Source: Lunularia cruciata
Taxonomy: Eukaryota; Streptophyta; Marchantiopsida; Lunulariales; Lunulariaceae
Direction: 5' to 3'
NCBI GenBank assembly: GCA_948567375.1
Contig: OX419761.1
Span: 48,398,243 to 48,462,242, forward strand
Length of the DNA: 64,000 nt
Part shown: positions 1-64,000 of the stretch, piece after piece
How positions within the stretch are numbered: position 1 is the stretch's first letter
Layout: each line of letters starts with the position of its first letter
The notes under the pieces: generated by a model
The model's database searches: none
What the model saw: the letters and a program-made list of their open reading frames with translations, nothing else
What the model was told of the DNA's origin: nothing
Program-made: the position numbers and the translations under genes

Positions 1-523
1 CACGGATGAAAACGTGCAGAGATATAGTCATCGCAACAGTCGTCGTTCCACACAAATGAACGAAGGCTCACGAATAGCAGACTACTTGTTGCTCAATGCA
101 ACGTTCACATACACAAGCCGATTTGTTTAGTCAGTTGTAAAGAATCCAAACAGGAAATTGACTGGCAACAGAATAATCTACAAAAGTTGATGGGCCTTAC
201 CATCGGACAGTGCAAGAACTAAACACGCCCGAGTTGGACAACTGAAATTGCTTGGCATAGTATCCATAACTTACAGAAGCAGGTATTGGTAGGCGAGGAA
301 ACTTTGCACCTCAGAGGATTATACCCTTCTAGCTTCTAGTACAGGGCGTTTCTATAACGCGTTTGTTGAAAGCTCCGACTGATTTGACAGCTCACAAGTC
401 CTGAAGAAGCTCTTAATACTTTTGAAGCATGCGCGCCACAAATTCGAAGGGATCAGGCCGACGTCAATGTAGACAAAAGTAAGTGGTCACTTAAGCAAGA
501 ACGCAGCCTTACTGTACATAATT
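1..523. other. Non-coding flank downstream of the dirigent gene
   Basis: I see no supportable gene, RNA or repeat here. Because the dirigent gene runs on the minus strand, this stretch is its 3' side and probably includes its 3' UTR. I could not place a convincing polyadenylation signal. Confidence 0.5.
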
Positions 524-1150
524 CTATGCACCGTATAAAACATTGCAGGAGATGTAAAGCTTAGCAGCGCCTCCGTTCACAGTGTTTGTCTTGATAGTTG
601 CCCAACCCCGAGCTAGTCGAAAATGTCCAGTTCCTCCAGTAATGGCTATCTCCCTCTCCGCATCGTCAATCTTGTCATACCCCTTGAAACTGATGGTGCT
701 TCCCCCAAATCCACTGGCCTGGTTGAAGACGGCAGTCCAAACGAACTCAAGACTAGCTCCGTCATCGGTCATGGAATTGAATACATAGAAGCCACGGCCT
801 CTACCTAGAGACTTTGAGTTCACATCAGAGCCCTCGGTCATCGCGTCGTCGAAGACTGCAATTGCTCCGAAGAAGTGCGGGTTCCCACGTCCATTCAAAG
901 ATCCAACTGCAGGCACCACCGTTAGAGCACTAGAAGATGGCCTCGTGTCCAGATTATCGTGCAAGTAAAATGAGAAAACTAGTTGCTGCTGTCCAGCCAG
1001 TGAGCCAAATGAAGCTGGTGATGACTCCAACTGCTTGTTGAACGCCGTGTGAGTCTCAGCGTAACTTGTCCAGCTGCCGACTGCAAACGCTGTGAGAACA
1101 CTTATATACAATACTGGAATCTCACAACGAAGATATCCACTCGATGCCAT
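524..1150 (-). CDS. Dirigent-domain protein, secreted, single exon
   Basis: Dirigent proteins are apoplastic beta-barrel proteins; studied members direct stereoselective coupling of phenoxy radicals in lignan and related phenolic synthesis. The predicted protein is 208 aa. Residues 11-25 are a hydrophobic signal-peptide core, with a plausible cleavage near Ala31. The dirigent domain follows: HDN at 64-66, FGAIAVFDD at 94-102, TEG then a GRGRGFY turn at 116-122, and GGTGHFRLARGWA near 172-184. These match the family's conserved strands in order. The frame stays open upstream to 1297, but only from a TTG; the ATG at 1150 gives a normal signal peptide and usual family length, so I chose it. No intron is needed. 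I see no defect, so the gene may be active. Substrate and stereospecificity cannot be read from sequence. Confidence 0.93.
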   Translation of the reverse strand: MASSGYLRCEIPVLYISVLTAFAVGSWTSYAETHTAFNKQLESSPASFGSLAGQQQLVFSFYLHDNLDTRPSSSALTVVPAVGSLNGRGNPHFFGAIAVFDDAMTEGSDVNSKSLGRGRGFYVFNSMTDDGASLEFVWTAVFNQASGFGGSTISFKGYDKIDDAEREIAITGGTGHFRLARGWATIKTNTVNGGAAKLYISCNVLYGA

Positions 1151-2686
1151 GGCTTCTAAGCAACGGAACAGAGAATAAGCTTGCAGACTGATAGTAACTT
1201 TATGGCCACTGGACGTGATATTCAACTTCGGACCTCGTGTACATACTCTACATAAAAGACAGGAACGTACGCTACAAGAGATTGAGAATGTGAACAAATG
1301 CGAGCTTGAATAGAAGGATGTGCAAGATGAAAACAGTGCGAGCTACTCTTAATCAGACTTCAGCTGTGGTTCGTCTCAGGCAATGTCACACCCAGCAATG
1401 AACGAATCTGAATGATGAAGACGAATATTGAGAGAGCGGGAGAATTCGAGATGGTAAAGGTTACAGTCACTCGAGCATCCAAGGACCGCAATACTTAATG
1501 CTCAGCCTGGCTTTCAGAACACAATTATTTGCAAAGCGTGGAACTTCGACCTGTGTCGCTCCTTCACTCCGAAGGTCAATGGTCAGTAACTGTCACTATG
1601 GGACGTTGCGATCATCTGATTCAACTGCCTCACTTTTTGCATTGAAGTCTGTCCGTCGCTAAAGAATTCCTCAAGTACAGTATTTAAGAAAAACTCTTCT
1701 CGACTGTGCCCCTCTGCGAGCATAGCAAACATGGCTGATGCACCCTCCTGACAAATAGTATCCAAAGCCCTCCATCAACACTTCAATCACTCGTGTCTAC
1801 ACTCGGTGTCAGTGCCACGAGAAATTCACTGCAACTCTATTGCAGTCTTCTCCTATCTAAGGTATATGGTCCGTCCACTGTAGATGTGAAATCGTTATAA
1901 AAGGATAGATTTGAATACCCCTTCATTCGAGAACAACAGGGAAAATGATTCCAGGTATTTAAGTTCAAAAAAATCTTTTTTTGAAAATTATTTATTTTTT
2001 ATTCTGATTAACTTTTAGGATGCATAGTTCTTTTTCAGGTACTCTATATATGATGACTAAGATTTAGCTCGTGAGTACAAAAGACTTTATAGTCCTTTAT
2101 ATGTAATATGCATCTCATGGTTTAACTAGTTCCATGCGTTTCAAATTTTGTATTTCTGATACATGCACTCCATTTCTACATAATATTTTTATTTAAATTA
2201 AAATCTATAAAAATCAATCGTCTTTGTAGATCAATACATATTAAACTGTAAAGAAACACATTTCTTGCAATCATATTATGAGAAGTTAGTGTTAATGATA
2301 TATTTTGGAGGTATCTAAAATCCACAGAGGTGCATATCAAGTTATTCTGATTGAGCCAAAAAATCTTCACATTCATAAATTAGATTTACGTATCATTTTG
2401 AAATGTATGATTTGTCATTTTAGTTTGAGAAAATTAAGAAAAGAAATGAACCTAGAATAGATTGTAACAGCTAAGTAATACACACTCTTCAGTTTTATAC
2501 CAAGACATAGATTATCAAGCGATAAAGATGAAATCTACCGCTCAAGGAATAATTAAACGTTCAAATAACAAAATAAATATCAGTTAATGACTATTAGTGT
2601 AAATATATATAATTTTATTTTTGAATAGCTTGTGTAAACTAAATATATATTATGGATAGCTTGTGTTACTCCCGAGACTATCGGTA
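1151..2686. other. Upstream region of the dirigent gene, AT-rich
   Basis: This stretch should hold the dirigent promoter. I found no clear TATA box at a credible distance. A 60-codon minus-strand frame at 1583-1765 begins with TTG and matches nothing I know. From about 1950 onward the sequence is strongly AT-rich with no recognisable feature. Confidence 0.4.
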
Positions 2687-2714
2687 CTGTACAGTTTGCA
2701 GGCAAACTGTACAG
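2687..2714. repeat. Perfect 13-bp inverted repeat with 2-nt spacer
   Basis: The arms CTGTACAGTTTGC and GCAAACTGTACAG are exact reverse complements separated by AG, so the 28 bases form an almost complete palindrome. It sits alone in AT-rich non-coding DNA and could extrude as a cruciform or be an excision scar. No coding region depends on it. Confidence 0.8.
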
Positions 2715-4278
2715 CTGTATGACCTCCCTACAACTAAGTAGAGAGACTCCGTTTATGAAAGTTAATAAAACATTGTTCTCATGGGATCCTCACTACTTCT
2801 CATTCTATTCATCACAAAGGTAAAATGAGCATTCTCAAAAAATTAAAATTTGCTGGCAGAAAAGTCCCAAATTGTTAATTTTCTTTTACTACATCATTGA
2901 TAAGGAAAATAAGCTTGCTAAATTATTTTCAGATTTCTCATTTAAACTTATCTAAGTATCCAACGCCATCGAAAAACAAGCACTTGGTTGTACAGTAATT
3001 CCTCTTAAGCGGAGCAGCTTGCGTGTATTCCTACATGGTTACTCAGAACGGTTACTGCGTAAATGAGTTACTATTGTGGTCTTAGCTTGCACATCATCGT
3101 GGTTGTTTAATATGTTGAGGGCAGTAGAACGAGAGCTGAAACTTTTGCCCTGCAGTAGTCTCATATATGCGTATTGCTCTGATTGATTATTGAGGTTTGA
3201 TTATAAGTTTACTTCTGTTTGTGGCTCAAATAAACTCAATTGCAAGTGGCTCAAATATTTCATGTAATTACGTGTAGCTGGGGAGTGATACATGCTGTAA
3301 GGAGCCGAGCAGAGTATATTTTCCAACAAGATAAGCAGTCTCACTGAGTCCCGCCAGCTTAAATGTAGAAATTTTTGAAAGCTGTTAGTGTTGTTTGCTT
3401 GATGGGGTCTTCCCATCCTACGCGGTCGCCTTTTCTAAATTACTGTTGTTTCTCCAAGCCGTTGCGTGTGATCAACCACGGCTTGCCCACAGAACTGTCA
3501 CTAAAGTACAGTACCCATAATCTCAGGAGAAGCATAAGCCACGAGGATGCTCACACGCTTGAGGATGCTCACACGCTTAAAGAGAGCGCCGAGCTGTTCT
3601 GTGATTTACAACACCCGTCTATCCACTCCATGACCGTAGCTCCCAAACCCACTCAGTTCTCAATCACGGGTGTTTCAGCACAGCACATCATTGTGTTCAG
3701 CAGAGTTCCTTGTGAATAGACCATACGTGTGCCATTCACTTGCTGTGAGCGTGATGATAGCAGAGAGAGCTGAAGCTAGTGCTGAGGAAAGGACCACATT
3801 CCAGATGAATGACGATACTCGCAGATCGCAGGGCTGTAACGAGAAATATGTGATTTGGTAAATACATCCCAAAACTGAGTAGATTAAAATGTATTGAAGA
3901 GTACTCTCACGCTGCTGTCCTTCATGATCATTCAGTGATGAACATATACTCGTGAACATATACTCGATATTGAGGTAAATCTCATCTCCTTTTAAATGTG
4001 AGACATACAAAGAACTCGGTTTATGATGAAGTGGCAATCACCTGTTCAAGAGAACAGACGATGCTGCAATGTGGACTCGACACATTTTAATCGAACTGTT
4101 ACTTCTAGTTTTCCAAGTTTTATGGCATGCGTCGGTATATGTGTAACAATACAGGCGGCCAGCGGACAAAATCCACGACTGACTCGCCTGTATTCTAGAC
4201 AATATTGAAGCCAGGAGAAGAGTGACTTTTGCTTGGTACGGGAATTGGATGGTCGAATAGTCATTTGGAGAAAAGAAT
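2715..4278. other. Intergenic sequence, no supported gene
   Basis: Two overlapping open frames of about 115-120 codons lie near 3375-4037 on opposite strands, but both begin at TTG and neither resembles a known protein. An 18-bp unit is tandemly duplicated exactly at 3543-3560 and 3561-3578. A minus-strand fragment of dispersed repeat D1 lies at 3397-3430. Confidence 0.5.
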
Positions 4279-4462
4279 TCGACATTGAATTAAAAAAGGA
4301 AAAACCAAAACGTAGTTGGAATTAACACTAACGAAATTTGACGTTGTTGGAGATTCACGAACAACAAAACTCGACATTGAATTAAAAAAGGAAAAACCAA
4401 AACGTAGTTGGAATTAACACTAACGAAATTTGACGTTGTTGGAGATTCACGAACAACAAAAC
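4279..4462. repeat. Perfect 92-bp tandem duplication
   Basis: Two identical 92-bp units are directly adjacent, 4279-4370 and 4371-4462, each beginning TCGACATTGAAT and ending ACAACAAAAC. No mismatch is visible, implying a recent local duplication or a collapsed/expanded assembly. The unit has no open frame of note. Confidence 0.95.
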
Positions 4463-6179
4463 TAAAAGTTCACCCCATGAATTTTGTTTTACTAGAGAAT
4501 TTCAAACATCCGGCCGCCAACCCATCCATCGGGTATAAACGACGCCACGTTCTCATTACATCTCGAGAGTTACTTCTAGTTTTTCACCCGTTTAAAGTAT
4601 AGTCCTTCTATAACATCGTTGCGCGGAATAATTGATTGCCCGAGACAGGAATTCAAATCTGGATCTGAGTTTGCGAAGAGAAACCTGATACTCTGATTTG
4701 AAAAGAAGAATGTTAACATAAACATCCAAAACTACGGAGTTAATCTTTGTTCAGAGATTCCAGAAAAACGATCCATCTGGATTTCCACACGTATGAACAT
4801 CGACCAACACAAACCTACATCAAGAAACCCATCCAAAGTCAAACACGCACAGTTGTAGTGGCCACAGGGATTTCGAAGTAACCAGCAACTCTATTTCCCA
4901 GCATTGGGATATGAAATCGTCGGGAGAGTCGTGTAAAAGTCCTTAAAGGACTCTATAATGGATATGTAAGTCAAAGAGAAGAAGGCCGACGCGTGTGAAA
5001 ACAAGAATGATGGGAAGACCCCGTCAAGCCGTAGAGGAAAAGACATTGGAGGTAAAATGGGGCTAAACCCCCATAGAATCGTAAGTCAAAGAGGAAAGTT
5101 AAAACTAAGCTTCTGAAACTGCAGTTGAAAGTCAGACTACTGTAGATATCGGTTCGTGTTGTCAGTTAAACTTTAGTTTATTACTCTAGATTCGTCGTGA
5201 CTGCAATGTCTTTATAGGGTGCTTACGAAAATCAAGCCACTGAGGAACCAACTTCTACGTGTCTTGTACCAGTTGCTTATGCCCACTTTTACAGTCTGAT
5301 TTTCCTGATATTCTCTCTGGGAAAATAGTTCATTGTCGTCTTCTTCTGGAGTTTCTGTCTGCTGAGACCGTTCTGCCATTAATGAATAAGTCCAGTTATC
5401 CTACGCGGTCGCCAATTTCTGTGAATAATTCCTGAAGGATAACCTTGTTTGAGATATTCTCGGAGCGTATACTTATATTACTCTATGGGTGTCAGGCAGG
5501 TCGTGCATAATGTCATCCGTTCGCATTGAGCGAAGATTTATAAGTGAAATTTATCTGATTTGGATACAATTCATTGACTTGAAATGACGAGCAATGCTGC
5601 CAGCTGGATATAAATAAGGAAAAGGCTCGAAAGGTCTTGACCTACGAAATGATAGTCCAATTATTCCTCACAATTTAACCAAGGATGGATAGCCAAGTGT
5701 TGAGAGGTGTCAATAATTGTTGCTCGTATACACCATGTGCATAAAGTCAGGCTGTATGTTCATCAATGTTTCTTCAGGACTTCAACAAGGAAACGGCTAC
5801 GCAAAAAGATAATGAGAAAGATGAAAAGACCATCAAGCAGTATAAGGATAAAACGTAGGCACTAAATGGGGCTAAGCCTCGTTAGAATAGAATGAGAAAT
5901 CTGTCCTACGATATCTAGGAGATCGGAACTATCATATGGATCTACATCTCAATTATAATATTGAAGTGGTATCAAGGTAAGAATGTGTAAACAACGTTAG
6001 AGCTGATTTTTTTCTTTCAGACAGTAGGGGATTTCAAATCAGCTTTTTTTCAGTAAAGAAATGTAGATTTTAGGCTGAAATTCTAGAATCTATAAACTTT
6101 ATATGGGAAACGAAACTCGTGACTCGTGAAAATCTACTGATTATGCGGATTATGGACATTGGGTAATGTTTATGAAAGC
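4463..6179. other. Intergenic sequence with dispersed repeat D1 copies
   Basis: No gene is supported. Three members of repeat D1 lie here: 4981-5083 (+), a short minus-strand piece at 5399-5413, and a more diverged copy at 5789-5890 (+). A sequence at 5966-5975 resembles the start of an initiator-tRNA-Met primer binding site (TGGTATCA), so an old LTR fragment may end just before it; I could not find a partner LTR. Confidence 0.4.
4981..5083 (+). repeat. Dispersed repeat D1, copy near 5.0 kb
   Basis: This copy shares with 7351-7452 an ordered set of blocks: a GGC-GAC-like start, then GATGGGAAGACCCC, TCAAGCC, GGTAAAATGGGGCTA and CCCCATAGAATCGTA. Part of it (GGGGCTAAACCCCC) forms a short hairpin. 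A related minus-strand fragment is at 3397-3430. The family is unrecognised; it could be a fragment of an LTR or a small non-autonomous element. Confidence 0.55.
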
Positions 6180-6212
6180 ATTAATCAATGACTTTTGTTG
6201 TCATTGATTAAT
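6180..6212. repeat. Perfect 13-bp inverted repeat with 7-nt loop
   Basis: ATTAATCAATGAC at 6180-6192 is exactly complementary to GTCATTGATTAAT at 6200-6212, with a TTTTGTT loop. It is isolated in non-coding AT-rich sequence. Possible explanations are a cruciform-forming palindrome or a remnant of a small inverted-repeat element. Confidence 0.8.
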
Positions 6213-9200
6213 CACTCTTTCCTACATGTACCATTAACATTTCTTTCTCCCGTGACAGGCACAGACCCAGTATCAATTTGTCAGCTGATTAATATCCCCA
6301 GATTGATGGCAATCGAGATTGTAAGATAACCGAGACTGAAAGCTCCCAAGACTTTTATTACCCGTAAAAATTTTAGCGTAATTTATGGGTGAACCTTGGC
6401 ACCCGGAGAAATCCGTAGGGTTCCTAATTTGAAACACCCTAGTATTGCGGTCTAGTGCTTTTAGTTTAACCAATGTTTATCCAGTAAGGAGGCATATCGG
6501 TCATGGATGTCTAAACTTAAAAGAATTCAGTGGTTGTACGTGTGGGCGTTAACAACCTTTGATCCTTCATATGTTAAGTTCGTCAAATTTCACAGAGTGA
6601 GAACACAATCATCCTCCAGAAGGACAGATGGCCACCCCCCTATTTTCACCGTTTATTTTAAAGCTGCCACCAAGCCATGAACCAGCCATGGAGATCACAC
6701 GTGGAAAAGGGGGACAAGTTCATGCGTGGAAATATGGAGGGCTTTGCAAGGATTCCAAATTTAGCATATGGCCTGATGCTTGATACGAGAAGACAGCATA
6801 TCGTATCATCAAAATTATATGCTTTTGTCTCACCCATCGAGTGAACAATGCCAGAGTTTGCGATATGCTGGTGGTATATTCATTCTTATTTTACCTTTGA
6901 CTTTTCCAATACACATTTAGATGCATACTGTATAGTGACAATCTTTGTGTGGAATTTTTTATTGATTGGATTAGTAAAGGATATTCTGGACATAGAACAT
7001 GTTTTTCGAGTACTCTTAAGGTGGATCAATCATCACTAAGAGAGTCAGAAAGAAGTCCTTGTCTATCTTTTATAAATCAATCAAGGACTAATAACTCATA
7101 AGAACCTGACAAGTCCACAATTGGAATTGAATATAAATGATATGTATACCTATAAATAATCATTTTCCCGAATTGGCGTAGAAATAATGGGCATGGTTAA
7201 CGTTAGGAGTTAAATCTATGCAAGAAAACTTATTATAATGGAAAAAATGAGTTCAATAGGTATAATTCTAAGGATAAGAAGTTTCCATGTCCAAAGTTGG
7301 TATTTCATCTCAATGAGATATGAAAGTTTAGTTTGATAATCCAAATGAAAAAGGCGACCTCGTAGAGAACACGAACGATGGGAGGACCCCATCAAGCCCG
7401 TACAAGGGAGAGATGAAAAAGGTAAAATGGACTAGACCCCAATAGAGTCATAATCCAAATGTGGCAACCCTTGAGTGTATATATGTGGCAAGTAGTTTTG
7501 TATTGATTTCGTGACTGATCTGCCATATTAGATTTTGCTGCTGCACGTACGGTATGTCAATGCTCCATCAATAAAAAGAAAAGGAGGTGTTTGTAAACGT
7601 GCTATTTGAGTGAGGTCTATACCAACATGCGTGTGCAAGTAAGTCTTTAACCGGCTAATTCATATAACTTAAACTTGAAGGTTAATTGGATATTTTATTT
7701 TCTTGGAGTGCAAGAAAGTGGAAAAAATTGGAATGCTTAGGACATAGAGATAACCACTGCCTTGAATTATATAGTGATAATATGCAATTTTAAAAGCTAA
7801 CAGAGCTAAGTTTTGTTTAGGGGTATCATAATTTTATGTAATTTTATTTATCCCTATTTCTAATTATACATATGAAAATATCTTTTGATTTAAGAAAAAA
7901 TATTCTATCCTAGGAGGCAGCTCCATTTAAAAAGAAATAGTTTCTTTCTTGTTTATTTTTTGTAGATAAACCTTTTTTCCAAAATCCTTCTCCTTTACCA
8001 AAGTGTGATGCTCAAAATTCTAAAATATACATATCAATATTGAACATAGGATTTTGGGCTAATATTCCAAGAACTAATAAGATCTTGAATATATATGGTA
8101 TATGGAATTTATTGACTTTATGATATTGTATTCATCAAACTATGTTTTCATACAAAAATATACTACATCAAGTTTTAGCATGTAATCCAAATTAGTTTAT
8201 TATACAAATATTATAATACACATAGATTCTTATATGCTCCATTTGGTATGCACTAAAGGTCAAAACATCACCTCATTGTCAAAACTTGGTATATTTATTT
8301 CCCAAGGAGATATTAGAAACATTCAAGGTCAAAAACTTAACTTCTATGATCCTTTCACTCAATAAACCATGAGTAAATTATAAACAAGGTCCAAACAAGG
8401 GTGAAATGGGGAAGCTAGACCGAGCCTCCACTCCTTCGTTGTCACCTCCTTTCTTAGATTCATAACTTCCTACTCAGATCTTCAAACGAGAATTTGTCAA
8501 GTTGATCAAAGATCAACTGATTCAATAATTGCCGGGTTTTGTAACTCAAATAGACTTGCCTCGATAACTTCTGTCTCGGTAGTGTCAAACAGAATTATAA
8601 TTTTATTAGCCGATGCAACCAATTCACATATCCACCCACTTAGAGTAATCCTTCTCTAGGTCTGTATGTTTTGTAGAGCATTAAGACCTCTAGCTTCCAG
8701 CTCTACTTTTCCTTCTCCTTGCTCTCACCATGGTTTCAAGGATCGATTCTATGGATTTTTATGGAAATTTGCAATTCCTGTAAATTTTATAACTGGTACC
8801 TATAAAGTGTAAGGGCTCGTTTATGAACGTTTCTTTAACATTTTAGGCGTACCAATTTTGGCTGAATTTTTTCGCATTGAATTTCCCAGAATACCCTTAA
8901 CCCTAAATGTGTCATGCTTTTCATGATCAACCAGATTTTAGAGGGCTAAACTTCAAATGCCCCACCATAAAACCTCGACTGACTACATAAAGAAAATTTT
9001 TATGGCACTTTACTTTACAGAACACTGGGGTTTCAGATTTATGACACTTATTTTCACTTCCACTGATTGAAGTCTATAAATCGTTTTACATGTACCCATA
9101 AAAAACATCTTTGAAAATGGAGTGAACATGGAGAAAATCCCGAAAATGCTGTTGACAAAAATAAGATACGGGATGACGGCTATTTAAGTTTACAAATTTA

Positions 9201-9539
9201 TGGAGCCTAATTAGTGATTAATTAGTCAGGACATTATGAAAGTGTTAGTTGATAAGAAGAAAATAAGGGTTAGTAATATCGATACAGAATTTACTCTTTG
9301 TTCTAAGGGTAGCATGCTAAAGATCCTCACTTCCACCTGTAGAAATGAGAACAAAAAACATAAACATTTGAAAGTTTTCCATCGCTCTACGTTGGAGGGG
9401 TGAATTGATAAATATTCAAAACCATTCATTCCTTCAATGCAAAAGGTTTGTTGAAGTTCCCAAAAGCACCAAATAGAGAAGCAATGTTGAGTTGATTTGG
9501 AAATTTACAATTGAAACCATGGGGTAGTTCCATCCAAAA
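6213..9539. other. AT-rich intergenic sequence, no gene seen
   Basis: No coding frame, RNA gene or mobile element can be supported. Dispersed repeat D1 has a member at 7351-7452 on the plus strand. The rest is AT-rich with short homopolymer runs. Confidence 0.5.
7351..7452 (+). repeat. Dispersed repeat D1, copy near 7.4 kb
   Basis: It aligns by eye with 4981-5083 across about 100 bp: AAGGCGAC, then GATGGGAGGACCCCATCAAG, GGTAAAATGG and CCCCAATAGAGTCATAA. The shared order of blocks makes chance similarity unlikely. Function unknown. Confidence 0.55.
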
Positions 9540-10649
9540 TTGATTGCAATTGAAACCATGGGAGATCTTCACTCGGATGTTGTTTCCTATCTTCAATCCA
9601 ATCCGACTTTCACTCTCAAGTCCATTTCTACTCCCCTTCTATCACCAAGATTTGTAGAGCTATTGAAAATGGTATTGTTTGTGCCTAATGTAGGGAGCAA
9701 AGTGAAGGGTGGCAAAGATAGGTTATTGATGATTCCTTATCACTATGTGTGACAATCCAATGTCAATGTACTAATAGTATAATTGGTAATAATAGGAAAT
9801 TCACACAAAATACGGTTTGGGAATGGCTAGATACAAAGAGAAAATGTCACTTTGTCATGATTTGCCTAGTGTTACATCTTTATCCTCTTGGGCAAGAACT
9901 ATTCCTAGAAGAAGGTAATACAACCCACATTGGCACATTAAAAGTAAAGTAAAGTAATGAAATCACTTCCACAAAAGATTTACAAAGAAAAGCTCCTAAA
10001 GGTGATGATTGAGTATGCTATGATGGCCAATAGTCCCAAAGGTCTCTCCCTTGTAGTATACGGGATTGTAGTCCCAAAGGTCCCAAAGGTCTCTCCCTCT
10101 CACCAAGATTTGTAGAGCTATTGAAAATGGTGTCGTTTGAGTATATATATACAAGGTGGACAAGAAACCATGTCACTTGAAGTTCCAAAATTGAACCTCT
10201 ATTATGTCAAAGTGATTCTTTTTATACCTATAACAACAAAAAGATGGAGCATATTCATGGTTATGTGATGCCATGATCCCATGAGTAACTCTAGACTCTA
10301 GGCTAATTAACATTAATCCTAAGATACCTATTTTTCAGATTGATTAATGGCCATGATGGTGCAACCTACAACCGCTTTACTATACACTTGACTAGTTACA
10401 AGGCTCCATCTCAGCATCAAGAAAATAGTCATGATGACATGGCAATACAAAATTGTTGTACTAGGGAGTAATCACACTCTGATGATCCAACCCCTATGAA
10501 AACCGACCTACATGATGTTTGACTCCAATGATCTACCATCATGATGTTGCCTCATCATAATGATGCTCCACTCCTATTGTCTCCCACCACAATAATGTTT
10601 GACTCTAATGATTGCATTTTACTTTAAATATGTATACATGTTACATGGA
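9540..10649. other. Degenerate repeat sequence, unassigned
   Basis: A segment of about 35 bp (CACCAAGATTTGTAGAGCTA and the following TTGAAAATGG) occurs near 9643 and again near 10100. A stretch near 9885-9940 resembles one near 32376-32440 (GGCAAGAAC...CACT/TATTCCTA...GAAGGTA...GGCACA), so both lie in copies of one repeat family, probably the outer part of R1. Short open frames here begin at non-ATG codons and are not recognisable. Confidence 0.4.
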
Positions 10650-11934
10650 CACCATAGTTCCTACAATACCAATCTGCCTTCTCCTTTACATCTTTGAATC
10701 AACTCCTCAATGCACTTATTATACTCTTTACATTCCTTATAGATAATTCCCAAAACCTCCTTGAATTTGGCATTGGTATGCTTTTACAGTTAGTCAGCCA
10801 ACTTAGTTAGTTGCTTGCTTGAGTATGGTTTAGTTTCCAAAGCATATTTTTCTGACTTGAACTCTTCTATAGTGATCCTAGGTCATAACCAATGTTTCTA
10901 CTTGTGCTTTGAGACAATTTGTAGCATCCTCCATGATAGTAAGAACCCTTGTTTATTTTGCATCTAAAGTGTCCCAAATGGACTACAGCTCCATCTGGAT
11001 TTTTTGCTTGATCTACACACAAAGGATTTGCTCCTTCTCTTTGTTATTGTTGACTATCATGTTCAATTCCTCAATGTGTATTTGGGCCTACTCGGTATTG
11101 GCATTGTGTGCCTATTGGTCCTTAGTATCCTAGAGGTAGAAAGCCTCTAGTTCTTGCTTCAAGGACACCATTTCTTTGTCATAAGCACTCAATCACTCTT
11201 TGTGCTTCTTCTTTGTCTCCTTAGCACAATGCTTGGATCTCCCATGGATTGTTAATAAGTTTGAGTTTAGTTGGGTGATCTGCAATCAAGATCCAATCTC
11301 CTCTATCTTCATCTTAGCAATTTCTTCATCCTTATCACTTAGCTTCTTCTCTTGAGTTGCCTTGTAGTCCATAAATATCTTCTTGAGATGAGATGCACCA
11401 AGATTGAGTACCATGAACTTGGACTTGGTACTCCACAATTCTTCCTTGTAGTTCTTTAATAGGTCATCATTCTGTCTCTCCCATACTTGTAGCTCTTCAA
11501 GAAAGCATCATACTCTGCCTTCTTGCAATGCAACTCATTCTCCTTAATTGCAAGTGTTGTTTCAAGTTCTTGAATCTTAGGCTATCCTTCATCTCTAGCC
11601 TTGCTCCGATTATAATTATCTCAAGTTTGGTCATGTCACTTCTTTTCAACTATTGAAAGCTTCTCTCAAAGTTGTGTGAGCTAGTCATTGTCTCCTCTGC
11701 TCAAACATTGTTCTTGGTACTTGCATTGTTTCTTAGTAACAACCATCTTAGCCTCCAAGCATGCAAAATACTACCCTTTTCTTTTTTTAATTCCTACTTT
11801 AATCCCAACTTCTCCCAAACAAAACTTTGTCTATGATAGTGTAGATACTCTATCAATCATCTATAATATGTCATTGTAGGGTCTATCTCCTAGTAAGCAA
11901 GAAGTAGTTCCTTCATTGATTTCAACACCGGCCT
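10650..11934 (-). pseudogene. R1 repeat, copy 1, coiled-coil-coding part (left of the chromovirus)
   Basis: Read on the minus strand, this region translates in broken frames into Lys/Glu/Leu-rich heptad-like sequence (for example KMKIEEIG and KEMVSLKQELEAF), typical of a long coiled coil. It is cut at 11934 by the chromovirus at 11935-17054 and resumes at 17055, where the flanking GGCCT is duplicated. The right-hand portion shares diagnostic residues with the repeat at 33.1-35.5 kb, so both are copies of one family. I do not recognise the protein. A gag-like or accessory protein of a mobile element is possible. Many stops and frame changes show it is dead. Confidence 0.5.
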
Positions 11935-12008
11935 TGTAACAATATGGAGTTTTGTGATGAAGTTAGTAGGGCTAATGAAGTAGCAAATAGACAAATTAGC
12001 CTAGACTA

Positions 12009-12031
12009 TTCTAGAAGCTTCTATAAGCTTC
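12009..12031 (+). promoter_or_regulatory. Heat-shock-element-like array in the 5' LTR
   Basis: Five inverted pentamer modules run in register: TTC-ta-GAA-gc-TTC-ta-TAA-gc-TTC, only one deviating (TAA for GAA). This alternating nTTCnnGAAn arrangement is the recognised binding grammar of heat-shock transcription factors. More two- and three-module groups follow in the LTR up to the TATA box at 12174. Functional binding is inferred, not shown. Confidence 0.55.
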
Positions 12032-12173
12032 TAACTAGCTTAGCTTGCATGCCAAGTAGGCGGCTTCTAGAAGAAAGCTTCTCGAGAGACTTCCTGGTTA
12101 ACTTGGCTTGCACTCTCAGAAAGTAGCTCGAGGAAGCTCCTTGAGAAGCTTCTCAAGGGCCTTGTATGCTACC

Positions 12174-12181
12174 TATAAATA
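12174..12181 (+). promoter_or_regulatory. TATA box of the 5' LTR
   Basis: TATAAATA lies about 110 bp before the LTR end, downstream of the GAA/TTC arrays. The same octamer is in the 3' LTR at 16943-16950, supporting its role as the element's core promoter. Confidence 0.7.
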
Positions 12182-12286
12182 TCAAAGCCAAAGCTCATGC
12201 TAGGCATTTGGAGTTTTCTCTCATTCCAGCTTCCCAATGTGAGCTTCCATTCTCCTATTTCTCTCCTTGATCTTGGTCTTTTACAT

Positions 12287-12298
12287 TGGTATCAGAGC
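12287..12298 (+). other. Primer binding site, tRNA-Met type
   Basis: TGGTATCAGAGC begins two bases after the 5' LTR. It is the standard plant retrotransposon site complementary to the 3' end of initiator tRNA-Met and fixes the LTR/internal boundary. Confidence 0.92.
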
Positions 12299-12299
12299 A

Positions 12300-13427
12300 A
12301 GAATAAGATGGATGGAATTCATAGACCACCAAATCCACTTCCGCCAAACCATTGGGATTTTCCTGTCCAAATATTACCCAAGCATCGTTTCACACAATTC
12401 ATCACCTCACACTTTGGGCAGGATTTTTTGCATATGATCACCTTGTCTAAGGAACCCTTGATACTTCCAATTGTAACTTATGGAGAATGGTGGACGTGTT
12501 GCATCTATGTGTTAATCAATTAGATAAATTGGGAATAATAGGATAGAGTAGTAGCTATGGTGGCAATACCAAAGTTATGCGATGCAACAACAAATTGAGC
12601 ACCTTATTTGATTGTTAGATGAACAAGACCAGCAACTACGAGAACATATAAAGAGAGTGTCAATTTGAGATGGAGAAGATTGCATTTGATTTCCACAACC
12701 CAAGGTGTTTGAAGGTAAGAATCTTTTGGGCATAGTGGAGAATTTTGTGTTTGACTACAAATATTAATTTGAAGGCACCAACCTTCAAGCTAAACGGAAA
12801 TAAATTCTTTTGACTTCTAGCTATTTGGATAGTGTGGCAAAAATTTGGTGGCAATTCCAAGTGGAGCGAGCTAAACGACAAATTGTTGCACCAATTTTGA
12901 CATGAGCAAAATTCAAGGATGCAATACTTGGTCGATTTTAAACTATAAATGCCATCCGAGTTGCATGAGATAAATTGGCAAAGTTGAAGCAGATTGGCTC
13001 AATAAGGAGCTACATTACATAATTTTAGAACATCATCATGCAAATTCCAAATATACAAGAAGGCGAAGTTCAAGATTGATTTGTGTGGGGATTCAAGTCA
13101 CAAACCAAATTAGAGGTGACCATGCGAGAACCACAAAATGTAGAAGAAGCCATGCAATTGGCTGAGCACTTTGATTTCTTGGTTGCAACAACTTGGTCTT
13201 GACTTCAGCCTACCCAAAGCTTACCAGTACACTACGCACAAGTGGAAGAACCAACACCAGTGGAGATTGATGTTATCCAATGGAGACCACTTGGTACAAT
13301 ACATAGAGAAAGATTACAACAAAATGGAGGTTGTTTTTATTGTCACCAAGTTGGATATCGCACTGCTGAATGTCTACTTAAGAATGGGCAACCTCGACAA
13401 GTTGCCTGGGTGGAGTTTCTGGAATAG
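12300..13427 (+). pseudogene. gag of chromovirus 1
   Basis: The coding signal switches between frames. An early stretch holds the aromatic-rich N-terminal gag region. Around 13080-13200 a typical gag end is visible (REPQNVEEAMQLAEHF). A zinc knuckle at 13332-13373 reads CFYCHQVGYRTAEC: the cysteines are spaced as in CX2CX4HX4C but the histidine position is arginine. Several in-frame stops are present, so the protein is not made. Confidence 0.75.
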
Positions 13428-14725
13428 AATGATCAAGGAAACAAGGAATCCCAATAGGAGATTTTGAGCCGCCTATTGGGAGCTTCATTAGTTCCAATGG
13501 GATTGAAGGCTTGACCTATGCAAGTTTGTTTCACTTGCAAGGTATCATATCTAATTGGGGTTATAGGATTTTGGTTGATTTTGGAAGTTCAAAGAATTGC
13601 ATGTCTATGCAAGTAGTGAAATAATTGGGTATTCCTATCAAGCCAATGATTGGAAGTAGATTGATGATGGTGGATAGTAGAAAGGGTTCTGCATTCTACA
13701 CCTCACATTCTATTACTTTTAAGATTGGGACGTAGTATTTGGAGTGTATAAGGTTTGTAGTGGCACCTCTACACTATGATGTCATTTTAGGACTGCCTTG
13801 GCTTGAATGTCATAAGGTTCAATTTGATTGGACCCGAAGACAACTTCAAGTATAACACCACGGTAGGAATTTCTAATTAGGTTGTCTGGCACCTCTGAGT
13901 AAGACACCTAAGAATAGTCAGTCCTAAGATGGGAAGTTTGTTGAGAAGGTAGCCATAGAGCATACCTTGAGGAGAGAGGAGTCCCAAGATGGGAAATTTG
14001 CTAAGAAGGCAACTATGGAGTAAGTTTTGAAGAGAAATGAGTCCTTAGATGGGAAGTTTGTTAGTGAAATAGCCATAGAGTAAGCTTTGGAGGAAGATAA
14101 GTCTATTTTTGTGGTGTGGATCAAGCCAATTGCACAAGGACAATCTAAGGAGAGCCAAAAGCCTCATCAAGCAATAGTTGATTAGATAGTTCCAAAGTTT
14201 GTGGATGTGTTTCCGGATGATCTATTGAAGGGATTACCTTCCTATCGTGGTATGCCCTTCAAGATTGAGTTATTGCCAAGGAGTACTCTAGTGAGTAGAC
14301 CAATCTATTGACTCTCACTAAAGGAGTTGTAGGAGTTGTGAACAACACTTACGGAGTTTTTGGAGAAGTATCTCATACAACATAGTACCTCTCCTTGGGG
14401 AGCACCAGTACTATTTGCTCCAAAGAAGGATGGAGGACTTTGTTTCTGTATTGATTATTGTGGGCTCAATAAGCAAACTGTGAAGAATGCATATCTCTTG
14501 CGTTGGATTGATGACTTGCTTGATCATTTGAGTAGAGCAAGTTGGACTTTGTAGTGGCTATTGGCAAATCCTCATTGGTAGGGAAGATGTGCAAAAGATG
14601 GCCTTTTGCACAAGGTATGGGCATTTTGAGTGGAGAGTTCTACCTTTCGGGTTCACTAATGCTCCAACAGTCTTCATGGATCAGATGCATTGGTGTCTTC
14701 AAGACCTATTCTTCAACCGTATGAT
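13428..14725 (+). pseudogene. Protease and truncated reverse transcriptase of chromovirus 1
   Basis: Protease is recognised near 13565-13800: ILVDFGSSKNC occupies the place of the usual DSG active-site loop (Ser replaced by Phe), and DVILGLPWL follows. RT begins near 14190 with FPDDL, then [29 protein letters not shown], and after a frame change YGHFEWRVLPFG and TNAP. Immediately afterwards, near 14705, the sequence jumps to the start of RNase H (VVDFGASNFAIGAY). The YxDD catalytic motif and thumb are therefore deleted, so RT is inactive. Confidence 0.8.
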
Positions 14726-16420
14726 CCTCAACTACCCTATGTGGTTGATTTTGGTGCTTCTAACTTTGCAATTGGAGCCTATTGCAACAAGAATTCCTAG
14801 ATGGACTACATCCCATTGTCTTTGTGTCTCACCAACTCAATACGGCTGAAAGAAACTACTCTGCTCAAGATCAAGAACAACTTGCAATGGTATATGCCAC
14901 CAAGGTATGGAGGTATTACCTCTTGGAAAAACAAGTGATCATGCAAACTAATCACAAACCATTGTTGTAGACCTTACACTTGGAACACATGAAGAGCCAC
15001 CATCATCAATGGGAGGAACAAATCCAATTGTTTGACATCAAACTTGAGTACAAACCAGGTTGGTTCCACATCATCCCTGATGCTTTATCATGACAACTTG
15101 ATTTGAAGTCTATTCCTCTCATCATAGTGGCAATTACAACGGTGTCAATTGACTCCAAGGTCCAAAACAAGTTTCAATGAGCTCTACAACAAGATCCCTT
15201 CTTCCAAATGATACATGGTCACCTTACAACATGCAATAAGAAGTACAACACCTTCTCCATCAAGGGAGGCCTTCTATTCCATGAGCACCGCATCTATGTT
15301 CTAGCCAAAGGTGATCTTTGACTTGTGTGCCTTCAAGAAGCCCATGATTTATCCATAGCGGGTCACATGGATGTGGACAAGACCTTGGTACCTCCCAATG
15401 CCAATGGTGGTGGTGCAACATGACACGAGATGTTTGAGAATTTGTCCAATCATGTGAGAGCTACCAATGCAACAAGGCCAGCAACCAAAAGCCGAGTGGA
15501 CTCCTTCAACCACTTGCCATTCCATCCACTTGATGGGAGCATGTGAGCTTGGATCTCATCACATCCTTACCCAAGACAAAGCAAGGACACACAACAATCA
15601 TGGTGTTTGTGGATAAGCTTAGTAAGCAAATCCACTTAGCTTCAACCTGTGATATCATGGATGCTCCAACCTTAGCGCAAATATACTTTGACAATATATT
15701 CAAGCATCATGGGTTCCCATGTGTACTCATCTCCAACCGTGATCCTTGATTTACCAAGAAGTTTTGGCAAGCACTTTCTAGATACATGGCACCAAGCTTG
15801 CTTTGTCCACGGCCTATCATCATCAAATTGATGCACAAACCAAACGTGCAAATTGTACATTGGAAGATATGTTGCATACCTTTGTCAATGTTCACCATAT
15901 CAATTGGGATGAATGTCTTGTAGTTGTAGAATTTATCTACAACAATTCCAAATAGATAAGCACCGGATTTTCTCTTTTCTTTCTCAATTTTGGCCAAGAT
16001 CCGCTTGTTCTAAATTCTCTTCTTGCTCCCCTTCCATCTCAGGTTCCTCATACTTTAACATTCTTGAACGCTATATCCCAATATCTCTAACAAGCCAAAT
16101 CTCACCTCCTTGTTGCTCAAAAATCATCAAAAACAATATACAAACCACCATAGTCATGATTTCACCTTTGAAGTCAATGATAAAGTCATGTTATCCTCTA
16201 GTAACCTCCCTCTCTTCCTTGATACCCAAGTTTGTAAACTTGCTCCTAATTGGATAGGACCCTTTGATGTCACCCAAATTGTCTCTCATGTTGCTTATCA
16301 ACTTGACTTGCCTTATCATATGCGTATCCATCGTGTCTTTCATGTTTCCAAGTTGAAACCCTTTGTTCCTAACCCGTTTTCCTTTTCCTTTCGAGTCCAA
16401 CCTCCCCCTCCTCTTGTCCT
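14726..16420 (+). pseudogene. RNase H and integrase of chromovirus 1
   Basis: RNase H shows the YSAQDQEQLAMVYA and HKPLL segments near 14860-14970. Integrase follows with an HX3-4H-like start (AGHMDVDKT near 15360) and a core SLDLITSLPKTKQGH from 15546. The second catalytic position reads SNRDP where the family has S-D-R-D, and the glutamate position in the AYH...QTxR block (near 15800-15850) is lysine. Both are single G-to-A changes. The C-terminal GPF module (NWIGPFDV, VFHVSKLKPF) at about 16240-16365 is well preserved. Confidence 0.82.
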
Positions 16421-16422
16421 AT

Positions 16423-16555
16423 CAATGATCATGAGGAGTATAAAGTTGATCGCATCCTTGCGGGTTGCCATATTCAACAAGGCCATCGACAACATATGGA
16501 GTATAAGGTCCTTTGGAAAGGGTATCCCCTTCATGATGCCACATGGGACCTCTTC
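16423..16555 (+). pseudogene. Chromodomain of chromovirus 1
   Basis: In the frame shifted relative to the integrase C-terminus, the sequence reads EEYKVDRIL, then EYKVLWKGYPLHDATW. This is the classic chromodomain (EYxVExIL ... YLVKWKGYP...ATWEP). In chromoviruses the domain directs integration toward particular chromatin, typically through methylated histone H3. A frameshift separates it from integrase here. Confidence 0.85.
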
Positions 16556-16641
16556 CTCACCTCCAAAATGCACAGACGGCCATCCATGAGTTCAAAGCTT
16601 CATTGGCAATGAGGACGTCACCAACTAGCGGTGGGGGAATA

Positions 16642-17054
16642 TGTTATAATATGGAGTTTAGCAACAAATTTAGTAGAGGTAATGAAGTAGCAAATAAGAC
16701 AAATTAGCCTAGAATATTCCAAAAGTATCTAGGAAGCTTCTCAGCTAGCTTAGCTTGCACTTCAAGTAAGTAGCTTCTAGAATGAAGCTTCTAGAAGCTT
16801 CCAGCTAGCTTAGCTTGCACGCCAAGTAGTGGCTTCTAGAAGGAAGCTTCTTGAGAAGCTTCTTGGTTAAATTGGCTTGCACTCTAAGAAAGTGGCTCAA
16901 GGAAGCTTCTTGAGAAGCTTCTCAAGGGCTTTGTCTGCTACCTATAAATACCAAAGCCAAAGCTCATGATAGGCATTCAAAGTTTTCCCTCATTCTAGCG
17001 TCCCAATGTGAGCTTCCATTCTCTTATTTCTCTCCTTGGTCTTGGTCTTTTACA
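16642..17054 (+). repeat. 3' LTR of chromovirus 1 (413 bp)
   Basis: It starts TGTTATAATATGGAG after a purine-rich GGTGGGGGAATA tract and ends TCTTTTACA, followed by the target duplication GGCCT. It is 62 bp longer than the 5' LTR because a block containing the AGCTTGCAC...CAAGTA and TTCTAGAA motifs is present one extra time. TATAAATA is at 16943-16950. Confidence 0.93.
16775..16801 (+). promoter_or_regulatory. Heat-shock-element-like array in the 3' LTR
   Basis: TTC-ta-GAA at 16775-16782 is followed by GAA-gc-TTC-ta-GAA-gc-TTC at 16784-16801: four perfect alternating modules preceded by two more. Further GAAGCTTC units lie between here and the TATA box at 16943. It is the strongest such array in the window and resembles the heat-responsive LTR of Arabidopsis ONSEN in design, though not in element class. 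Confidence 0.6.
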
Positions 17055-18780
17055 GGCCTCAATACCTAAATGACCACAATGAAAAAGATGGATACTTCAA
17101 CACAGGCCCTACAAGTTCCTCTTCACCGGGTCCAGATCAAGTTTCCTTTCCTTGTGGGACTCATACTCTAGGCAGGTGATCTAGAATTGTTGTTGGCACC
17201 ACCAAAGTGTTCTCCACTATAAGCATTTCTTGGGAGCTTGATGCTTCTCCCTTCTCTTCATCCTTTGTTCAACCACCATTGCTTCAAATGCTACCATGAT
17301 CTTGGTAACAATGGTTGGAACCGCAAACAAGCTATCCAAATCTAGGAACCCTCTCCTTCTTGTCATTTACCCTTTTCAACACTCCAAAATTGTCTCCACT
17401 CACTTGACTTACCTCCACCCAATTGATATTGTTTGGTCATCCTTGGTTACTAGTTCATGGGATAGAGTTGCCACCCCTTGTTCTTCTCGTCGCATGACAA
17501 TCATGAACCGCACTATCTCCACTTCCAATTATTGTGTGAGAGGAGTGATCTTTTGGAATTGTGATATCAAGACATCTTCCTCTTCATCCACCTAAGTTGT
17601 AGCTATCTCTAGAGTGCATTCATTTGGCATGTCCAATTCCACTACTATTGCAAGAGTGGATTGTGGTTCTGTGCTTGGCTTTGCATTGCCTTCTTCACAA
17701 TCAAAAGACAATTCAATCCTAGAGAAGGACATTGCCTACCTTGGTGGTGATTGCACCACCGCATGAGATGGTTCCTCCTCTTAATTCTTGAGTATTGGAA
17801 CCACATTGAGAGTGCACTCCAAATTGTGATCTTCTTCCACTTCATTTCTCAATCTTAATTCTAACTCAAAAGGAGAACCGCTATCTTTTGAAGATTCTAC
17901 CACCTAGGGATTAGGTTTGTGCTGCTTATTGGTTTGTACATGTCCTATGATCTATTTCCTTTTGCTCATGTTTGCTCCAATAATCTTGGCAAGATTGACC
18001 CATTTCTCTATTTGGCGGTACTTGATCAATGCCTCCTTGTATTTTTTGGTTTCCATCTCATACTTGGGTTGAAGTTGATGATACCCCAATGAATATTAAC
18101 GCATGGGGAATAGCTTCCTCTTTTCCTCTTGTAGAAATCAAATCTTGATATAAAATGCACAAAAAAGGAGAGAAAAGTGTTTCCACCACTCATCTACAAT
18201 TGCTCTGTCAATTCACAAGTTTGGTAGTAAAACATCTTTGCTCAAACCACCAATTTTCCTTTGTGCAACAATTTGAAGAAAATGGCTTGCCTATTTTTTA
18301 CATAAGTAGTTTGACTCAACTTAAAGATCTTCATAAGCAAGGCAAGCATGATGTATTGGATGGGATCATCATACCCATTCACCTTCCAACCATTCTTGGT
18401 TTTCTTTGTTTTGAAAAAAGCCACAAATTTCCTTGCCATCTCTTCTATTATTTGAGTCTATTCCTAATCTAGGTACATTGCTTTGGGCATTGAAGTGGAC
18501 CCAAGAACCTTATGCCATTGTTCTTTAGTCTTGGTAAACACATTACCTTGTGGGTTAATGAAGTTTAGGTTCTTCTTCTCTTTGGTTTATAGTATAATCA
18601 AGAGATAAGAGAAATCCTATATCCACAACAAGAATTGCAAGCACTTCATGTTGACATACTCTAAGTAGTAGTAATGTGCTTGTTTCTCCACTCCTAAAGA
18701 GCATAAAGAGATCTTGGTTGGCTTCTTCTTTGTTGGTGACATTTATGTTGTATAGCATTACCAATTTGAATTGTGCCACA
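17055..18780 (-). pseudogene. R1 repeat, copy 1, N-terminal part (right of the chromovirus)
   Basis: On the minus strand, 18242-18439 encodes MARKFVAFFKTKKTKNGW and KIFKLSQTTYVKNRQAIFF. These align with MAKIKATFSGKRSKNKEW and KLFTPKQTTYLTNKHGIFF of the repeat near 34.9-35.2 kb, with the same spacing order; a following RGKEE is also shared. The homology shows a protein-coding repeat family. The rest is degraded, with numerous stops. It is interrupted on its left by chromovirus 1. Function unknown. Confidence 0.6.
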
Positions 18781-18955
18781 AATTCTTGTTTACATGTTGG
18801 GTCCTGATCACACTCTCATCCAATCTCTTGTGTTGAATTGAATATATGACGTCATCACCAAGAAGGTCTATTCTATTAAGCTTCCACAATTCTATTGATA
18901 CTAAATTCTTGGAGTCTATACAATCTTGATTTGACTAAACCTTACCCCTTCCCAA

Positions 18956-19023
18956 GGTGAAGTACTTTTATCTATTGGCAACTTGTTTTGGTGAAGTACT
19001 TTTATCTATTGGCAACTTGTTTT
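18956..19023. repeat. 34-bp perfect tandem duplication
   Basis: GGTGAAGTACTTTTATCTAT followed by TGGCAACTTGTTTT occurs twice head to tail (18956-18989, 18990-19023) without mismatch. It is non-coding and probably a replication-slippage product. Confidence 0.9.
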
Positions 19024-19763
19024 GGGATTTTGGCAGGCATTAGTGGTGAAACCTCATTGTTCCCACATGTGTGAAGCATCACAAGGAGTGAAGGTTGTGG
19101 AAATCAGTTCTTTGTCTTGCATGGCAATTTTTGGCTTGTGTGAATGTTGACATGGATAACCAACTAATTGATGTTGACATAACAACTCTTGATTGTGTTT
19201 GTGTTTGTTGGAGTAGTCTCACTCTGATGGAGTCTCACAAATCTGCCCACTTCTTGTATACATTTTGGTAGGCATTTTTGTAGTAGTTGGGGTCCCAACA
19301 ATAAACCCTATCTAATCCTATCTAATCCTATCTACTACTAGCATTCAAACTTAAAGCTTTTAACAAAATTCTAAAGAAAGGAAAAGAAATGTGCATAAGA
19401 TACACAAGGTGGGCTACCATACTATACACAAATATCAGATTACTTAGAACAACCCAAGCATTTCAATCAAATTCATGGGAGTGGCAAAAATCCTATGCAA
19501 AAAAAATACAACTTTTAGTTATATGGTCCTTGAGCTTGTTTGACATGGGAAAGGTTTTTCAAATTTGTTGAATGGAGGAATATTGTACAAAAAGTGAGCA
19601 CGGTACATGAAATCCTACAAGAAAGCATGAGATTGGAAGAACAAGAGTATACATGAATGCCTCATTGACAAAGAATACAAACAAGAATGGAGAAAAATGT
19701 AGGATAAACTAAATCATATATGTCTTCACTTTTACTAAATGGATTCAATGTTTGGTGGTCATG
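19024..19763. other. Unassigned sequence between R1 and chromovirus 2
   Basis: No gene is recognisable. A short CTATCTAATC repeat lies near 19310-19335. A 60-codon plus-strand frame at 19389 starts with ATG but has no family resemblance. Confidence 0.4.
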
Positions 19764-20373
19764 TGTAATACCAATAGCTAGATAGATGATCTAGAGATGA
19801 AATTTGGTTTGGTAGCATCTATAAGGATGTTATACATGAGGGACTAAGTAGATAAGCTAGAGGTATCACCGAAAGAGTACTTCTACTAATAGGGCAAAAG
19901 CCAAAATAGGCCTGAAAACTTTAGAGGCAATTTTGGAGGCCCAAACAGATAAATTAGGCCTCAAAATGTGTAGATTCCCTCTCCCCCCAATCAAAATAGA
20001 GAAAAGGTTGGCCTTCCCTACCCCTAGGTTTGTCTCACCGAGAGCTTTCCAATGGTACCTCACCCACATGATTCTAAGATTCCTATAGGAAGATTCCCTA
20101 TAAGATTCCCTCCAATCAAAGCCTATTTGACCAACCAGATGGGACTAGGACCAACATGTCACCCATCCAAGCAAATAATCTAAGGGTGGAGCTTGCAGAC
20201 AGGTCACTTATCCATGTACCTAATCCTATGTTGGAGCTTCCTTGGAGGAGATCCTTCTTGGCTATATAATAAAGAGAAGATGCTCCTTTGGGGCATCGGA
20301 GGATTGAGTGTGAAATCTGTGTTTTCCTTCTTGTATCTATCTTGAAGAGTTCTCTTGTCCTTGGAGTATTACA
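19764..20373 (+). repeat. 5' LTR of chromovirus 2 (610 bp)
   Basis: It runs from TGTAATACCAATAGC to CTTGGAGTATTACA. TATATAATA at 20263 is a likely core promoter, and the identical motif sits at the matching place in the 3' LTR. Homology with 26190-26795 and, inverted, with 27396-28133 defines it. Confidence 0.9.
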
Positions 20374-20390
20374 ATATTATTAGAGCAAGT
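20374..20390 (+). other. Degenerate tRNA-Met primer binding site of chromovirus 2
   Basis: ATATTATTAGAGCAAG follows the 5' LTR directly and differs from the standard TTGGTATCAGAGC by a few changes (notably G-to-A and C-to-T). Its position supports the LTR end. Confidence 0.6.
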
Positions 20391-20959
20391 GTTTTAATCC
20401 AAGAAAGTGGATCACTCTTCTTGGAAGAGCACAAGCTATTGAAAGTAAGTAATTTAAGGTGGAGAATATAGTGCAATTTCTAGGCTTGGGAAGGGCTTTA
20501 AAGAGCAAATGGGATAGATGCATCGAAAGGACAATTTCTTACACCTAGCTTCCCATTTCTTGAATCCATTCCACCTCAAGTTATGTACATGCAACATGAG
20601 CAAATGAGAGTATCGCTAATTTATCACTTTGGAGAAGAATTCATGGATAGAGTGATGAATTCACCAAACTCAATGGTTCTACTTGTGGTGGTATATGACA
20701 AAGTGTGGGATTTGAAAATCTGCATTTTATTATGATGTTATGGATCTGAATGTACCAAATCCACACCCTTTCAACACGCAAGTAGAAATCCGTTATATAG
20801 TTAGACCAAAAGTGATGTTTAGAGAGTTTGTAGTCCGTAATTTTGGTGGGGAATATTATCAATGAGTGATGGACTCTGAGTCCCAATCGTAGTACCCATA
20901 GTTTGTGCACCCTCATGGGTGATCATTCTAACTCTCTATTGAAGTAGGAAGTAGCAGTG

Positions 20960-22170
20960 AATATTGATCGTGTGTAGGAATCATGGATCCGCAATTATAG
21001 GAGTTGATACAAGGAATGTAGGGGATGTTGAATGAGTTTAAAGAAATCAAGATGACCATGGAGGAATTGAAAAATCAAGTACGTGTTGTCAAGAAGGATC
21101 AAGTAATGCAAGAAGGAGAGCCATCTCAACAACCAACCTCGGCAATCAAAGTACATGGAGAGTTATGCATACCAATGACATCAACTCCAATCAACAACCA
21201 AGCCACATTGTTACTACAAATGAAGAAGATATGCAACATTGAGCCTTACAAGGGATAACGTTCCATGGCAGTAGTGGAAAATTGCACTTCAAGAATGAAT
21301 TGATACCTTTGATTGCTCACAACAAAGATCATTGATCATTCTGCATGTGTATTTGCGTGTGGGTACTTGACCAATAAGGCCCTCACATGGTATGATGCTT
21401 CGGAATGATCATTGCTGGTAGACGGAAGAAAGGTCACTTGGACAGCCATGCAAGAAGGGTTGCTCAAGAATTTCTAATTTGTGGAGTCCATGCAAATGGG
21501 CCAAACCAGACTCTAGGGGTTGAAGCAAAAGAATAACATACAAGAGTACATGGAGGCATTTTTAGATCTACAAGTTGCAATAACCGATATGAGTCCAGCC
21601 AAAGCTCTTGACAATTTCAAGAGAGGATTAAAAGAGCAGATTTTCCAAGAGGTAATGGTGAAAAATCCTTGTACTATTTTTGAAGCCATTGCCTGCACCC
21701 AAAGAATAGCAGGAGCGCTTGGAGGAGGTGAAGCAATAACACCAATACAAAACTATTGGGCCAAGACACACCATTTTGGTGGATCAGTACCTATAGAACT
21801 CGGCAACATTTGGTCCCAAGATAGAGGAGCAAGACCTCTCCAAGGAAAATGGAGACGGGTCAAAGAAAGAAGAGAAGGAGTCCCATAGGGAGAAGGGGCT
21901 CAAGTAGAACAACAATGATGTTACAATTGTGGTAGAATTGGGCACATAACCATCAATTGTTGTGCTCGTCATCTTAGAGGTCCTTGGCCTCCATACAAGT
22001 GACCTATGAACCACATGGAGAGACAGATTGAAGAAGAAGATATGGAAACCGCATCAGAAAACAAAGATTGCCAATAAAGGTACCTCACGGCCTTACTAGC
22101 TTGGTGAAGAAGAGTAAAAGCTGGGGGAGGAAGAGGACAAGTGTGCAAAGAAGGAAGAAGATAAATGCAC
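20960..22170 (+). pseudogene. gag of chromovirus 2, zinc knuckle intact
   Basis: Recognisable parts are an N-terminal charged helix (21025-21255), a central region with KALTWYD, and 21520-21888 containing EYMEAFLDLQVAI, the region preceding the knuckle in plant gag. The knuckle CYNCGRIGHITINC at 21919-21960 fits CX2CX4HX4C exactly. In-frame stops (for example after 21255 and at 21886-21888) break the protein. Confidence 0.8.
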
Positions 22171-22653
22171 AATTAATTTTTGTAAATGGAGACAAGAAGG
22201 CAACCTAGTGAGAGTGTTGATAGACCTTAGGCCAACAGAGAATTTCTTGTCTTGCTCTATTGCAATAAGGTTGGGGATGAAGTTAGAGAAGGATGAGAAG
22301 GACAAAGTAGAGTTACCTAATGGTCAGACAAAGAGGATTGAGTCATCACCTAGAAAGGTAATACTTTCTATAGGAAGGTATTGAGAAGCAATCAAGTGGC
22401 AAGTGATACAATTAGCTTGTTATGATGCAATCTTAGGTATATCATGGATAGAGCACTACAACCCCACGGTAGATTGGAGAAAGAAAGTAGTGAAAACTAG
22501 TCAATGGAAGATCTTTGGGATTAAAGGAAGGTCACAAACGCAAGAGTTGCCTCTATATGTCATAAAGACCACATCTATTGGTAAGATAGATAGATGTTTC
22601 ATGGGTCTAGAGAAGTCTAGAATGCCCAACACAATGGACAAATTCTTGAGAAT
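22171..22653 (+). pseudogene. Protease of chromovirus 2
   Basis: RVLIDLRPTENFLS marks the active-site region; the usual D-S-G triplet reads D-L-R, so the enzyme would be inactive. Further on, YDAILGISWIEHYNPTVDW (from about 22424) is a well-kept family signature. A stop lies between the two segments. Confidence 0.75.
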
Positions 22654-23280
22654 TTGAAAAATGTGGTCAATGAGTTCCAAGATCTCTTTTTGGATGAATT
22701 ACTTACAAGTTTACCACCAAAAAGGAGAGTAGATCATAAAATTGAGATACATCTTGGGAAGACATCTCCTTGTAAGACCCCATATCAACTATCACCTCAA
22801 GAGTTGGAGGAGTGTAAGGCTCAAATTGATGATATGTTGCAAAAGGAGTTTATCCAACCCAACGTATCACCATATGGGGCTCTTGTATTGTTTGTGAAGA
22901 AGAAGGATGGAACAATGCATATGTGCATTCACTATCAAGGGTTGAATCAACAAACAGTGAAGAACAAATATCCATTACCTCTCATGGATGACTTGTTTAA
23001 TCAACTCAATGGTGCAAGGCACTTCACCAAACTGGATTTGCAGAGCAATTATAACCAAATATGGATTGCAAAAGAAGACATATACAAAATAACATTTCAA
23101 ACAAGTTATGGTCACTTTGAGTACTTGATGATGCCATTTGGCATCACCAATGCTCTAGCCACTTTCATGAGTTTGATGAATGACATATTTCATCCGTTCT
23201 TGGATAAATCTATTATCATTTTTCTTGATGATATCTTAGTCTATAGTAGGATGCTAATAGAGCACAAGCAACATCTGTGA
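22654..23280 (+). pseudogene. Reverse transcriptase of chromovirus 2
   Basis: This 208-codon frame is the best-preserved polymerase in the window. It holds [30 protein letters not shown], the first catalytic Asp in [12 protein letters not shown] (family: LDLxSGYHQI), [12 protein letters not shown], and the catalytic FLDDILVYS box. It begins at TTG directly after a stop in the upstream frame, so it lacks its own start and would need the polyprotein. A stop at the end cuts it from the thumb and connection domains. Confidence 0.85.
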
Positions 23281-24230
23281 GAAGTCTTCTAGATTTTATG
23301 ACAAAATCAATTGTATGAAAAAATCAATTGTATGCCAAAATCTCAAAGTGTAAGTTTAGCAAATCTGAAGTAGACTACTTAGGGTATAGAGTAAGTTTGG
23401 AGGGTATCCAAGTGTTAACAGATAAAAAAGAGGTCATACAAAAATGGAGCGCTCCAAAAGATCAAACTCAACTCAAGAGTTTATTGGGATTGACGGGGTT
23501 TTATCATCAATTTGCCAAGGACTTCTCTAAGATCGTACAACCCCTAATAGCACTATTAGGCAAGGAGAAGAAGTGGATATGGCAAACCACACAAGAATTG
23601 GCCTTTCAAGAGTTGAAAGATGCATACTACATGCAACAATCTTGAAATGGTATGACCCAAAACGTCCAATCAAGATGGCTACAAATGCATCAAGTGTAGC
23701 AATAGAAGTAGTCCTACAACAATAATGGCAAGATGGATGGCACCCAATTGCATATTACTCTCATAAGTTGCTACCCATAGAATGCAACTATCACACCACT
23801 GAACTAGAAGAGCTAGCCATTGGCCTTGCAACCAAGCATTGGAAGGACTGTTTGGGTGAGAAGGCATTTGTGGTAAAGACAGACCACAAACCGCTAGTCT
23901 ACCTCAAGACACAAAAGGATCTTTCTCATCAATAGATTTGGTGGGCAAAATGGATACAACAATTCAACATGACAATCAGATATGTGGAAGGTAAGAAGCA
24001 AATTGCACATGCATTCACCCAAATGCCAATGGTAAAAAATTTGGTGGTGGAAATCAAGTTGAACCTTAAATTTTGGCCAAGGATTCTTGTTGCTACAAAA
24101 ATTGATCCACAAATTGTAGGTGCTCAATCATCCAAAGGCATCACAAGCACCCAAGGACTCATCTTCCATGATGATAGGTTGTGGACCCTAGATGATATGG
24201 ATCTAAGAACCACCATCCTAGCAATCATAT
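23281..24230 (+). pseudogene. RT thumb and RNase H of chromovirus 2
   Basis: The thumb/connection segment (23328-23645) reads CKFSKSEVDYLGYRVS, LKSLLGLTGFYHQFAKDFS and KKWIWQTTQELAFQELK. RNase H follows with MATNASSVAIEVVLQQ (first catalytic Asp replaced by Asn), YHTTELEELAIGLATKHW and TDHKPLVYLKT. The tail IRYVEGKKQIAHAF corresponds to the family's end of RNase H. Stops occur at 23643 and within RNase H. Confidence 0.82.
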
Positions 24231-25789
24231 CCCATGATTCTGCCATTGCAAGTCATGTTGGAATGGACAAGACCTTGGATGCAGTCATTACTATTGGCCC
24301 AAGATGAGCAATGATGTGATGGAAAATGTTTTATGAGCCGGTTTGTCTCTCACTCAAGATGAACCTCTGATGGTTATTATGGTAGCGCACCATGGATTAA
24401 GAAGGCAAGGAACCCTAACTCCATCATACTCCTTCAAGGCTAACATTCCAAGACTCAAGACATTGCTCACTAGAGAACTTAATGAGAGAGATAGTTGCAA
24501 ATGAAAGGATGATGAGTACCTCATCACCCCTTGTTATATACTTGTGAAATAGTTATGCACCAAAGTTACTAATTATCATAGTAACTCAAGTCAAAAAGTA
24601 AAAAGGAATATCCTTTCATATGGGCATATTCCACTAGCATGTGATCTTATCTTGATCCAACCACTAAGTCCAAGATTTTTTCACATGGGCTATCCTTGGA
24701 CTATAGAAAGAATCCAAAACAAAAGGCTTGCGGGCCCAAGAGTTCTCAACTCTTTCCTGAAAGCCAAACACCTAGGAATAATACCAAATCAACACACTAG
24801 AATCCAAAATAGTGGTGCTCATCTTTTCCACTTCCTCTAAAGTAAGGTCCCTTCTACCTTAGCTATGACTAACTCTAGCTAATCATGACTAATGCAGAAC
24901 CATTCTTTATCTCTATATAAATAATATCTCTCAAGTACTTGTAATACCAAGCTAAATATCACAATACCACACACATGCATAAATAGGCGTTACAATTTGG
25001 AGCTGAGCTGCCTACTTTGTCAACAAAATAAGGCTTCTAATCAAGCTCCCACATGACTCCTCCAACCTCTTCCCACTCTTACACAATGTTGGGAATAAGT
25101 AAGCATGGGTCTGGTTTGTGAATTGCCCAAGACCACCTTTAGATTTGATTCCATCATAGTCTTTGTCTAAAGACTCAGCAAAATGATTCATGTACGTCCT
25201 ATCACCAAGGATATGACTACTTTGCAACTAGTTCAACTGTACTTAGATGCAATCTTTCCCCATCATGGCTTGTCTTGAGTGCTCATCATAATTAGAGGTA
25301 CTCAATTCACTAGTTTATTTTGGAGAACACTCTTTGGGTTCTTCAAAACCAAATTGGCTATGTCCACAGCTTACCATCTATAGACTAATGGACAAATAGA
25401 GAGGGAAAATCACACTAATGAGGACATGCTTTGGGGCTTTATGTTGGATGAGCAAGAGAGTTGGGACCCCTCACTCCCATTGGATGCAACAATTTGGTGA
25501 ATGCCTCTACTCAAGTCACACCGTTCTTCCTCATGTATGGAGGGCATCCTTTCACACCTTCAAGCTTGATGAAGGTCTGTCCGATGGCTTTCAAGGTGGA
25601 CGTTATCAACACTTTTGTTACTAGAATCCAATAGGAGGTAGAGCATACCAAGCACATGTTATAGATTGCCCAAAATCAGCAGAAGTAGTTGGTAGATGCA
25701 CATCGCCAACACATGGAGTTCAATGTGGGAGATCAAGTCTTGCTGTCAACCACCAACCTCAAGTAAGTTGGTCCTCATAAGCTCAAACC
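24231..25789 (+). pseudogene. Integrase of chromovirus 2, split by a solo LTR
   Basis: The zinc-binding start is at 24231-24300 (HDSAIASHVGMDKTLDAV). After 24331 an unrelated LTR intervenes to 24994. The integrase resumes near 24999 with the CX2C part and NKASNQ-like sequence, then a core at 25100-25560. The first two catalytic acids are altered (SMG for SMD; IIRGTQF for SDRGTQF), while the glutamate in NGQIERE is kept. The downstream GPF module (IGPFSILCRIGVVAYHL) is visible near 25780-25850. Confidence 0.78.
24332..24994 (-). mobile_element. Solo LTR, family 3, inserted in the chromovirus 2 integrase
   Basis: The 663-bp segment has no coding content and is homologous, inverted, to 29678-30347. 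On the minus strand it starts TGTAACGCCTATTTATGC and ends GGCTCATA. The flanking tetramers GTTT (24328-24331) and ATTT (24995-24998) differ by one base, consistent with a 4-bp target duplication. Removing the segment restores continuity between the two halves of the integrase zinc domain, which proves it is an insertion. Confidence 0.85.
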
Positions 25790-26176
25790 TTGTTTCATTG
25801 GACCTTTCTCCATCCTATGCCGCATTGGAGTTGTGGCGTATCACCTCAAGCTACCGCTACGCTACATATGAAGATCCATCCAATGTTTCATGTTTCCTTA
25901 TTACGCCAACATGCTCCCCAGCCACTCCACTTCTCTTCCATTCAAGAAAGTAGACCTTGTCCAACCCTAGTTGATGACATAAAGGAGTATGAAGTCAAAT
26001 GTATTCTCCAGAAGTGCATCTGGAGTACTCGCCATCCATGTGTGGAATACCTAGTACATTGGAAAGGTTACCCCTTGTATGAGGCAACATTGGAGCCAAT
26101 AGCCAACTTGACCCACACACCAGTGTTAGTGAAATATTTTGAGCAACAACTTCACAACGAGGACGTTGCATCTTAA
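25790..26176 (+). pseudogene. Integrase C-terminus and intact chromodomain of chromovirus 2
   Basis: An open frame of 128 codons ends shortly before the 3' LTR. At 25973-26100 it contains a complete chromodomain: KEYEVKCIL, EYLVHWKGYPLYEATLEP, followed by VLVKYFEQQL. The aromatic and acidic residues expected of a chromodomain are kept. The upstream part of this frame is out of phase with the integrase proper. Confidence 0.85.
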
Positions 26177-26189
26177 AAGGAGAGAGGTT

Positions 26190-26795
26190 TGTAATATCAA
26201 TAGCTAGATAGATGATCTAGAGATGAAATTTAGTTTGGTAACATCTGTAAGGATGTTATACATGAAGGACTAAGTAGATAAGCTAGAGGTATCACCAATA
26301 GAGTACTTCTATTAATAGGTTAGAAGCCAAAATAGGCTTGAAAACTACAAAGGAAATTTTGGAGGCCTAAATGGATGAATTAGGCCTAAAAATGTGTAGA
26401 TTCCTCACCCCCCTCCCAAATAGAGGAAAGTTTGGCCTTTCCTCCCCCTGTTTTGTCTCACCAAGAGCTTTCCAATGGTACCTCACCCACATGATTCTAA
26501 GATTCCTACAAGAAGATTCTCTAAAAGATTCCCTCTAGTCAAAGACTATTTGACCAACCAGATGGGACTAGGACCAAGATGTCACTCATCTAGCAAGTAA
26601 TCTTAGGGTGGAGCTTGCAGACATGTCACCCATCCATGTACCTAATCTTAAGGTAGAGCTTCCTTGGAGGAGATCTTCCTTGGCTATATAATAAAGAGAA
26701 GGTGCTCCTTTGGGGCATCGGAGGATTGAGCGTGAAATCTGTGTTTCTCTCTTGCATCTCTCTTGAAAGTTCTCTTGCCCTTGGAGTATCATGCA
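26190..26795 (+). repeat. 3' LTR of chromovirus 2
   Basis: It begins TGTAATATCAATAGC after the purine tract and matches the 5' LTR throughout, with scattered substitutions. Its last bases differ: after CTTGGAGTA it reads TCATGCA rather than TTACA, either a small terminal deletion next to the target duplication or local change. Confidence 0.88.
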
Positions 26796-27395
26796 TATAT
26801 ATATATCCCTTAGCAATTGTGCATATTGGTATGAGAGATGAGGTTCATGTATAGAAACTAGGTGTTGAATGTTTGGAAAAAATACACAACTAGGAATTTG
26901 AGAGAGCAACGGGGAAATCAAATCTAACTATGTGATGGAGCATAAAATCATTCATCAATCTGGTCAAGAAGAGCATATATAGAAATTATGCCAAATTTCA
27001 TGTGGCTTAGCTAACATTTGCCTACATCCACAACTACATAAGAATTTTTTTTCCATCTTTAATTGTCCATCAAGAATTTTCAAACAAGAACCGTCAAAGT
27101 GACACTAACTAAAAACACTTACACTATTTATACTCTTGCACTAAGAGACAATTATCTAGTTTTGGAAACATGAGGTGCAGATTGATCCCATATCTAAACC
27201 ATAGATTGTATGTATCAATTGAAATATATCACCTCACTTAGTTCCACAAGTGGGAGCTATGCTCATAACCTTCCCATAAGGTACATTCTCATAGGTCATG
27301 TAGTCCCAAAGCCTTCTTGTAGGTCCTATGCCCATAGGAGCCATTCCTACAAGTCTTATAGCCATCTTGCAAACCTATGTCTATAGGTCACACAA
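26796..27395. other. Unassigned sequence between LTRs
   Basis: It starts with a short TA microsatellite. The stretch 27230-27390 has loosely repeated CCTAT(A/G)GGxC words. No gene or element can be identified. Confidence 0.4.
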
Positions 27396-28133
27396 TGTAA
27401 TACTCCAAGGACAAAAGAAGAGAGAAAACACATATTTCACACTCAATCATCTGATGCCCCAAAGTAGCACCTTCTCTTTATTATATTAGACAAAGAGGAT
27501 CTCCTCCAAGGAATCTCCACCATAGGATTAGGCACATAGATAGGTGACATGTCAGCAAGCTCCACTCTTGGATTACTTACTTAAATGGGTGACATGTTGG
27601 TCCTGGTCCTATTTGGTTGGTCAAACAAGCTTTGATCAAAGGGAATCTTTTAGGGAATCTTCTTATAGGAATCTCAATATCATGTGGGTGAGATACTGTT
27701 GGAAAGCTCTCAACAAGACAAAGGAGGGAGAGGAAAAGCCAGTCTTTCCTCTTTTGTCGAGGGAATGGGCACATTTTCAAAGCCTAATTCATCCTTTTAG
27801 GCCTCCAAAATTGCCTTCAAAGATTTCATGCATATTTTGGTTCCTACTCTATTAGTAGAAGTCCCCTTTTGGTGATACTTCTTTCTGATCTGTTTAGTCC
27901 ATCATGTGTAACATCCTTCTAGATGTTACTAAACCAATTCTCACCTTTAAATCATATGTCTAGCTATTGGTCCTAAGGTTTTCAAGTATATTTTGGTTTA
28001 TGCCCTATTAATAGAAGTACTCTTTTGGTGATACTTCTATCTGATGTATTTTGACCATCATGTATAACATCATTCCAGGTGTTACCAAACCAAATTTCAC
28101 ATCTAGATCATATGGCTAGCTCTTGGTATTACA
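27396..28133 (-). mobile_element. Solo LTR of the chromovirus 2 family, with internal duplication
   Basis: Read on the minus strand it begins TGTAATACCAAGAGC and ends CTTGGAGTATTACA, matching the chromovirus 2 LTR end to end. A perfect 5-bp target duplication CACAA flanks it (27391-27395 and 28134-28138). It is 738 bp rather than about 610 because roughly 156 bp, covering the LTR 5' region, is tandemly duplicated (units starting near 27824 and 27980). Solo LTRs arise by recombination between the two LTRs of a full element. Confidence 0.93.
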
Positions 28134-29677
28134 CACAACCATGCCCGTAGTCCCGTTGCCTACAACTCATGTAAGACACATTTGTCCTAAACTTCAAGCA
28201 AGTGTAACTTCTTTTTTTAGAGCTCCATTTTCTATGATCTTGGTGTCTATGGAAAGCCCTTAATAAATGCTTTTAATGAAATAAGACACACCTTGTTTGC
28301 ATATCTATTTAAAAAAATATGGGTCCCAGTGTGAACTATCTTTTATTCACTCCCATAAATGGAATCTCATAATATGAAGATTTGGCCCATACTAACTCTT
28401 CAACATTCACTTAGTGCATTCTCATAATTAATCAGACTCCATACTTAACATTGGAGACAAGATTTATGCCTTGGAGGAAAATGCAAGGCAAGAAGGAGAT
28501 AATAGAGCAAAATCCTAAAAGAAGAGGAGAATCTCTAAAGATAATTCTTTGATGACACTAGTTATTATTGTTTTGTTGCAGGATTTGGCTAAACATAGTA
28601 AATAGTAGAGCAAGTCAATGGAAGCTAGAGAAAGATGCACAATGGCAAAAATAGAAGCTCAAAAGATTGCAAAGATGGAAAAGCACCAATACCTTGGTGA
28701 GGCAAAGAAGATTAAAGTTAAGGTGAGCAAATATTGAGAATAGAGAAATTGTAAAGTAGATAAACTACACATTAAGGAATGTGGAGAAAATTCAAATGCT
28801 TCTACTCTATGACTCTTGAACTAGCAAAGACAAGAAAGACTTTAGAAGAAATAAAGAGTATAATTACTACAATCTTTTAGATAGATTCCAAACAACCTTT
28901 TTATGGTAGTAGTTGTACTACTAAAAACAACCTTCTTATAGTAGCAATTTTACTACTATGGATCTTAAATTTCCAATGCCAAACTACACCATTAGAAATG
29001 ATGATAGAGAAAAGTATGATATGTAACCACATTTTCCGTATAAAGTGCTAGTGAATTGCTTCCTTTGTAATTCTATTAGGATCTTATTTATGAAATTTTT
29101 ATGTCATGAAAATAGTTCCTTATTTTCTTAGATGATATGATAGTGATGATGACTTGGATGATAATGATGTTGACTACCTTTATTAAAATAAGTTTTCTAT
29201 ATTCTTCTTTTGTATCTCATTGTAGTTTAGGAGGTTCATTCACCTATCTCAAAGGACAAAAATGAAATACAAGAGGCACAAGTGGGGGTCTTGTTTGGTT
29301 TTGAGCCCATGGTGTTTTGTTAGATGTTCTGCTTGAAAACACATTTCATGGATACAAGAACTCACATGGAGACATGATAGAGACCTTCAAAAACATGCTC
29401 AAATCTCATCCCTTAAAATAAATCACAGTTTATGTATTTGTTATATGGTATGCATGGTAAGCATGAAATTGTACACACCAAATACTACTCAACCATGGAA
29501 AACTTAGGAAAAAGAAAAATAATACTAAGGACAAGATACTATTAGAGAGTCACACTTTTTATAGTATCACTATACCAATGACTTACAATGAGTTTATGAG
29601 CAATGAGCAATGTTGCTCTGATGCATCCTTGAAGTGTCTATACAAGCATCAGTGTAAAAAGAAAGGACTATCTGGCC
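28134..29677. other. Unassigned sequence, no supported gene
   Basis: Lys/Glu-rich codon runs occur on the plus strand near 28440-28740, but no continuous frame or family is recognisable. A 30-40 bp unit (TAGTAGTTGTACTACTA-like) is imperfectly duplicated near 28900-28975. Confidence 0.4.
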
Positions 29678-30347
29678 TATAACACCTATTTGTGCATGTA
29701 TGTGGTATTGTGATATTTAGCTTGGTATTATAAATACTTGAGAGATATTATTTATCTGGAGATAAATAATGGTTCTACATTAGTCATGATTAGCTAAAGT
29801 TAGTCATAGCTAAGATAGTGGGGACCTTACTTTAGAGGAAGTGGAAAAGATGAGTACCATTATTTTGGATTCTAGTGTGTTGACTTGGTATTATTCCTAG
29901 GTGTTTGGCTTTGAGGAAAGAATTGAGAACTCTTGGGCCTGCAAGTCTTTTTGTTTTGGATTCTTCTATAGTCCAAGGATAGCCAATGTGAAGGAATCCT
30001 TGACTTAGTGGTTGGGTTAAGATAAAATCACACTTAGTGGAATATGCCCATGTGGATGGATATTCCTCTATACTTTTTGACTTTACTTGAGTTACTCCAA
30101 TAATTAGTAACTTTGGTGCATAATTATTTCACAAGTATATAAACAAGGGGTGAGGAGGTACTAATCATCCTTTCATTTGCAACTATCTCTCTCTCATTGA
30201 GTTCTGTAGTGAGCAATGTCTTGAGTCTTGGAGTGTTAGCCTTGGAGGAGTATGATGGCATTGGAGTTCATTGCCTTCTTAGTCCATGGTATGCTACCAT
30301 AATAGCCATTAGAGGTTCATCCTAAGTGAGAGACAAGTCGGCTCACA
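29678..30347 (+). mobile_element. Solo LTR, family 3, plus orientation
   Basis: The 670-bp segment is homologous to the reverse complement of 24332-24994 along its whole length. It begins TATAACACCTATTTGTGC (TG changed to TA) and ends GGCTCACA. It is flanked by a perfect 4-bp duplication GGCC (29674-29677, 30348-30351). TATATAAA at 30136-30143 is a likely core promoter. No internal coding region of this family is present in the window. Confidence 0.87.
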
Positions 30348-31244
30348 GGCCACATCCATGTCCTCTCCTAGGGATGTATAAGGGGATCCTAAAAACGCTT
30401 GGGTAAATTCTAGTATGGGTCAGCACTATAATCCCTAAGCCAACTTGCTATCTAATTTCTATCTAAAAATATAATATGTGCTCTCTCTCCTCTAAATCTA
30501 TCAAAAGGAGCTACCAAGAGGTCCAATGAGGAGGTACAGGATGTCCTAGGTGTATGTAGAGGATAAAAAATGGAAGATGCATAGCACCATGGGATGGTTC
30601 CTACAATATGGAAATAACACCACTATCAACTATTAATATATCACTAGTAGATAGATCCAATGATCTAAATAGGTTATAAGGTCTAACTATGAAACCTCTA
30701 TAAGCATCCATATACCAAAGCATCCCATAAGGCATTCTCTTTTGTGTACTCCATCAAGTAAAAACCACCATCTCATATGGACCAAAGTAGTTGCTCTACC
30801 TCCTTCATTGCAATACTAGTCCATATGATTACCTAAAAGTGTATCATACAATACTCCATAAACTCTTTAACTCCAAGTTGGACGATATAGTAAAAAGTAC
30901 TACTTACTCTATGGTAGCTCCATTTATACCCTAGCATTCAGTCACACCAAAGCAAGAAAAGAGGACATCTACTCTCCTTAATATCAGCTAGACAACCAAC
31001 AACTAGAACTATAATCTTTTTCCTTGCATCTACTACATAAAGGATGCAAGGGATGAACTCTCTAGATAAGCTCATCCTCTCTTGCAAATCAATAAGCCTA
31101 GAAATATCATCTCTCAAAGTTATCCTCCATCCTAAAGCCACTAAACTCCTCAAGAGTTCATCTAAAACAAAGTGAGGGTGAGACATCATCTAGAACTCAT
31201 GATCTCCATGAAACAATATCCATATCACTTATCTGCACATAAGG
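30348..31244. other. Unassigned sequence between solo LTRs
   Basis: Short minus-strand frames (for example 30938-31189) have no recognisable domain. The sequence is probably old repeat DNA. Confidence 0.4.
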
Positions 31245-31621
31245 TGTAAAAGACCAATGAGAGAAATAGTAGAATGGAAGATCCATATGAAAGCTCATAT
31301 TGAAACTCTTAATTGAAGGAAACTTCAAATGTCTAGCATGAGCTTTGGCCTTGGTATTTATAGCCCACTTAGGTACAAGGTTCTCAAATAAGCTTCCAAG
31401 AAGGTCCTTCCCAAAGCCCCCTTTCTTGGAGTCCAAGCTAATCTAACCATCAACTTGGCATACAAGTTCTCAATCCTTGGAAGGTTCCTAAAATTTCACA
31501 CCTAAAGCTTCTTAGATGCTTCTAGAATATTCTTATCATTCTTAGGTTATGCCAGTTCTCCTTCCTTTTTGCTATATGTAGTTGATTCTACTAACTCTTC
31601 TACTAAATCCATATTATTATA
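31245..31621 (-). mobile_element. Solo LTR of the chromovirus 1 family (first of two)
   Basis: On the minus strand it starts TATAATAATATGGA and ends GGTCTTTTACA, matching the chromovirus 1 LTR. Flanking pentamers TAAGG (31240-31244) and TAAGC (31622-31626) agree at four of five positions and fit a decayed target duplication. The GAA/TTC-rich part is shorter and more diverged than in chromovirus 1. Confidence 0.75.
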
Positions 31622-31856
31622 TAAGCCTGCTTCCTAGGTCCTTCAATCAAATTCAAGCTTGTTTGTATTGCCTCAAAATGAGTCACTCAAACTCCCATTA
31701 TCTGTTTTTGTGGCTTGAGTATGAGTGGGCCAAGTATGAATCTCATGAGAGTGCATCTTTATCCCAATAGACTAAGATCTACAAGTGATCCTCACTTTAT
31801 AGTTGGTTTAAGTTCCCACATGAGTGACCTCTGATAGCCTAGTGTCAACATATATA
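31622..31856. other. Spacer between two solo LTRs
   Basis: About 235 bp with no recognisable feature. It separates two LTR copies of the same family and orientation and is too short to hold an element's coding region. Confidence 0.5.
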
Positions 31857-32274
31857 TTCCAAAAGACCGAGGAGAGAAATAGGAGAATGGAAGATCAAAG
31901 TGAAAGTTCACATTAGGACTCTTGAACAAGGGAAACTTTGAATGTCTAGCATGAGCTTAGGCTTTGGTATTTATAGGGAATCATACAAGGCTCTTGAGAA
32001 GCTTCTCAAGAAGCTTCCTAAAAGCAATCTTCTTAAAATGCAAGCCAACTAACTGGCAAACTTCTCAATAAACTTCCTTCTAGAAGCCACCTACTTGGCG
32101 TGCAAGCTAAGCTAGCCAAGAAGCTTCCTCCTAGAAGTCACCACTTAGTGATACCCAATACTTGGAAGGTACTAAGTAAATTCCTAGATGCTTCCAAAAT
32201 ATTTTTATAATTATTGGTTTATTTGCTACTTTATTAATCTTGACTAACTCATTGGTAAACTCTATATTGTTACA
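31857..32274 (-). mobile_element. Solo LTR of the chromovirus 1 family (second of two)
   Basis: On the minus strand it begins TGTAACAATATAGAG and runs through AAGCTTCTTGGCTAGCTTAG and a TATAAATA box to a decayed end near 31857 (GGTCTTTTGGAA). It is about 418 bp, close to the longer chromovirus 1 LTR. Both flanks are ATATAT-like, so a target duplication cannot be judged. It retains several GAAGCTTC units. Confidence 0.8.
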
Positions 32275-33128
32275 TATATAATATAATCAATGATAATAGG
32301 TTATTCCTACAAGGATATTGGTTGAAAATTACTAAAAATGAAGGAAAGAGTCAAAATGCCATAATTCATTTATTATTTCCTATTAGGCAAGAACCACTCC
32401 TAAAAGAAGGTAGTGTCATCCACTATGGCACACTACAGCAAAAACAAAACAAAAGAATCAATTTCACTATAAGTTCTATTTGGATGGCCCTTGAAGGTGA
32501 TAGCTTACTTCACTTTGAATGTCACTCCATTCCAAAGTCTTTACTCTTGTCAGTGCATTCCATCCTTCCCAAAAGGCATAGGCTAGAAGGTACACCTCTT
32601 GTTGGCCAAATGTCTTCATTATTTTATTCTATGGAATTGCCCTTGTGGCAAGCTTCCCAATCCACTCCTTGCACATGTTCAACCTAATCAAGGGAAAGTA
32701 CCAGATGTGTACCAAGCACTTGGAACCTTATTGTGAAATTCCTCACCTCTACTCTCACCTACACAATTGACAACACATAAATAGAGGATATAGAACTTGC
32801 AAAGAATGTAGAGTACTCTTTACTTGTAATCAAAGTATGAAAGAGACAAACACAAGTGCCTTCTATCCTCAGCCTTAAGTACCATTTTGGCTTCAAGCCA
32901 AAGGGATCAGTAGCCCAAGTGGATCTCCTAAAATCCCTGATCTATAATGAGCTTTATCCACTTAAGGATCTAATCCTATTTTATCTTAATCATCTTCAGA
33001 TTGATTAGGTGCCTGACACATGTCATAGAAGCTATCAAATCTCCCTCTCCTCCTCCAAAATCTAATTTTAAATTATAACTTCAAAGTCCTATACAATTCC
33101 AAGTGCACTTGATGAAGTAGATATAATT
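32275..33128. other. Degenerate repeat sequence upstream of R1 copy 2
   Basis: The part near 32376-32440 resembles 9885-9940 beside R1 copy 1, which suggests that it belongs to the same repeat family. A 121-codon plus-strand frame at 32322 lacks an ATG start and shows no domain. Confidence 0.4.
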
Positions 33129-35457
33129 TTAAGTGCAAATACTAATATGTAACTTTGAGTCTTTGACTACTATACTACTCACAATGTTGATGACTTTGAA
33201 GGACTGCCCCTTCATAGAGTTGCCTTCTACTATAATTGGTGGGAGTGATGAACTACATTTTCCACTAAGGTACCTAACTAATTGATCACTTTGGGCTTGA
33301 TATCTAGCTATTTCTAACAAAAAGGTTTGGAAAGTATCTACAAATTCCTGTTAGAGTGCTCCCTCAATTGTAAGGATAGAAAGTTCATCTTTTCCTCCTT
33401 GTAGCCCTAGTTCTCTAATCTCTAAACTTGGAACTTCCTCTCATGATGATTTTTCTATAATGCTTGATATTTTCCTCCTTCCTTTAGCTTCACAATGAAG
33501 AAATTCTGGGCTTCTTCCATCTAATATAATCATCTTGAGCCAATTTTCTACCATATGTTAGGTCCGAGTATCACACTCTACCTTTTGTGCTTCATGCAAG
33601 AAGATATTCTTTGCCTACTTGGCCTTTGCTTCCTCCAATTTCATAGTCAAGTGATCTAGTTATAGTGCCACCTTATTTCAACTTCTAAGGTGACAACTCA
33701 ATCATGGCTTTCCTTCAATTCATTTTGAGTGCTCTCCAACTCTTGGGCACTTCCCACAAAATTGGTCTTTGGCTTCCTTCTTGCACTACTTGTACTTGAG
33801 TTAGAGTGCTTATAACTCACCTTGTAGCTCTTGGTTCTCCTTGGCTTGGTGCAAGGTTTTTCTCCAATGTGGCACTCCTTCTCTTGAGCTCTTGGTTTTC
33901 CTATAGTAAGGCACTACCTTTTTCACCTCCTCCTTGTATAAGTCATTGGCCTTTGCTACTTCCTCCTTGACCAAGTCTTCTTTGGACTTCCAAGTGTAGA
34001 CTTTCTTGTGCACACTTCAGACAAGTGTGGTGTAGTCCACATTATTAGGACATTCAACTTGGTACTAGGATAACAATACCCCATCAATTGCAATGTAGCT
34101 CTAAATGTATTACAAAGTTAGCCCTCTCTCAAACTAGCAATGGTACTAAAGATGTAACTCCTCCCCAATTATTTTTTGCACCCCTGATGTAGGAACTTGA
34201 ATATCATTATCAATGTCAGCATACTCCTCTTTAGCATGATCAATGATCTGATGATTCTCTTGTTGTAGCACTTTGGCCTTATCATGAACTTCATGCTAGA
34301 GTTCTTAGGCATTTGAGCACTCACTTCAATCTTGGGGCTCTTTGGTGGCTTCTTCCTCTCTGATGGGGCATAATAGTACTGGTTTTGGCACCAAAGCCTC
34401 CTCTCTCATGTCCTCTTCTAGTCTTACAAGACATTCCTCTATTTCTTGGTCTTGCAAGTTTGGGGCAGATTGTGTTTCCTCCCATGTCTCTTACTTCTTC
34501 TCCTTTTTGAAGTGGAGGTTGATGCTTGAAGAGTGAAAGGCTTCTATTCCTCTTCCTCCCTGTCTTCTCTATCTTTTATATCCTAACTTCTACACACATT
34601 TACTATCTGAGTGTTAGCTCTTGGCTTCTTGATTGAGGAAGGTTGCTTCTTTGGATTGGTATTCTTCCTCTAGGCAGCCTTTGGTGCAACTAGTTCTTCA
34701 TCTACAAGCACAAAGAATCATGTCCTAGCAAATTCAGCATCAACAACTTTGCACTTGGTAATCAAAGTTGGTTCTTTAGGTCGGTCATTAAAATAGTCTG
34801 CAAGATAAAAGAGAATGTGGATTTCTTCCTTTCCTCTTTGGTCAAGAGATTGTACCCATTTAGTAATGTATGGAAAATGGAGTGAGGTAGGAAGTAACTT
34901 TGTCTCCCTCAAATTCGTAATTCAGGGTCTTGGCTTGTTGATCAAACATATTTTCCCAATCTATTGGCTTGCTTGAGTACATGTAATCAAAAAATATACC
35001 ATGTTTATTGGTCAAGTATGTAGTTTGTTTGGGTGTAAAGAGTTTCATAGTTGCCTCTACTATGGATCTTCTTCTTCTTTGTAATTAGCTACCCTCCACT
35101 CCTTGTTCTTTGACCTCTTACCACTGAAAGTGGCCTTGATCTTGGCCATCAGCTCCTTGTCAGCAAACTTGGAGTCCAAGGTCATTACTTTTGCAACTCT
35201 TGCATATGAGCCAATACCATGCACCAATGGTCCTTTGTCCAATTTTGTGGTTTACCCCTCATTCTCCTTGGTGTCTTCTCTAGTTTTCTCCTCATCTTGC
35301 ATATCATGGCAAAATCAGTCAATTTCTTGTTTTGGAGCAAGAACTCCAAGTGTTTGCTCTGGATCATTATAGTTCTATAGTGAATTGCACATTTCTTTAC
35401 TACATGATACTTAAGGATGGCCTCTAGAATATTTCTATTTACTCTAGGTTTGGCCAT
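33129..35457 (-). pseudogene. R1 repeat, copy 2: unrecognised protein with coiled coil
   Basis: On the minus strand, broken open frames form one protein-like series. From the N-terminus they include an Arg/Lys-rich start (35457), KGPLVHGIGSYARVAKV, MAKIKATFSGKRSKNKEW (near 35150), KLFTPKQTTYLTNKHGIFF (near 35040) and KWVQSLDQRGKEEIH. A basic Pro/Lys linker follows near 34650, then a Lys/Glu-rich coiled coil (33810-34013), and a tail to 33129 (LLEIARYQAQSDQL). Blocks around 35.0 kb match R1 copy 1. I know no family with this arrangement. Multiple stops show decay. It may be the structural or accessory protein of an unknown mobile element. Confidence 0.55.
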
Positions 35458-36498
35458 TATGGTTTTGGATGGTAGGAAGAATGCAAAGGTTGTAGTTGGA
35501 TCTACTTTGAGTATTGTGCATCACTTCAAGTGCTAAGAATCACTTTGAGTGTTACCTCAATCAAAATGCAATAGAGTCTCTTTCAATTCTTGGCAAAGTG
35601 CAGATTATACTCAATCAGCTATACATGCAAATGACTCTCTAAAAGGTGCAGTTGTTGGCTAAACTCCTCAATTTATAGCCCAGATTCTTGGTTGTTCTTT
35701 TGCAGTTTGGCAGTTAAGAAGCATGTGAGCACATGCAATCCACACATGCAAAGGCAAATGCATGTCTTCCATGCATAGGTGTCACTCTTCTTGCATGAAA
35801 TATATTCTCCACCAATAATTTCCTATGCTCTAAGCTTGCCCAATGAGTGCTAATGGTTATCTTTTTTGTAATGACCCTTGGCACCAAATCCTAATTGAGT
35901 TGGATGTGCATTCAGATCATGTGGTGCTTGTGTACAAGTATCAATAGGGTACTTAACACTTGAGCATGTAAATACCTGACCAATAAGCAGTCCTACAAGC
36001 ACTTGGAATTACCCTTACATCCCTTTGAATGTTACTCATCCCACAAGCACTCAAGATTATCTTACATCCCTCTACGTGTTGCTCATCCCAACTTGTGACT
36101 TTGCTGCAAATGCCACCTCTTTTTGGGGCAATTCCTTTAGTAACTAATGATCTTCATGGTCTTTCTCTATCACTTAAGCATGATTTGATCAACAAAAGTA
36201 AATTTTGAAGAAATGGGAGCACCACATGACCCTCTCTATATCTATCTTGGTCCCTAAATGCACTACCAACTCTATAGGGTATCTCTTAGTCTCATCATGA
36301 AGGAAGGTCCTCACATCCTCATAATCCACTCTAGCTTAGTCCTTATCTCCTCCAGAGTCCTCCCCGTCTTGGCCAACTCACCATGGATCCTCTCTAAAGA
36401 CTCCATAGTAGCTCTAAACTCTAGGCTGTAAAATGTCTCTTGAATGCAATATGTCTCATCTGTCCACTCTATGTATATCACAAGTCTATCTAACTAAA
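35458..36498. other. Unassigned sequence, no gene seen
   Basis: Repetitive phrases (CACAAGCACT, CTTACATCCCT, TACTCATCCCA) recur near 35990-36090. No continuous frame is supported. Confidence 0.4.
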
Positions 36499-36770
36499 CC
36501 AATCTCTTGATTCTAGTACTCTCTTCAATCCTAAAACTCATTTCCTTCTCTATCACTAGCTTATCTAACTTTGCCAATCTCCATACTTTAGTACTCTCCT
36601 TAATCCTAAACTAGACTCCTCCTTTATCACTAGTCTATCTAAATTTACCAATTTGTGTGCTCTATTACTCTCTTCAATCTTGAAATACATCTTCTTCTCT
36701 ACAACTAGCCTATTTAACTCTACCAACCTCTCTACCCTAATGCACTCTAAACTAAAGTCACTCATTAGTT
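36499..36770 (-). repeat. 75-bp tandem repeat, about four units, coding-like on the minus strand
   Basis: Units start near 36499, 36574, 36648 and 36723, each opening CCAA(T/C)CTC-like and containing CTAGTxTATCTAA. The period is 75 bp (25 codons), and the minus strand translates to repeated R-L-V-x-L-(D/N)-R-L-V-(V/I)-x-(E/K)-(E/K) blocks inside a 66-codon frame, so the period respects the reading frame. A partial extra unit precedes the array. Confidence 0.7.
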
Positions 36771-39188
36771 CAACCTCATCTCATATTCCCACTCCATAAA
36801 TTGTATAGAACTCTCTCCCTCTCTCTTTGTACTCCACCATGAGGATGCTACTCATCACACACTAATCTAACTACCAGAAATGTCTCTAAGTCACACTTTT
36901 CTCTCATATCATGTAATGGGTCCTCTAGAGGGTCAGCATGGAGACTCAATACTCCACAAGCAAAGACAAGGTCAACATAGGGATGATGACATGTGCACAA
37001 ACCCTTTACAATATCAAACCAATTATAAGAATTAATCAAACAAAAGACTAAGATAAAAGCAATCATTATCATAAACTTATCTTTTATTATGATAGATAGA
37101 AGTCTACTATAAGAAAATACATAGTTTCATAAGGTTTTAAGCCACTAATATCTCATTTACCCTCCTTGACATGCTTCTCATCTTGGTCTTCTCCTTGTGC
37201 CTCCCCTCACTAATGGATGTTGACTTCCTCATCTTCCACTCTTGTGCTCTTGTATGTCACCTTGTCCTCACATATGTACCCTCTCTCCATAAACAAATGT
37301 GTGAGAAATTGGCCTAAGTGTATCTCATTGAAGTGACATCCATCAAGATGGTGAAGATGCCTATGTATTACATCCAACTTCACCTCAACAACTTGAAGTA
37401 TTATCTTTGCTCAATCATAATCTTCTAAAAATGATCGTGCCATCTTAGTCTTCACCACCAAAATAATATTCCCATGTACCACCTTTGGCTTTCTAGTCAA
37501 GATGAGAAGGGAACATGTCATTTGGAAAATAGCTTAAAGGTTAGCTATGCACACTGCCTAGCCAAATATTTCACTGCAATTCTATCTTTCACTGAGAACC
37601 AATCCTTCACCAAATTTTGAGGAACCATTACACTCCTCCTTGTTCCCCCCCCCCCCCCCCTCTCCCTTGACAAACAAAATTCTTCTCATATCAATCTCAT
37701 CCTAAGAGTGAGCACTCTCTCCCAAACTCTTCTAGCGTGAGTATGTCAATCCCAACCAGTCATAAACTTGTACATGATGCAATCTAGATAAGTGAAAAAA
37801 AACAATAAATCATTCATAAGTGAGGTAATGGAATGAATCATTCATGCATATGTAAGATAATGGAATCTAGATAAGCGAAAAGACAATCAATCATCCATAA
37901 GTAAGGTAAGGTAAAGTAAGGTAAAGCACACACTTCAATGAACATGTTCATCTATAAACATCGTAGATGTGCAAGAGATTTTGAATGGATATGAGAAGAC
38001 CTTAAGTGCTCTCAACTAAACATTGCACATTGATAAGTCACACCAATCACCAAAATGATTGAAGTACCTAATAGGTTACAGTTACAATTGCTTGCAAAGG
38101 CAATGTGATGAGTATCTTTGCTTTTGACTCACTAGTCTAAAACTTAAACAAATAGCTTGCTTTTACAAGCTATTTGTGCAAGCAATGTGATGATTATCTT
38201 GGCTGTAGTTTATATTTAGTTCAGCCTTATCAAAGGATTCTAGATGTCAAATTTATCCTCTTGGATTGAGCTTTTGCTCTTGAAGGTTCATTGCAAGTTC
38301 TTGTTTATACATAAATTAGTTGTAAGTAGATATAAGAGCACAATCAAATGTTAATATATGATGTTAGCATATGTCAATACAATGATGATAATGCCAAGCT
38401 TGCTCTTTGTATTGGACTAGATGACTTATTCATACTCTCAAAAAGATTCATAGATTAATACTCACAAACTATAATACATAACTAGTTAGTTGATACAAAA
38501 GTTGTTATCTTTGTACCAAGATGAAACCTTATACATCAATGTCTTTGCCTTGATATTGTTCTACATGTGCAATTTTGTGTCTGATGATGCATAAAGGGCT
38601 GATTGTTTAAATAGAGTTCAAGTTGTGATCTAGATATAACTAGAAGGATTCTTTGGCGGTTATTAGATCCTTTGCTATGAAGTTTAGTGTGCTCAATCTT
38701 TATTCATGTCTAGCAACAAGACTCTGTATTCTAGATCTAAGATAGTGCTCTATGTGGGAGAAAGAAAGAGAAACTAGTCTAACTTACAAGTCTTAAACTA
38801 AGAGAGTCCTCTTCATGAGAAAGAAAGAGAAACTAAGGTCTAACAAGCAAGACCCATGATATGCACATACTACACGCTATGTGTGAGCCATATGGGTTTT
38901 GGAGGTTACGGTTTTGGGTTTGTGTTGCCTATGTGGGGAACAATCAATTCAAGAATTTGAGCAATTCATCAAAACTTTCAACATTTCATCAACTTTCATT
39001 GTTCATCAAATTTGGAAAATTAGTAATGAGTAATGCTTTATGGACTTGTTGGGATTGAGGATTCTGGATAGCGCTGGAAATTTTTTAGGCCCATGGTGTT
39101 GAGATTGATTTCTTGAACTCCTTCAACTGCACTTTTAATTTGGTGTTTGTACATCCAGCACCACCTAACATAGGTCATATAATCTGCA
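36771..39188. other. Unassigned sequence with small duplications
   Basis: Short minus-strand frames near 36848-37500 show no known domain. There is a run of 16 C at 37645-37660. An imperfect duplication of about 80 bp (GATAAG(T/C)GAAAA...) occurs near 37785 and 37865. An inverted repeat (AAATAGCTTG / CAAGCTATTT) lies near 38150-38176. A block of about 60 bp (GAGAAAGAAAGAGAAACTA-like) is duplicated near 38757 and 38818. Confidence 0.4.
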
Positions 39189-40153
39189 TGTTGTCCCAAC
39201 AAAGCAGGTACTAAGGGCATTATAGACTACATGCAAATTGGTGTTGTGGGTGTATTGCTATGGGACTTCAACTATGGGATCTTCTTTATGGGACAAACAG
39301 GAGAATGGGCAAGAACACTTTGTGCATGTAGAATAGTAAGACAAGAGTTGGTAGGCCATGAATGCAAAGATAGCATGCTGACGTACTTAAGTAAGATAGT
39401 CTAGATTAGAATCAAGGATTAGGAGCCAATCCGCATTGATGGTATTGCATTAGAAGGAGATGGCCATTGCAAAGGAAGGATTAAGAAGGAGAAAAAAATA
39501 ATTTTAGGGTTTGATTCCAAGTATAAGAGGGAGCTTAGTCCATTATAGAGTGTTGGTTAACTTAGAAATGATGGTAGGCATTAGTTTTGGGAGTCCTAAA
39601 TCAATCAAGAGCCGCTTCATAGATAATAAGGAGTAAGACTTGGACTAAGAAAGGAGGAGCCAATTTCCATAAGGACAATCCTTGCAAGGCATGACAAGAA
39701 ACTATCTTTTTTTGTAAAGTGACAACTCGCATCTAGGGGTTATAAAGCTTAAGTGCCTTGTCTAATGGGCTCTTAGAGTCCCACATGGATCACTGCTAGA
39801 TTTGGTGGATGAATGTAAACTTGTATGACTAGATGTTTTGATTGATCCTTGCTAACCTATAATTCTACTATGGGATGTCTTGTAGTCTTTTGGTAAGCAT
39901 GAGGATTGGTAGTAGATAATGACAACAAAGAAGGCTGATTGGCTCTCAAGGGTGCTAGACCTATGAGTCATCTCCATGGTTAAGTGTTCTACAATAGATC
40001 TGGTCCCACAATATGGCTACATGCACTATAAGAAACTTGCCCATAGTTCCTCCCCAAGCTTGGTAAGGGCCAACTACGTAAGGGCTATCCTGTAATTCCC
40101 TTGTCCCGTAGTGCCTCATATAAAAACTACATGATAGGTCCCACCCGCCAACA
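39189..40153 (+). repeat. 5' LTR of the Athila/Tat-like element (965 bp)
   Basis: It starts TGTTGTCCCAACAAAG and ends CACCCGCCAACA. The partner is 47375-48312. TATAAGAG at 39522-39529 aligns with TATAAAAG in the 3' LTR and is the likely core promoter. Confidence 0.85.
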
Positions 40154-40175
40154 ATTTTGGTGCAATTACTAGAGG
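40154..40175 (+). other. Possible degenerate primer binding site
   Basis: After the 5' LTR the sequence reads ATTTTGGTGCAATTACTAG. Athila elements use a tRNA-Asp site of the form TGGCGCCGTTGCCGGGG; several differences are C-to-T or G-to-A, but not all, and one base is inserted. The assignment rests on position and resemblance and is tentative. Confidence 0.35.
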
Positions 40176-40680
40176 ACTGCCTTCTACAACCCACATTTGT
40201 TGTTATTCATTAGCATCCCATGCAGATGTGGCTATTTTTTTTTGTGAGAAGTATTACCTCTCGTGTTAAGTATGATACTTGATTTTTGATTACGAGAAGC
40301 ATTACTTCTTACATCTACAAGTGCTACTATCTTTGGTTTAGGGAACACATTACCTCTTCGCCCATCAAAAACTGCAAGTGGGACACAAAGAGAAGTACTA
40401 CATCGTATCTAAGGAAATACTATTACTTTCAATCAAGAAGACCCATTACCTTCCAACTCAACAAAGAAGACACTTTGTGATTAGAGAGAAACATCACCTC
40501 CAAAGTTTACCAACAACATTGCAAACTCCTAACTTTGAGCTATATTTAGTTGATGGCAAGTACTTTTGTCCAAGGGATCCCCTCTACTTCCACATCATAA
40601 CCCATAGCACTTGCAACTCCAATCTTGAGACCTTTAGTTCTAGCAGCCCTAACTATGATGATTTTGACCTTGGGGGATAG

Positions 40681-41954
40681 AAACAATTGCCAAAAAATTG
40701 ACATACCAACAATTTTGGGGGACATTTCCCTAGTGAGACAACCACACTAAAGGTTGACCTTGTTGGCTCTTGGTGGAAATCTATCTCTTAGGATGCCAAT
40801 AGTTACACCCGCATGTGTGATGCTTGTGAATGCATGGGTAAACCCTTATCTAGGTACCATATGCACTTCCATTTGGTCTTAGCCACTCAACCATTTCAAA
40901 AAGGAGGAATCAATTTCGTAGGACCTATCAATCTCATAGCCTATTAAAAGAAGCACTATTACATCATTATTGCAATTGATTATATCACCAAGTGGGCAAG
41001 AGTTGAGTCCTTCATCAACAATTTTGCCATGATCACCTTTCAATTTCTGCATAAAACTATTATATCCAGATTTGGTGTTCCCTTGTCCATTGTCATGGAC
41101 AATGGGTCACACTCATCAACAATATATATATATATATATATATTCATATATTCATATATATAATGCAAAAAAAAATTTATCTAGATTTGGTGTTCCCTTG
41201 TCCATTGTCATGGATAATGGGTCACACTTCATCTACAATGGTGTATGGAACTTGACAGCCACTTGCAAGATTCATCACTATTGCTCTACCGCTTATCACC
41301 CACAAGAAAATAGTCAAGTTGAACAAATCAATGATATACTACTAACCATCCTCAAGAAAATTATGAGTTTAAACCCAACCAATTAAGACAAAAAAAACTT
41401 GTAGGCGTGTTATGGGCTTATCATACCACAATCAAGCTCACAACATGCTTCACTCCCTTCCAACTTGTCTACATACAAGAGGTAAGTTTGTGCATTGAGT
41501 TCTTGACCCCATTGCTTAGGGTACTTAAGAGCAAATCAATTGGGACAACTCAGTTTGAAGAGGGGGAGATCATAGAGGAACAAGGATTTGCACTACATAA
41601 CCTATCAAAAAACATCTTTGGTCCCTATACATAATATATATAACTTAGGCTGGGCATAAGATCTACTTTGACTCCAAAACCAAAGAAGTTCTACTCTAAA
41701 AAAAGATCTAGTTCTAAAATTCAACAACAAAGTGGGCAGATTTCCTAGCAAATTTGCAAAAAAATTGGCTAGGTCCTTATACATTACATCAATTTTTTGA
41801 CAATGGATCAATACAATTGGAGATACTAGATGGAGAAAATTTGGAATCTTGTACTAATGGCACAAAGTGCAGAACTTACAACCTGCACTTCATTACATTG
41901 TGGGGCAAGGAAAAAAGGATCCCACAAGAAACCCATTTTTTGCTTGTCACATAA
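40681..41954 (+). pseudogene. Integrase of the Athila/Tat-like element
   Basis: The zinc domain retains CDACECMGKP near 40825. The core shows all three catalytic acids: Asp in IAIDYITKW (about 40975), Asp in SIVMDNGSHF (about 41205), and Glu in PQENSQVEQIND (about 41310). It continues with LWAYHTTIKLTTCFTPFQLVY (41410) and a GPY-type module, KNWLGPYTL...DNGSIQLEILDG (41757 on). A duplicated 50-60 bp coding segment flanking a TA microsatellite (41063-41240) and stops at 40780 and 40950 break the frame. Catalytic residues survive although the gene is dead. Confidence 0.85.
41063..41240 (+). repeat. Duplicated integrase segment flanking a (TA)n microsatellite
   Basis: AGATTTGGTGTTCCCTTGTC and the following 30 bases occur at about 41068 and again at 41183, a 115-bp offset. 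Between them lie a TATATA run (41122-41165) and a poly-A stretch. The second copy is in frame with the rest of integrase. Confidence 0.88.
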
Positions 41955-44900
41955 GAGAACGGTGCAAGACATGATTGCAAGGCCACCATTATGATGAAGG
42001 ACTTCCATTGCAAGAGATCCCTTCTTTGAGATTTGAAGTACTTATGACACTATTGTAGGACCAATTGCATGCAAGTTTGCATTGTGAGGTGCTCCTACAC
42101 AAACTAGTAACCTAGGAAAAGGAATTGACACTAAGCTATAGGAATCTTCAAAGCTCCATATCAATTAAAGGATGCACCACTTTATATTCAAGAGCAAAAC
42201 GGCACCACACAAAGGATGATTTGTTTCTAATGCCCAAATGACACAAAATCATGACTATTGCTATCCATTCACAAAAAAAATGCTAGAATCATCAAAAATG
42301 TTTCAAACCAACGTAAGACACACAAAAAATGAATTCCTTGCAAGAAAGTAGAAAATTTCCAAGAGGCAATCTTGTTCCTATAAATACCTGGGAGGATTTT
42401 GTGCACTCTTTACTTTACAAACCAAAAGTTGTGATACTTACAAAAAGTAGCTTTGACAAGAGCTATGACACTTCATTATTAGGAAGCAATTACAAGCAAA
42501 CAGACCTAGTTGTGCCAAGAATTTCAAGAAATTAGCAAGAAACTCATATTGTTATGCAAGACATATAGTGCTTAACTACCAAAGTGATTGCATGAGCAAT
42601 CTTGGACAGGTTAGATCAAACAGGTTAAGGAGCTATCGTCCCAACAATATGAGAATTTTATCAAGAAGTGGAGGGTTATTGAGTTGACAAGGTTTTACCA
42701 ACGTCAAGTTTGTAGGAAGCCTTTCAAAGAGTTGGAAAAGTAGGCCAAACATATTGACATGATAATCCCCACAAGTAGCCAAGAACTCCTACCTAAAGAA
42801 AGATCCATGGCACCTATTTATATACAAGTAGGCCACTTATGCTACTTCAGCAATGTGGATGCAAAAACAAGGAGGAACATGGAACCACTCGGGCTATGGA
42901 TTCTACCTCCCATTTGACAAGGAGCCCAATAGATTACATAGGATGGTAGAGGGAATCTAAGTGGATTTGCCAATGATTCACTTTCTGATTCTTGTAGCTA
43001 ATCTAGAGCAAAAACCATTTCTCGTTATAGAGGAAATGATTTGCAAGGTGTTTTCCTTGCCTAAGAAGTTAGTTGATGTCCCTTTAGCTTGGAAGGAATT
43101 TCAGTTTAGCTCATACCTCTTACCTAGGCTTTTCCTTTTCAAGCCATCCAATAATATGTCAAGACCCATGCACAAGAATGGGATCCCATGGCGATAGTAA
43201 CATACCCGCCATTGTATTTTGCAACAAAGAACTTCCACTTGTAGATTGGAGGTTAGGGGAATGTTTCATATTAAACCCATCTCTAGCAAATGCTATTATC
43301 AAAAGCATAGTTCCATGGGGAGGAGTTAGATTAGGTCTTGTAATCTTAAAACTATGAGAATGTTATGTGGGGTTTAAGAGGACAATGCACACAGAGAAAA
43401 CAAAAGGTGAAAGCCTTTCACAATGAGTCTTTTTTATATAGCCATTGTAGAACTTTTGTCTTTGGGAGCCCCTAAGCTAAAGGATAATTTGGTTAAACAG
43501 GTAGCTCTAACATTGCAAATGCAGATTTTCAAGAAAAGCTACTAAGGATGACCAAGTGGATAGGGAAGCAATACATGAGACCGCATGTAACATCACAATT
43601 GGTCTTATACTTCACCAATTGGACCAAGAAAGAGTGGGAGTATATCCTAAGATTACAAATGAGCATAATTCCAAGATCCCAAGAGATTGAGCTATGGGAG
43701 CCCATAATGACTAAGGCAAGGGCAATAAAAAAAACCATGATCTTGGAGAAGGGAGTCATTGTCTCATCAATCCCAATTAAGGAAAAGAGGTGAAGGTAAT
43801 CTGTAGGAAACCAATGATAGTGAGCAAGCTGGCTCCCTTGAAAATGAGAGGCTCAATATCAAAGGAGAAAGGGGCTACTAGAGAAAAGGCACCCAACACA
43901 CAGATCTCATCAACATAAAAAATGTATCTCGTGGACCTTGAAACAATCTAGTGCTCTTATTGAAGCCAAGGAGAACTTTTGGTAAATCTCCCCGGAAAAT
44001 ATGGAGATCAAGAGGCAAGTCTAATGTTGATGGTGCAAGACCGCCCAAAGTTCTTGGAACTAAAACCTACCTCACCCACAACAGCATCAAGGAAAGGCTA
44101 TTTTATGTATCAAAGAACATCCCACCTCTCAAAATCCAAGGACAAATGGCAGCCTAAGTATCAACAAAAGCCAATGTATTGGCCAAGCACTTACGGGAAG
44201 CCAATCTTGCAATCATCATAGATCAAGGGTGTTTGCCTTCATGTTAGACACTATGGTGCATAACTTGGTGTCTAAGGAAGAATTCCCACAATGGGTAAAT
44301 AATCCAAGCAAGAAATAGAAGCATGGTCTAAATTTATGCTAATAGAGATAGATGCAAGACATTAGCCCGCACCCATATTATTGAGTTGCGGCAAGAGCTA
44401 GAAGAACTTGCCAAGGAGAACAACTGCAAAATATGGGAAGTAGAGACCATCTAAGATGCAAAGGCAATGACTATATAATCATAGTTCAAACTCCTACATA
44501 ACAATTTAGTAGAAGCTTTATGGACAGCCAAAAGATAAAGGAGAACTTTGTGAGCTCTAAGTCCAAATATCCCATGAGAAAGAGGACTTCAACATCAAGA
44601 TATGGGAGTTAGGAGAAGCTATTGATGCTTCCCATAAAGAAATGGTAGAGTTGAAGGTAGTATGTTTTGCATTAAAAGTAGAAATTGCAACTCTAAAGAA
44701 GGAGAAGATCCTTGCACAAGAGGTCCAAGATGCTCCAAAGAGAGAGTTGGCTTCATTGTATTTGACCATTAATGGTCTAGTGGCAAAGAAAACCGGGTAC
44801 CAAATTGATCTCCTACTACAATGAGAAGAGGATGGAAGAACAAGTTGAGGTCAAAATACAACAAAAAATCTTGGAAACAACCTCACCATTCAAAATTGGA

Positions 44901-47374
44901 AGTTGTAGTAGAGAGTAAACCAAGTGCTCCAATCTATTAAGCAATATAAGCTAGAAGAGCCAATAGAGGCCAAGGATTCCAAAGCACAATATGACAAGGA
45001 AAACCATAAGGAAGATGGCTAGATGGATCAACAAGAGGAGGATCCAAGAAGGACAAGCTTGACAATGACAAGACAGGTTCCTCAAGTGTGGCGCCTAAGG
45101 GCAATCTTGCAAGTAGTTGGTCCTCTACATCAACTTCTTCCATTCCAAAACCCCTAGAGATGGTGTAGGAACTCAATGGGGGTATGGTAAGAATACTACC
45201 AATAGAGTGAGTCCAAAGTTGGCCCCAAAAGATAACTAGCGTCTAGAGAGCCATCCTAAAGACAAGGGACTCAAGGAAGGGAAGTTTGTGATCAAAGAGA
45301 TGGTCACCACTATGGGTGTGATCCAACTCCATTCTTGGAGTACCATGGATGTCAGCACACCAACTTGGCGAGAGTGGGTGATTGAGTGTCTTATAGGCCC
45401 TAGAGTTTCTAAGGCCAATCAAGCCAACTAGAGTGGCACCAAGAATGCAAGAGATCCCAAGACTTGAACACTATATGTGGGATGTAATAGCAATACGGGC
45501 AACCTAGCAAGACAACTCCATGTCATTAGAAGATATAAAGAGAGTCACGCTTGAGTCTTGAGATTTCCAAGAATGGCTCAAGTTGGTAATTCCACATACT
45601 ATAAGTCAAGCTTTAATTCCATTGTTGTCACCACCCACTTTTTTTTTGTGTTGTTTCAAGCTCCAAGCATCATCAATGTCCACCAGGTAGAGAAAGCCAC
45701 CCAAACCCTATGCTGAGAAGACAAGGAGCAATTTGCATGGTATCCTTTCCTACCACAACCTACTCTAACACAAGACATGCAAGTATTTTTTCCCATTACT
45801 TTTAGATTATTGCATAAGGAAACCTTAATCTTTACCTCAATAGAACAAGTCTACTACTTTGATTTGGCCCTCTTCATTACAAGAGTGGCACTAAACCAAC
45901 ATATCTTGCTATAGGCAATTGTTAGTACAAAGCAATTCTACATGTTCTGGACTTGAGGAATCAAGTTTTGGGATCTTGTCAAAAATTAGTATGCATTAGT
46001 AGAAGGAATACTAAGGGGGACCTTTTATTAGAGTACTTCCATGAGTTAGCCTTTGTAGAATAAATCTAATGTAATTTTCTCTGAGGTACTTAGTGGACTA
46101 TTGGAAACTACTAAACAAGGTTTGGCATTGAACCACATCTCTATATTGGATAGGAGTATGTGAAATGAAGCTTGGTCATTGACATGAGGATGTGAGGTTA
46201 CAAGCTGTCCATAATGCCACTATCAATACACACCTTATGTCCCAAGTCATGCCAATCAATACCATAGTCTAGGAATTAAGGACTATGTTCAAGCAATTGG
46301 ACAAAGAACTTGTACCAATTCTGTTCTTGCCTTTGAGGTTCTTTGACAGTCTTGGAGAAACAAGTGAGGCATGTCCACACTTAGCCCTTCAAGTATTCAT
46401 TGTTATGACATGTTGAGTAGTTGCATGATCAAATGCTTTGACAAGAAGTGGGATGTGGATCTCAACAACAAGGAAGAAGACTCTAGTAACCCTAATGGCC
46501 TAGAGCTCTAGCTTACATCCGGGAGTCCAAGAAGCCCATAGTTAAAGGATTGCATGTGCCTTATCGCATGGATTGGGAGGTTTGGGTGAAAAACCTAATA
46601 ATTCCTATAATTCTTCATGAGGATTTGTTATATGCACTTAGACCAAATATGATTCCTCATGCAGCCATATGCTTTGAAAACCATACATGGGTGATGGTGC
46701 CAACCAACAACTCATTATATTGGCTATTCCTTGGATCCCAAGGACCTATACCTCCAATAACTAATGTTAGAGACATGGAATCCACTAGGCTTCTTGCACC
46801 AATGGACGCTCATCCAAGGGGCCTCAAAGAGCAATTGAAGGAGAGGTTGGACTTGGGCATTCCATGAAGTTATAATCTTTGATACTCCTCTTACAAGAAG
46901 TAGCCACATTGTTGGCCGGAGATACAATCTCGCCCCTTCATAGTACAAGAAATGATGGATATGCTAGAAGCATGTTGGGAACAATGGTATGTGATTCAAG
47001 ACCTAGTCATCTTTCAAGTAGCTATATATTGCAAGACTCTAGCCCAACTATATCACCGCTTAGGTTGTGATGATATTTAAGAAGATGTTGCAATCAACCT
47101 TTTTTGAGATGAGATCAACAACCTCATCTTCATATACCTCATAGAACATGCAAACGTGATGAGTTGTCATCTAGGTAGGATCTTGTAGTTAGCACACATG
47201 AATGGGCTTATCCAAATAAATAATACCATCTTCAAGGACTACCAAGACCAAGATTGCACTAGCATCTACTACCAAATGAGGGTCAAATTCTTCCCTTTTT
47301 CAAATAAAGGCAAGAAGAAGTGATAGGCTTTGAAAAGAGGCTAGCCCAAAATGCAAGGACTTAGGAGAGGTTTG
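41955..47374 (+). other. Unrecognised 5.4-kb region between integrase and 3' LTR
   Basis: Several plus-strand frames of 60-105 codons lie here (42961-43197, 43548-43793, 44642-44824, 46550-46867). The part 44340-44820 encodes Glu/Lys/Leu-rich sequence with heptad character (EELAKENN, VVCFALKVEIATLKKEKI), a likely coiled coil. 46550-46867 contains WEVWVKNLIIP and PHAAICFENHTWVMVP, not assignable to a family. Athila elements often carry an extra ORF after integrase and Tat elements carry additional ORFs, so an element-encoded protein is plausible. Captured host sequence is the alternative. Confidence 0.45.
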
Positions 47375-48312
47375 TGTTGTTCAAGCAAAGTAGGTACTAA
47401 GGGCATTGTAGGTTGCGGGCAAATTGGAGTTATAGACATATTACTACATGACTTCAATTGTGCAATTCTCACCACAAGACAAAATGGGAGCATGGGCAAG
47501 AACATTGTGGGTATGTAGGATAGTAAGACAAAACTAGGTAGGCCATAAATGTGAAAGTGGCATGCTGACATACTTAGGTAAGATAGTCTAGATTAGAATC
47601 AAGGATTAGGAGCCAATTGGCATTGATAGGGTGGCATTGGAATGAGACAAATTTATTCTCTTAGGGTTCAACTCCAAGTATAAAAGGGAGCTCAATCCAA
47701 TATAGAGTGTTGGTTAAGTGATAAATGATGGTAGGCATTAGTTTTGGGAGTCCCAAATCAATCAAGAGCCGCTTAATAGATAATAAGGAGTAGGACTTGG
47801 ACTAGGAGAGGAGGAGCCAATTGCCATAAGGACACTCCTTGCAAGGGAAGACAAGGAATTATCCTTTGTTGTAAAGTGACAACCCACATCTAGGGGTTAT
47901 AAAGCTTAAGTGTCTTGTCTAATGTGGCTCTTGGCGTCCCACATGGATCACTGCCAGATTTGGTGGATGAATGTAACTTTTATGACTAAATGTTTTGATT
48001 GATCCTTGCTAACCTATGATTCCACTACGGGATGTCTTGTAGTCTTTTGGTAAGCATGAGGATTAGTGAGTAGAGAGTGATAACCAAGCTGGCCAATGAG
48101 CTCTCAAGAGTGACAGACCTATGAGTCATCTCTAAGGTTAAGTGTCCTATGGTAGATCTGGTCCTACAATACGGCTACATGCACAATGAGAATCTTGCCC
48201 GTAGTTCCTCCTCGAGCGTGGAGAATAGCTGGCAGCATAAGGGTTGTCCCGTAATTCCTGTCTCCCATAGTGCCCTATAGACAAACTACATGCTAGGTCC
48301 TACTTGCCAACA
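47375..48312 (+). repeat. 3' LTR of the Athila/Tat-like element (938 bp)
   Basis: It begins TGTTGTTCAAGCAAAG and ends TACTTGCCAACA, parallel to the 5' LTR throughout. TATAAAAG is at 47679-47686. Small indels account for the 27-bp length difference. Confidence 0.85.
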
Positions 48313-51300
48313 TTGCTATAGTATGAATTTGAATAATCCAAGGCCTTCTTGCATTTCCTTTGTGTGTTCTTCCTCAACCACTTTTTCACAATCAATCATC
48401 ACCATCTCACTCTTTATTCTTACGATTCCATGTTCTCCTAATGTTCCTAACTCTTTGATAATTGATAGTTTTTCTTACCACTCTCTCCTCCTTCTAATTT
48501 TCTCCCAATTGCAATTTTAACTTGCTTCTAGTTCTTTCATACAATCTCTCCTATTCCTGATTTTCTCCTTCTCCTTCTCTCAATCAATCAAACTCTCCAC
48601 TTCCCAAAGTCATACTTTCTTCTCCAACTTTCTCCCAATCTTCTCTTGATCTTAGTCAATCTTCCTCTCCCTAATTTTTTCCTTCTCTCAATTGATCTCA
48701 CTCTCCACAATCAATATCCCTCTCCTCCTCCTTGTTTCAAACTCCCACTCTCTCCCTTCTCCCAATTGCATCCTTCTCTCACTAAATCTCACTCTTTAGT
48801 TTCAAACTCCACTATCTCCTCTTCCTGATTTTATCCTTTTCTTGCTTAATTTCCTTCTTTGAGTTTTGAACTTCCAGTCTCTCCTCCTTCTCCTCCAATT
48901 TTCTCCCCCTTAGTCAATCTAACTCACTTTTGAATTCCCACTCTCTTCTCCTTCTCCCTTGATCTTCTCCCTCTTAGGCTTTTGAATTCATTGTCTTAGA
49001 CTATGTACTCCTTCTCCTCCTCTTGTATTTGCTCTTCCATATAACTCTTCACTTTGTACTCCTCCCAATTTTCAAAGTCTTTATTACTCAATCAAACTCC
49101 CTCCATGCTCTCTTTTGAAATCACACTCCTTCTTGTTACACTCCTTTCATTTCTCTATATCACTATAACTCTCTCCTACTTATTATGAGGTTTAATCCTT
49201 CCATTATCTCAAATTTATGCAATAAACATGTCTAGAATTTATATTTAAACATACCTACAAATATAAATGTGATTAATTTACTTGATGGAGACTTCTTGCC
49301 ATAGATATTGATACCCCTTCAATCTTGCAAATCCACCATAAAATGTATTGCCATTCACACTAATACTTCCTAACAACCAAAACAAAAAAATCACTTTGAA
49401 TTGGATTTTGATAATTGATATAACTCTTCACAATCTCTCATGCATCTAAAGTATTATAACTATCATCCCATGAATTATCACTCTCACATTCTCTAAGTCT
49501 TGAGTATAGTATCTCCTGCATACTTGTATGCTTGTGCATATTGGCATGGGACTATACTCTCACCATCTTGCATGCATCCCATCCAAACACCTTTATTAAT
49601 GCAAATTCAACCATTGAGAATTTAAATGAAGGATATAGATTTCTTTATTGATTACAATAGAATACAAAGTTTATTGCCTTGGATTCAAGAAACCATTCAA
49701 TTTGCAGTTGAATGCAGTAAATGATATACAACTGAAGTTCTAGTTTTTTCTCTTGAATCTTTACCTGGCTCAAAAATGCATGCATCTAGAAACTTTGAAT
49801 CCAAATCTTCTACAAAGTAGCCATCATCTTCTACCCATATATTTGCCATGTTTATCTAAATATTGTGTAGAACTATATACATGTTAATACAATTCAACAA
49901 GAAAGAATTTCTAGAGGTGTCATTCAATTGAACTCTTAATTTTCTTAGCAAATGCCATTGGGCTTCCAATAACTCCTGTACAATATGTATTGACCACTCA
50001 GGTCCAAGCAACACATAGGTTGAGAATAGCTTTCTCTTAGGAGTGTGCTTGTTTGGAAGAGGGTACAAGATGACACATGTGTACATAACCTAAATCCCTA
50101 ATAAATATTGTGTGTAGTTAAATAAATTACACTCTCCTTGGTGATTCAACACGGACCAAATTGGAGACCTCCTCAAGCATGCCACATCATGAAATGATCC
50201 GGCATACCTACAAACAGAAAGAGAGGAAGGTTTAATAGTCAAGCAAACTCAATGAAAACTCAATGCATGTGTGTGATAGTGTGATAACTCAATTCCCATA
50301 TAAGCAAGTGTGATAACTATAGAAAAAATTTATGAGCACAAAGAGAAAAATAAGAAAGCAAGAGGGAAAGATCTTTATGATATAGAACACTCATATAGCA
50401 TTACCTTACATATGGCAAAGTGTATTATTCTCCTCCGATCATCGCATACTACTTGTCCATTTATAGAATAGAATCCCTTCCAGCTGAAATGTATTTCTCT
50501 TTCTATGGTTGGTTTTGTGCTAAGAGAAAAAGAGTGGCATCCACTAACCCCACACACCTTGGAAAACCTTCTTTGTGCAAAAACCAAAGAAATTCAGGTT
50601 CTCTCTTCTCTATAAGGCTATTTCACCTCTCTCTCTCTCTCTCTCTAGGATTGATACAATTGTTGTCCCAACTCGCTCTATGTATTTAACAATTGATCCT
50701 ACACTCCTACCCCAAAAAATCAACACTTGAGCCATTGATGCCCATTCCCATATACCCAAACGTATTGAGAACCAAGGTGACTTGAGTCCATACGGGAGTT
50801 TGATTTCTCTTTGATAGATTTTTAAACACAAGATGATCTTTTATAGCATCCACTTAGGCTTGAAATGAAAAAATATCCATCAGAGTGAATTGTCTACATG
50901 GTTTACTACCCAAACTCTTGAAAGAATTTCATAATAAATTGAGAACTACAAACACACTGCATACTACATAGCAAATATCTAAAATGGTGTGCAGAATTCC
51001 ACCACCAAAGCAAGAGTTAGGTGTCTGAACTTCCTCCAATCATCTATTGCTCAAAAACTCAAATTATCTTCACTCTCTACCTCACTTCTTGTTATCTGCA
51101 CTTTACTATTTTTTTATTGGGTTGGAGACGGGTATTGGTGCACAACATTGCTTCCGGATCAAAATTGCACTAAGCAGTCCCAATGTTGATTGAAATTACA
51201 CCGGAGCAAAATTGCACTAAGAAGTGTTGATTGAAATGGCACCAATACGAAGAAGAAACAAAATGGGTCATCTATGTCAAGCATTTGTGCCTTTTACCTA

Positions 51301-52927
51301 AACACGGACAAGACTCTTGGTATTCAAATTTGAATGTTGAACTTGGTTGATTAATGTTCAATTAGTACACACTTAAGATTTGAGGAGTACCCGTAACCTG
51401 TCAAAAACTACGGGTGATGATTTTGATTTCATATTAAATATTTACAGCTATTGGTGGAACTCTCATAAATTTGAGTCGACCCTCAGTCCCTTAGTGAAAT
51501 AATTTACGAATGTTTACTCGCATTAGAAAAGCTTAATCTAAAAAACCCCCACTGAATAGATTATTGAAATCCCTAGTCAAACTACCTACCTAACCTCTAG
51601 CTCTACTCTTCGTTCTCCCTCTCTCTCTCTCTCTCTCTCACACTCAAACAATCACCGTTCACTCCCTTTGCCCTTACACCTAGTTGAGTATTATGGCGTG
51701 AGATCTTGAGCAGCCTCGCGCACACTCTCTAGAACTTATATTCCTCTTAGTATATGGGTCTCCATTCTCAAATATATTGTAGTTTCTAGGTCCGGAGGCC
51801 ACTTGCCTCATCAGCACTCTCCTCTAATTCAAACTCATTAGATTAATTTGATTCACTTAGGTCCTAAAAGGAATTTTTGATTGTGAACTATTTGGCGATT
51901 GGCTTGTAAATTTTCTCTCCAAAAATATAATAGAATTAACACTACATTCCTGAAAATTAGAATGGGGTCCTGTATATATGCCATGATACAATATTATCTC
52001 AATATTGCATAGCTCAAATTAGAGCATGATAAGATAGGAGTTGCAGTCTGTTAGCAACTCAAAGACTCCAACTCCTATGAAAAGACCACACGCATTTACA
52101 AAGCGTGTGATCTTTCAAGATAAGTTTCTGATGTGAGGAATTTTATCCTTATATCGCAAAATCACTTCAGTAATAAATTGTATATCTTAACACTAATCCA
52201 TTCAACCTATTTATCTCCCATCAATGCCTAAAGAATTTTGAGGTCTAATGTCGACATGCTGATAGTTTTATTCACTTTTGCTGAGATAAAACATTTCATT
52301 GATTCTTAAACGAAGTAGAAAGTATCAGTGAAGAATTTCAGCTGCAGATGGGATTGATGGAAAGAAGTTCTCAAAGATTCCAACACAGGAACTGTAAAGA
52401 ATATACTCAAAGCTATATCCTTTGCTTTTCCAAATGGAGAGACGGTTTCTTTTGCGATTCTCTACTCACAATCGCAAACATTCTTGTGGACTGCTTCGTG
52501 GTGGAAACTGGAAAGAAGACGTTATATGCAAGGCGTTGGATTTATGTTGAAGGAAATTTCTGAAGTAGTCATGGTGGACGATCAATATTCGAACTTAACA
52601 ACAGAATACTCTGGTTTAAGACTGACAACCATCTACATTCATGTTCATGAAGACTGAGATATGACACCCAGCTCTATTTTGTCAGCTGGGAATGAAGTTT
52701 GAGATATTCAACCAGAAAACAGTAGACCAAGAATCAATCTTTCAAGATTTTGAAGGTCGGTTACAAAATCTGTTATATAGAATGTCAATTTCATCAAAAT
52801 GCGTCCCGTATATACCCACACAATTGCATGATAACTGGGATACAATACAGTTGATTGTCACCTGCACGTTTAATATTCAGGATGTAGCTGGAATGCAAGC
52901 TGTGATCTGACGAACTCAAAGATTGAT
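48313..52927. other. Long non-coding stretch with a pyrimidine-rich tract
   Basis: From about 48340 to 49150 the plus strand is dominated by C and T, with loosely repeated CTCTCxTCCTTCTCC, CAATCAAACTC and CTCACTCT words. TC microsatellites occur near 50628-50650 and 51617-51640. Between these, only short frames without ATG or domain are seen. A plus-strand frame at 52348-52563 starts with ATG but is unrecognised. Confidence 0.45.
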
Positions 52928-55756
52928 TTATGGCTTGTACACCGCGACCACTGGGAGAAAGACGGAACTGAGCCACAAAATTGCATGTCTTTCTTGTGCA
53001 GTTGATAAGTACTTGACTTCTGACATTCCAGTTCTATCCTCTAGCACTTCCACAGGCTCTCCACTAATATCATACTTTATGACCAATGGTTTAGAGCCAC
53101 CACGACCGAAGTCATCAAAAGTTTTAGACATTACTTGGCCAAGATGTATAAGTCTGGATATGCACTTATATGTGGAGGAAAGGTAGTGTATTGTAGTCCG
53201 ACGACCATGGAGTGCAACCCAGAAATGTTTCCCATCCTCTGTGGACCTTATGTTGTCACCATAACCTGGCATCTGAGCAAATTCTTCAAGCGTACCGGTT
53301 TGTGACCCTCTCAGCCAGTATTTTAAAATTCTGCAAGATGTTAAAGCAATTTCACATCACGAAGGTCAGAGATGATATCAGTAGTCTCAAGAGACAATTC
53401 AGCTGCTCTTGTAGTGGTCAGGAAAAGGAACCAGAAAAGATCAGATGGTATCCATTTGGACCTGTAAGGAGGGTCTCTGTTTACGAGAAAGAAGGAAACG
53501 TGTGTAGGAACAGTGAGTAGATATGCTGAGGAATCGCGTAACTTTTAAGGCACAGTTTGCATGAATTTTGCTAAAACGAGAGAAGTTGGGGGGAAACCTG
53601 TTCGCAGAGGTAGAAACTATGAGTAAAAATGAACCATCTTTCGCCAAAGCTACACCATTTGGGTACTTGAACTGTTCCAACAGAACCGTGGTAGTTCCTG
53701 TCTCAGGCTCATATTTAAGGACTCTCCCGCTCGTATCTTGCTCTTTCACCACAAGCTCATGTGCTCTGCAATGCCACCACGCGATATTAGCCCAGTGTTC
53801 TTCAGGACCATGTTTACACTCTCTCAACTCCTCGCATATCGATGGTTTGGAATTTGGAAATGTCAAACTTATCCGTCTACTGAACTGAAGCACTCCAGTG
53901 GTTATTTCTCCTATTTATTTTGGATTTACTGCACATTAGATTGCAGGTATTTCCATGTCTTTAAACGTTAGAAAACTGAGTGGAAGTGTCAGATATGTAT
54001 CCTTACTTTCGTTGATGCCGAAGGCTGCTAACAGTGAAATACACCACTCCGTCTTCACCAATTTCCAAGTCGTTAGTGAATTTATGGACTTGACCATTAG
54101 ACTGATCACACAATACTTTTGCCCGTCCCCCCTCTCTGCCAACGATGGCGAGCCCGAAGTAAGCGTCTGCAATATACAGAGAACCTGAAGCATCAAACTT
54201 CAATCCCAAGGGCCGCCCGCAGACATGCTCCAATGTGGGGTACTCATATCCCCTCAGTTTGAAGTCACAGAGCTCGGACTTCCTGCAGACAGATTTGAAG
54301 TCAATGGAATATAATATCTACAGCTGAGGAAGAACGGTTACAGGTCTACTGTAGTTCATCTGTAGTTCATTGCTTAAAGTGGAGAGTAACACCATTGATC
54401 AGACTTGATTTTGGATTTTGCCAGAGTTTCTGTATTGGGTGTAGCTAGATGATAAAGTTAGAGCAGTGGGATGAAAGTGAATGAATTTACCGATGTCCAG
54501 TCTCTAACAGGACGCGAACGCGAATTGACAGTGTTTTACGAAACGATGCTTCAGAAAAGGGAGATATCGTCAGTTCCATAAATAAGGATAAGTTGCTAGT
54601 CGAATTATGAACTGCACATGCTAAGTTCTGTTAATGATATAGGTAAGTGGTAATCGTTGACATCGCCCATTATGTCGGAATGAGAAAACGCAACACAACG
54701 TTAGCTTACGGATGATAGTAAGAACTCAGAACTCACATGATACAACTAGTTTTCGTCAAGCTACTTCAGAAGGGTATAACGTTACTCTGATTCTGTCAAG
54801 AGGCAAAGACAAATGTTTTCTCCGTTGTTTTGCCCGACGCTGAAACCAGGGTATGCAGGTTAAAGTCATGCAACAGACTTTACAGTTTCAGGGCCTGAGA
54901 TCTTGCCATTTCAGTCTTTCAAACTTTAACTTAAACGTAACGAGATTTTCAAGGGTGTATGTAGAGTTATGTCTGCTATATTAACAAGACTCAGACACTC
55001 GTATCCAAGAGTGAGAAGATGATGGAAATGACCAGTAAGGAGATACGACAGCGAAAGTCTCCCAACTTCCGTCCAACTCTTTCCAACGAATCACTCTCCC
55101 GTCAGCTACTCCCGTATAGATTCGACCCTGCGATCAGTGCACGGTCGGAGGTTCATATCTAAGACCACATTAGATTCTTCGCTCCCTGATGCACAAACCT
55201 TCCCTCTGAGCATTACGAACTCGTTTTACTTCCAAATACGTGCACTTCTTGTGATTCTTCTGATAAACATCTACATTCAGATGAATCCAACTATCACTTA
55301 ATTCGATACTTGGGCAACGGACAAAGATTGTACCTGTTCATCCCAAGCCAAACTTTCGGGACCTGGAACTTCAATATGGAAGGCCAAAGAGGTGTTGAGA
55401 AGCTTGCTGGCAGGATCAGCTGGCCAGGCATTCACATCTGGCACAGGGAGCAAGCATTGATATGCATGCCCTTTGCATCCCTCGGGATGGAAGTCCATGA
55501 CTGCCTCCAGAATCCCAAATGGATCGCACGCCGTATAAATAGCAATCAGGATTACTCCTAAAGCGAAGAGTGACGACGTATGAGCCCATAATGTTGTTGT
55601 TGCTGTTATTTCTCTGCCTTTGATGGAGCTTCTTGATACCCATGGCGATGTCCGGATGGTTCTAATCTTCGTCCATTCATCTCTCTGCGTCTCAGGAGTA
55701 TCTTCCTCCTGATCAGACAGAGGTTCAGAACTTGCATCGACCATCGCATCTCCCAT
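52928..55756 (-). CDS. Strictosidine-synthase-like (APMAP-type) membrane protein, five exons
   Basis: Strictosidine-synthase-like proteins are six-bladed beta-propellers; most plant members lack strictosidine synthase activity and are thought to act as hydrolases or in wall and lipid processes. Proposed exons: 55756-55334, 55127-55033, 54282-54007, 53765-53598 and 53330-52928, all with GT..AG introns and continuous frame (1365 nt, 454 aa). Residues 1-55 are cytosolic and charged, and about 56-77 form a membrane anchor (type II). Propeller signatures follow in order: GPESLAWDEQ, GRIYTGVADGRVIRW, CGRPLGLKFD, LYIADAYFGL, FTNDLEIGEDGVVYF, SGRVLKYEPETG, FKYPNGVALAKDGSFLL, ILKYWLRGSQTGTLEEF, PGYGDNIR, HFWVALHG and FLPVVAVYKP. 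The ATG at 55756 is the first Met. An alternative acceptor at 53879/53880 would add 38 residues in frame, but the one at 53765 restores the usual spacing. Confidence 0.9.
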
Positions 55757-57560
55757 CGATCACTGGCTTGAGTCCTTTTCCAATGTATTCACAAGGTCTG
55801 TTGACAGCCTGGTTCCGAAGTTTTTGCTTGAATAATTGCTAAAGGTTGATGAAAACCTTAGCAGGCCATTTGCTTCAGTCAAAGACCCACATGCATTTCC
55901 ACAGACAGGGCAGGTCAGTGAGTCACTTAGAGTTATGATATAACGCGATGCGTCTCTAATTTGATAGTTACTTAATGCATGCAGACGTATAGACACCGAA
56001 CTTGTAGCTGAACCAACTACAACTTTGCCCGGAATAGGTGGTCATCACACACTTTGCAATGCCACACTCACCAACTAATGTTTCGAACTAACTTCCTCGA
56101 AACCTCTATGCATTTGGTACTTGACTGATAAAGTATGTAAAAATTTACGTGATGCGCATGCGTTACGCGGAGCACCCAAACAACCAACCAACCGCTGCAG
56201 CAGTTCAAGTTGCTGTAATCTGGGCATCTACTGGTGAACATTAGCGGCAGGTACTACGGGGAGTAAAACGCTTTCCTCTAGTAGTACAGAATTTGACAAT
56301 CGATAGACAAGTTGGTGAATATCAGTACTTTGGTTCATGATGTTTACGTGAGGGTAGAGCTGATGGTGTCGAATTTGCAGCTGCGAATGGGATTCTCAGT
56401 TGCCTCCCGCACTCACCAACTGACTGACAAGTAGAAAGCATTCCTCACTGGCCTCGTCTACAACTTTTTCTTCATACTGATTTTATATTTTAGGACTCCT
56501 CCTTGAGATGCACTCAGACCATCGTGGATAGCGCAAAAGTATCGTCACCAAGCTGGTCATTTCATCCCATGCGCAGTATTCCCCGCTCTTTGGATGATTT
56601 TGATTCTCTACATTGAAATTAATGTCTCCATTTCAGTGCAATGATATCAAAGGGAAGATTGGACTAGAAAGGGATAATCCATATCCAACTTCCTAAAGTT
56701 TAAGTCGTGATGGTTTCCATATGCAATGATATCAAAGGAAAGATTGCACCAGAAAGGGATCTTTCATATCCCACTTCCTAGAGGTTGAGTCGCGATCGGT
56801 TTCATATGCGTCAATCGGTGACCGGGTGCTTAGTTCCCAAGTGCCCTGGACTAGTAGCCTCGAGCTACTTTTTCTTGCTTGGAGTATGATTCTAGGTGAT
56901 GAGTCGTTTTGTAAGCCAATATACCTGCTAGTCCGCTTGTCAATAGTTTCTCCATTTATCGTTGGATTCGATAGAGCATCTCGACTGCAGTCAATGAAGA
57001 TAATTTGTTACGATAACTTATGATCAAGCGTCTCTTTCTAATTTGATCTTATAGACAGCACCACATTACCGGTACATCATGCTCTGTCAATGAAACCGTA
57101 TTTTATCATACATTCAGGGGAGTGTGGAGACTGGAGAGGAGAGGTAGAGATGTGAGAGGAAAGACATATATTTGCTGAGTGCTCTCCAGCACAAGGCACT
57201 TGAGTGAATAGTAGATCCTGGATTCTGTTTGGTCATTTTTCAATTTCAGTTCCATTGGTATCTAGATTGAAGACTATGGAGAATTGAGTATAAAGTTATG
57301 GAGGTTTTTAAGTCTTTTTAGGGTTTAGAGTGATCATTCCACATTGAGAGTGATGGTCTAGAATTTTCATTTTTGATCTTTTGGTTTTCATGATTAAGTT
57401 CCATGTGAATTAGTTTTAAAATTTTGAAAATGTAAATTGAAAGTTATGAGAGTTTATAGTTTTTAGGGTTTGGAGAGACTATATTTTCTTATGTGAGTTG
57501 GTATGGGAAGGGTTTTGGTTTTGTAGGTATGGGGAGATACTGAGAGGAGCATCATATTTT
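55757..57560. other. Upstream region of the strictosidine-synthase-like gene
   Basis: This should contain the promoter and 5' UTR of the minus-strand gene; I could not place a clear TATA box. A minus-strand frame at 55760-55996 ends just before the start codon but has no ATG, so it is not an upstream ORF. An imperfect 85-bp tandem duplication lies at 56639-56808. No other gene is visible. Confidence 0.45.
56639..56808. repeat. Imperfect 85-bp tandem duplication
   Basis: Copies start at 56639 and 56724 with CAATGATATCAAAGG, share CAGAAAGGGAT-like and CAACTTCCTA/CCACTTCCTA blocks, and both finish near TTTC(C)ATATGC. About one base in seven differs. Confidence 0.85.
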
Positions 57561-60014
57561 ACTATCATTATTCTTGTGCTAACCATGGCTACACCTCCCC
57601 ATGTGTGCCTGCCTAGAGCGGCTTGAGATACACCATACTCGGTGTGTCATTGACGCTTTACCTCGCAAGGGATAAAGACCCATGTGGGAAGGATGCACAA
57701 GGACTATGATTGGACCACTTGAGATGCCCACGTGAGACAAATGATCACATCGATAGCAGTGACACTCGGGATTACGCATGCTTCTTTTATCCCTTCATTA
57801 ATCATTTTAGGGATGTCGATCAAGTCGTGTGAATTGTTATTCTCTCAAACGGGTTGCATTTTGGTGTTATTTGAGACTAGTTTTCCATGTCCAATTATAT
57901 TCCATAGGCTACCTTGCACATTCCATGATGAGGCTTGATAGGCTTTTTGCCTACCACTTGATCGTCTGGTGTCGGATCCCTTGGACGAGTTAGCATGGTT
58001 CCTAGTCCTCGCACTCCCTCAATGTTGTCTTTGTTATGCTAGAGGGGGACATGCGGGGCATAAAGAGGTGGTTGCTAGATTTTTCAATTCCGAGCGGGGA
58101 ATTGGGCAGCCCTTTAGGAGGAGTCTATTAGGGCTAAACGTTTTAGGAGACAAGTGTTGTCACATGATACAGTAGAGTACACTTGATTACGACGATTGTC
58201 ACGCCATTTGTAGTGCTATGTCTAGATGCTCGGACACTAGAGTTCCAGTGATAGTAGTTAGAGTTATTTCAGCAGTTTCTCATAGACTACTTTCCGATGG
58301 TCAGATTTTGTGTTTGGGGTACTGACTTCACAGTGGAGCCCACTGTCACTTTGCACCGTCGAGTGTGCCGTCAGCGGGACCGTTAGGGTTTCCGTGCTAG
58401 CTTGAGTCCATGGGGTATAGTTTCGAAGTGAGCTCCAGAGAGCTCACTTCACTGATGTTGAGCCTTCGAGTTCCTGGCTATGGTGGACAGAGGCCGGCGA
58501 GCATCACTTGGATTCTCTATGCTTGAGTGGGTGTGGCTTGACTGTAATCAGTGTCAGTTGTTGGCAGTTTATAGAGTGACAGATCAAGTACTAATCTGAG
58601 TTGAGTTGAGTTGAGAGTGGTAAGCAATCTGATTACATCAGAGAAGTGAAGTCAGGGGGAAATCGGGTGCAAGAACTTTGAGTGTTGGTGGTATCTCCAA
58701 GCTTGGTGGATCGTTGGTAGCTCAATTCAAGTTCAGTATTTCCCTAGTGTGCAGAAGCTCGTTCACGTGATGCAGATTTGGCAGTTAGACGGACGGTGTG
58801 CGGAAGCACTGGCCAAATTTTGAGCAAAGAAGGAGCAAATTTTGAGCAATGGTTGTGATTTTGAGCTCAAGAGGTGAAGGCAAGACCAATTTGGTGCGAG
58901 ATGGGCTCAAAAAGTCAAATTGAAGGTGGAGTTGGGAAGCTCTTCTCATGAATTTCTGATTTGGAAAAACCCGTGTTGTCAAGTTGGCTTGAGTGGAAAG
59001 TTAGCGGGGGATTTGGTAGGCAGCCATCTTTAGGGTTTATGTCAGATTTTACATCAGATTTGGTTGGGATTTACGTCAGATCTTGGCCAAATTTGGAGGA
59101 GTTTTTGTTGTTTGGCCAGATTTGGAGGAGTTTTGCTAGTTTAGAGGACATTCGCGGATTTTGAGAAGTTTTGCCAATTTTGGAGGAGGTTCAAAGTGGC
59201 AAGAAGAAAGGCCTCATTTGGCGTTTAGAGGCTTCGAGGCATAGGGCTGTGGGCTATGAGAGGCTACAAAGGCCTAGAAGAGCCAGCAAGTCAGCTTGCT
59301 GGCGTGAGGCTAGCTAGTTTAGAGTAGATCTTGGTCATTGGTTGGCAAAATCTGCCTTTCCTGCTAGATTGTGCGTAATAGGGTTTGACCCCAAAATCTC
59401 TTGTTCTTAGACTGGTGCCCTAGCCAATTGGTCCACCCTCACTTGTTGTCCTAGTGACTGTGCCATTGTTATCTATACACATGTAGCTTTGGCTAGGAGA
59501 GGCAGTTTGATCCCATTCTTGGTGATCCTAGTAGCTTAGGACTTAGATACAAACTTCTCTTATGCCAAATGCCAAATGCCAAATGGTGGTAGAGTCAGTC
59601 CCGTGTTGTGTTATGAGATGGAGGGTTTTTGTTTAGATTTCTTGTGATTGGATCCACTCCATTCTCTACTTCCTGTTTGTGTACCATGTTTGTGTGAGGT
59701 GCCCTGACTTTTGAGCGTTGGTGCTCTGGTGTGCTCTTGGTGGTGAGGCTGGAATGATGACCAGTCAGACTACTTTTGTTTCTCTCCGGTGAGGCAGGAA
59801 GTGATGACTTGCAGACCGTGAGAGTGCGTGTTATGATGGCAGGTTACAGGTTGTCCTTTCCCCTAGTGTAGTTATCTTGGTTAGAGTTACATTAGTGGGT
59901 GGCGCTTAGTTGGTATTGGCATGTGGTGGTATTGGCACTTGGTGGAGAACTTGTGGTTGCCACTCGCGGTTGCAGTTGGTGGTTTGGGTTTGTTGGTGTG
60001 GTTACTTTGTCACA
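57561..60014. other. Probable LTR and leader of the methyltransferase-bearing element
   Basis: No coding region is supported. The sequence lies directly upstream of gag, so it should contain the 5' LTR and primer site, but the 3' LTR is outside the window and boundaries cannot be fixed. One candidate LTR start is TGTCACGCC at 58197. A possible end is TTAGAGTTACA near 59891, followed at 59911 by TGGTATTGGC, which shares only its first six bases with the tRNA-Met site. Short repeats occur at 58808-58845 and 59083-59190 (TTGGCCAxATTTGGAGGAG), and CCAAATG occurs three times near 59567. Confidence 0.4.
59372..59440 (-). other. tRNA-like sequence, degenerate
   Basis: The minus strand reads GGACCAATTGGCTAGGGCACC, then GTCTAAGAAC and GATTTTGGGGTCAAACCC. 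The first block resembles a tRNA D-arm (A box), the last a T-arm (B box, GGTTCGANNCC), at normal spacing, with a class I variable region. The anticodon stem does not pair well, so this is not a functional tRNA. It could be a tRNA pseudogene or the head of a SINE. Confidence 0.35.
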
Positions 60015-61425
60015 ATGGAGTTCTTTGGAGATTCCAGAGGAGTTAGCCCTACAGTACGCAGTGGGTTTACTCGGAGTGGTGCTCGATATCAGCTTGTATC
60101 TCAGGTCCCAGTAAGAGAGGATATTGACTCTGAGTTGGAGTTTGACACAGGAGCTGATTCAATTGAGAGTGCACTTGGTGTGTCCACACCGTTGTTGTGG
60201 GACATGGACAAGATTTATGGGGCCTATAAAGGCCCTAGGTGTTACTCTGGTACAGTGGGTACCATTGAGTTGGATGACTTCATCCAGGAGTTTGATAGTT
60301 GGTGTGATCTGCAATAGATGCGGAACCCGACTTTGTTCATATCCTTCATGGCATGGAAGGGGTTGTTTCAGCACTTGGAGGGTCCACCAATGGACGACTA
60401 CCATGAGTTCAAGAGAGCTCATTTGGAGGAGATTGAGTTATGGAGACAATATTGGTCTCCACACTATATCTCCATCACTTCAGGCTCGGTGGCCAGGAGT
60501 AGATCAGCTGTACCTACAAGTTCTAGCTCGAGTAGTGTGGGTGGAGCTAGTGGAGGTGCACTAGCTGGAGATAGTGCTACTACGAGTGGAGGTACCGTTG
60601 CAGGAGGTGGTGTGGTACCGGGGTTTAACCCCATGGTGGAGTTCTTCCTATGTTTGAGGCAAAACTACCAGGGAGTACAAACTGACAAGCTAAGGAGCTT
60701 GCAGGATTTCCAGCGGAAGGCTCGAGAGAGCCTATGCAAGGCATACACTCGCATGAGGCGTCTGATCAGTTTCACTCAGGGAGTTATTGAGGCCCAGGCA
60801 GTCCAGTTTTGGTATGGGATACTAGACAAAGTTACGACGTAGAGTTTGTGATGCTATGTTGTTATAGGCTACTTTGCCTACTTAGGCAGTGGTCTTTAGT
60901 TTGGCTGAGCATAGTGAGCTCAACATGGTGGAGAAGAGAGTGGTGACATCTGGATTTGGTATTGAGACCTCATCCACGGCTGTGACTTCTTCTAGAGTGC
61001 AGCAGAGTGCACCACGCCCAGTTGGTTTTTGAGGATAGGATGGATAGCCTAGATCCTATGGAGCGAGTGGAGGGCCTAGTGGAGTTAGACCCTTACCCTC
61101 ATTTTCGGGTCAGCAGCAACCAGTGAGTAGTGGGGTTGCTTGTTGGACTTGTGGTGGACCTCACCATCGCAAAGAGTGTACTCAGGGCAGTGGACCTGAT
61201 ACTTTGGGTGCATTACAGCCATCATAGAGGTAGTGTGAGCATTGCCACAGATTTGGTCACACTAGTGATCGGTGTTTGGACCTACACCTAGAGTTATGGA
61301 GTGGTAGGGCTACTATGGCAGGTAGTAGAGGAGCTCCAGTTCATGGAAGATAAGGTGGTAGAGGTGGTGGTAGAGGATCCACACCTAGTAGGGGTGCAAT
61401 ACCTACCCTTACTTCTAACACAACT
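60015..61425 (+). pseudogene. gag of the methyltransferase element, with two zinc knuckles
   Basis: The first ATG of the frame (60015) opens MEFFGDSRG. The frame runs to 60842 with a single internal TAG at 60315-60317. It includes a gag-type helical region (IELDDFIQEFDSWCDLQ; LEEIELWRQYW), a Ser/Gly/Ala-rich linker, and a second helical region (ESLCKAYTRMRRLI). A one-base shift near 60840 moves coding to the next frame. There two knuckles appear: CWTCGGPHHRKEC (61141-61179) and CEHCHRFGHTSDRC (61234-61275); the second fits CX2CX4HX4C exactly. Several stops interrupt the knuckle region. Confidence 0.8.
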
Positions 61426-62440
61426 ATGGCTACTTGGATTGATCAATTGGAGCAGAGATTGGCTAGTATGGCTATTGCTCAGAGGAGATCAGATTTGGGT
61501 GTTGAGGCTTCTACCTCATATGCTAGTGATAGAGATGCTTTGGACTTCATGTGCGGAGCAGCACAAGTGGATGCATCTACAGCAATGACTAGGAGTGCAG
61601 TATGTGCTCTAGAGCCTAGAGGAGCATCCGTGGAGTTGGACCCACAGAGAGGAGAGGTTGGGAGACAGGTCAGACTTCCCCAGTCTTTCATGCTATCTGA
61701 GGCATTGCAGGCAACATCCATGGTTCCTAGACATCCCAATGTAGGTGTGGTAGGTGGTGATGGAGTACATGATGGACTACCTGCTAGTCAGCCACCTACT
61801 ACTACACAGACTGAGTCTAGTATGATGTTGGGGGCGGCTCAACTGATTATGCGGCATCCTTTGTTTTTGGCCAATGATATGTTTACATTGGGAGTTCACC
61901 TAGCCCCAATATTCCGGTTGGCTGCCATGTTGTGTGAGAGTAGGGATGGTGCAGTTCCTACTACTAGAGTAGAGGTGGTTGGTAGTGGAGCTGACTTGGT
62001 TGAGGAGCATGGGATCCGTTCAGCGACCAGTGGTTTATGGCAGGCAGTAGCGGCTAGACTGGAGGAGTTGCCAGCTAGACTGGCCTTTGAGAGAGCACGG
62101 TTCACACCTGGTGTTGTCCTATTGGATAACCAGAGGGGGATTTTTTGTTTGGTGGGACCTTTAGGGAAGGTCTATACACCACAGAGAGTCTTGTTAGACT
62201 CTGGTGCGCAGCCCCTTATGTTGGGAAAGGCTGTAGTTGTCGGTCTGGAGTTACGGAAGACCGATGTGGAGAGGTGTCTATTTCAGATCCAAACATCTCT
62301 AGGTGGTGGTTTGACACAGTACATCACACGTGGGGAGCTTGTTGTCCAGGTTCAGCCTGGTCATCCGATTGATAGCTCGGTGGTGAGCTCAAGCTATTGC
62401 GACAATAGCTGAGTCATATGATGTACTAGTTGGGGGAGTA
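61426..62440 (+). pseudogene. Aspartic protease region of the methyltransferase element
   Basis: A 328-codon frame (61426-62412), the longest in the window, begins after the knuckles. Its first two thirds have no clear domain (low-complexity, Gly/Val/Thr-rich). At 62176-62300 the retropepsin core is evident: TPQRVLLDSGAQPLMLGK, with the catalytic D-S-G triplet intact at 62197-62205. After a frame change near 62390 the typical end of the domain continues (AIATIAESYDVLVGGVVLYP). Retropepsins cleave the polyprotein during particle maturation. Confidence 0.82.
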
Positions 62441-63860
62441 GTGTTATACCCCATGGGTTTTAGCATTGACTATTGGGAGGAGACAGCCTCTTATAGACCT
62501 GGTTGGCAGTCTGGTGAGGGACGGGTATGTTGCCTACCAGTACGCTTCAGTAGTGGTAGTCTTGGCTCACTACAGTCCGAGACCATGGCAGCATCAATTT
62601 TAGCTTTCAATGGTGCAGTTACTTGGCCTAGTGACTTGTTGGAGGGGAACGCCCATGCAGAGGATACTCCAGTACCAGAGGAGATCACTCGGCTTTGGAG
62701 TACGAGTGGGATTGTTCCATCCACCTTGGATGTTCCATTGTGTAGTTCAGAGGAGGCATTGCAGCAGCATGCAGATCAATTGGTCCAGCACGCTTGGAGT
62801 GGAGCCTTCGTACCATCAAGAGATGAGTGTGAGGATGAGCCTCCAGAGGCGATTGCTTTGACACCTCTAGATACCACACTCATTGCTTGGCAGTATCCAG
62901 TAGAGGAGATATGCCTATTGGAGTTGTTTGGTGGGATCAGCACCGGACTAGTTGCGGTGTTACATGCGGGTATACGAGTACAAAGGTACTTGTATGTAGA
63001 GAGAGATGAGACTGCTAGACGAGTCTCTCTATATCATGTGGCACACTTGGCCTATCACTATCCAAAGTTATTATAGATATTAGCAGTCAAAGGTTACCAA
63101 AAGGCCCTACCATGAGACATTTCCTAACTGGGGGCGCATGACCTAGAGAGACATGGGCCTATTCACTTAGTGATTTCTGGATGGCCATGTCAAGGACATA
63201 CATGTGCTGGTAGAGGATTAGGTCTTCAAGATCCTTGTTCTGGTGTGTTTTGGGAGATGTTACGGATACTACGACATCTCCAAGTTCATCAGTCCGTTTC
63301 TCCAGCTTACCTTTTGGAGAACGTTCCTTTGATGGGTGATTCTTGCACTAGAGTGGTGGCGAGTACACATCATGTCCATTCTTGGATGGGACCTGCTGTA
63401 TTGTTAGATGCAGCTAGAGTGGGATCACAAGCTCATCGTCTCTGTCTTTGGTGGATGAACCTCTTACCAAAGAGGTTCTACAGTGCGCTTATGATGGGAT
63501 TCAACGACTTGACCACATCTTTGTTGATGATATCTTGGATGTTGGGCGTCAGTCTTAGACAATGGTAGTGGCCAATAGGTCACCTATGGCAGTGGTAAAC
63601 CTAGTTGGACAACCTAGAGCCGCATTTCCCACACTCATGAGTTTCCCAAGCTCTCATGCTTTTTGAGAAGGAGGACCTGGACTTGTTTGGGACTCACAAT
63701 TATAGCAGTTGGTGGAGCCCAACGCTGATGAGAGAGAGCGGGTGATGGGTTTTTGCACCGGTATTACCGCTGTTCCAGTAGTGTCAGAGGCATCCAGGCG
63801 TCAGGTGTTAGGTCAGGCTACGGACCTGAATTGTTTGACCTGGATTGTGAGCCTTGGCTT
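62441..63860 (+). pseudogene. C5 cytosine methyltransferase, DNMT3-like, encoded by the retrotransposon
   Basis: C5 methyltransferases transfer a methyl group from S-adenosylmethionine to cytosine in DNA. Visible motifs in order: I, LLELFGGISTGL (about 62912-62947), the AdoMet-binding loop; II, RYLYVERDETARR; IV, GWPCQGH with the catalytic Cys (PCQ at 63185-63193); VI, YLLENVP; VIII, VGSQAHRLCLWW; then, after a frameshift near 63460 and a variable region, ERERVMGF and SRRQVLGQA, matching the C-terminal motif X region. The order is canonical, so it is not a DRM (permuted). Spacing between IV, VI and VIII and the C-terminus fit DNMT3 best, although DNMT3 usually has PCN rather than PCQ. An N-terminal linker (62500-62880) joins it to protease. 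Stops at 63074 and two more before 63170 show it is inactive here. Confidence 0.88.
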
Positions 63861-63864
63861 GGTA

Positions 63865-63898
63865 AAGCGCATCCTACGCTGCTGCGTAGGATGCGCTT
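63865..63898. repeat. Perfect 15-bp hairpin directly after the methyltransferase
   Basis: AAGCGCATCCTACGC (63865-63879) is exactly complementary to GCGTAGGATGCGCTT (63884-63898), with a TGCT loop. The stem is more GC-rich than the surroundings. It follows the last methyltransferase motif and precedes the region where the next coding domain should begin. Open possibilities are an RNA structure at a domain junction (for example stimulating recoding), a protein-binding site, or chance. Confidence 0.85.
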
Positions 63899-64000
63899 GA
63901 TAGGCATCACCACTCGGACACTTGTGAGCCCTGTGCTTATCAAGACGATTCAGGCACATGCTGGGGGCGATGGACTGAGAGGACATGGTATTCTTGGGAC
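63899..64000 (+). other. Continuation of the element beyond the methyltransferase
   Basis: The last 100 bases remain open in one frame (for example TLVSPVLIKTIQAHAGGDG), possibly the start of a linker or the reverse transcriptase region, but too short to identify. The element runs off the window. Confidence 0.35.

Follow-up and report, generated by a model that had tools for sequence, protein, structure and literature searches.

Retrotransposons that carry DNMT3-type cytosine methyltransferases (DNMTs) were described by de Mendoza et al. (2018) in Gypsy elements of Klebsormidium and in dinoflagellates (PMC5890265), and a 2025 paper citing that work reports retrotransposon DNMT3s in streptophytes and dinoflagellates (PMC12344493). 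The Klebsormidium element, KnitGypsy-Dnmt3, is DIRS-like in its repeats and Gypsy-like in its domains; its DNMT is under purifying selection (Ka/Ks under 0.2), and its expression in yeast gave no detectable methylation, an outcome that the authors call inconclusive (PMC5890265). Lower harm to the host and escape from a defence against unmethylated DNA were raised by the same authors for their elements (PMC5890265). For Lunularia cruciata, bursts of Ty3/Gypsy elements have been reported (PMC9985172), a report that does not imply membership of the DNMT-bearing family in those bursts. Among the literature matches listed, which cover subscription journals thinly, there was no report of DNMT3-bearing retrotransposons in liverworts, mosses, or Marchantia, and none of Gypsy-type elements with PHD fingers or split repeats. 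The available parts of PMC9516144, PMC10952607, PMC11244446, PMC12477816, and PMC13182070 contain no such report either, and none of this proves absence.

The window analyzed here is the whole 64-kb stretch of Lunularia DNA, the right end of which is occupied by a Ty3-type retrotransposon, inserted at full length and since decayed. The insertion totals 10,655 bp and extends from window position 58197 to a point 4851 bases beyond the window end, in an adjoining stretch (L009) that is numbered from the window end. A sequence-only reading had listed gag, CCHC knuckles, a protease with LLDSGA, and methyltransferase motifs on one strand, and all were seen on the + strand in the order gag, two CCHC knuckles, protease, and cytosine methyltransferase; its range of 62441..63860 also includes the protease-DNMT linker. 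The reverse transcriptase (RT), RNase H, integrase, and PHD finger begin just beyond the window end, within the next 4 kb. The features are as follows.

58193..58196, no strand: left copy of the 4-bp target-site duplication CGAT, from flank comparison (right copy at L009 4852-4855)
58197..58635, + strand: repeat A1, the left end of the element (TGTCACG...), 90.6% identity to A of copy c6
60060..61107, + strand: gag, two pieces in different frames, 91% and 83% identity by tblastn against a better-kept copy
61141-61179 and 61234-61275, + strand: two CCHC-type zinc knuckles, read from the translation
62008..62860, + strand: protease region and linker, with the LLDSGA active site at 62191-62208, by tblastn
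62876..63870, + strand: cytosine methyltransferase domain, assigned to the DNMT3 class by tblastn, Pfam, and a PDB match, with stops and frameshifts
63188-63190, from 63317, and from 63431, + strand: DNMT catalytic Cys codon, motif VI (ENV), and motif VIII
63871..64000, + strand: start of the DNMT-RT linker
L009 203-205, 386-2336, 2697-3296, and 3852-4007, + strand: in-frame TAG (followed by CAGCCA), RT pieces, integrase, and PHD finger
L009 4178-4285, about 4287-4745, and 4745-4851, + strand: repeats B1, A2, and B2, from repeat comparison

This copy begins with TGTCACG at 58197, ends with ...AACA at L009 4851, and has CGAT on both flanks. Its gag gave a weak Pfam match to Retrotrans_gag (E 0.18, below the cut-off). 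By tblastn with a better-kept copy the DNMT domain was located at 62876-63511 (84% identity) and 63463-63870 (86%), and the piece at 63128-63565 matched Pfam PF00145 above the cut-off (E 4.7e-6) and human DNMT3A in the PDB (E 1.8e-4). Compared with copy c2, the domain is interrupted by 6 stops and has 14 inserted bases, and Cys replaces the second Arg in its motif VIII. The assertion that protease and methyltransferase share one frame failed for the window copy, where a 2-base gap near 62384 in the protease region shifts the frame and thus leaves the two domains out of frame, and it stood for copy c2, where both lie in a single open frame. The window copy is old and inactive, one member of a many-copy Ty3-type family. 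A palindrome, AAGCGCATCCTACGC...GCGTAGGATGCGCTT, lies in its DNMT-RT linker (63862-63898); since copy c2 lacks the left arm, this is a local inverted duplication in the window copy. A 686-bp stray repeat of another family (L009 1363-2048) is inserted in its RT-RNase H region, and further copies of this ∼690-bp repeat are present at window 24334-24994 and 29677-30348 and in stretches L021 and L027. Elsewhere in the window, other Ty3-like RT/integrase remnants (22747-25320 and 14541-15060) have 28-40% identity to the DNMT-bearing family, and exon-like pieces on the - strand at 52931-54317 resemble, by eye, a strictosidine-synthase-like protein.

A search of the 566-Mb assembly with the PF00145 profile returned 2161 candidates, 123 of which were scored. 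The window copy is absent from this scored list, in which 114 of the 123 start at profile position 44-50, the span of this element family (few were checked individually). Sequence was fetched for 17 of the listed places: L001-L004, which have the highest scores, L005-L008, taken by rank, and c1-c9, chosen for long open frames. Protease, DNMT, and RT are carried by 13 of the 17, with only the start of the RT covered by the fetched sequence for L005-L008; integrase and PHD finger are also present in c1-c9, and c9 has no adjoining gag. No element domain was found at L001-L004, the four best PF00145 scores, by tblastn with the element proteins, and these may be host genes. Two extra copies met by chance in fetched stretches (L019 and L026) both contain the DNMT. 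Whether methyltransferase and RT co-occur in further copies had been proposed as a check, and they do so in 13 of 13 element copies fetched, a sample chosen through DNMT matches. The same gag-protease without a DNMT, proposed as evidence against an element-encoded enzyme, was not found among these DNMT-selected copies; L022 holds a diverged gag fragment (71% identity) with no DNMT in the adjacent 2.5 kb examined. Because the copies were selected by DNMT match (nine of them also by long open frames), the share of DNMT-less copies is not readable from them.

The ends of the element have an unusual arrangement. The left end consists of a single repeat, A1 (449 bp), and the right end of B1 (107 bp), two bases, A2 (449 bp), and B2 (107 bp), so that conventional identical LTRs were rejected. 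The full A1...B1-A2-B2 pattern was present in 7 of 10 copies (c1, c3-c7, and, decayed, the window copy); in c2 a 77-bp part of A1 lies displaced, c8 has no A1, and c9 has B matches only, and these three were excluded from the comparison of target duplications and of A1 with A2, which covers seven copies. The termini are TGTC...GACA, flanked by identical 4-bp sequences in six of the seven (c1 ACTC, c3 CATA, c4 TTTA, c6 GAGG, c7 ACTT, and window CGAT); c5 was scored and has no target duplication. An element-encoded methyltransferase, as had been claimed, is thereby supported: in the window copy and five others, the insertion that encloses the domain has TGTC...ACA ends and is flanked by a 4-bp target duplication. 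Of 9 copies compared at the B1-A2 joint, 6 have GACA-GC-TGTC and c4 has GACA-GT-TGTC, with no match in c5 and the window copy; the joint looks like both element ends placed side by side with two bases between them. No obvious TGG start of a tRNA primer site follows A1. Together, the split repeats and the target duplications would fit a DDE integrase inserting DNA that has its ends restored by copying an internal template, and the pairing of split repeats with such an integrase raises the question of how element ends get restored.

Differences between A1 and A2 over 449 sites numbered 3 in c6, 6 each in c3 and c4, 9 in c1, and 12 in c7, compared with 45/447 in c5 and 36/439, with a further 20 gap columns, in the window copy; therefore, some insertions are recent and that of the window is old. 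C/T differences between A1 and A2 per C site were 15/188 (CG), 10/265 (CHG), and 7/679 (CHH) for the five younger copies and 24/66, 23/106, and 21/268, respectively, for c5 and the window copy. This footprint matches that of plant repeats methylated at CG and CHG, and inserted copies are probably methylated, by an enzyme that the footprint does not specify; the C/T differences at CHG sites point to a host CMT.

The coding layout of the family is A1 - gag - CCHC - protease - DNMT - UAG - RT - RNase H - DDE integrase - PHD finger - B1 - A2 - B2. In c2, ORF1 (1428 residues) encodes gag, CCHC, protease, and DNMT in a single open frame, the DNMT without introns. ORF2, which starts immediately past the TAG in the same frame as ORF1, has 1037 residues in c6 and encodes RT, RNase H, an H2C2-rve integrase, and a C-terminal PHD finger (Pfam RVT_1 3.3e-31, RT_RNaseH 4.1e-35, H2C2 2.6e-18, and rve 1.2e-12), with the integrase catalytic residues spaced D-x59-D-x34-E (DDE type). 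In the six ORF1/ORF2 pieces of c1, c2, and c6, Pfam gave no DUF3444 (E up to 0.1), no tyrosine recombinase family, and no chromodomain at the integrase end, where the PHD finger is found instead; a tyrosine-recombinase element is ruled out by the DDE integrase and this lack of a recombinase match. After the border TAG, 13 copies continue with CAGCCA, L017 with CAGCTA, and the second L026 copy with CAGTCA, so that TAG CAR YYA is kept at 15 of 15 ORF1/ORF2 borders found. TAG CAR YYA is the readthrough context of the tobacco mosaic type. Among relatives with gag and DNMT and no RT, 13 of 17 proteins end 76-129 residues beyond the DNMT (the other four earlier), and the ORF2 proteins of several relatives begin 42-113 residues upstream of the RT. 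The ORF1/ORF2 split may therefore extend beyond Lunularia, as judged from the ends of protein records, some of which are gene models. The UAG border is not universal, since several relatives (P0014, P0025, P0045, P0046, and others) run unbroken from DNMT to RT.

The methyltransferase is, by profile and fold together, of the DNMT3 class, nearest to DNMT3A/B, in agreement with its first description as DNMT3-like, and its motif order is linear (I-IV-VI-VIII-X). The DNMT1/CMT/MET1 class was rejected on the basis that no such name occurs among 55 PDB matches of the DNMT profile; these names are also absent from the best 50 fold matches listed, a list that excludes nothing. The nearest solved relatives of the PHD finger (best 60 of 88) include CHD4, KMT2D, KDM5B, PHF21A, AIRE, and UHRF1, which are readers of H3 tails. 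Many of these solved fingers read H3 unmethylated at K4, and the element PHD finger is predicted to be of the H3-tail-reading kind. Pooled pairwise dN/dS, with decayed copies included, was 0.37 for the DNMT (78 pairs, 13 copies), 0.41 for the protease (66 pairs, 12 copies), and 0.31 for the RT (45 pairs, 10 copies), rows with ≥30% gaps having been dropped. Single close pairs exceed 1 (e.g., c1/c5 DNMT, 1.78), as expected from decay after insertion. These ratios show the DNMT, at the level of codon changes, to be conserved about as well as the protease and RT.

The explanation that we favour, and consider fairly probable as a whole, is that a built-in DNMT3-class enzyme of the gag-protease polyprotein premethylates new copies, its activity being predicted from sequence. 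Readthrough of the UAG would yield much Gag-protease-DNMT and little RT-integrase-PHD, so that the methyltransferase would be produced in Gag-like amounts and enter the particles. Inside them it would methylate new cDNA, mainly at CG, and the integrase, carried by its H3-tail-type PHD finger, would insert the cDNA via the TGTC/GACA ends, with the embedded B1-A2 joint (GACA-GC-TGTC) serving as the template from which both ends are restored in the following round. A new copy would then arrive premethylated, host maintenance enzymes would keep it silent with less harm, and it may escape whatever treats unmethylated DNA as foreign. Ordered by support, the predicted steps are Gag-level DNMT via the UAG, packing, action on cDNA, and PHD-guided integration.

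The strongest competing idea, which we nevertheless think rather unlikely, is that the DNMT is retained for a function other than marking its own cDNA: it might methylate RNA, bind DNA or help to build the particle, or act in trans on host DNA. Its Gag-side position fits a particle role, the motif IV Pro is replaced by Glu in 29/84 rows of the alignment of relatives, and no DNA methylation was seen in yeast with the Klebsormidium domain (PMC5890265). However, the same alignment retains the catalytic Cys (81/84), the motif VI Glu (85/87), and both Arg residues of motif VIII (82 of at least 86 rows, and 82/85), which a purely structural role would not need, and the closest fold and profile are those of the DNA enzymes DNMT3A/B.

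Relatives of ORF2 were found in Calypogeia fissa, Riccia sorocarpa, Marchantia polymorpha, Closterium, Klebsormidium nitens, Tetrabaena (with a weak DNMT), and many environmental sets, together with a transcriptome assembly protein (P0002, 68%). The DNMT has relatives in Marchantia (up to 74% identity), Sphagnum fallax (50%), and Closterium, with Mp_4g09160, Mp_8g17980, and Mp_6g11220 as close Marchantia representatives. The land-plant host that had been deduced agrees with liverworts being the closest named relatives. In public sets, polyproteins of the Marchantia elements are entered like any other protein, one of them named DNA (cytosine-5) methyltransferase; P0122 (Mp_8g17980) has gag and protease despite such a name, and P0182 shows a DNMT alone. 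Searches of viral contigs with ORF2 gave no matches. A DNMT profile found distant relatives there in 84 stretches (80 kept, 24-40% identity); in this same scan, contigs L032-L053 encode distant DNMT relatives of 25-33% identity.

Trees were computed for the DNMT (65 rows: the query and 64 of the 74 DNMT-bearing proteins among 166, with span >230 residues and score >150, Sphagnum P0141 excluded) and for the RT (124 rows: the query and 123 proteins, span >330); P0167-P0183 are in neither, and the DNMT profile was built from 10 of the 65 DNMT rows. Both are quick trees with several long branches, no host DNMT outgroup, and no host DNMT3. Neither the DNMT of the Klebsormidium element nor a recognisable host DNMT was among the protein-search matches (8000 candidates scored per search). 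Proteins with RT, DNMT, and integrase have the DNMT upstream of the RT in 17 cases and between RT and integrase in 25, and this position changes once on each tree. Closterium and the liverworts form one group in the DNMT tree (support 92), with the query adjoining the Marchantia set; in the RT tree the Klebsormidium RT-integrase proteins, one of which (P0062) carries a PHD finger, group with liverworts and Closterium (support 84). No DNMT was found in five long relatives (P0050, P0051, P0053, P0058, and P0063) at maximum sensitivity, so the lineage can lose or do without it.

We read this as a charophyte lineage extended into land plants, in which the DNMT would have moved once and descended with the streptophytes, the Klebsormidium DNMT itself lying outside the comparison. 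The sequence-only reading had left extension and independent capture side by side; trees, relatives, and split repeats favour the former within that same comparison. An independent capture, in which a bryophyte retrotransposon with no kinship to the charophyte elements took up a plant DNMT3, draws on the Klebsormidium DNMT and host DNMT3 both being outside the trees, but it is improbable given the single DNMT move that each tree needs, the two supported groupings, and the split repeats and Gypsy domains published for Klebsormidium (PMC5890265). That a host DNMT gene or pseudogene lies beside a retrotransposon by chance is scarcely credible and was rejected: the window DNMT is indeed disrupted and does not share the protease frame, yet the same order recurs in all 13 element copies, each at its own place, c2 has a single open frame, and the target duplications lie outside the DNMT.

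A wider reading, offered tentatively, is of an ancient streptophyte lineage with a matched writer (Gag-dose DNMT3) and reader (integrase PHD), which replicates by way of split repeats and a DDE integrase, and whose premethylated, self-silencing copies would settle in chosen chromatin and whose bursts may have enlarged the liverwort genome. DNA methylation is the main weapon against retrotransposons, and a land-plant element family with a selectively maintained DNMT of its own would reverse that weapon. The question is testable in Marchantia, a tractable plant with close relatives of the element. Element genes recorded as ordinary proteins could inflate host DNMT3 counts.

Several known systems resemble the Lunularia element in part. 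Plant DNMT3 (Yaari et al. 2019, PMC6453930) shares a DNMT3-class catalytic domain without the DRM rearrangement; it has DUF3444, whereas the element DNMT lacks this domain, is intronless, and resides in a retrotransposon. Chromoviruses likewise have a histone-reading domain at the integrase C-terminus, in their case a chromodomain, and have LTRs, whereas the Lunularia element has a PHD finger, an extra DNMT, and split repeats. Split direct repeats are also a feature of DIRS/PAT-like tyrosine recombinase elements, from which the Lunularia element differs by its DDE integrase and 4-bp target duplications. SymbioDIRS-Dnmt3 of dinoflagellates also combines a DNMT3 with A-B-A-B repeats in a retrotransposon, with a Pol domain order that varies by family, but it has a tyrosine recombinase rather than a DDE integrase and belongs to an unrelated retrotransposon class (PMC5890265). 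KnitGypsy-Dnmt3 is closest, with Ty3/Gypsy pol domains, an intronless DNMT3-class domain in the polyprotein, and DIRS-like A - coding - B - A - B repeats, so that the split-repeat oddity is common to the Klebsormidium and Lunularia elements (PMC5890265). Purifying selection is published for its DNMT (Ka/Ks under 0.2); the pooled dN/dS of the Lunularia DNMT is 0.37 with decayed copies included, under 1 and close to the values for protease and RT. The Lunularia element differs in its land-plant host and in the UAG that separates DNMT from RT, and a PHD finger and 4-bp target duplications are described for it; the main text of PMC5890265 is without the words PHD, direct repeat, and frameshift, and the Klebsormidium RT-integrase protein P0062 does carry the finger. 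Such enzymes were thus known before in algal elements, and what is new is the tracing of the lineage into land plants and the mapping of its parts.

What the first reader, a model, noticed from the sequence alone, without database searches (positions are those of the whole stretch)
62441..63860. DNMT3-like cytosine methyltransferase built into a Ty3-type retrotransposon of a land plant
Seen: gag, CCHC knuckles, protease (LLDSGA) and then methyltransferase motifs I, II, IV, VI, VIII and X on one strand, with protease and methyltransferase sharing a frame. Known: retrotransposons that captured DNA methyltransferases have been reported in dinoflagellates and charophyte algae; methylation normally silences retrotransposons. 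Inferred: the nearby dirigent gene points to a land plant, so this element either extends the charophyte lineage or is an independent capture. A retrotransposon methylating its own DNA could alter host silencing.
Basis: partly seen in the sequence, partly recalled or inferred. Interest (0 to 1): 0.95.

Follow-up and report, generated by a model that had tools for sequence, protein, structure and literature searches.

The report
Jumping gene carrying its own methyltransferase
A broken copy of a jumping gene, in what is likely a land-plant genome, carries a DNMT3-type DNA-methylating enzyme; the same kind of enzyme sits inside the same kind of element in a liverwort and a peat moss, where it likely marks the element's own new DNA copies.

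The parts
60015..60830 (+). gag (decayed; one in-frame stop at 60315-60317). The aligned part starts at 60204; the start at 60015 was placed by eye
   Evidence: tblastn to P0003/P0004 residues 1-219/1-203, 58-62% identity; Pfam Retrotrans_gag only at E 0.18, below cut-off
61141..61179 (+). CCHC zinc knuckle 1 (CWTCGGPHHRKEC)
   Evidence: translation; lies in the block aligned to P0004
61234..61275 (+). CCHC zinc knuckle 2 (CEHCHRFGHTSDRC)
   Evidence: translation
62086..62379 (+). retropepsin-like protease (LLDSGAQPLMLGK), frame 1; start approximate
   Evidence: ORF 61354-62412; aligned to P0004; no Pfam match in the window itself, but the related P0034 and P0035 match Asp_protease_2 or gag-asp_proteas below the curated cut-offs
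62390..62904 (+). conserved protease-to-methyltransferase linker (SYDVLVGG..LYPMGF), frame 2
   Evidence: tblastn to P0001/P0004, about 60% identity over the block 62390-63472
62905..63870 (+). DNMT3-type C5 cytosine methyltransferase domain, decayed
   Evidence: PF00145 E 1.8e-5; best PDB match DNMT3A; tree and motif table
62924..62947 (+). motif I, LFGGISTG
63179..63196 (+). motif IV, GWPCQG with the catalytic Cys kept
63317..63325 (+). motif VI, ENV
63431..63454 (+). motif VIII, AHRLCLWW; second Arg lost, it is R in 72 of the 74 aligned relatives with a letter there
63709..63831 (+). motifs IX-X (PNADERERVMGF ... RRQVLGQATDLN), frame 1
   Evidence: no PDB or Pfam match of this ORF alone
63871..63998 (+). 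start of the tail after the methyltransferase (..TLVSPVLIKTIQAHAGGDGLRG), resembling the tail of P0004; interrupted by a hairpin
   Evidence: ORF 63753-63998 compared by eye with P0004; not scored by a tool

Best explanation
This is a degraded copy of a retrotransposon, Ty3/gypsy-type by its relatives, whose gag-protease region carries a DNMT3-type cytosine methyltransferase, which in intact relatives is likely made at gag level and likely methylates the element's own DNA before or at integration. Shown: coding order gag-CCHC-protease-DNMT3 in the window and in Marchantia and Sphagnum proteins; in contig L031 the frame ends at one UAG after the methyltransferase, and RT-RNaseH-integrase-PHD follow in the same frame; the methyltransferase is DNMT3-like in sequence, motif order and predicted fold, and its catalytic Cys is kept across very diverged relatives. 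Predicted: the UAG CAA UCA stop is read through at low rate, so that most product is Gag-PR-DNMT3 and a little is the full polyprotein. Inferred: Gag carries the enzyme into the particle where cDNA is made; the cDNA is methylated there or in the nucleus; and the PHD finger on the integrase, whose nearest solved relatives include readers of unmodified H3 tails (recalled), would steer integration into chromatin where new methylation is tolerated or copied. This window copy can no longer do any of it.
Against: No activity, transcript or readthrough was measured. The Klebsormidium Gypsy DNMT3 showed no activity in yeast, which the authors call inconclusive. The stop context is seen in nucleotides in one contig only; in Marchantia only protein models were seen, some ending soon after the DNMT (P0003, P0004, P0006) and others running on into RT, RH or IN (P0007, P0009, P0010, P0011, P0058). 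The motif IV proline before the Cys is Glu in 19 of 73 rows with a letter, mostly type B. Tetrabaena P0180 has lost the catalytic Cys. No nucleotide copies were held for a dN/dS test. DNMT is less conserved than RT, RH and IN. Two of three protein searches selected for the methyltransferase, and the third for the PHD finger.
Confidence: 0.6

Rival explanations
1. The methyltransferase is a host DNMT3 pseudogene or an assembly join that lies beside the gag-protease by chance.
For: The window copy is broken, and reverse transcriptase lies beyond the window's end.
Against: The same joint occurs in single proteins of Marchantia and Sphagnum and in contig L031; the linker between protease and methyltransferase is conserved too.
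Confidence: 0.02
2. The module is really in the element, but its main job is not to mark the element's own cDNA: it may methylate host or rival DNA, bind RNA or DNA as a Gag accessory, or damp transposition to the element's long-term gain.
For: Volvocine relatives keep a DNMT-like stretch without the catalytic Cys (P0180; P0164 by eye), which suggests a non-enzymatic role in some; de Mendoza et al. discuss RNA binding (for the LINE elements) and slowed transposition (section 11).
Against: Near-complete conservation of the catalytic Cys and of motif VI Glu in the aligned relatives.
Confidence: 0.33
3. The enzyme was captured from a bacterial or phage C5 methyltransferase rather than from a DNMT3.
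For: Motif IV 'GWPCQG' resembles the viral-contig enzymes in letters; C5 enzymes were what the alignment scan of viral contigs returned.
Against: Motif VIII (AHRPRLWWTN) is DNMT3-like and unlike the PQRRRRVF kind of the viral-contig enzymes; four such rows are split from all retro rows plus DNMT3A at 100/99 (long branches meet there); DNMT3A/B lead the sequence and fold lists.
Confidence: 0.05
4. The two positions of the methyltransferase (before RT, or between RNaseH and integrase) stem from two captures, not from one capture and a move.
For: Type B is one clade (100/98) and the order differs; P0147 and P0206 carry yet other DNMTs on long branches.
Against: Both types share the integrase-PHD lineage, and two type A rows (P0034, P0035) join the type B side, though weakly (82/84).
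Confidence: 0.4

Closest known systems
KnitGypsy-Dnmt3 of the charophyte alga Klebsormidium nitens (de Mendoza et al. 2018, PMC5890265)
   Same: LTR Gypsy-type retrotransposon with an unrearranged DNMT3 domain in its coding region (section 9).
   Different: Paper: DNMT in the Pol ORF and DIRS-like repeats. Here: DNMT in the gag-protease frame ahead of an in-frame leaky-type stop (L031), a PHD finger after the integrase, and land-plant hosts. The paper's main text holds no 'PHD', gymnosperm, conifer or moss. Its figures and supplements were not seen, so the order of domains there is known only from the text.
SymbioDIRS-Dnmt3 and SymbioLINE-Dnmt of dinoflagellates (same paper)
   Same: Retrotransposon-borne C5 methyltransferase; SymbioDIRS-Dnmt3 active on CG in yeast.
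   Different: DIRS with tyrosine recombinase, or LINE; here a DDE integrase (rve) with H2C2 finger.
Plant DNMT3 (PpDNMT3a/b; Yaari et al. 2019, PMC6453930, passages seen)
   Same: DNMT3-type methyltransferase domain in non-flowering plants.
   Different: The host enzyme has a C-terminal DUF3444; none was matched by Pfam in the element proteins scanned.
Chromoviruses (Ty3 with integrase chromodomain; recalled, and a title in the reference list shown)
   Same: A chromatin-reader domain at the integrase C-terminus.
   Different: PHD finger instead of chromodomain, plus a methyltransferase. A chromodomain Ty3 remnant lies in this same window at 22.6-26.2 kb.

Membership tests
Ty3/gypsy LTR retrotransposons | gag, CCHC and retropepsin in order | tested here: met
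   (by alignment to relatives; Pfam gag below cut-off)
Ty3/gypsy LTR retrotransposons | RT-RNaseH-integrase order downstream | tested here: met
   Not in the window (it ends first); met in L031 ORF2 and P0136 (RT-RH-IN), RT-RH in P0009 and P0058
Ty3/gypsy LTR retrotransposons | long terminal repeats | tested here: inconclusive
   No LTR pair in 54000-64000, as expected with the 3' half outside; L031 closes on itself with 127 identical bases, as a collapsed LTR or a circular contig would
DNMT3 methyltransferases | motifs I-IV-VI-VIII-IX/X in unrearranged order | tested here: met
DNMT3 methyltransferases | closest solved relatives are DNMT3 in sequence and fold | tested here: met
   (fold: model of the relative P0001)
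DNMT3 methyltransferases | C5 methylation of DNA | not testable with these tools
   needs an assay; the window copy is dead
DRM methyltransferases | rearranged motif order (VI-X before I-V; recalled) | tested here: not met
   motif I comes first
KnitGypsy-Dnmt3 | DNMT3 inside a Gypsy-type element | tested here: met
KnitGypsy-Dnmt3 | DNMT in the Pol ORF | tested here: not met
   In L031 it is in the gag-PR ORF, before the stop. Type B relatives do have it within RT..IN
KnitGypsy-Dnmt3 | shared descent with the Klebsormidium copies | not testable with these tools
   no Klebsormidium-named protein among the listed rows (46 of 46; 120 of 154; 120 of 214); sequences not held
SymbioDIRS-Dnmt3 | tyrosine recombinase | tested here: not met
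   Relatives carry rve integrase with Integrase_H2C2; the Pfam scans listed no recombinase

The most novel reading that the evidence does not exclude
A retrotransposon lineage that runs from green algae to land plants carries both a writer and a reader of chromatin: a DNMT3 made in bulk with Gag ahead of a leaky stop, and a PHD finger on the integrase. It methylates its own cDNA inside the particle and lands it in H3K4-unmethylated chromatin, entering the genome already dressed as silent host DNA. The DNMT3 module has moved between two places in the coding region, and in volvocine algae has decayed into a pseudo-enzyme that is still kept.
Probability: 0.25. Interest if true: 0.92.

Novelty: new variant of a known kind. 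Interest (0 to 1): 0.74.

Why it matters
Cytosine methylation is a main means by which plants silence retrotransposons, so an element that brings and keeps its own de novo type methyltransferase across distant hosts asks what methylation does for the parasite. In the papers that I could search, such elements were described from dinoflagellates and one charophyte alga. Copies in Marchantia polymorpha, a genetically tractable land plant, make the question open to direct test, and the leaky stop and PHD finger give concrete predictions about enzyme dose and target site. It also warns annotators: some of these proteins are filed as plain 'DNA (cytosine-5-)-methyltransferase' in Marchantia and Sphagnum, and could inflate counts of host DNMT genes.

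Tried and rejected
Host pseudogene or assembly join: rejected by the fusions. Viral origin: three scans of viral contigs gave nothing (P0004), 28 loci at 28-48% identity over a part of the query and 2 at 28%; I did not annotate those loci; the ORFs of five served as C5 outgroup candidates and four entered the tree. tRNA gene or known RNA upstream of gag: ARAGORN on the window and Rfam at 57800-60300 gave none of note; a primer-binding site was not searched for by tool. A second copy in the window: no self-BLAST pair touches 57.9-64 kb; the other RT at 22.7 kb belongs to a different, chromodomain Ty3. CpG depletion as a mark of self-methylation: not usable, since the element (CpG o/e 0.37) is no more depleted than the rest of the window (0.30). 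dN/dS: not done, only one intact nucleotide copy (L031) was held. The first motif regex missed sites and was replaced by alignment columns. Those columns cover 75 of the 89 proteins with at least 80% of the core (of 174 with any core); 14 without a type were left out. DNMT tree: one host enzyme only (DNMT3A, a partial segment on a long branch), so single or multiple capture is open; six rows with large gaps or missing motifs were dropped before it (four type A, one type B, one viral), and no Sphagnum row was in it. The RT tree (42 rows, quick method) does not separate A and B cleanly: P0244, without DNMT between RH and IN, sits inside B, and P0153 at its base. In the census the 'PR' profile includes the linker, so a 'PR' call may be linker alone; hence the second count of 87.

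Full report
What is in the window. The + strand from about 60015 to the window's end carries a decayed retrotransposon coding region: gag, two CCHC knuckles, a retropepsin-like stretch (LLDSGAQ), a conserved linker and a C5 cytosine methyltransferase. A Marchantia polymorpha protein (P0004, 1278 residues) aligns along its residues 1-1206 to window 60204-63882 in four tblastn blocks at 46-68% identity. The four blocks lie in frames 3, 1, 2 and 1 and hold 1, 8, 3 and 3 stops, so this copy is dead. The window ends some 130 bases after the methyltransferase, before any reverse transcriptase.

The methyltransferase belongs to the element. A search with the methyltransferase and linker gave 46 proteins at E <= 1e-3 among 7993 scored; an alignment search gave 154, of which 120 were listed. 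Of those 120, 38 bear an organism name: 27 Marchantia polymorpha (several annotations of one species), 6 Calypogeia fissa and 5 Sphagnum. A domain census of all 254 proteins listed in the three protein searches plus the two L031 ORFs (256 in all) found a DNMT core in 174; 126 of these carry at least one more retroelement domain, 87 if the protease profile (which includes the linker) is not counted, and 48 are DNMT-only pieces. Of 28 Marchantia-named proteins (27 plus P0031) 23 have the core, and 20 have it with gag, RT, RH or integrase; of 5 Sphagnum-named, 4 and 1; of 6 Calypogeia-named, 5 and 0. Single proteins join gag-PR-DNMT-RT (P0007, P0011, P0035), PR-DNMT-RT-RH (P0009, P0058), gag-PR-DNMT-RT-IN (Sphagnum P0024) and linker-DNMT-IN-PHD (Marchantia P0026). 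All 43 retrieved proteins with the protease-linker signature and at least 250 residues after it have the DNMT core; 20 with shorter tails were set aside, 7 of them without it. That set leans to DNMT because of how it was retrieved. The third search scored only the integrase C-terminus and PHD finger of L031, no DNMT: of its 120 listed rows (214 hits), 53 have a DNMT in the same protein.

The whole coding order from a public contig. A scan of prokaryote genome contigs gave one relative, L031 (CADCWO010000201.1, 9285 bases, filed in a cyanobacterial bin but by content a eukaryotic-type element). It closes on itself with 127 identical bases. ORF1, from about 8609 across the contig's ends to 3491, is gag-CCHC-PR-DNMT; ORF2, 3492-6635, is RT-RH-IN-PHD, in the same frame after a single TAG. 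The stop reads AAG TAG CAA TCA. UAG CAR YYA is called the Type I readthrough motif in a paper on ilarviruses (passages of PMC11166343). It occurs once among 299 stop trinucleotides on the + strand of L031, at this joint; the window has three matches among 3612, none at such a joint. ORF1 proteins of the same family end at the same point (P0047, P0048, P0051, P0052, P0063, P0069, P0087, all ...ALSAT + one residue), and five of a second family end at a shared point (P0049, P0050, P0053, P0054, P0055), while P0057 of that family ends elsewhere. From this I predict that DNMT3 is made with Gag, and RT-IN-PHD only by readthrough. In Marchantia some gag-PR-DNMT proteins also end soon after the methyltransferase (P0003, P0004, P0006; 79 residues) and others run on into RT, RH or IN; I saw protein models only, not the DNA.

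The PHD finger. L031 ORF2 ends in a Cys4-His-Cys3 PHD finger whose nearest solved relatives are CHD4, a fission yeast PHD protein (Cph2), PHF12, UHRF1, KMT2D/MLL3, KDM5 and PHF21A; I recall several of these as readers of unmodified H3 tails. It recurs in Marchantia P0026, retrieved by its DNMT. It is in 119 of the 120 rows of the third search, but that query contained the finger.

Two arrangements. Type A places the DNMT before RT. Type B places it between RNaseH and integrase, e.g. P0162, P0173, P0197 and P0204. In the DNMT tree (76 rows) type B is one clade (100/98). The window copy falls in a 15-row clade (100/100) with Calypogeia and Marchantia proteins and unnamed ones; its nearest row by path is Calypogeia P0001, and its highest identity is 70% with the unnamed P0056. 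Named chlorophyte records with the integrase-PHD end are Volvox, Pleodorina, Tetrabaena, Haematococcus and 'Chrzof1' (Chromochloris, recalled). Of the six, Volvox reticuliferus P0164, Tetrabaena P0180 and Pleodorina P0243 have a DNMT-like stretch; in Tetrabaena it lacks the catalytic Cys. Only one host DNMT3 segment was in the tree, so one capture or several is not settled.

Host. A dirigent gene (524-1342 on the - strand, PF03018 E 8e-34) and the liverwort company in the tree suggest a land plant, likely a bryophyte; the genome could not be opened (genome search did not complete).

Constraint. Pairwise identities: gag 27% and protease 44% (P0047 to Marchantia P0004), DNMT 48% (L031 to P0004), RT 65-66% (L031 to Marchantia P0058, P0009), RH 71% (to P0009), integrase core 71% (to Sphagnum P0024), integrase C-terminus 63% and PHD 50% (to Marchantia P0026). 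The DNMT is thus held about as tightly as the protease and less than the pol core.

What is known. De Mendoza et al. 2018 (PMC5890265; sections 9, 10 and 11 read whole, passages elsewhere) describe Gypsy elements with DNMT3 in the Pol ORF of Klebsormidium nitens and DIRS/LINE elements in dinoflagellates. SymbioDIRS-Dnmt3 methylated CG in yeast, and the Klebsormidium enzyme did not, which the authors call inconclusive. [quoted passage not shown] its figures and supplements, which I did not see, could hold bryophyte ones. The passages seen in papers on Marchantia or moss methylation (PMC5784723, PMC9516144, PMC10952607, PMC6453930) name no element-borne enzyme. My paper searches showed no report of such elements in land plants, or of the PHD finger or the leaky stop in them. 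Subscription papers and supplements were not searched, so this is weak evidence of absence.

Verdict. The element-borne DNMT3 in a land-plant lineage is secure (about 0.95). The leaky-stop expression scheme is a good prediction (about 0.6). Self-methylation of cDNA is the likeliest use (about 0.45), and PHD-guided integration is an inference (about 0.4).

Noticed in passing
window 63865-63898: Perfect inverted repeat of 15 bases with a 4-base loop (AAGCGCATCCTACGC / GCGTAGGATGCGCTT) just after the methyltransferase domain, interrupting the conserved tail; seen by eye.
   Followed up: no
window 22621-26176: Remnant of another Ty3 element, with an RT (PF00078 E 8e-21) and an integrase chromodomain (PF00385 E 1.4e-9).
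   Followed up: partly
window 53441-53914 (-): Strictosidine synthase-like gene piece (PF03088 E 6.6e-12).
   Followed up: no
P0180 (Tetrabaena socialis), P0164 (Volvox reticuliferus): Integrase-PHD elements of colonial volvocine algae keep a DNMT-like stretch that lacks the motif IV Cys (P0180 by alignment, P0164 by eye): a possible pseudo-enzyme.
   Followed up: partly
P0147, P0206: Elements with DNMT-RT-RH-IN-PHD in one ORF but with DNMTs on long branches (PPCVGWS, FPCNGFS), perhaps separate captures.
   Followed up: partly
P0042 and P0093: A gag-PR protein without a DNMT core and a DNMT-only protein both list a longest contig of 28346 bases, so they may be two pieces of one element split by a frame break.
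   Followed up: no
L031 (CADCWO010000201.1): A eukaryotic-type retrotransposon contig filed in a cyanobacterial genome bin of the GTDB set: likely contamination.
   Followed up: partly
window 1-57900 versus 58001-64000: CHG observed/expected is 0.50 in the rest of the window but 0.94 in the element, while CpG is depleted in both (0.30 and 0.37).
   Followed up: no
P0003, P0020, P0022, P0081: Element pieces filed in UniRef as DNA (cytosine-5-)-methyltransferase of Marchantia or Sphagnum (name cut off in the listing for P0003 and P0020), likely to inflate counts of host DNMT genes.
   Followed up: no
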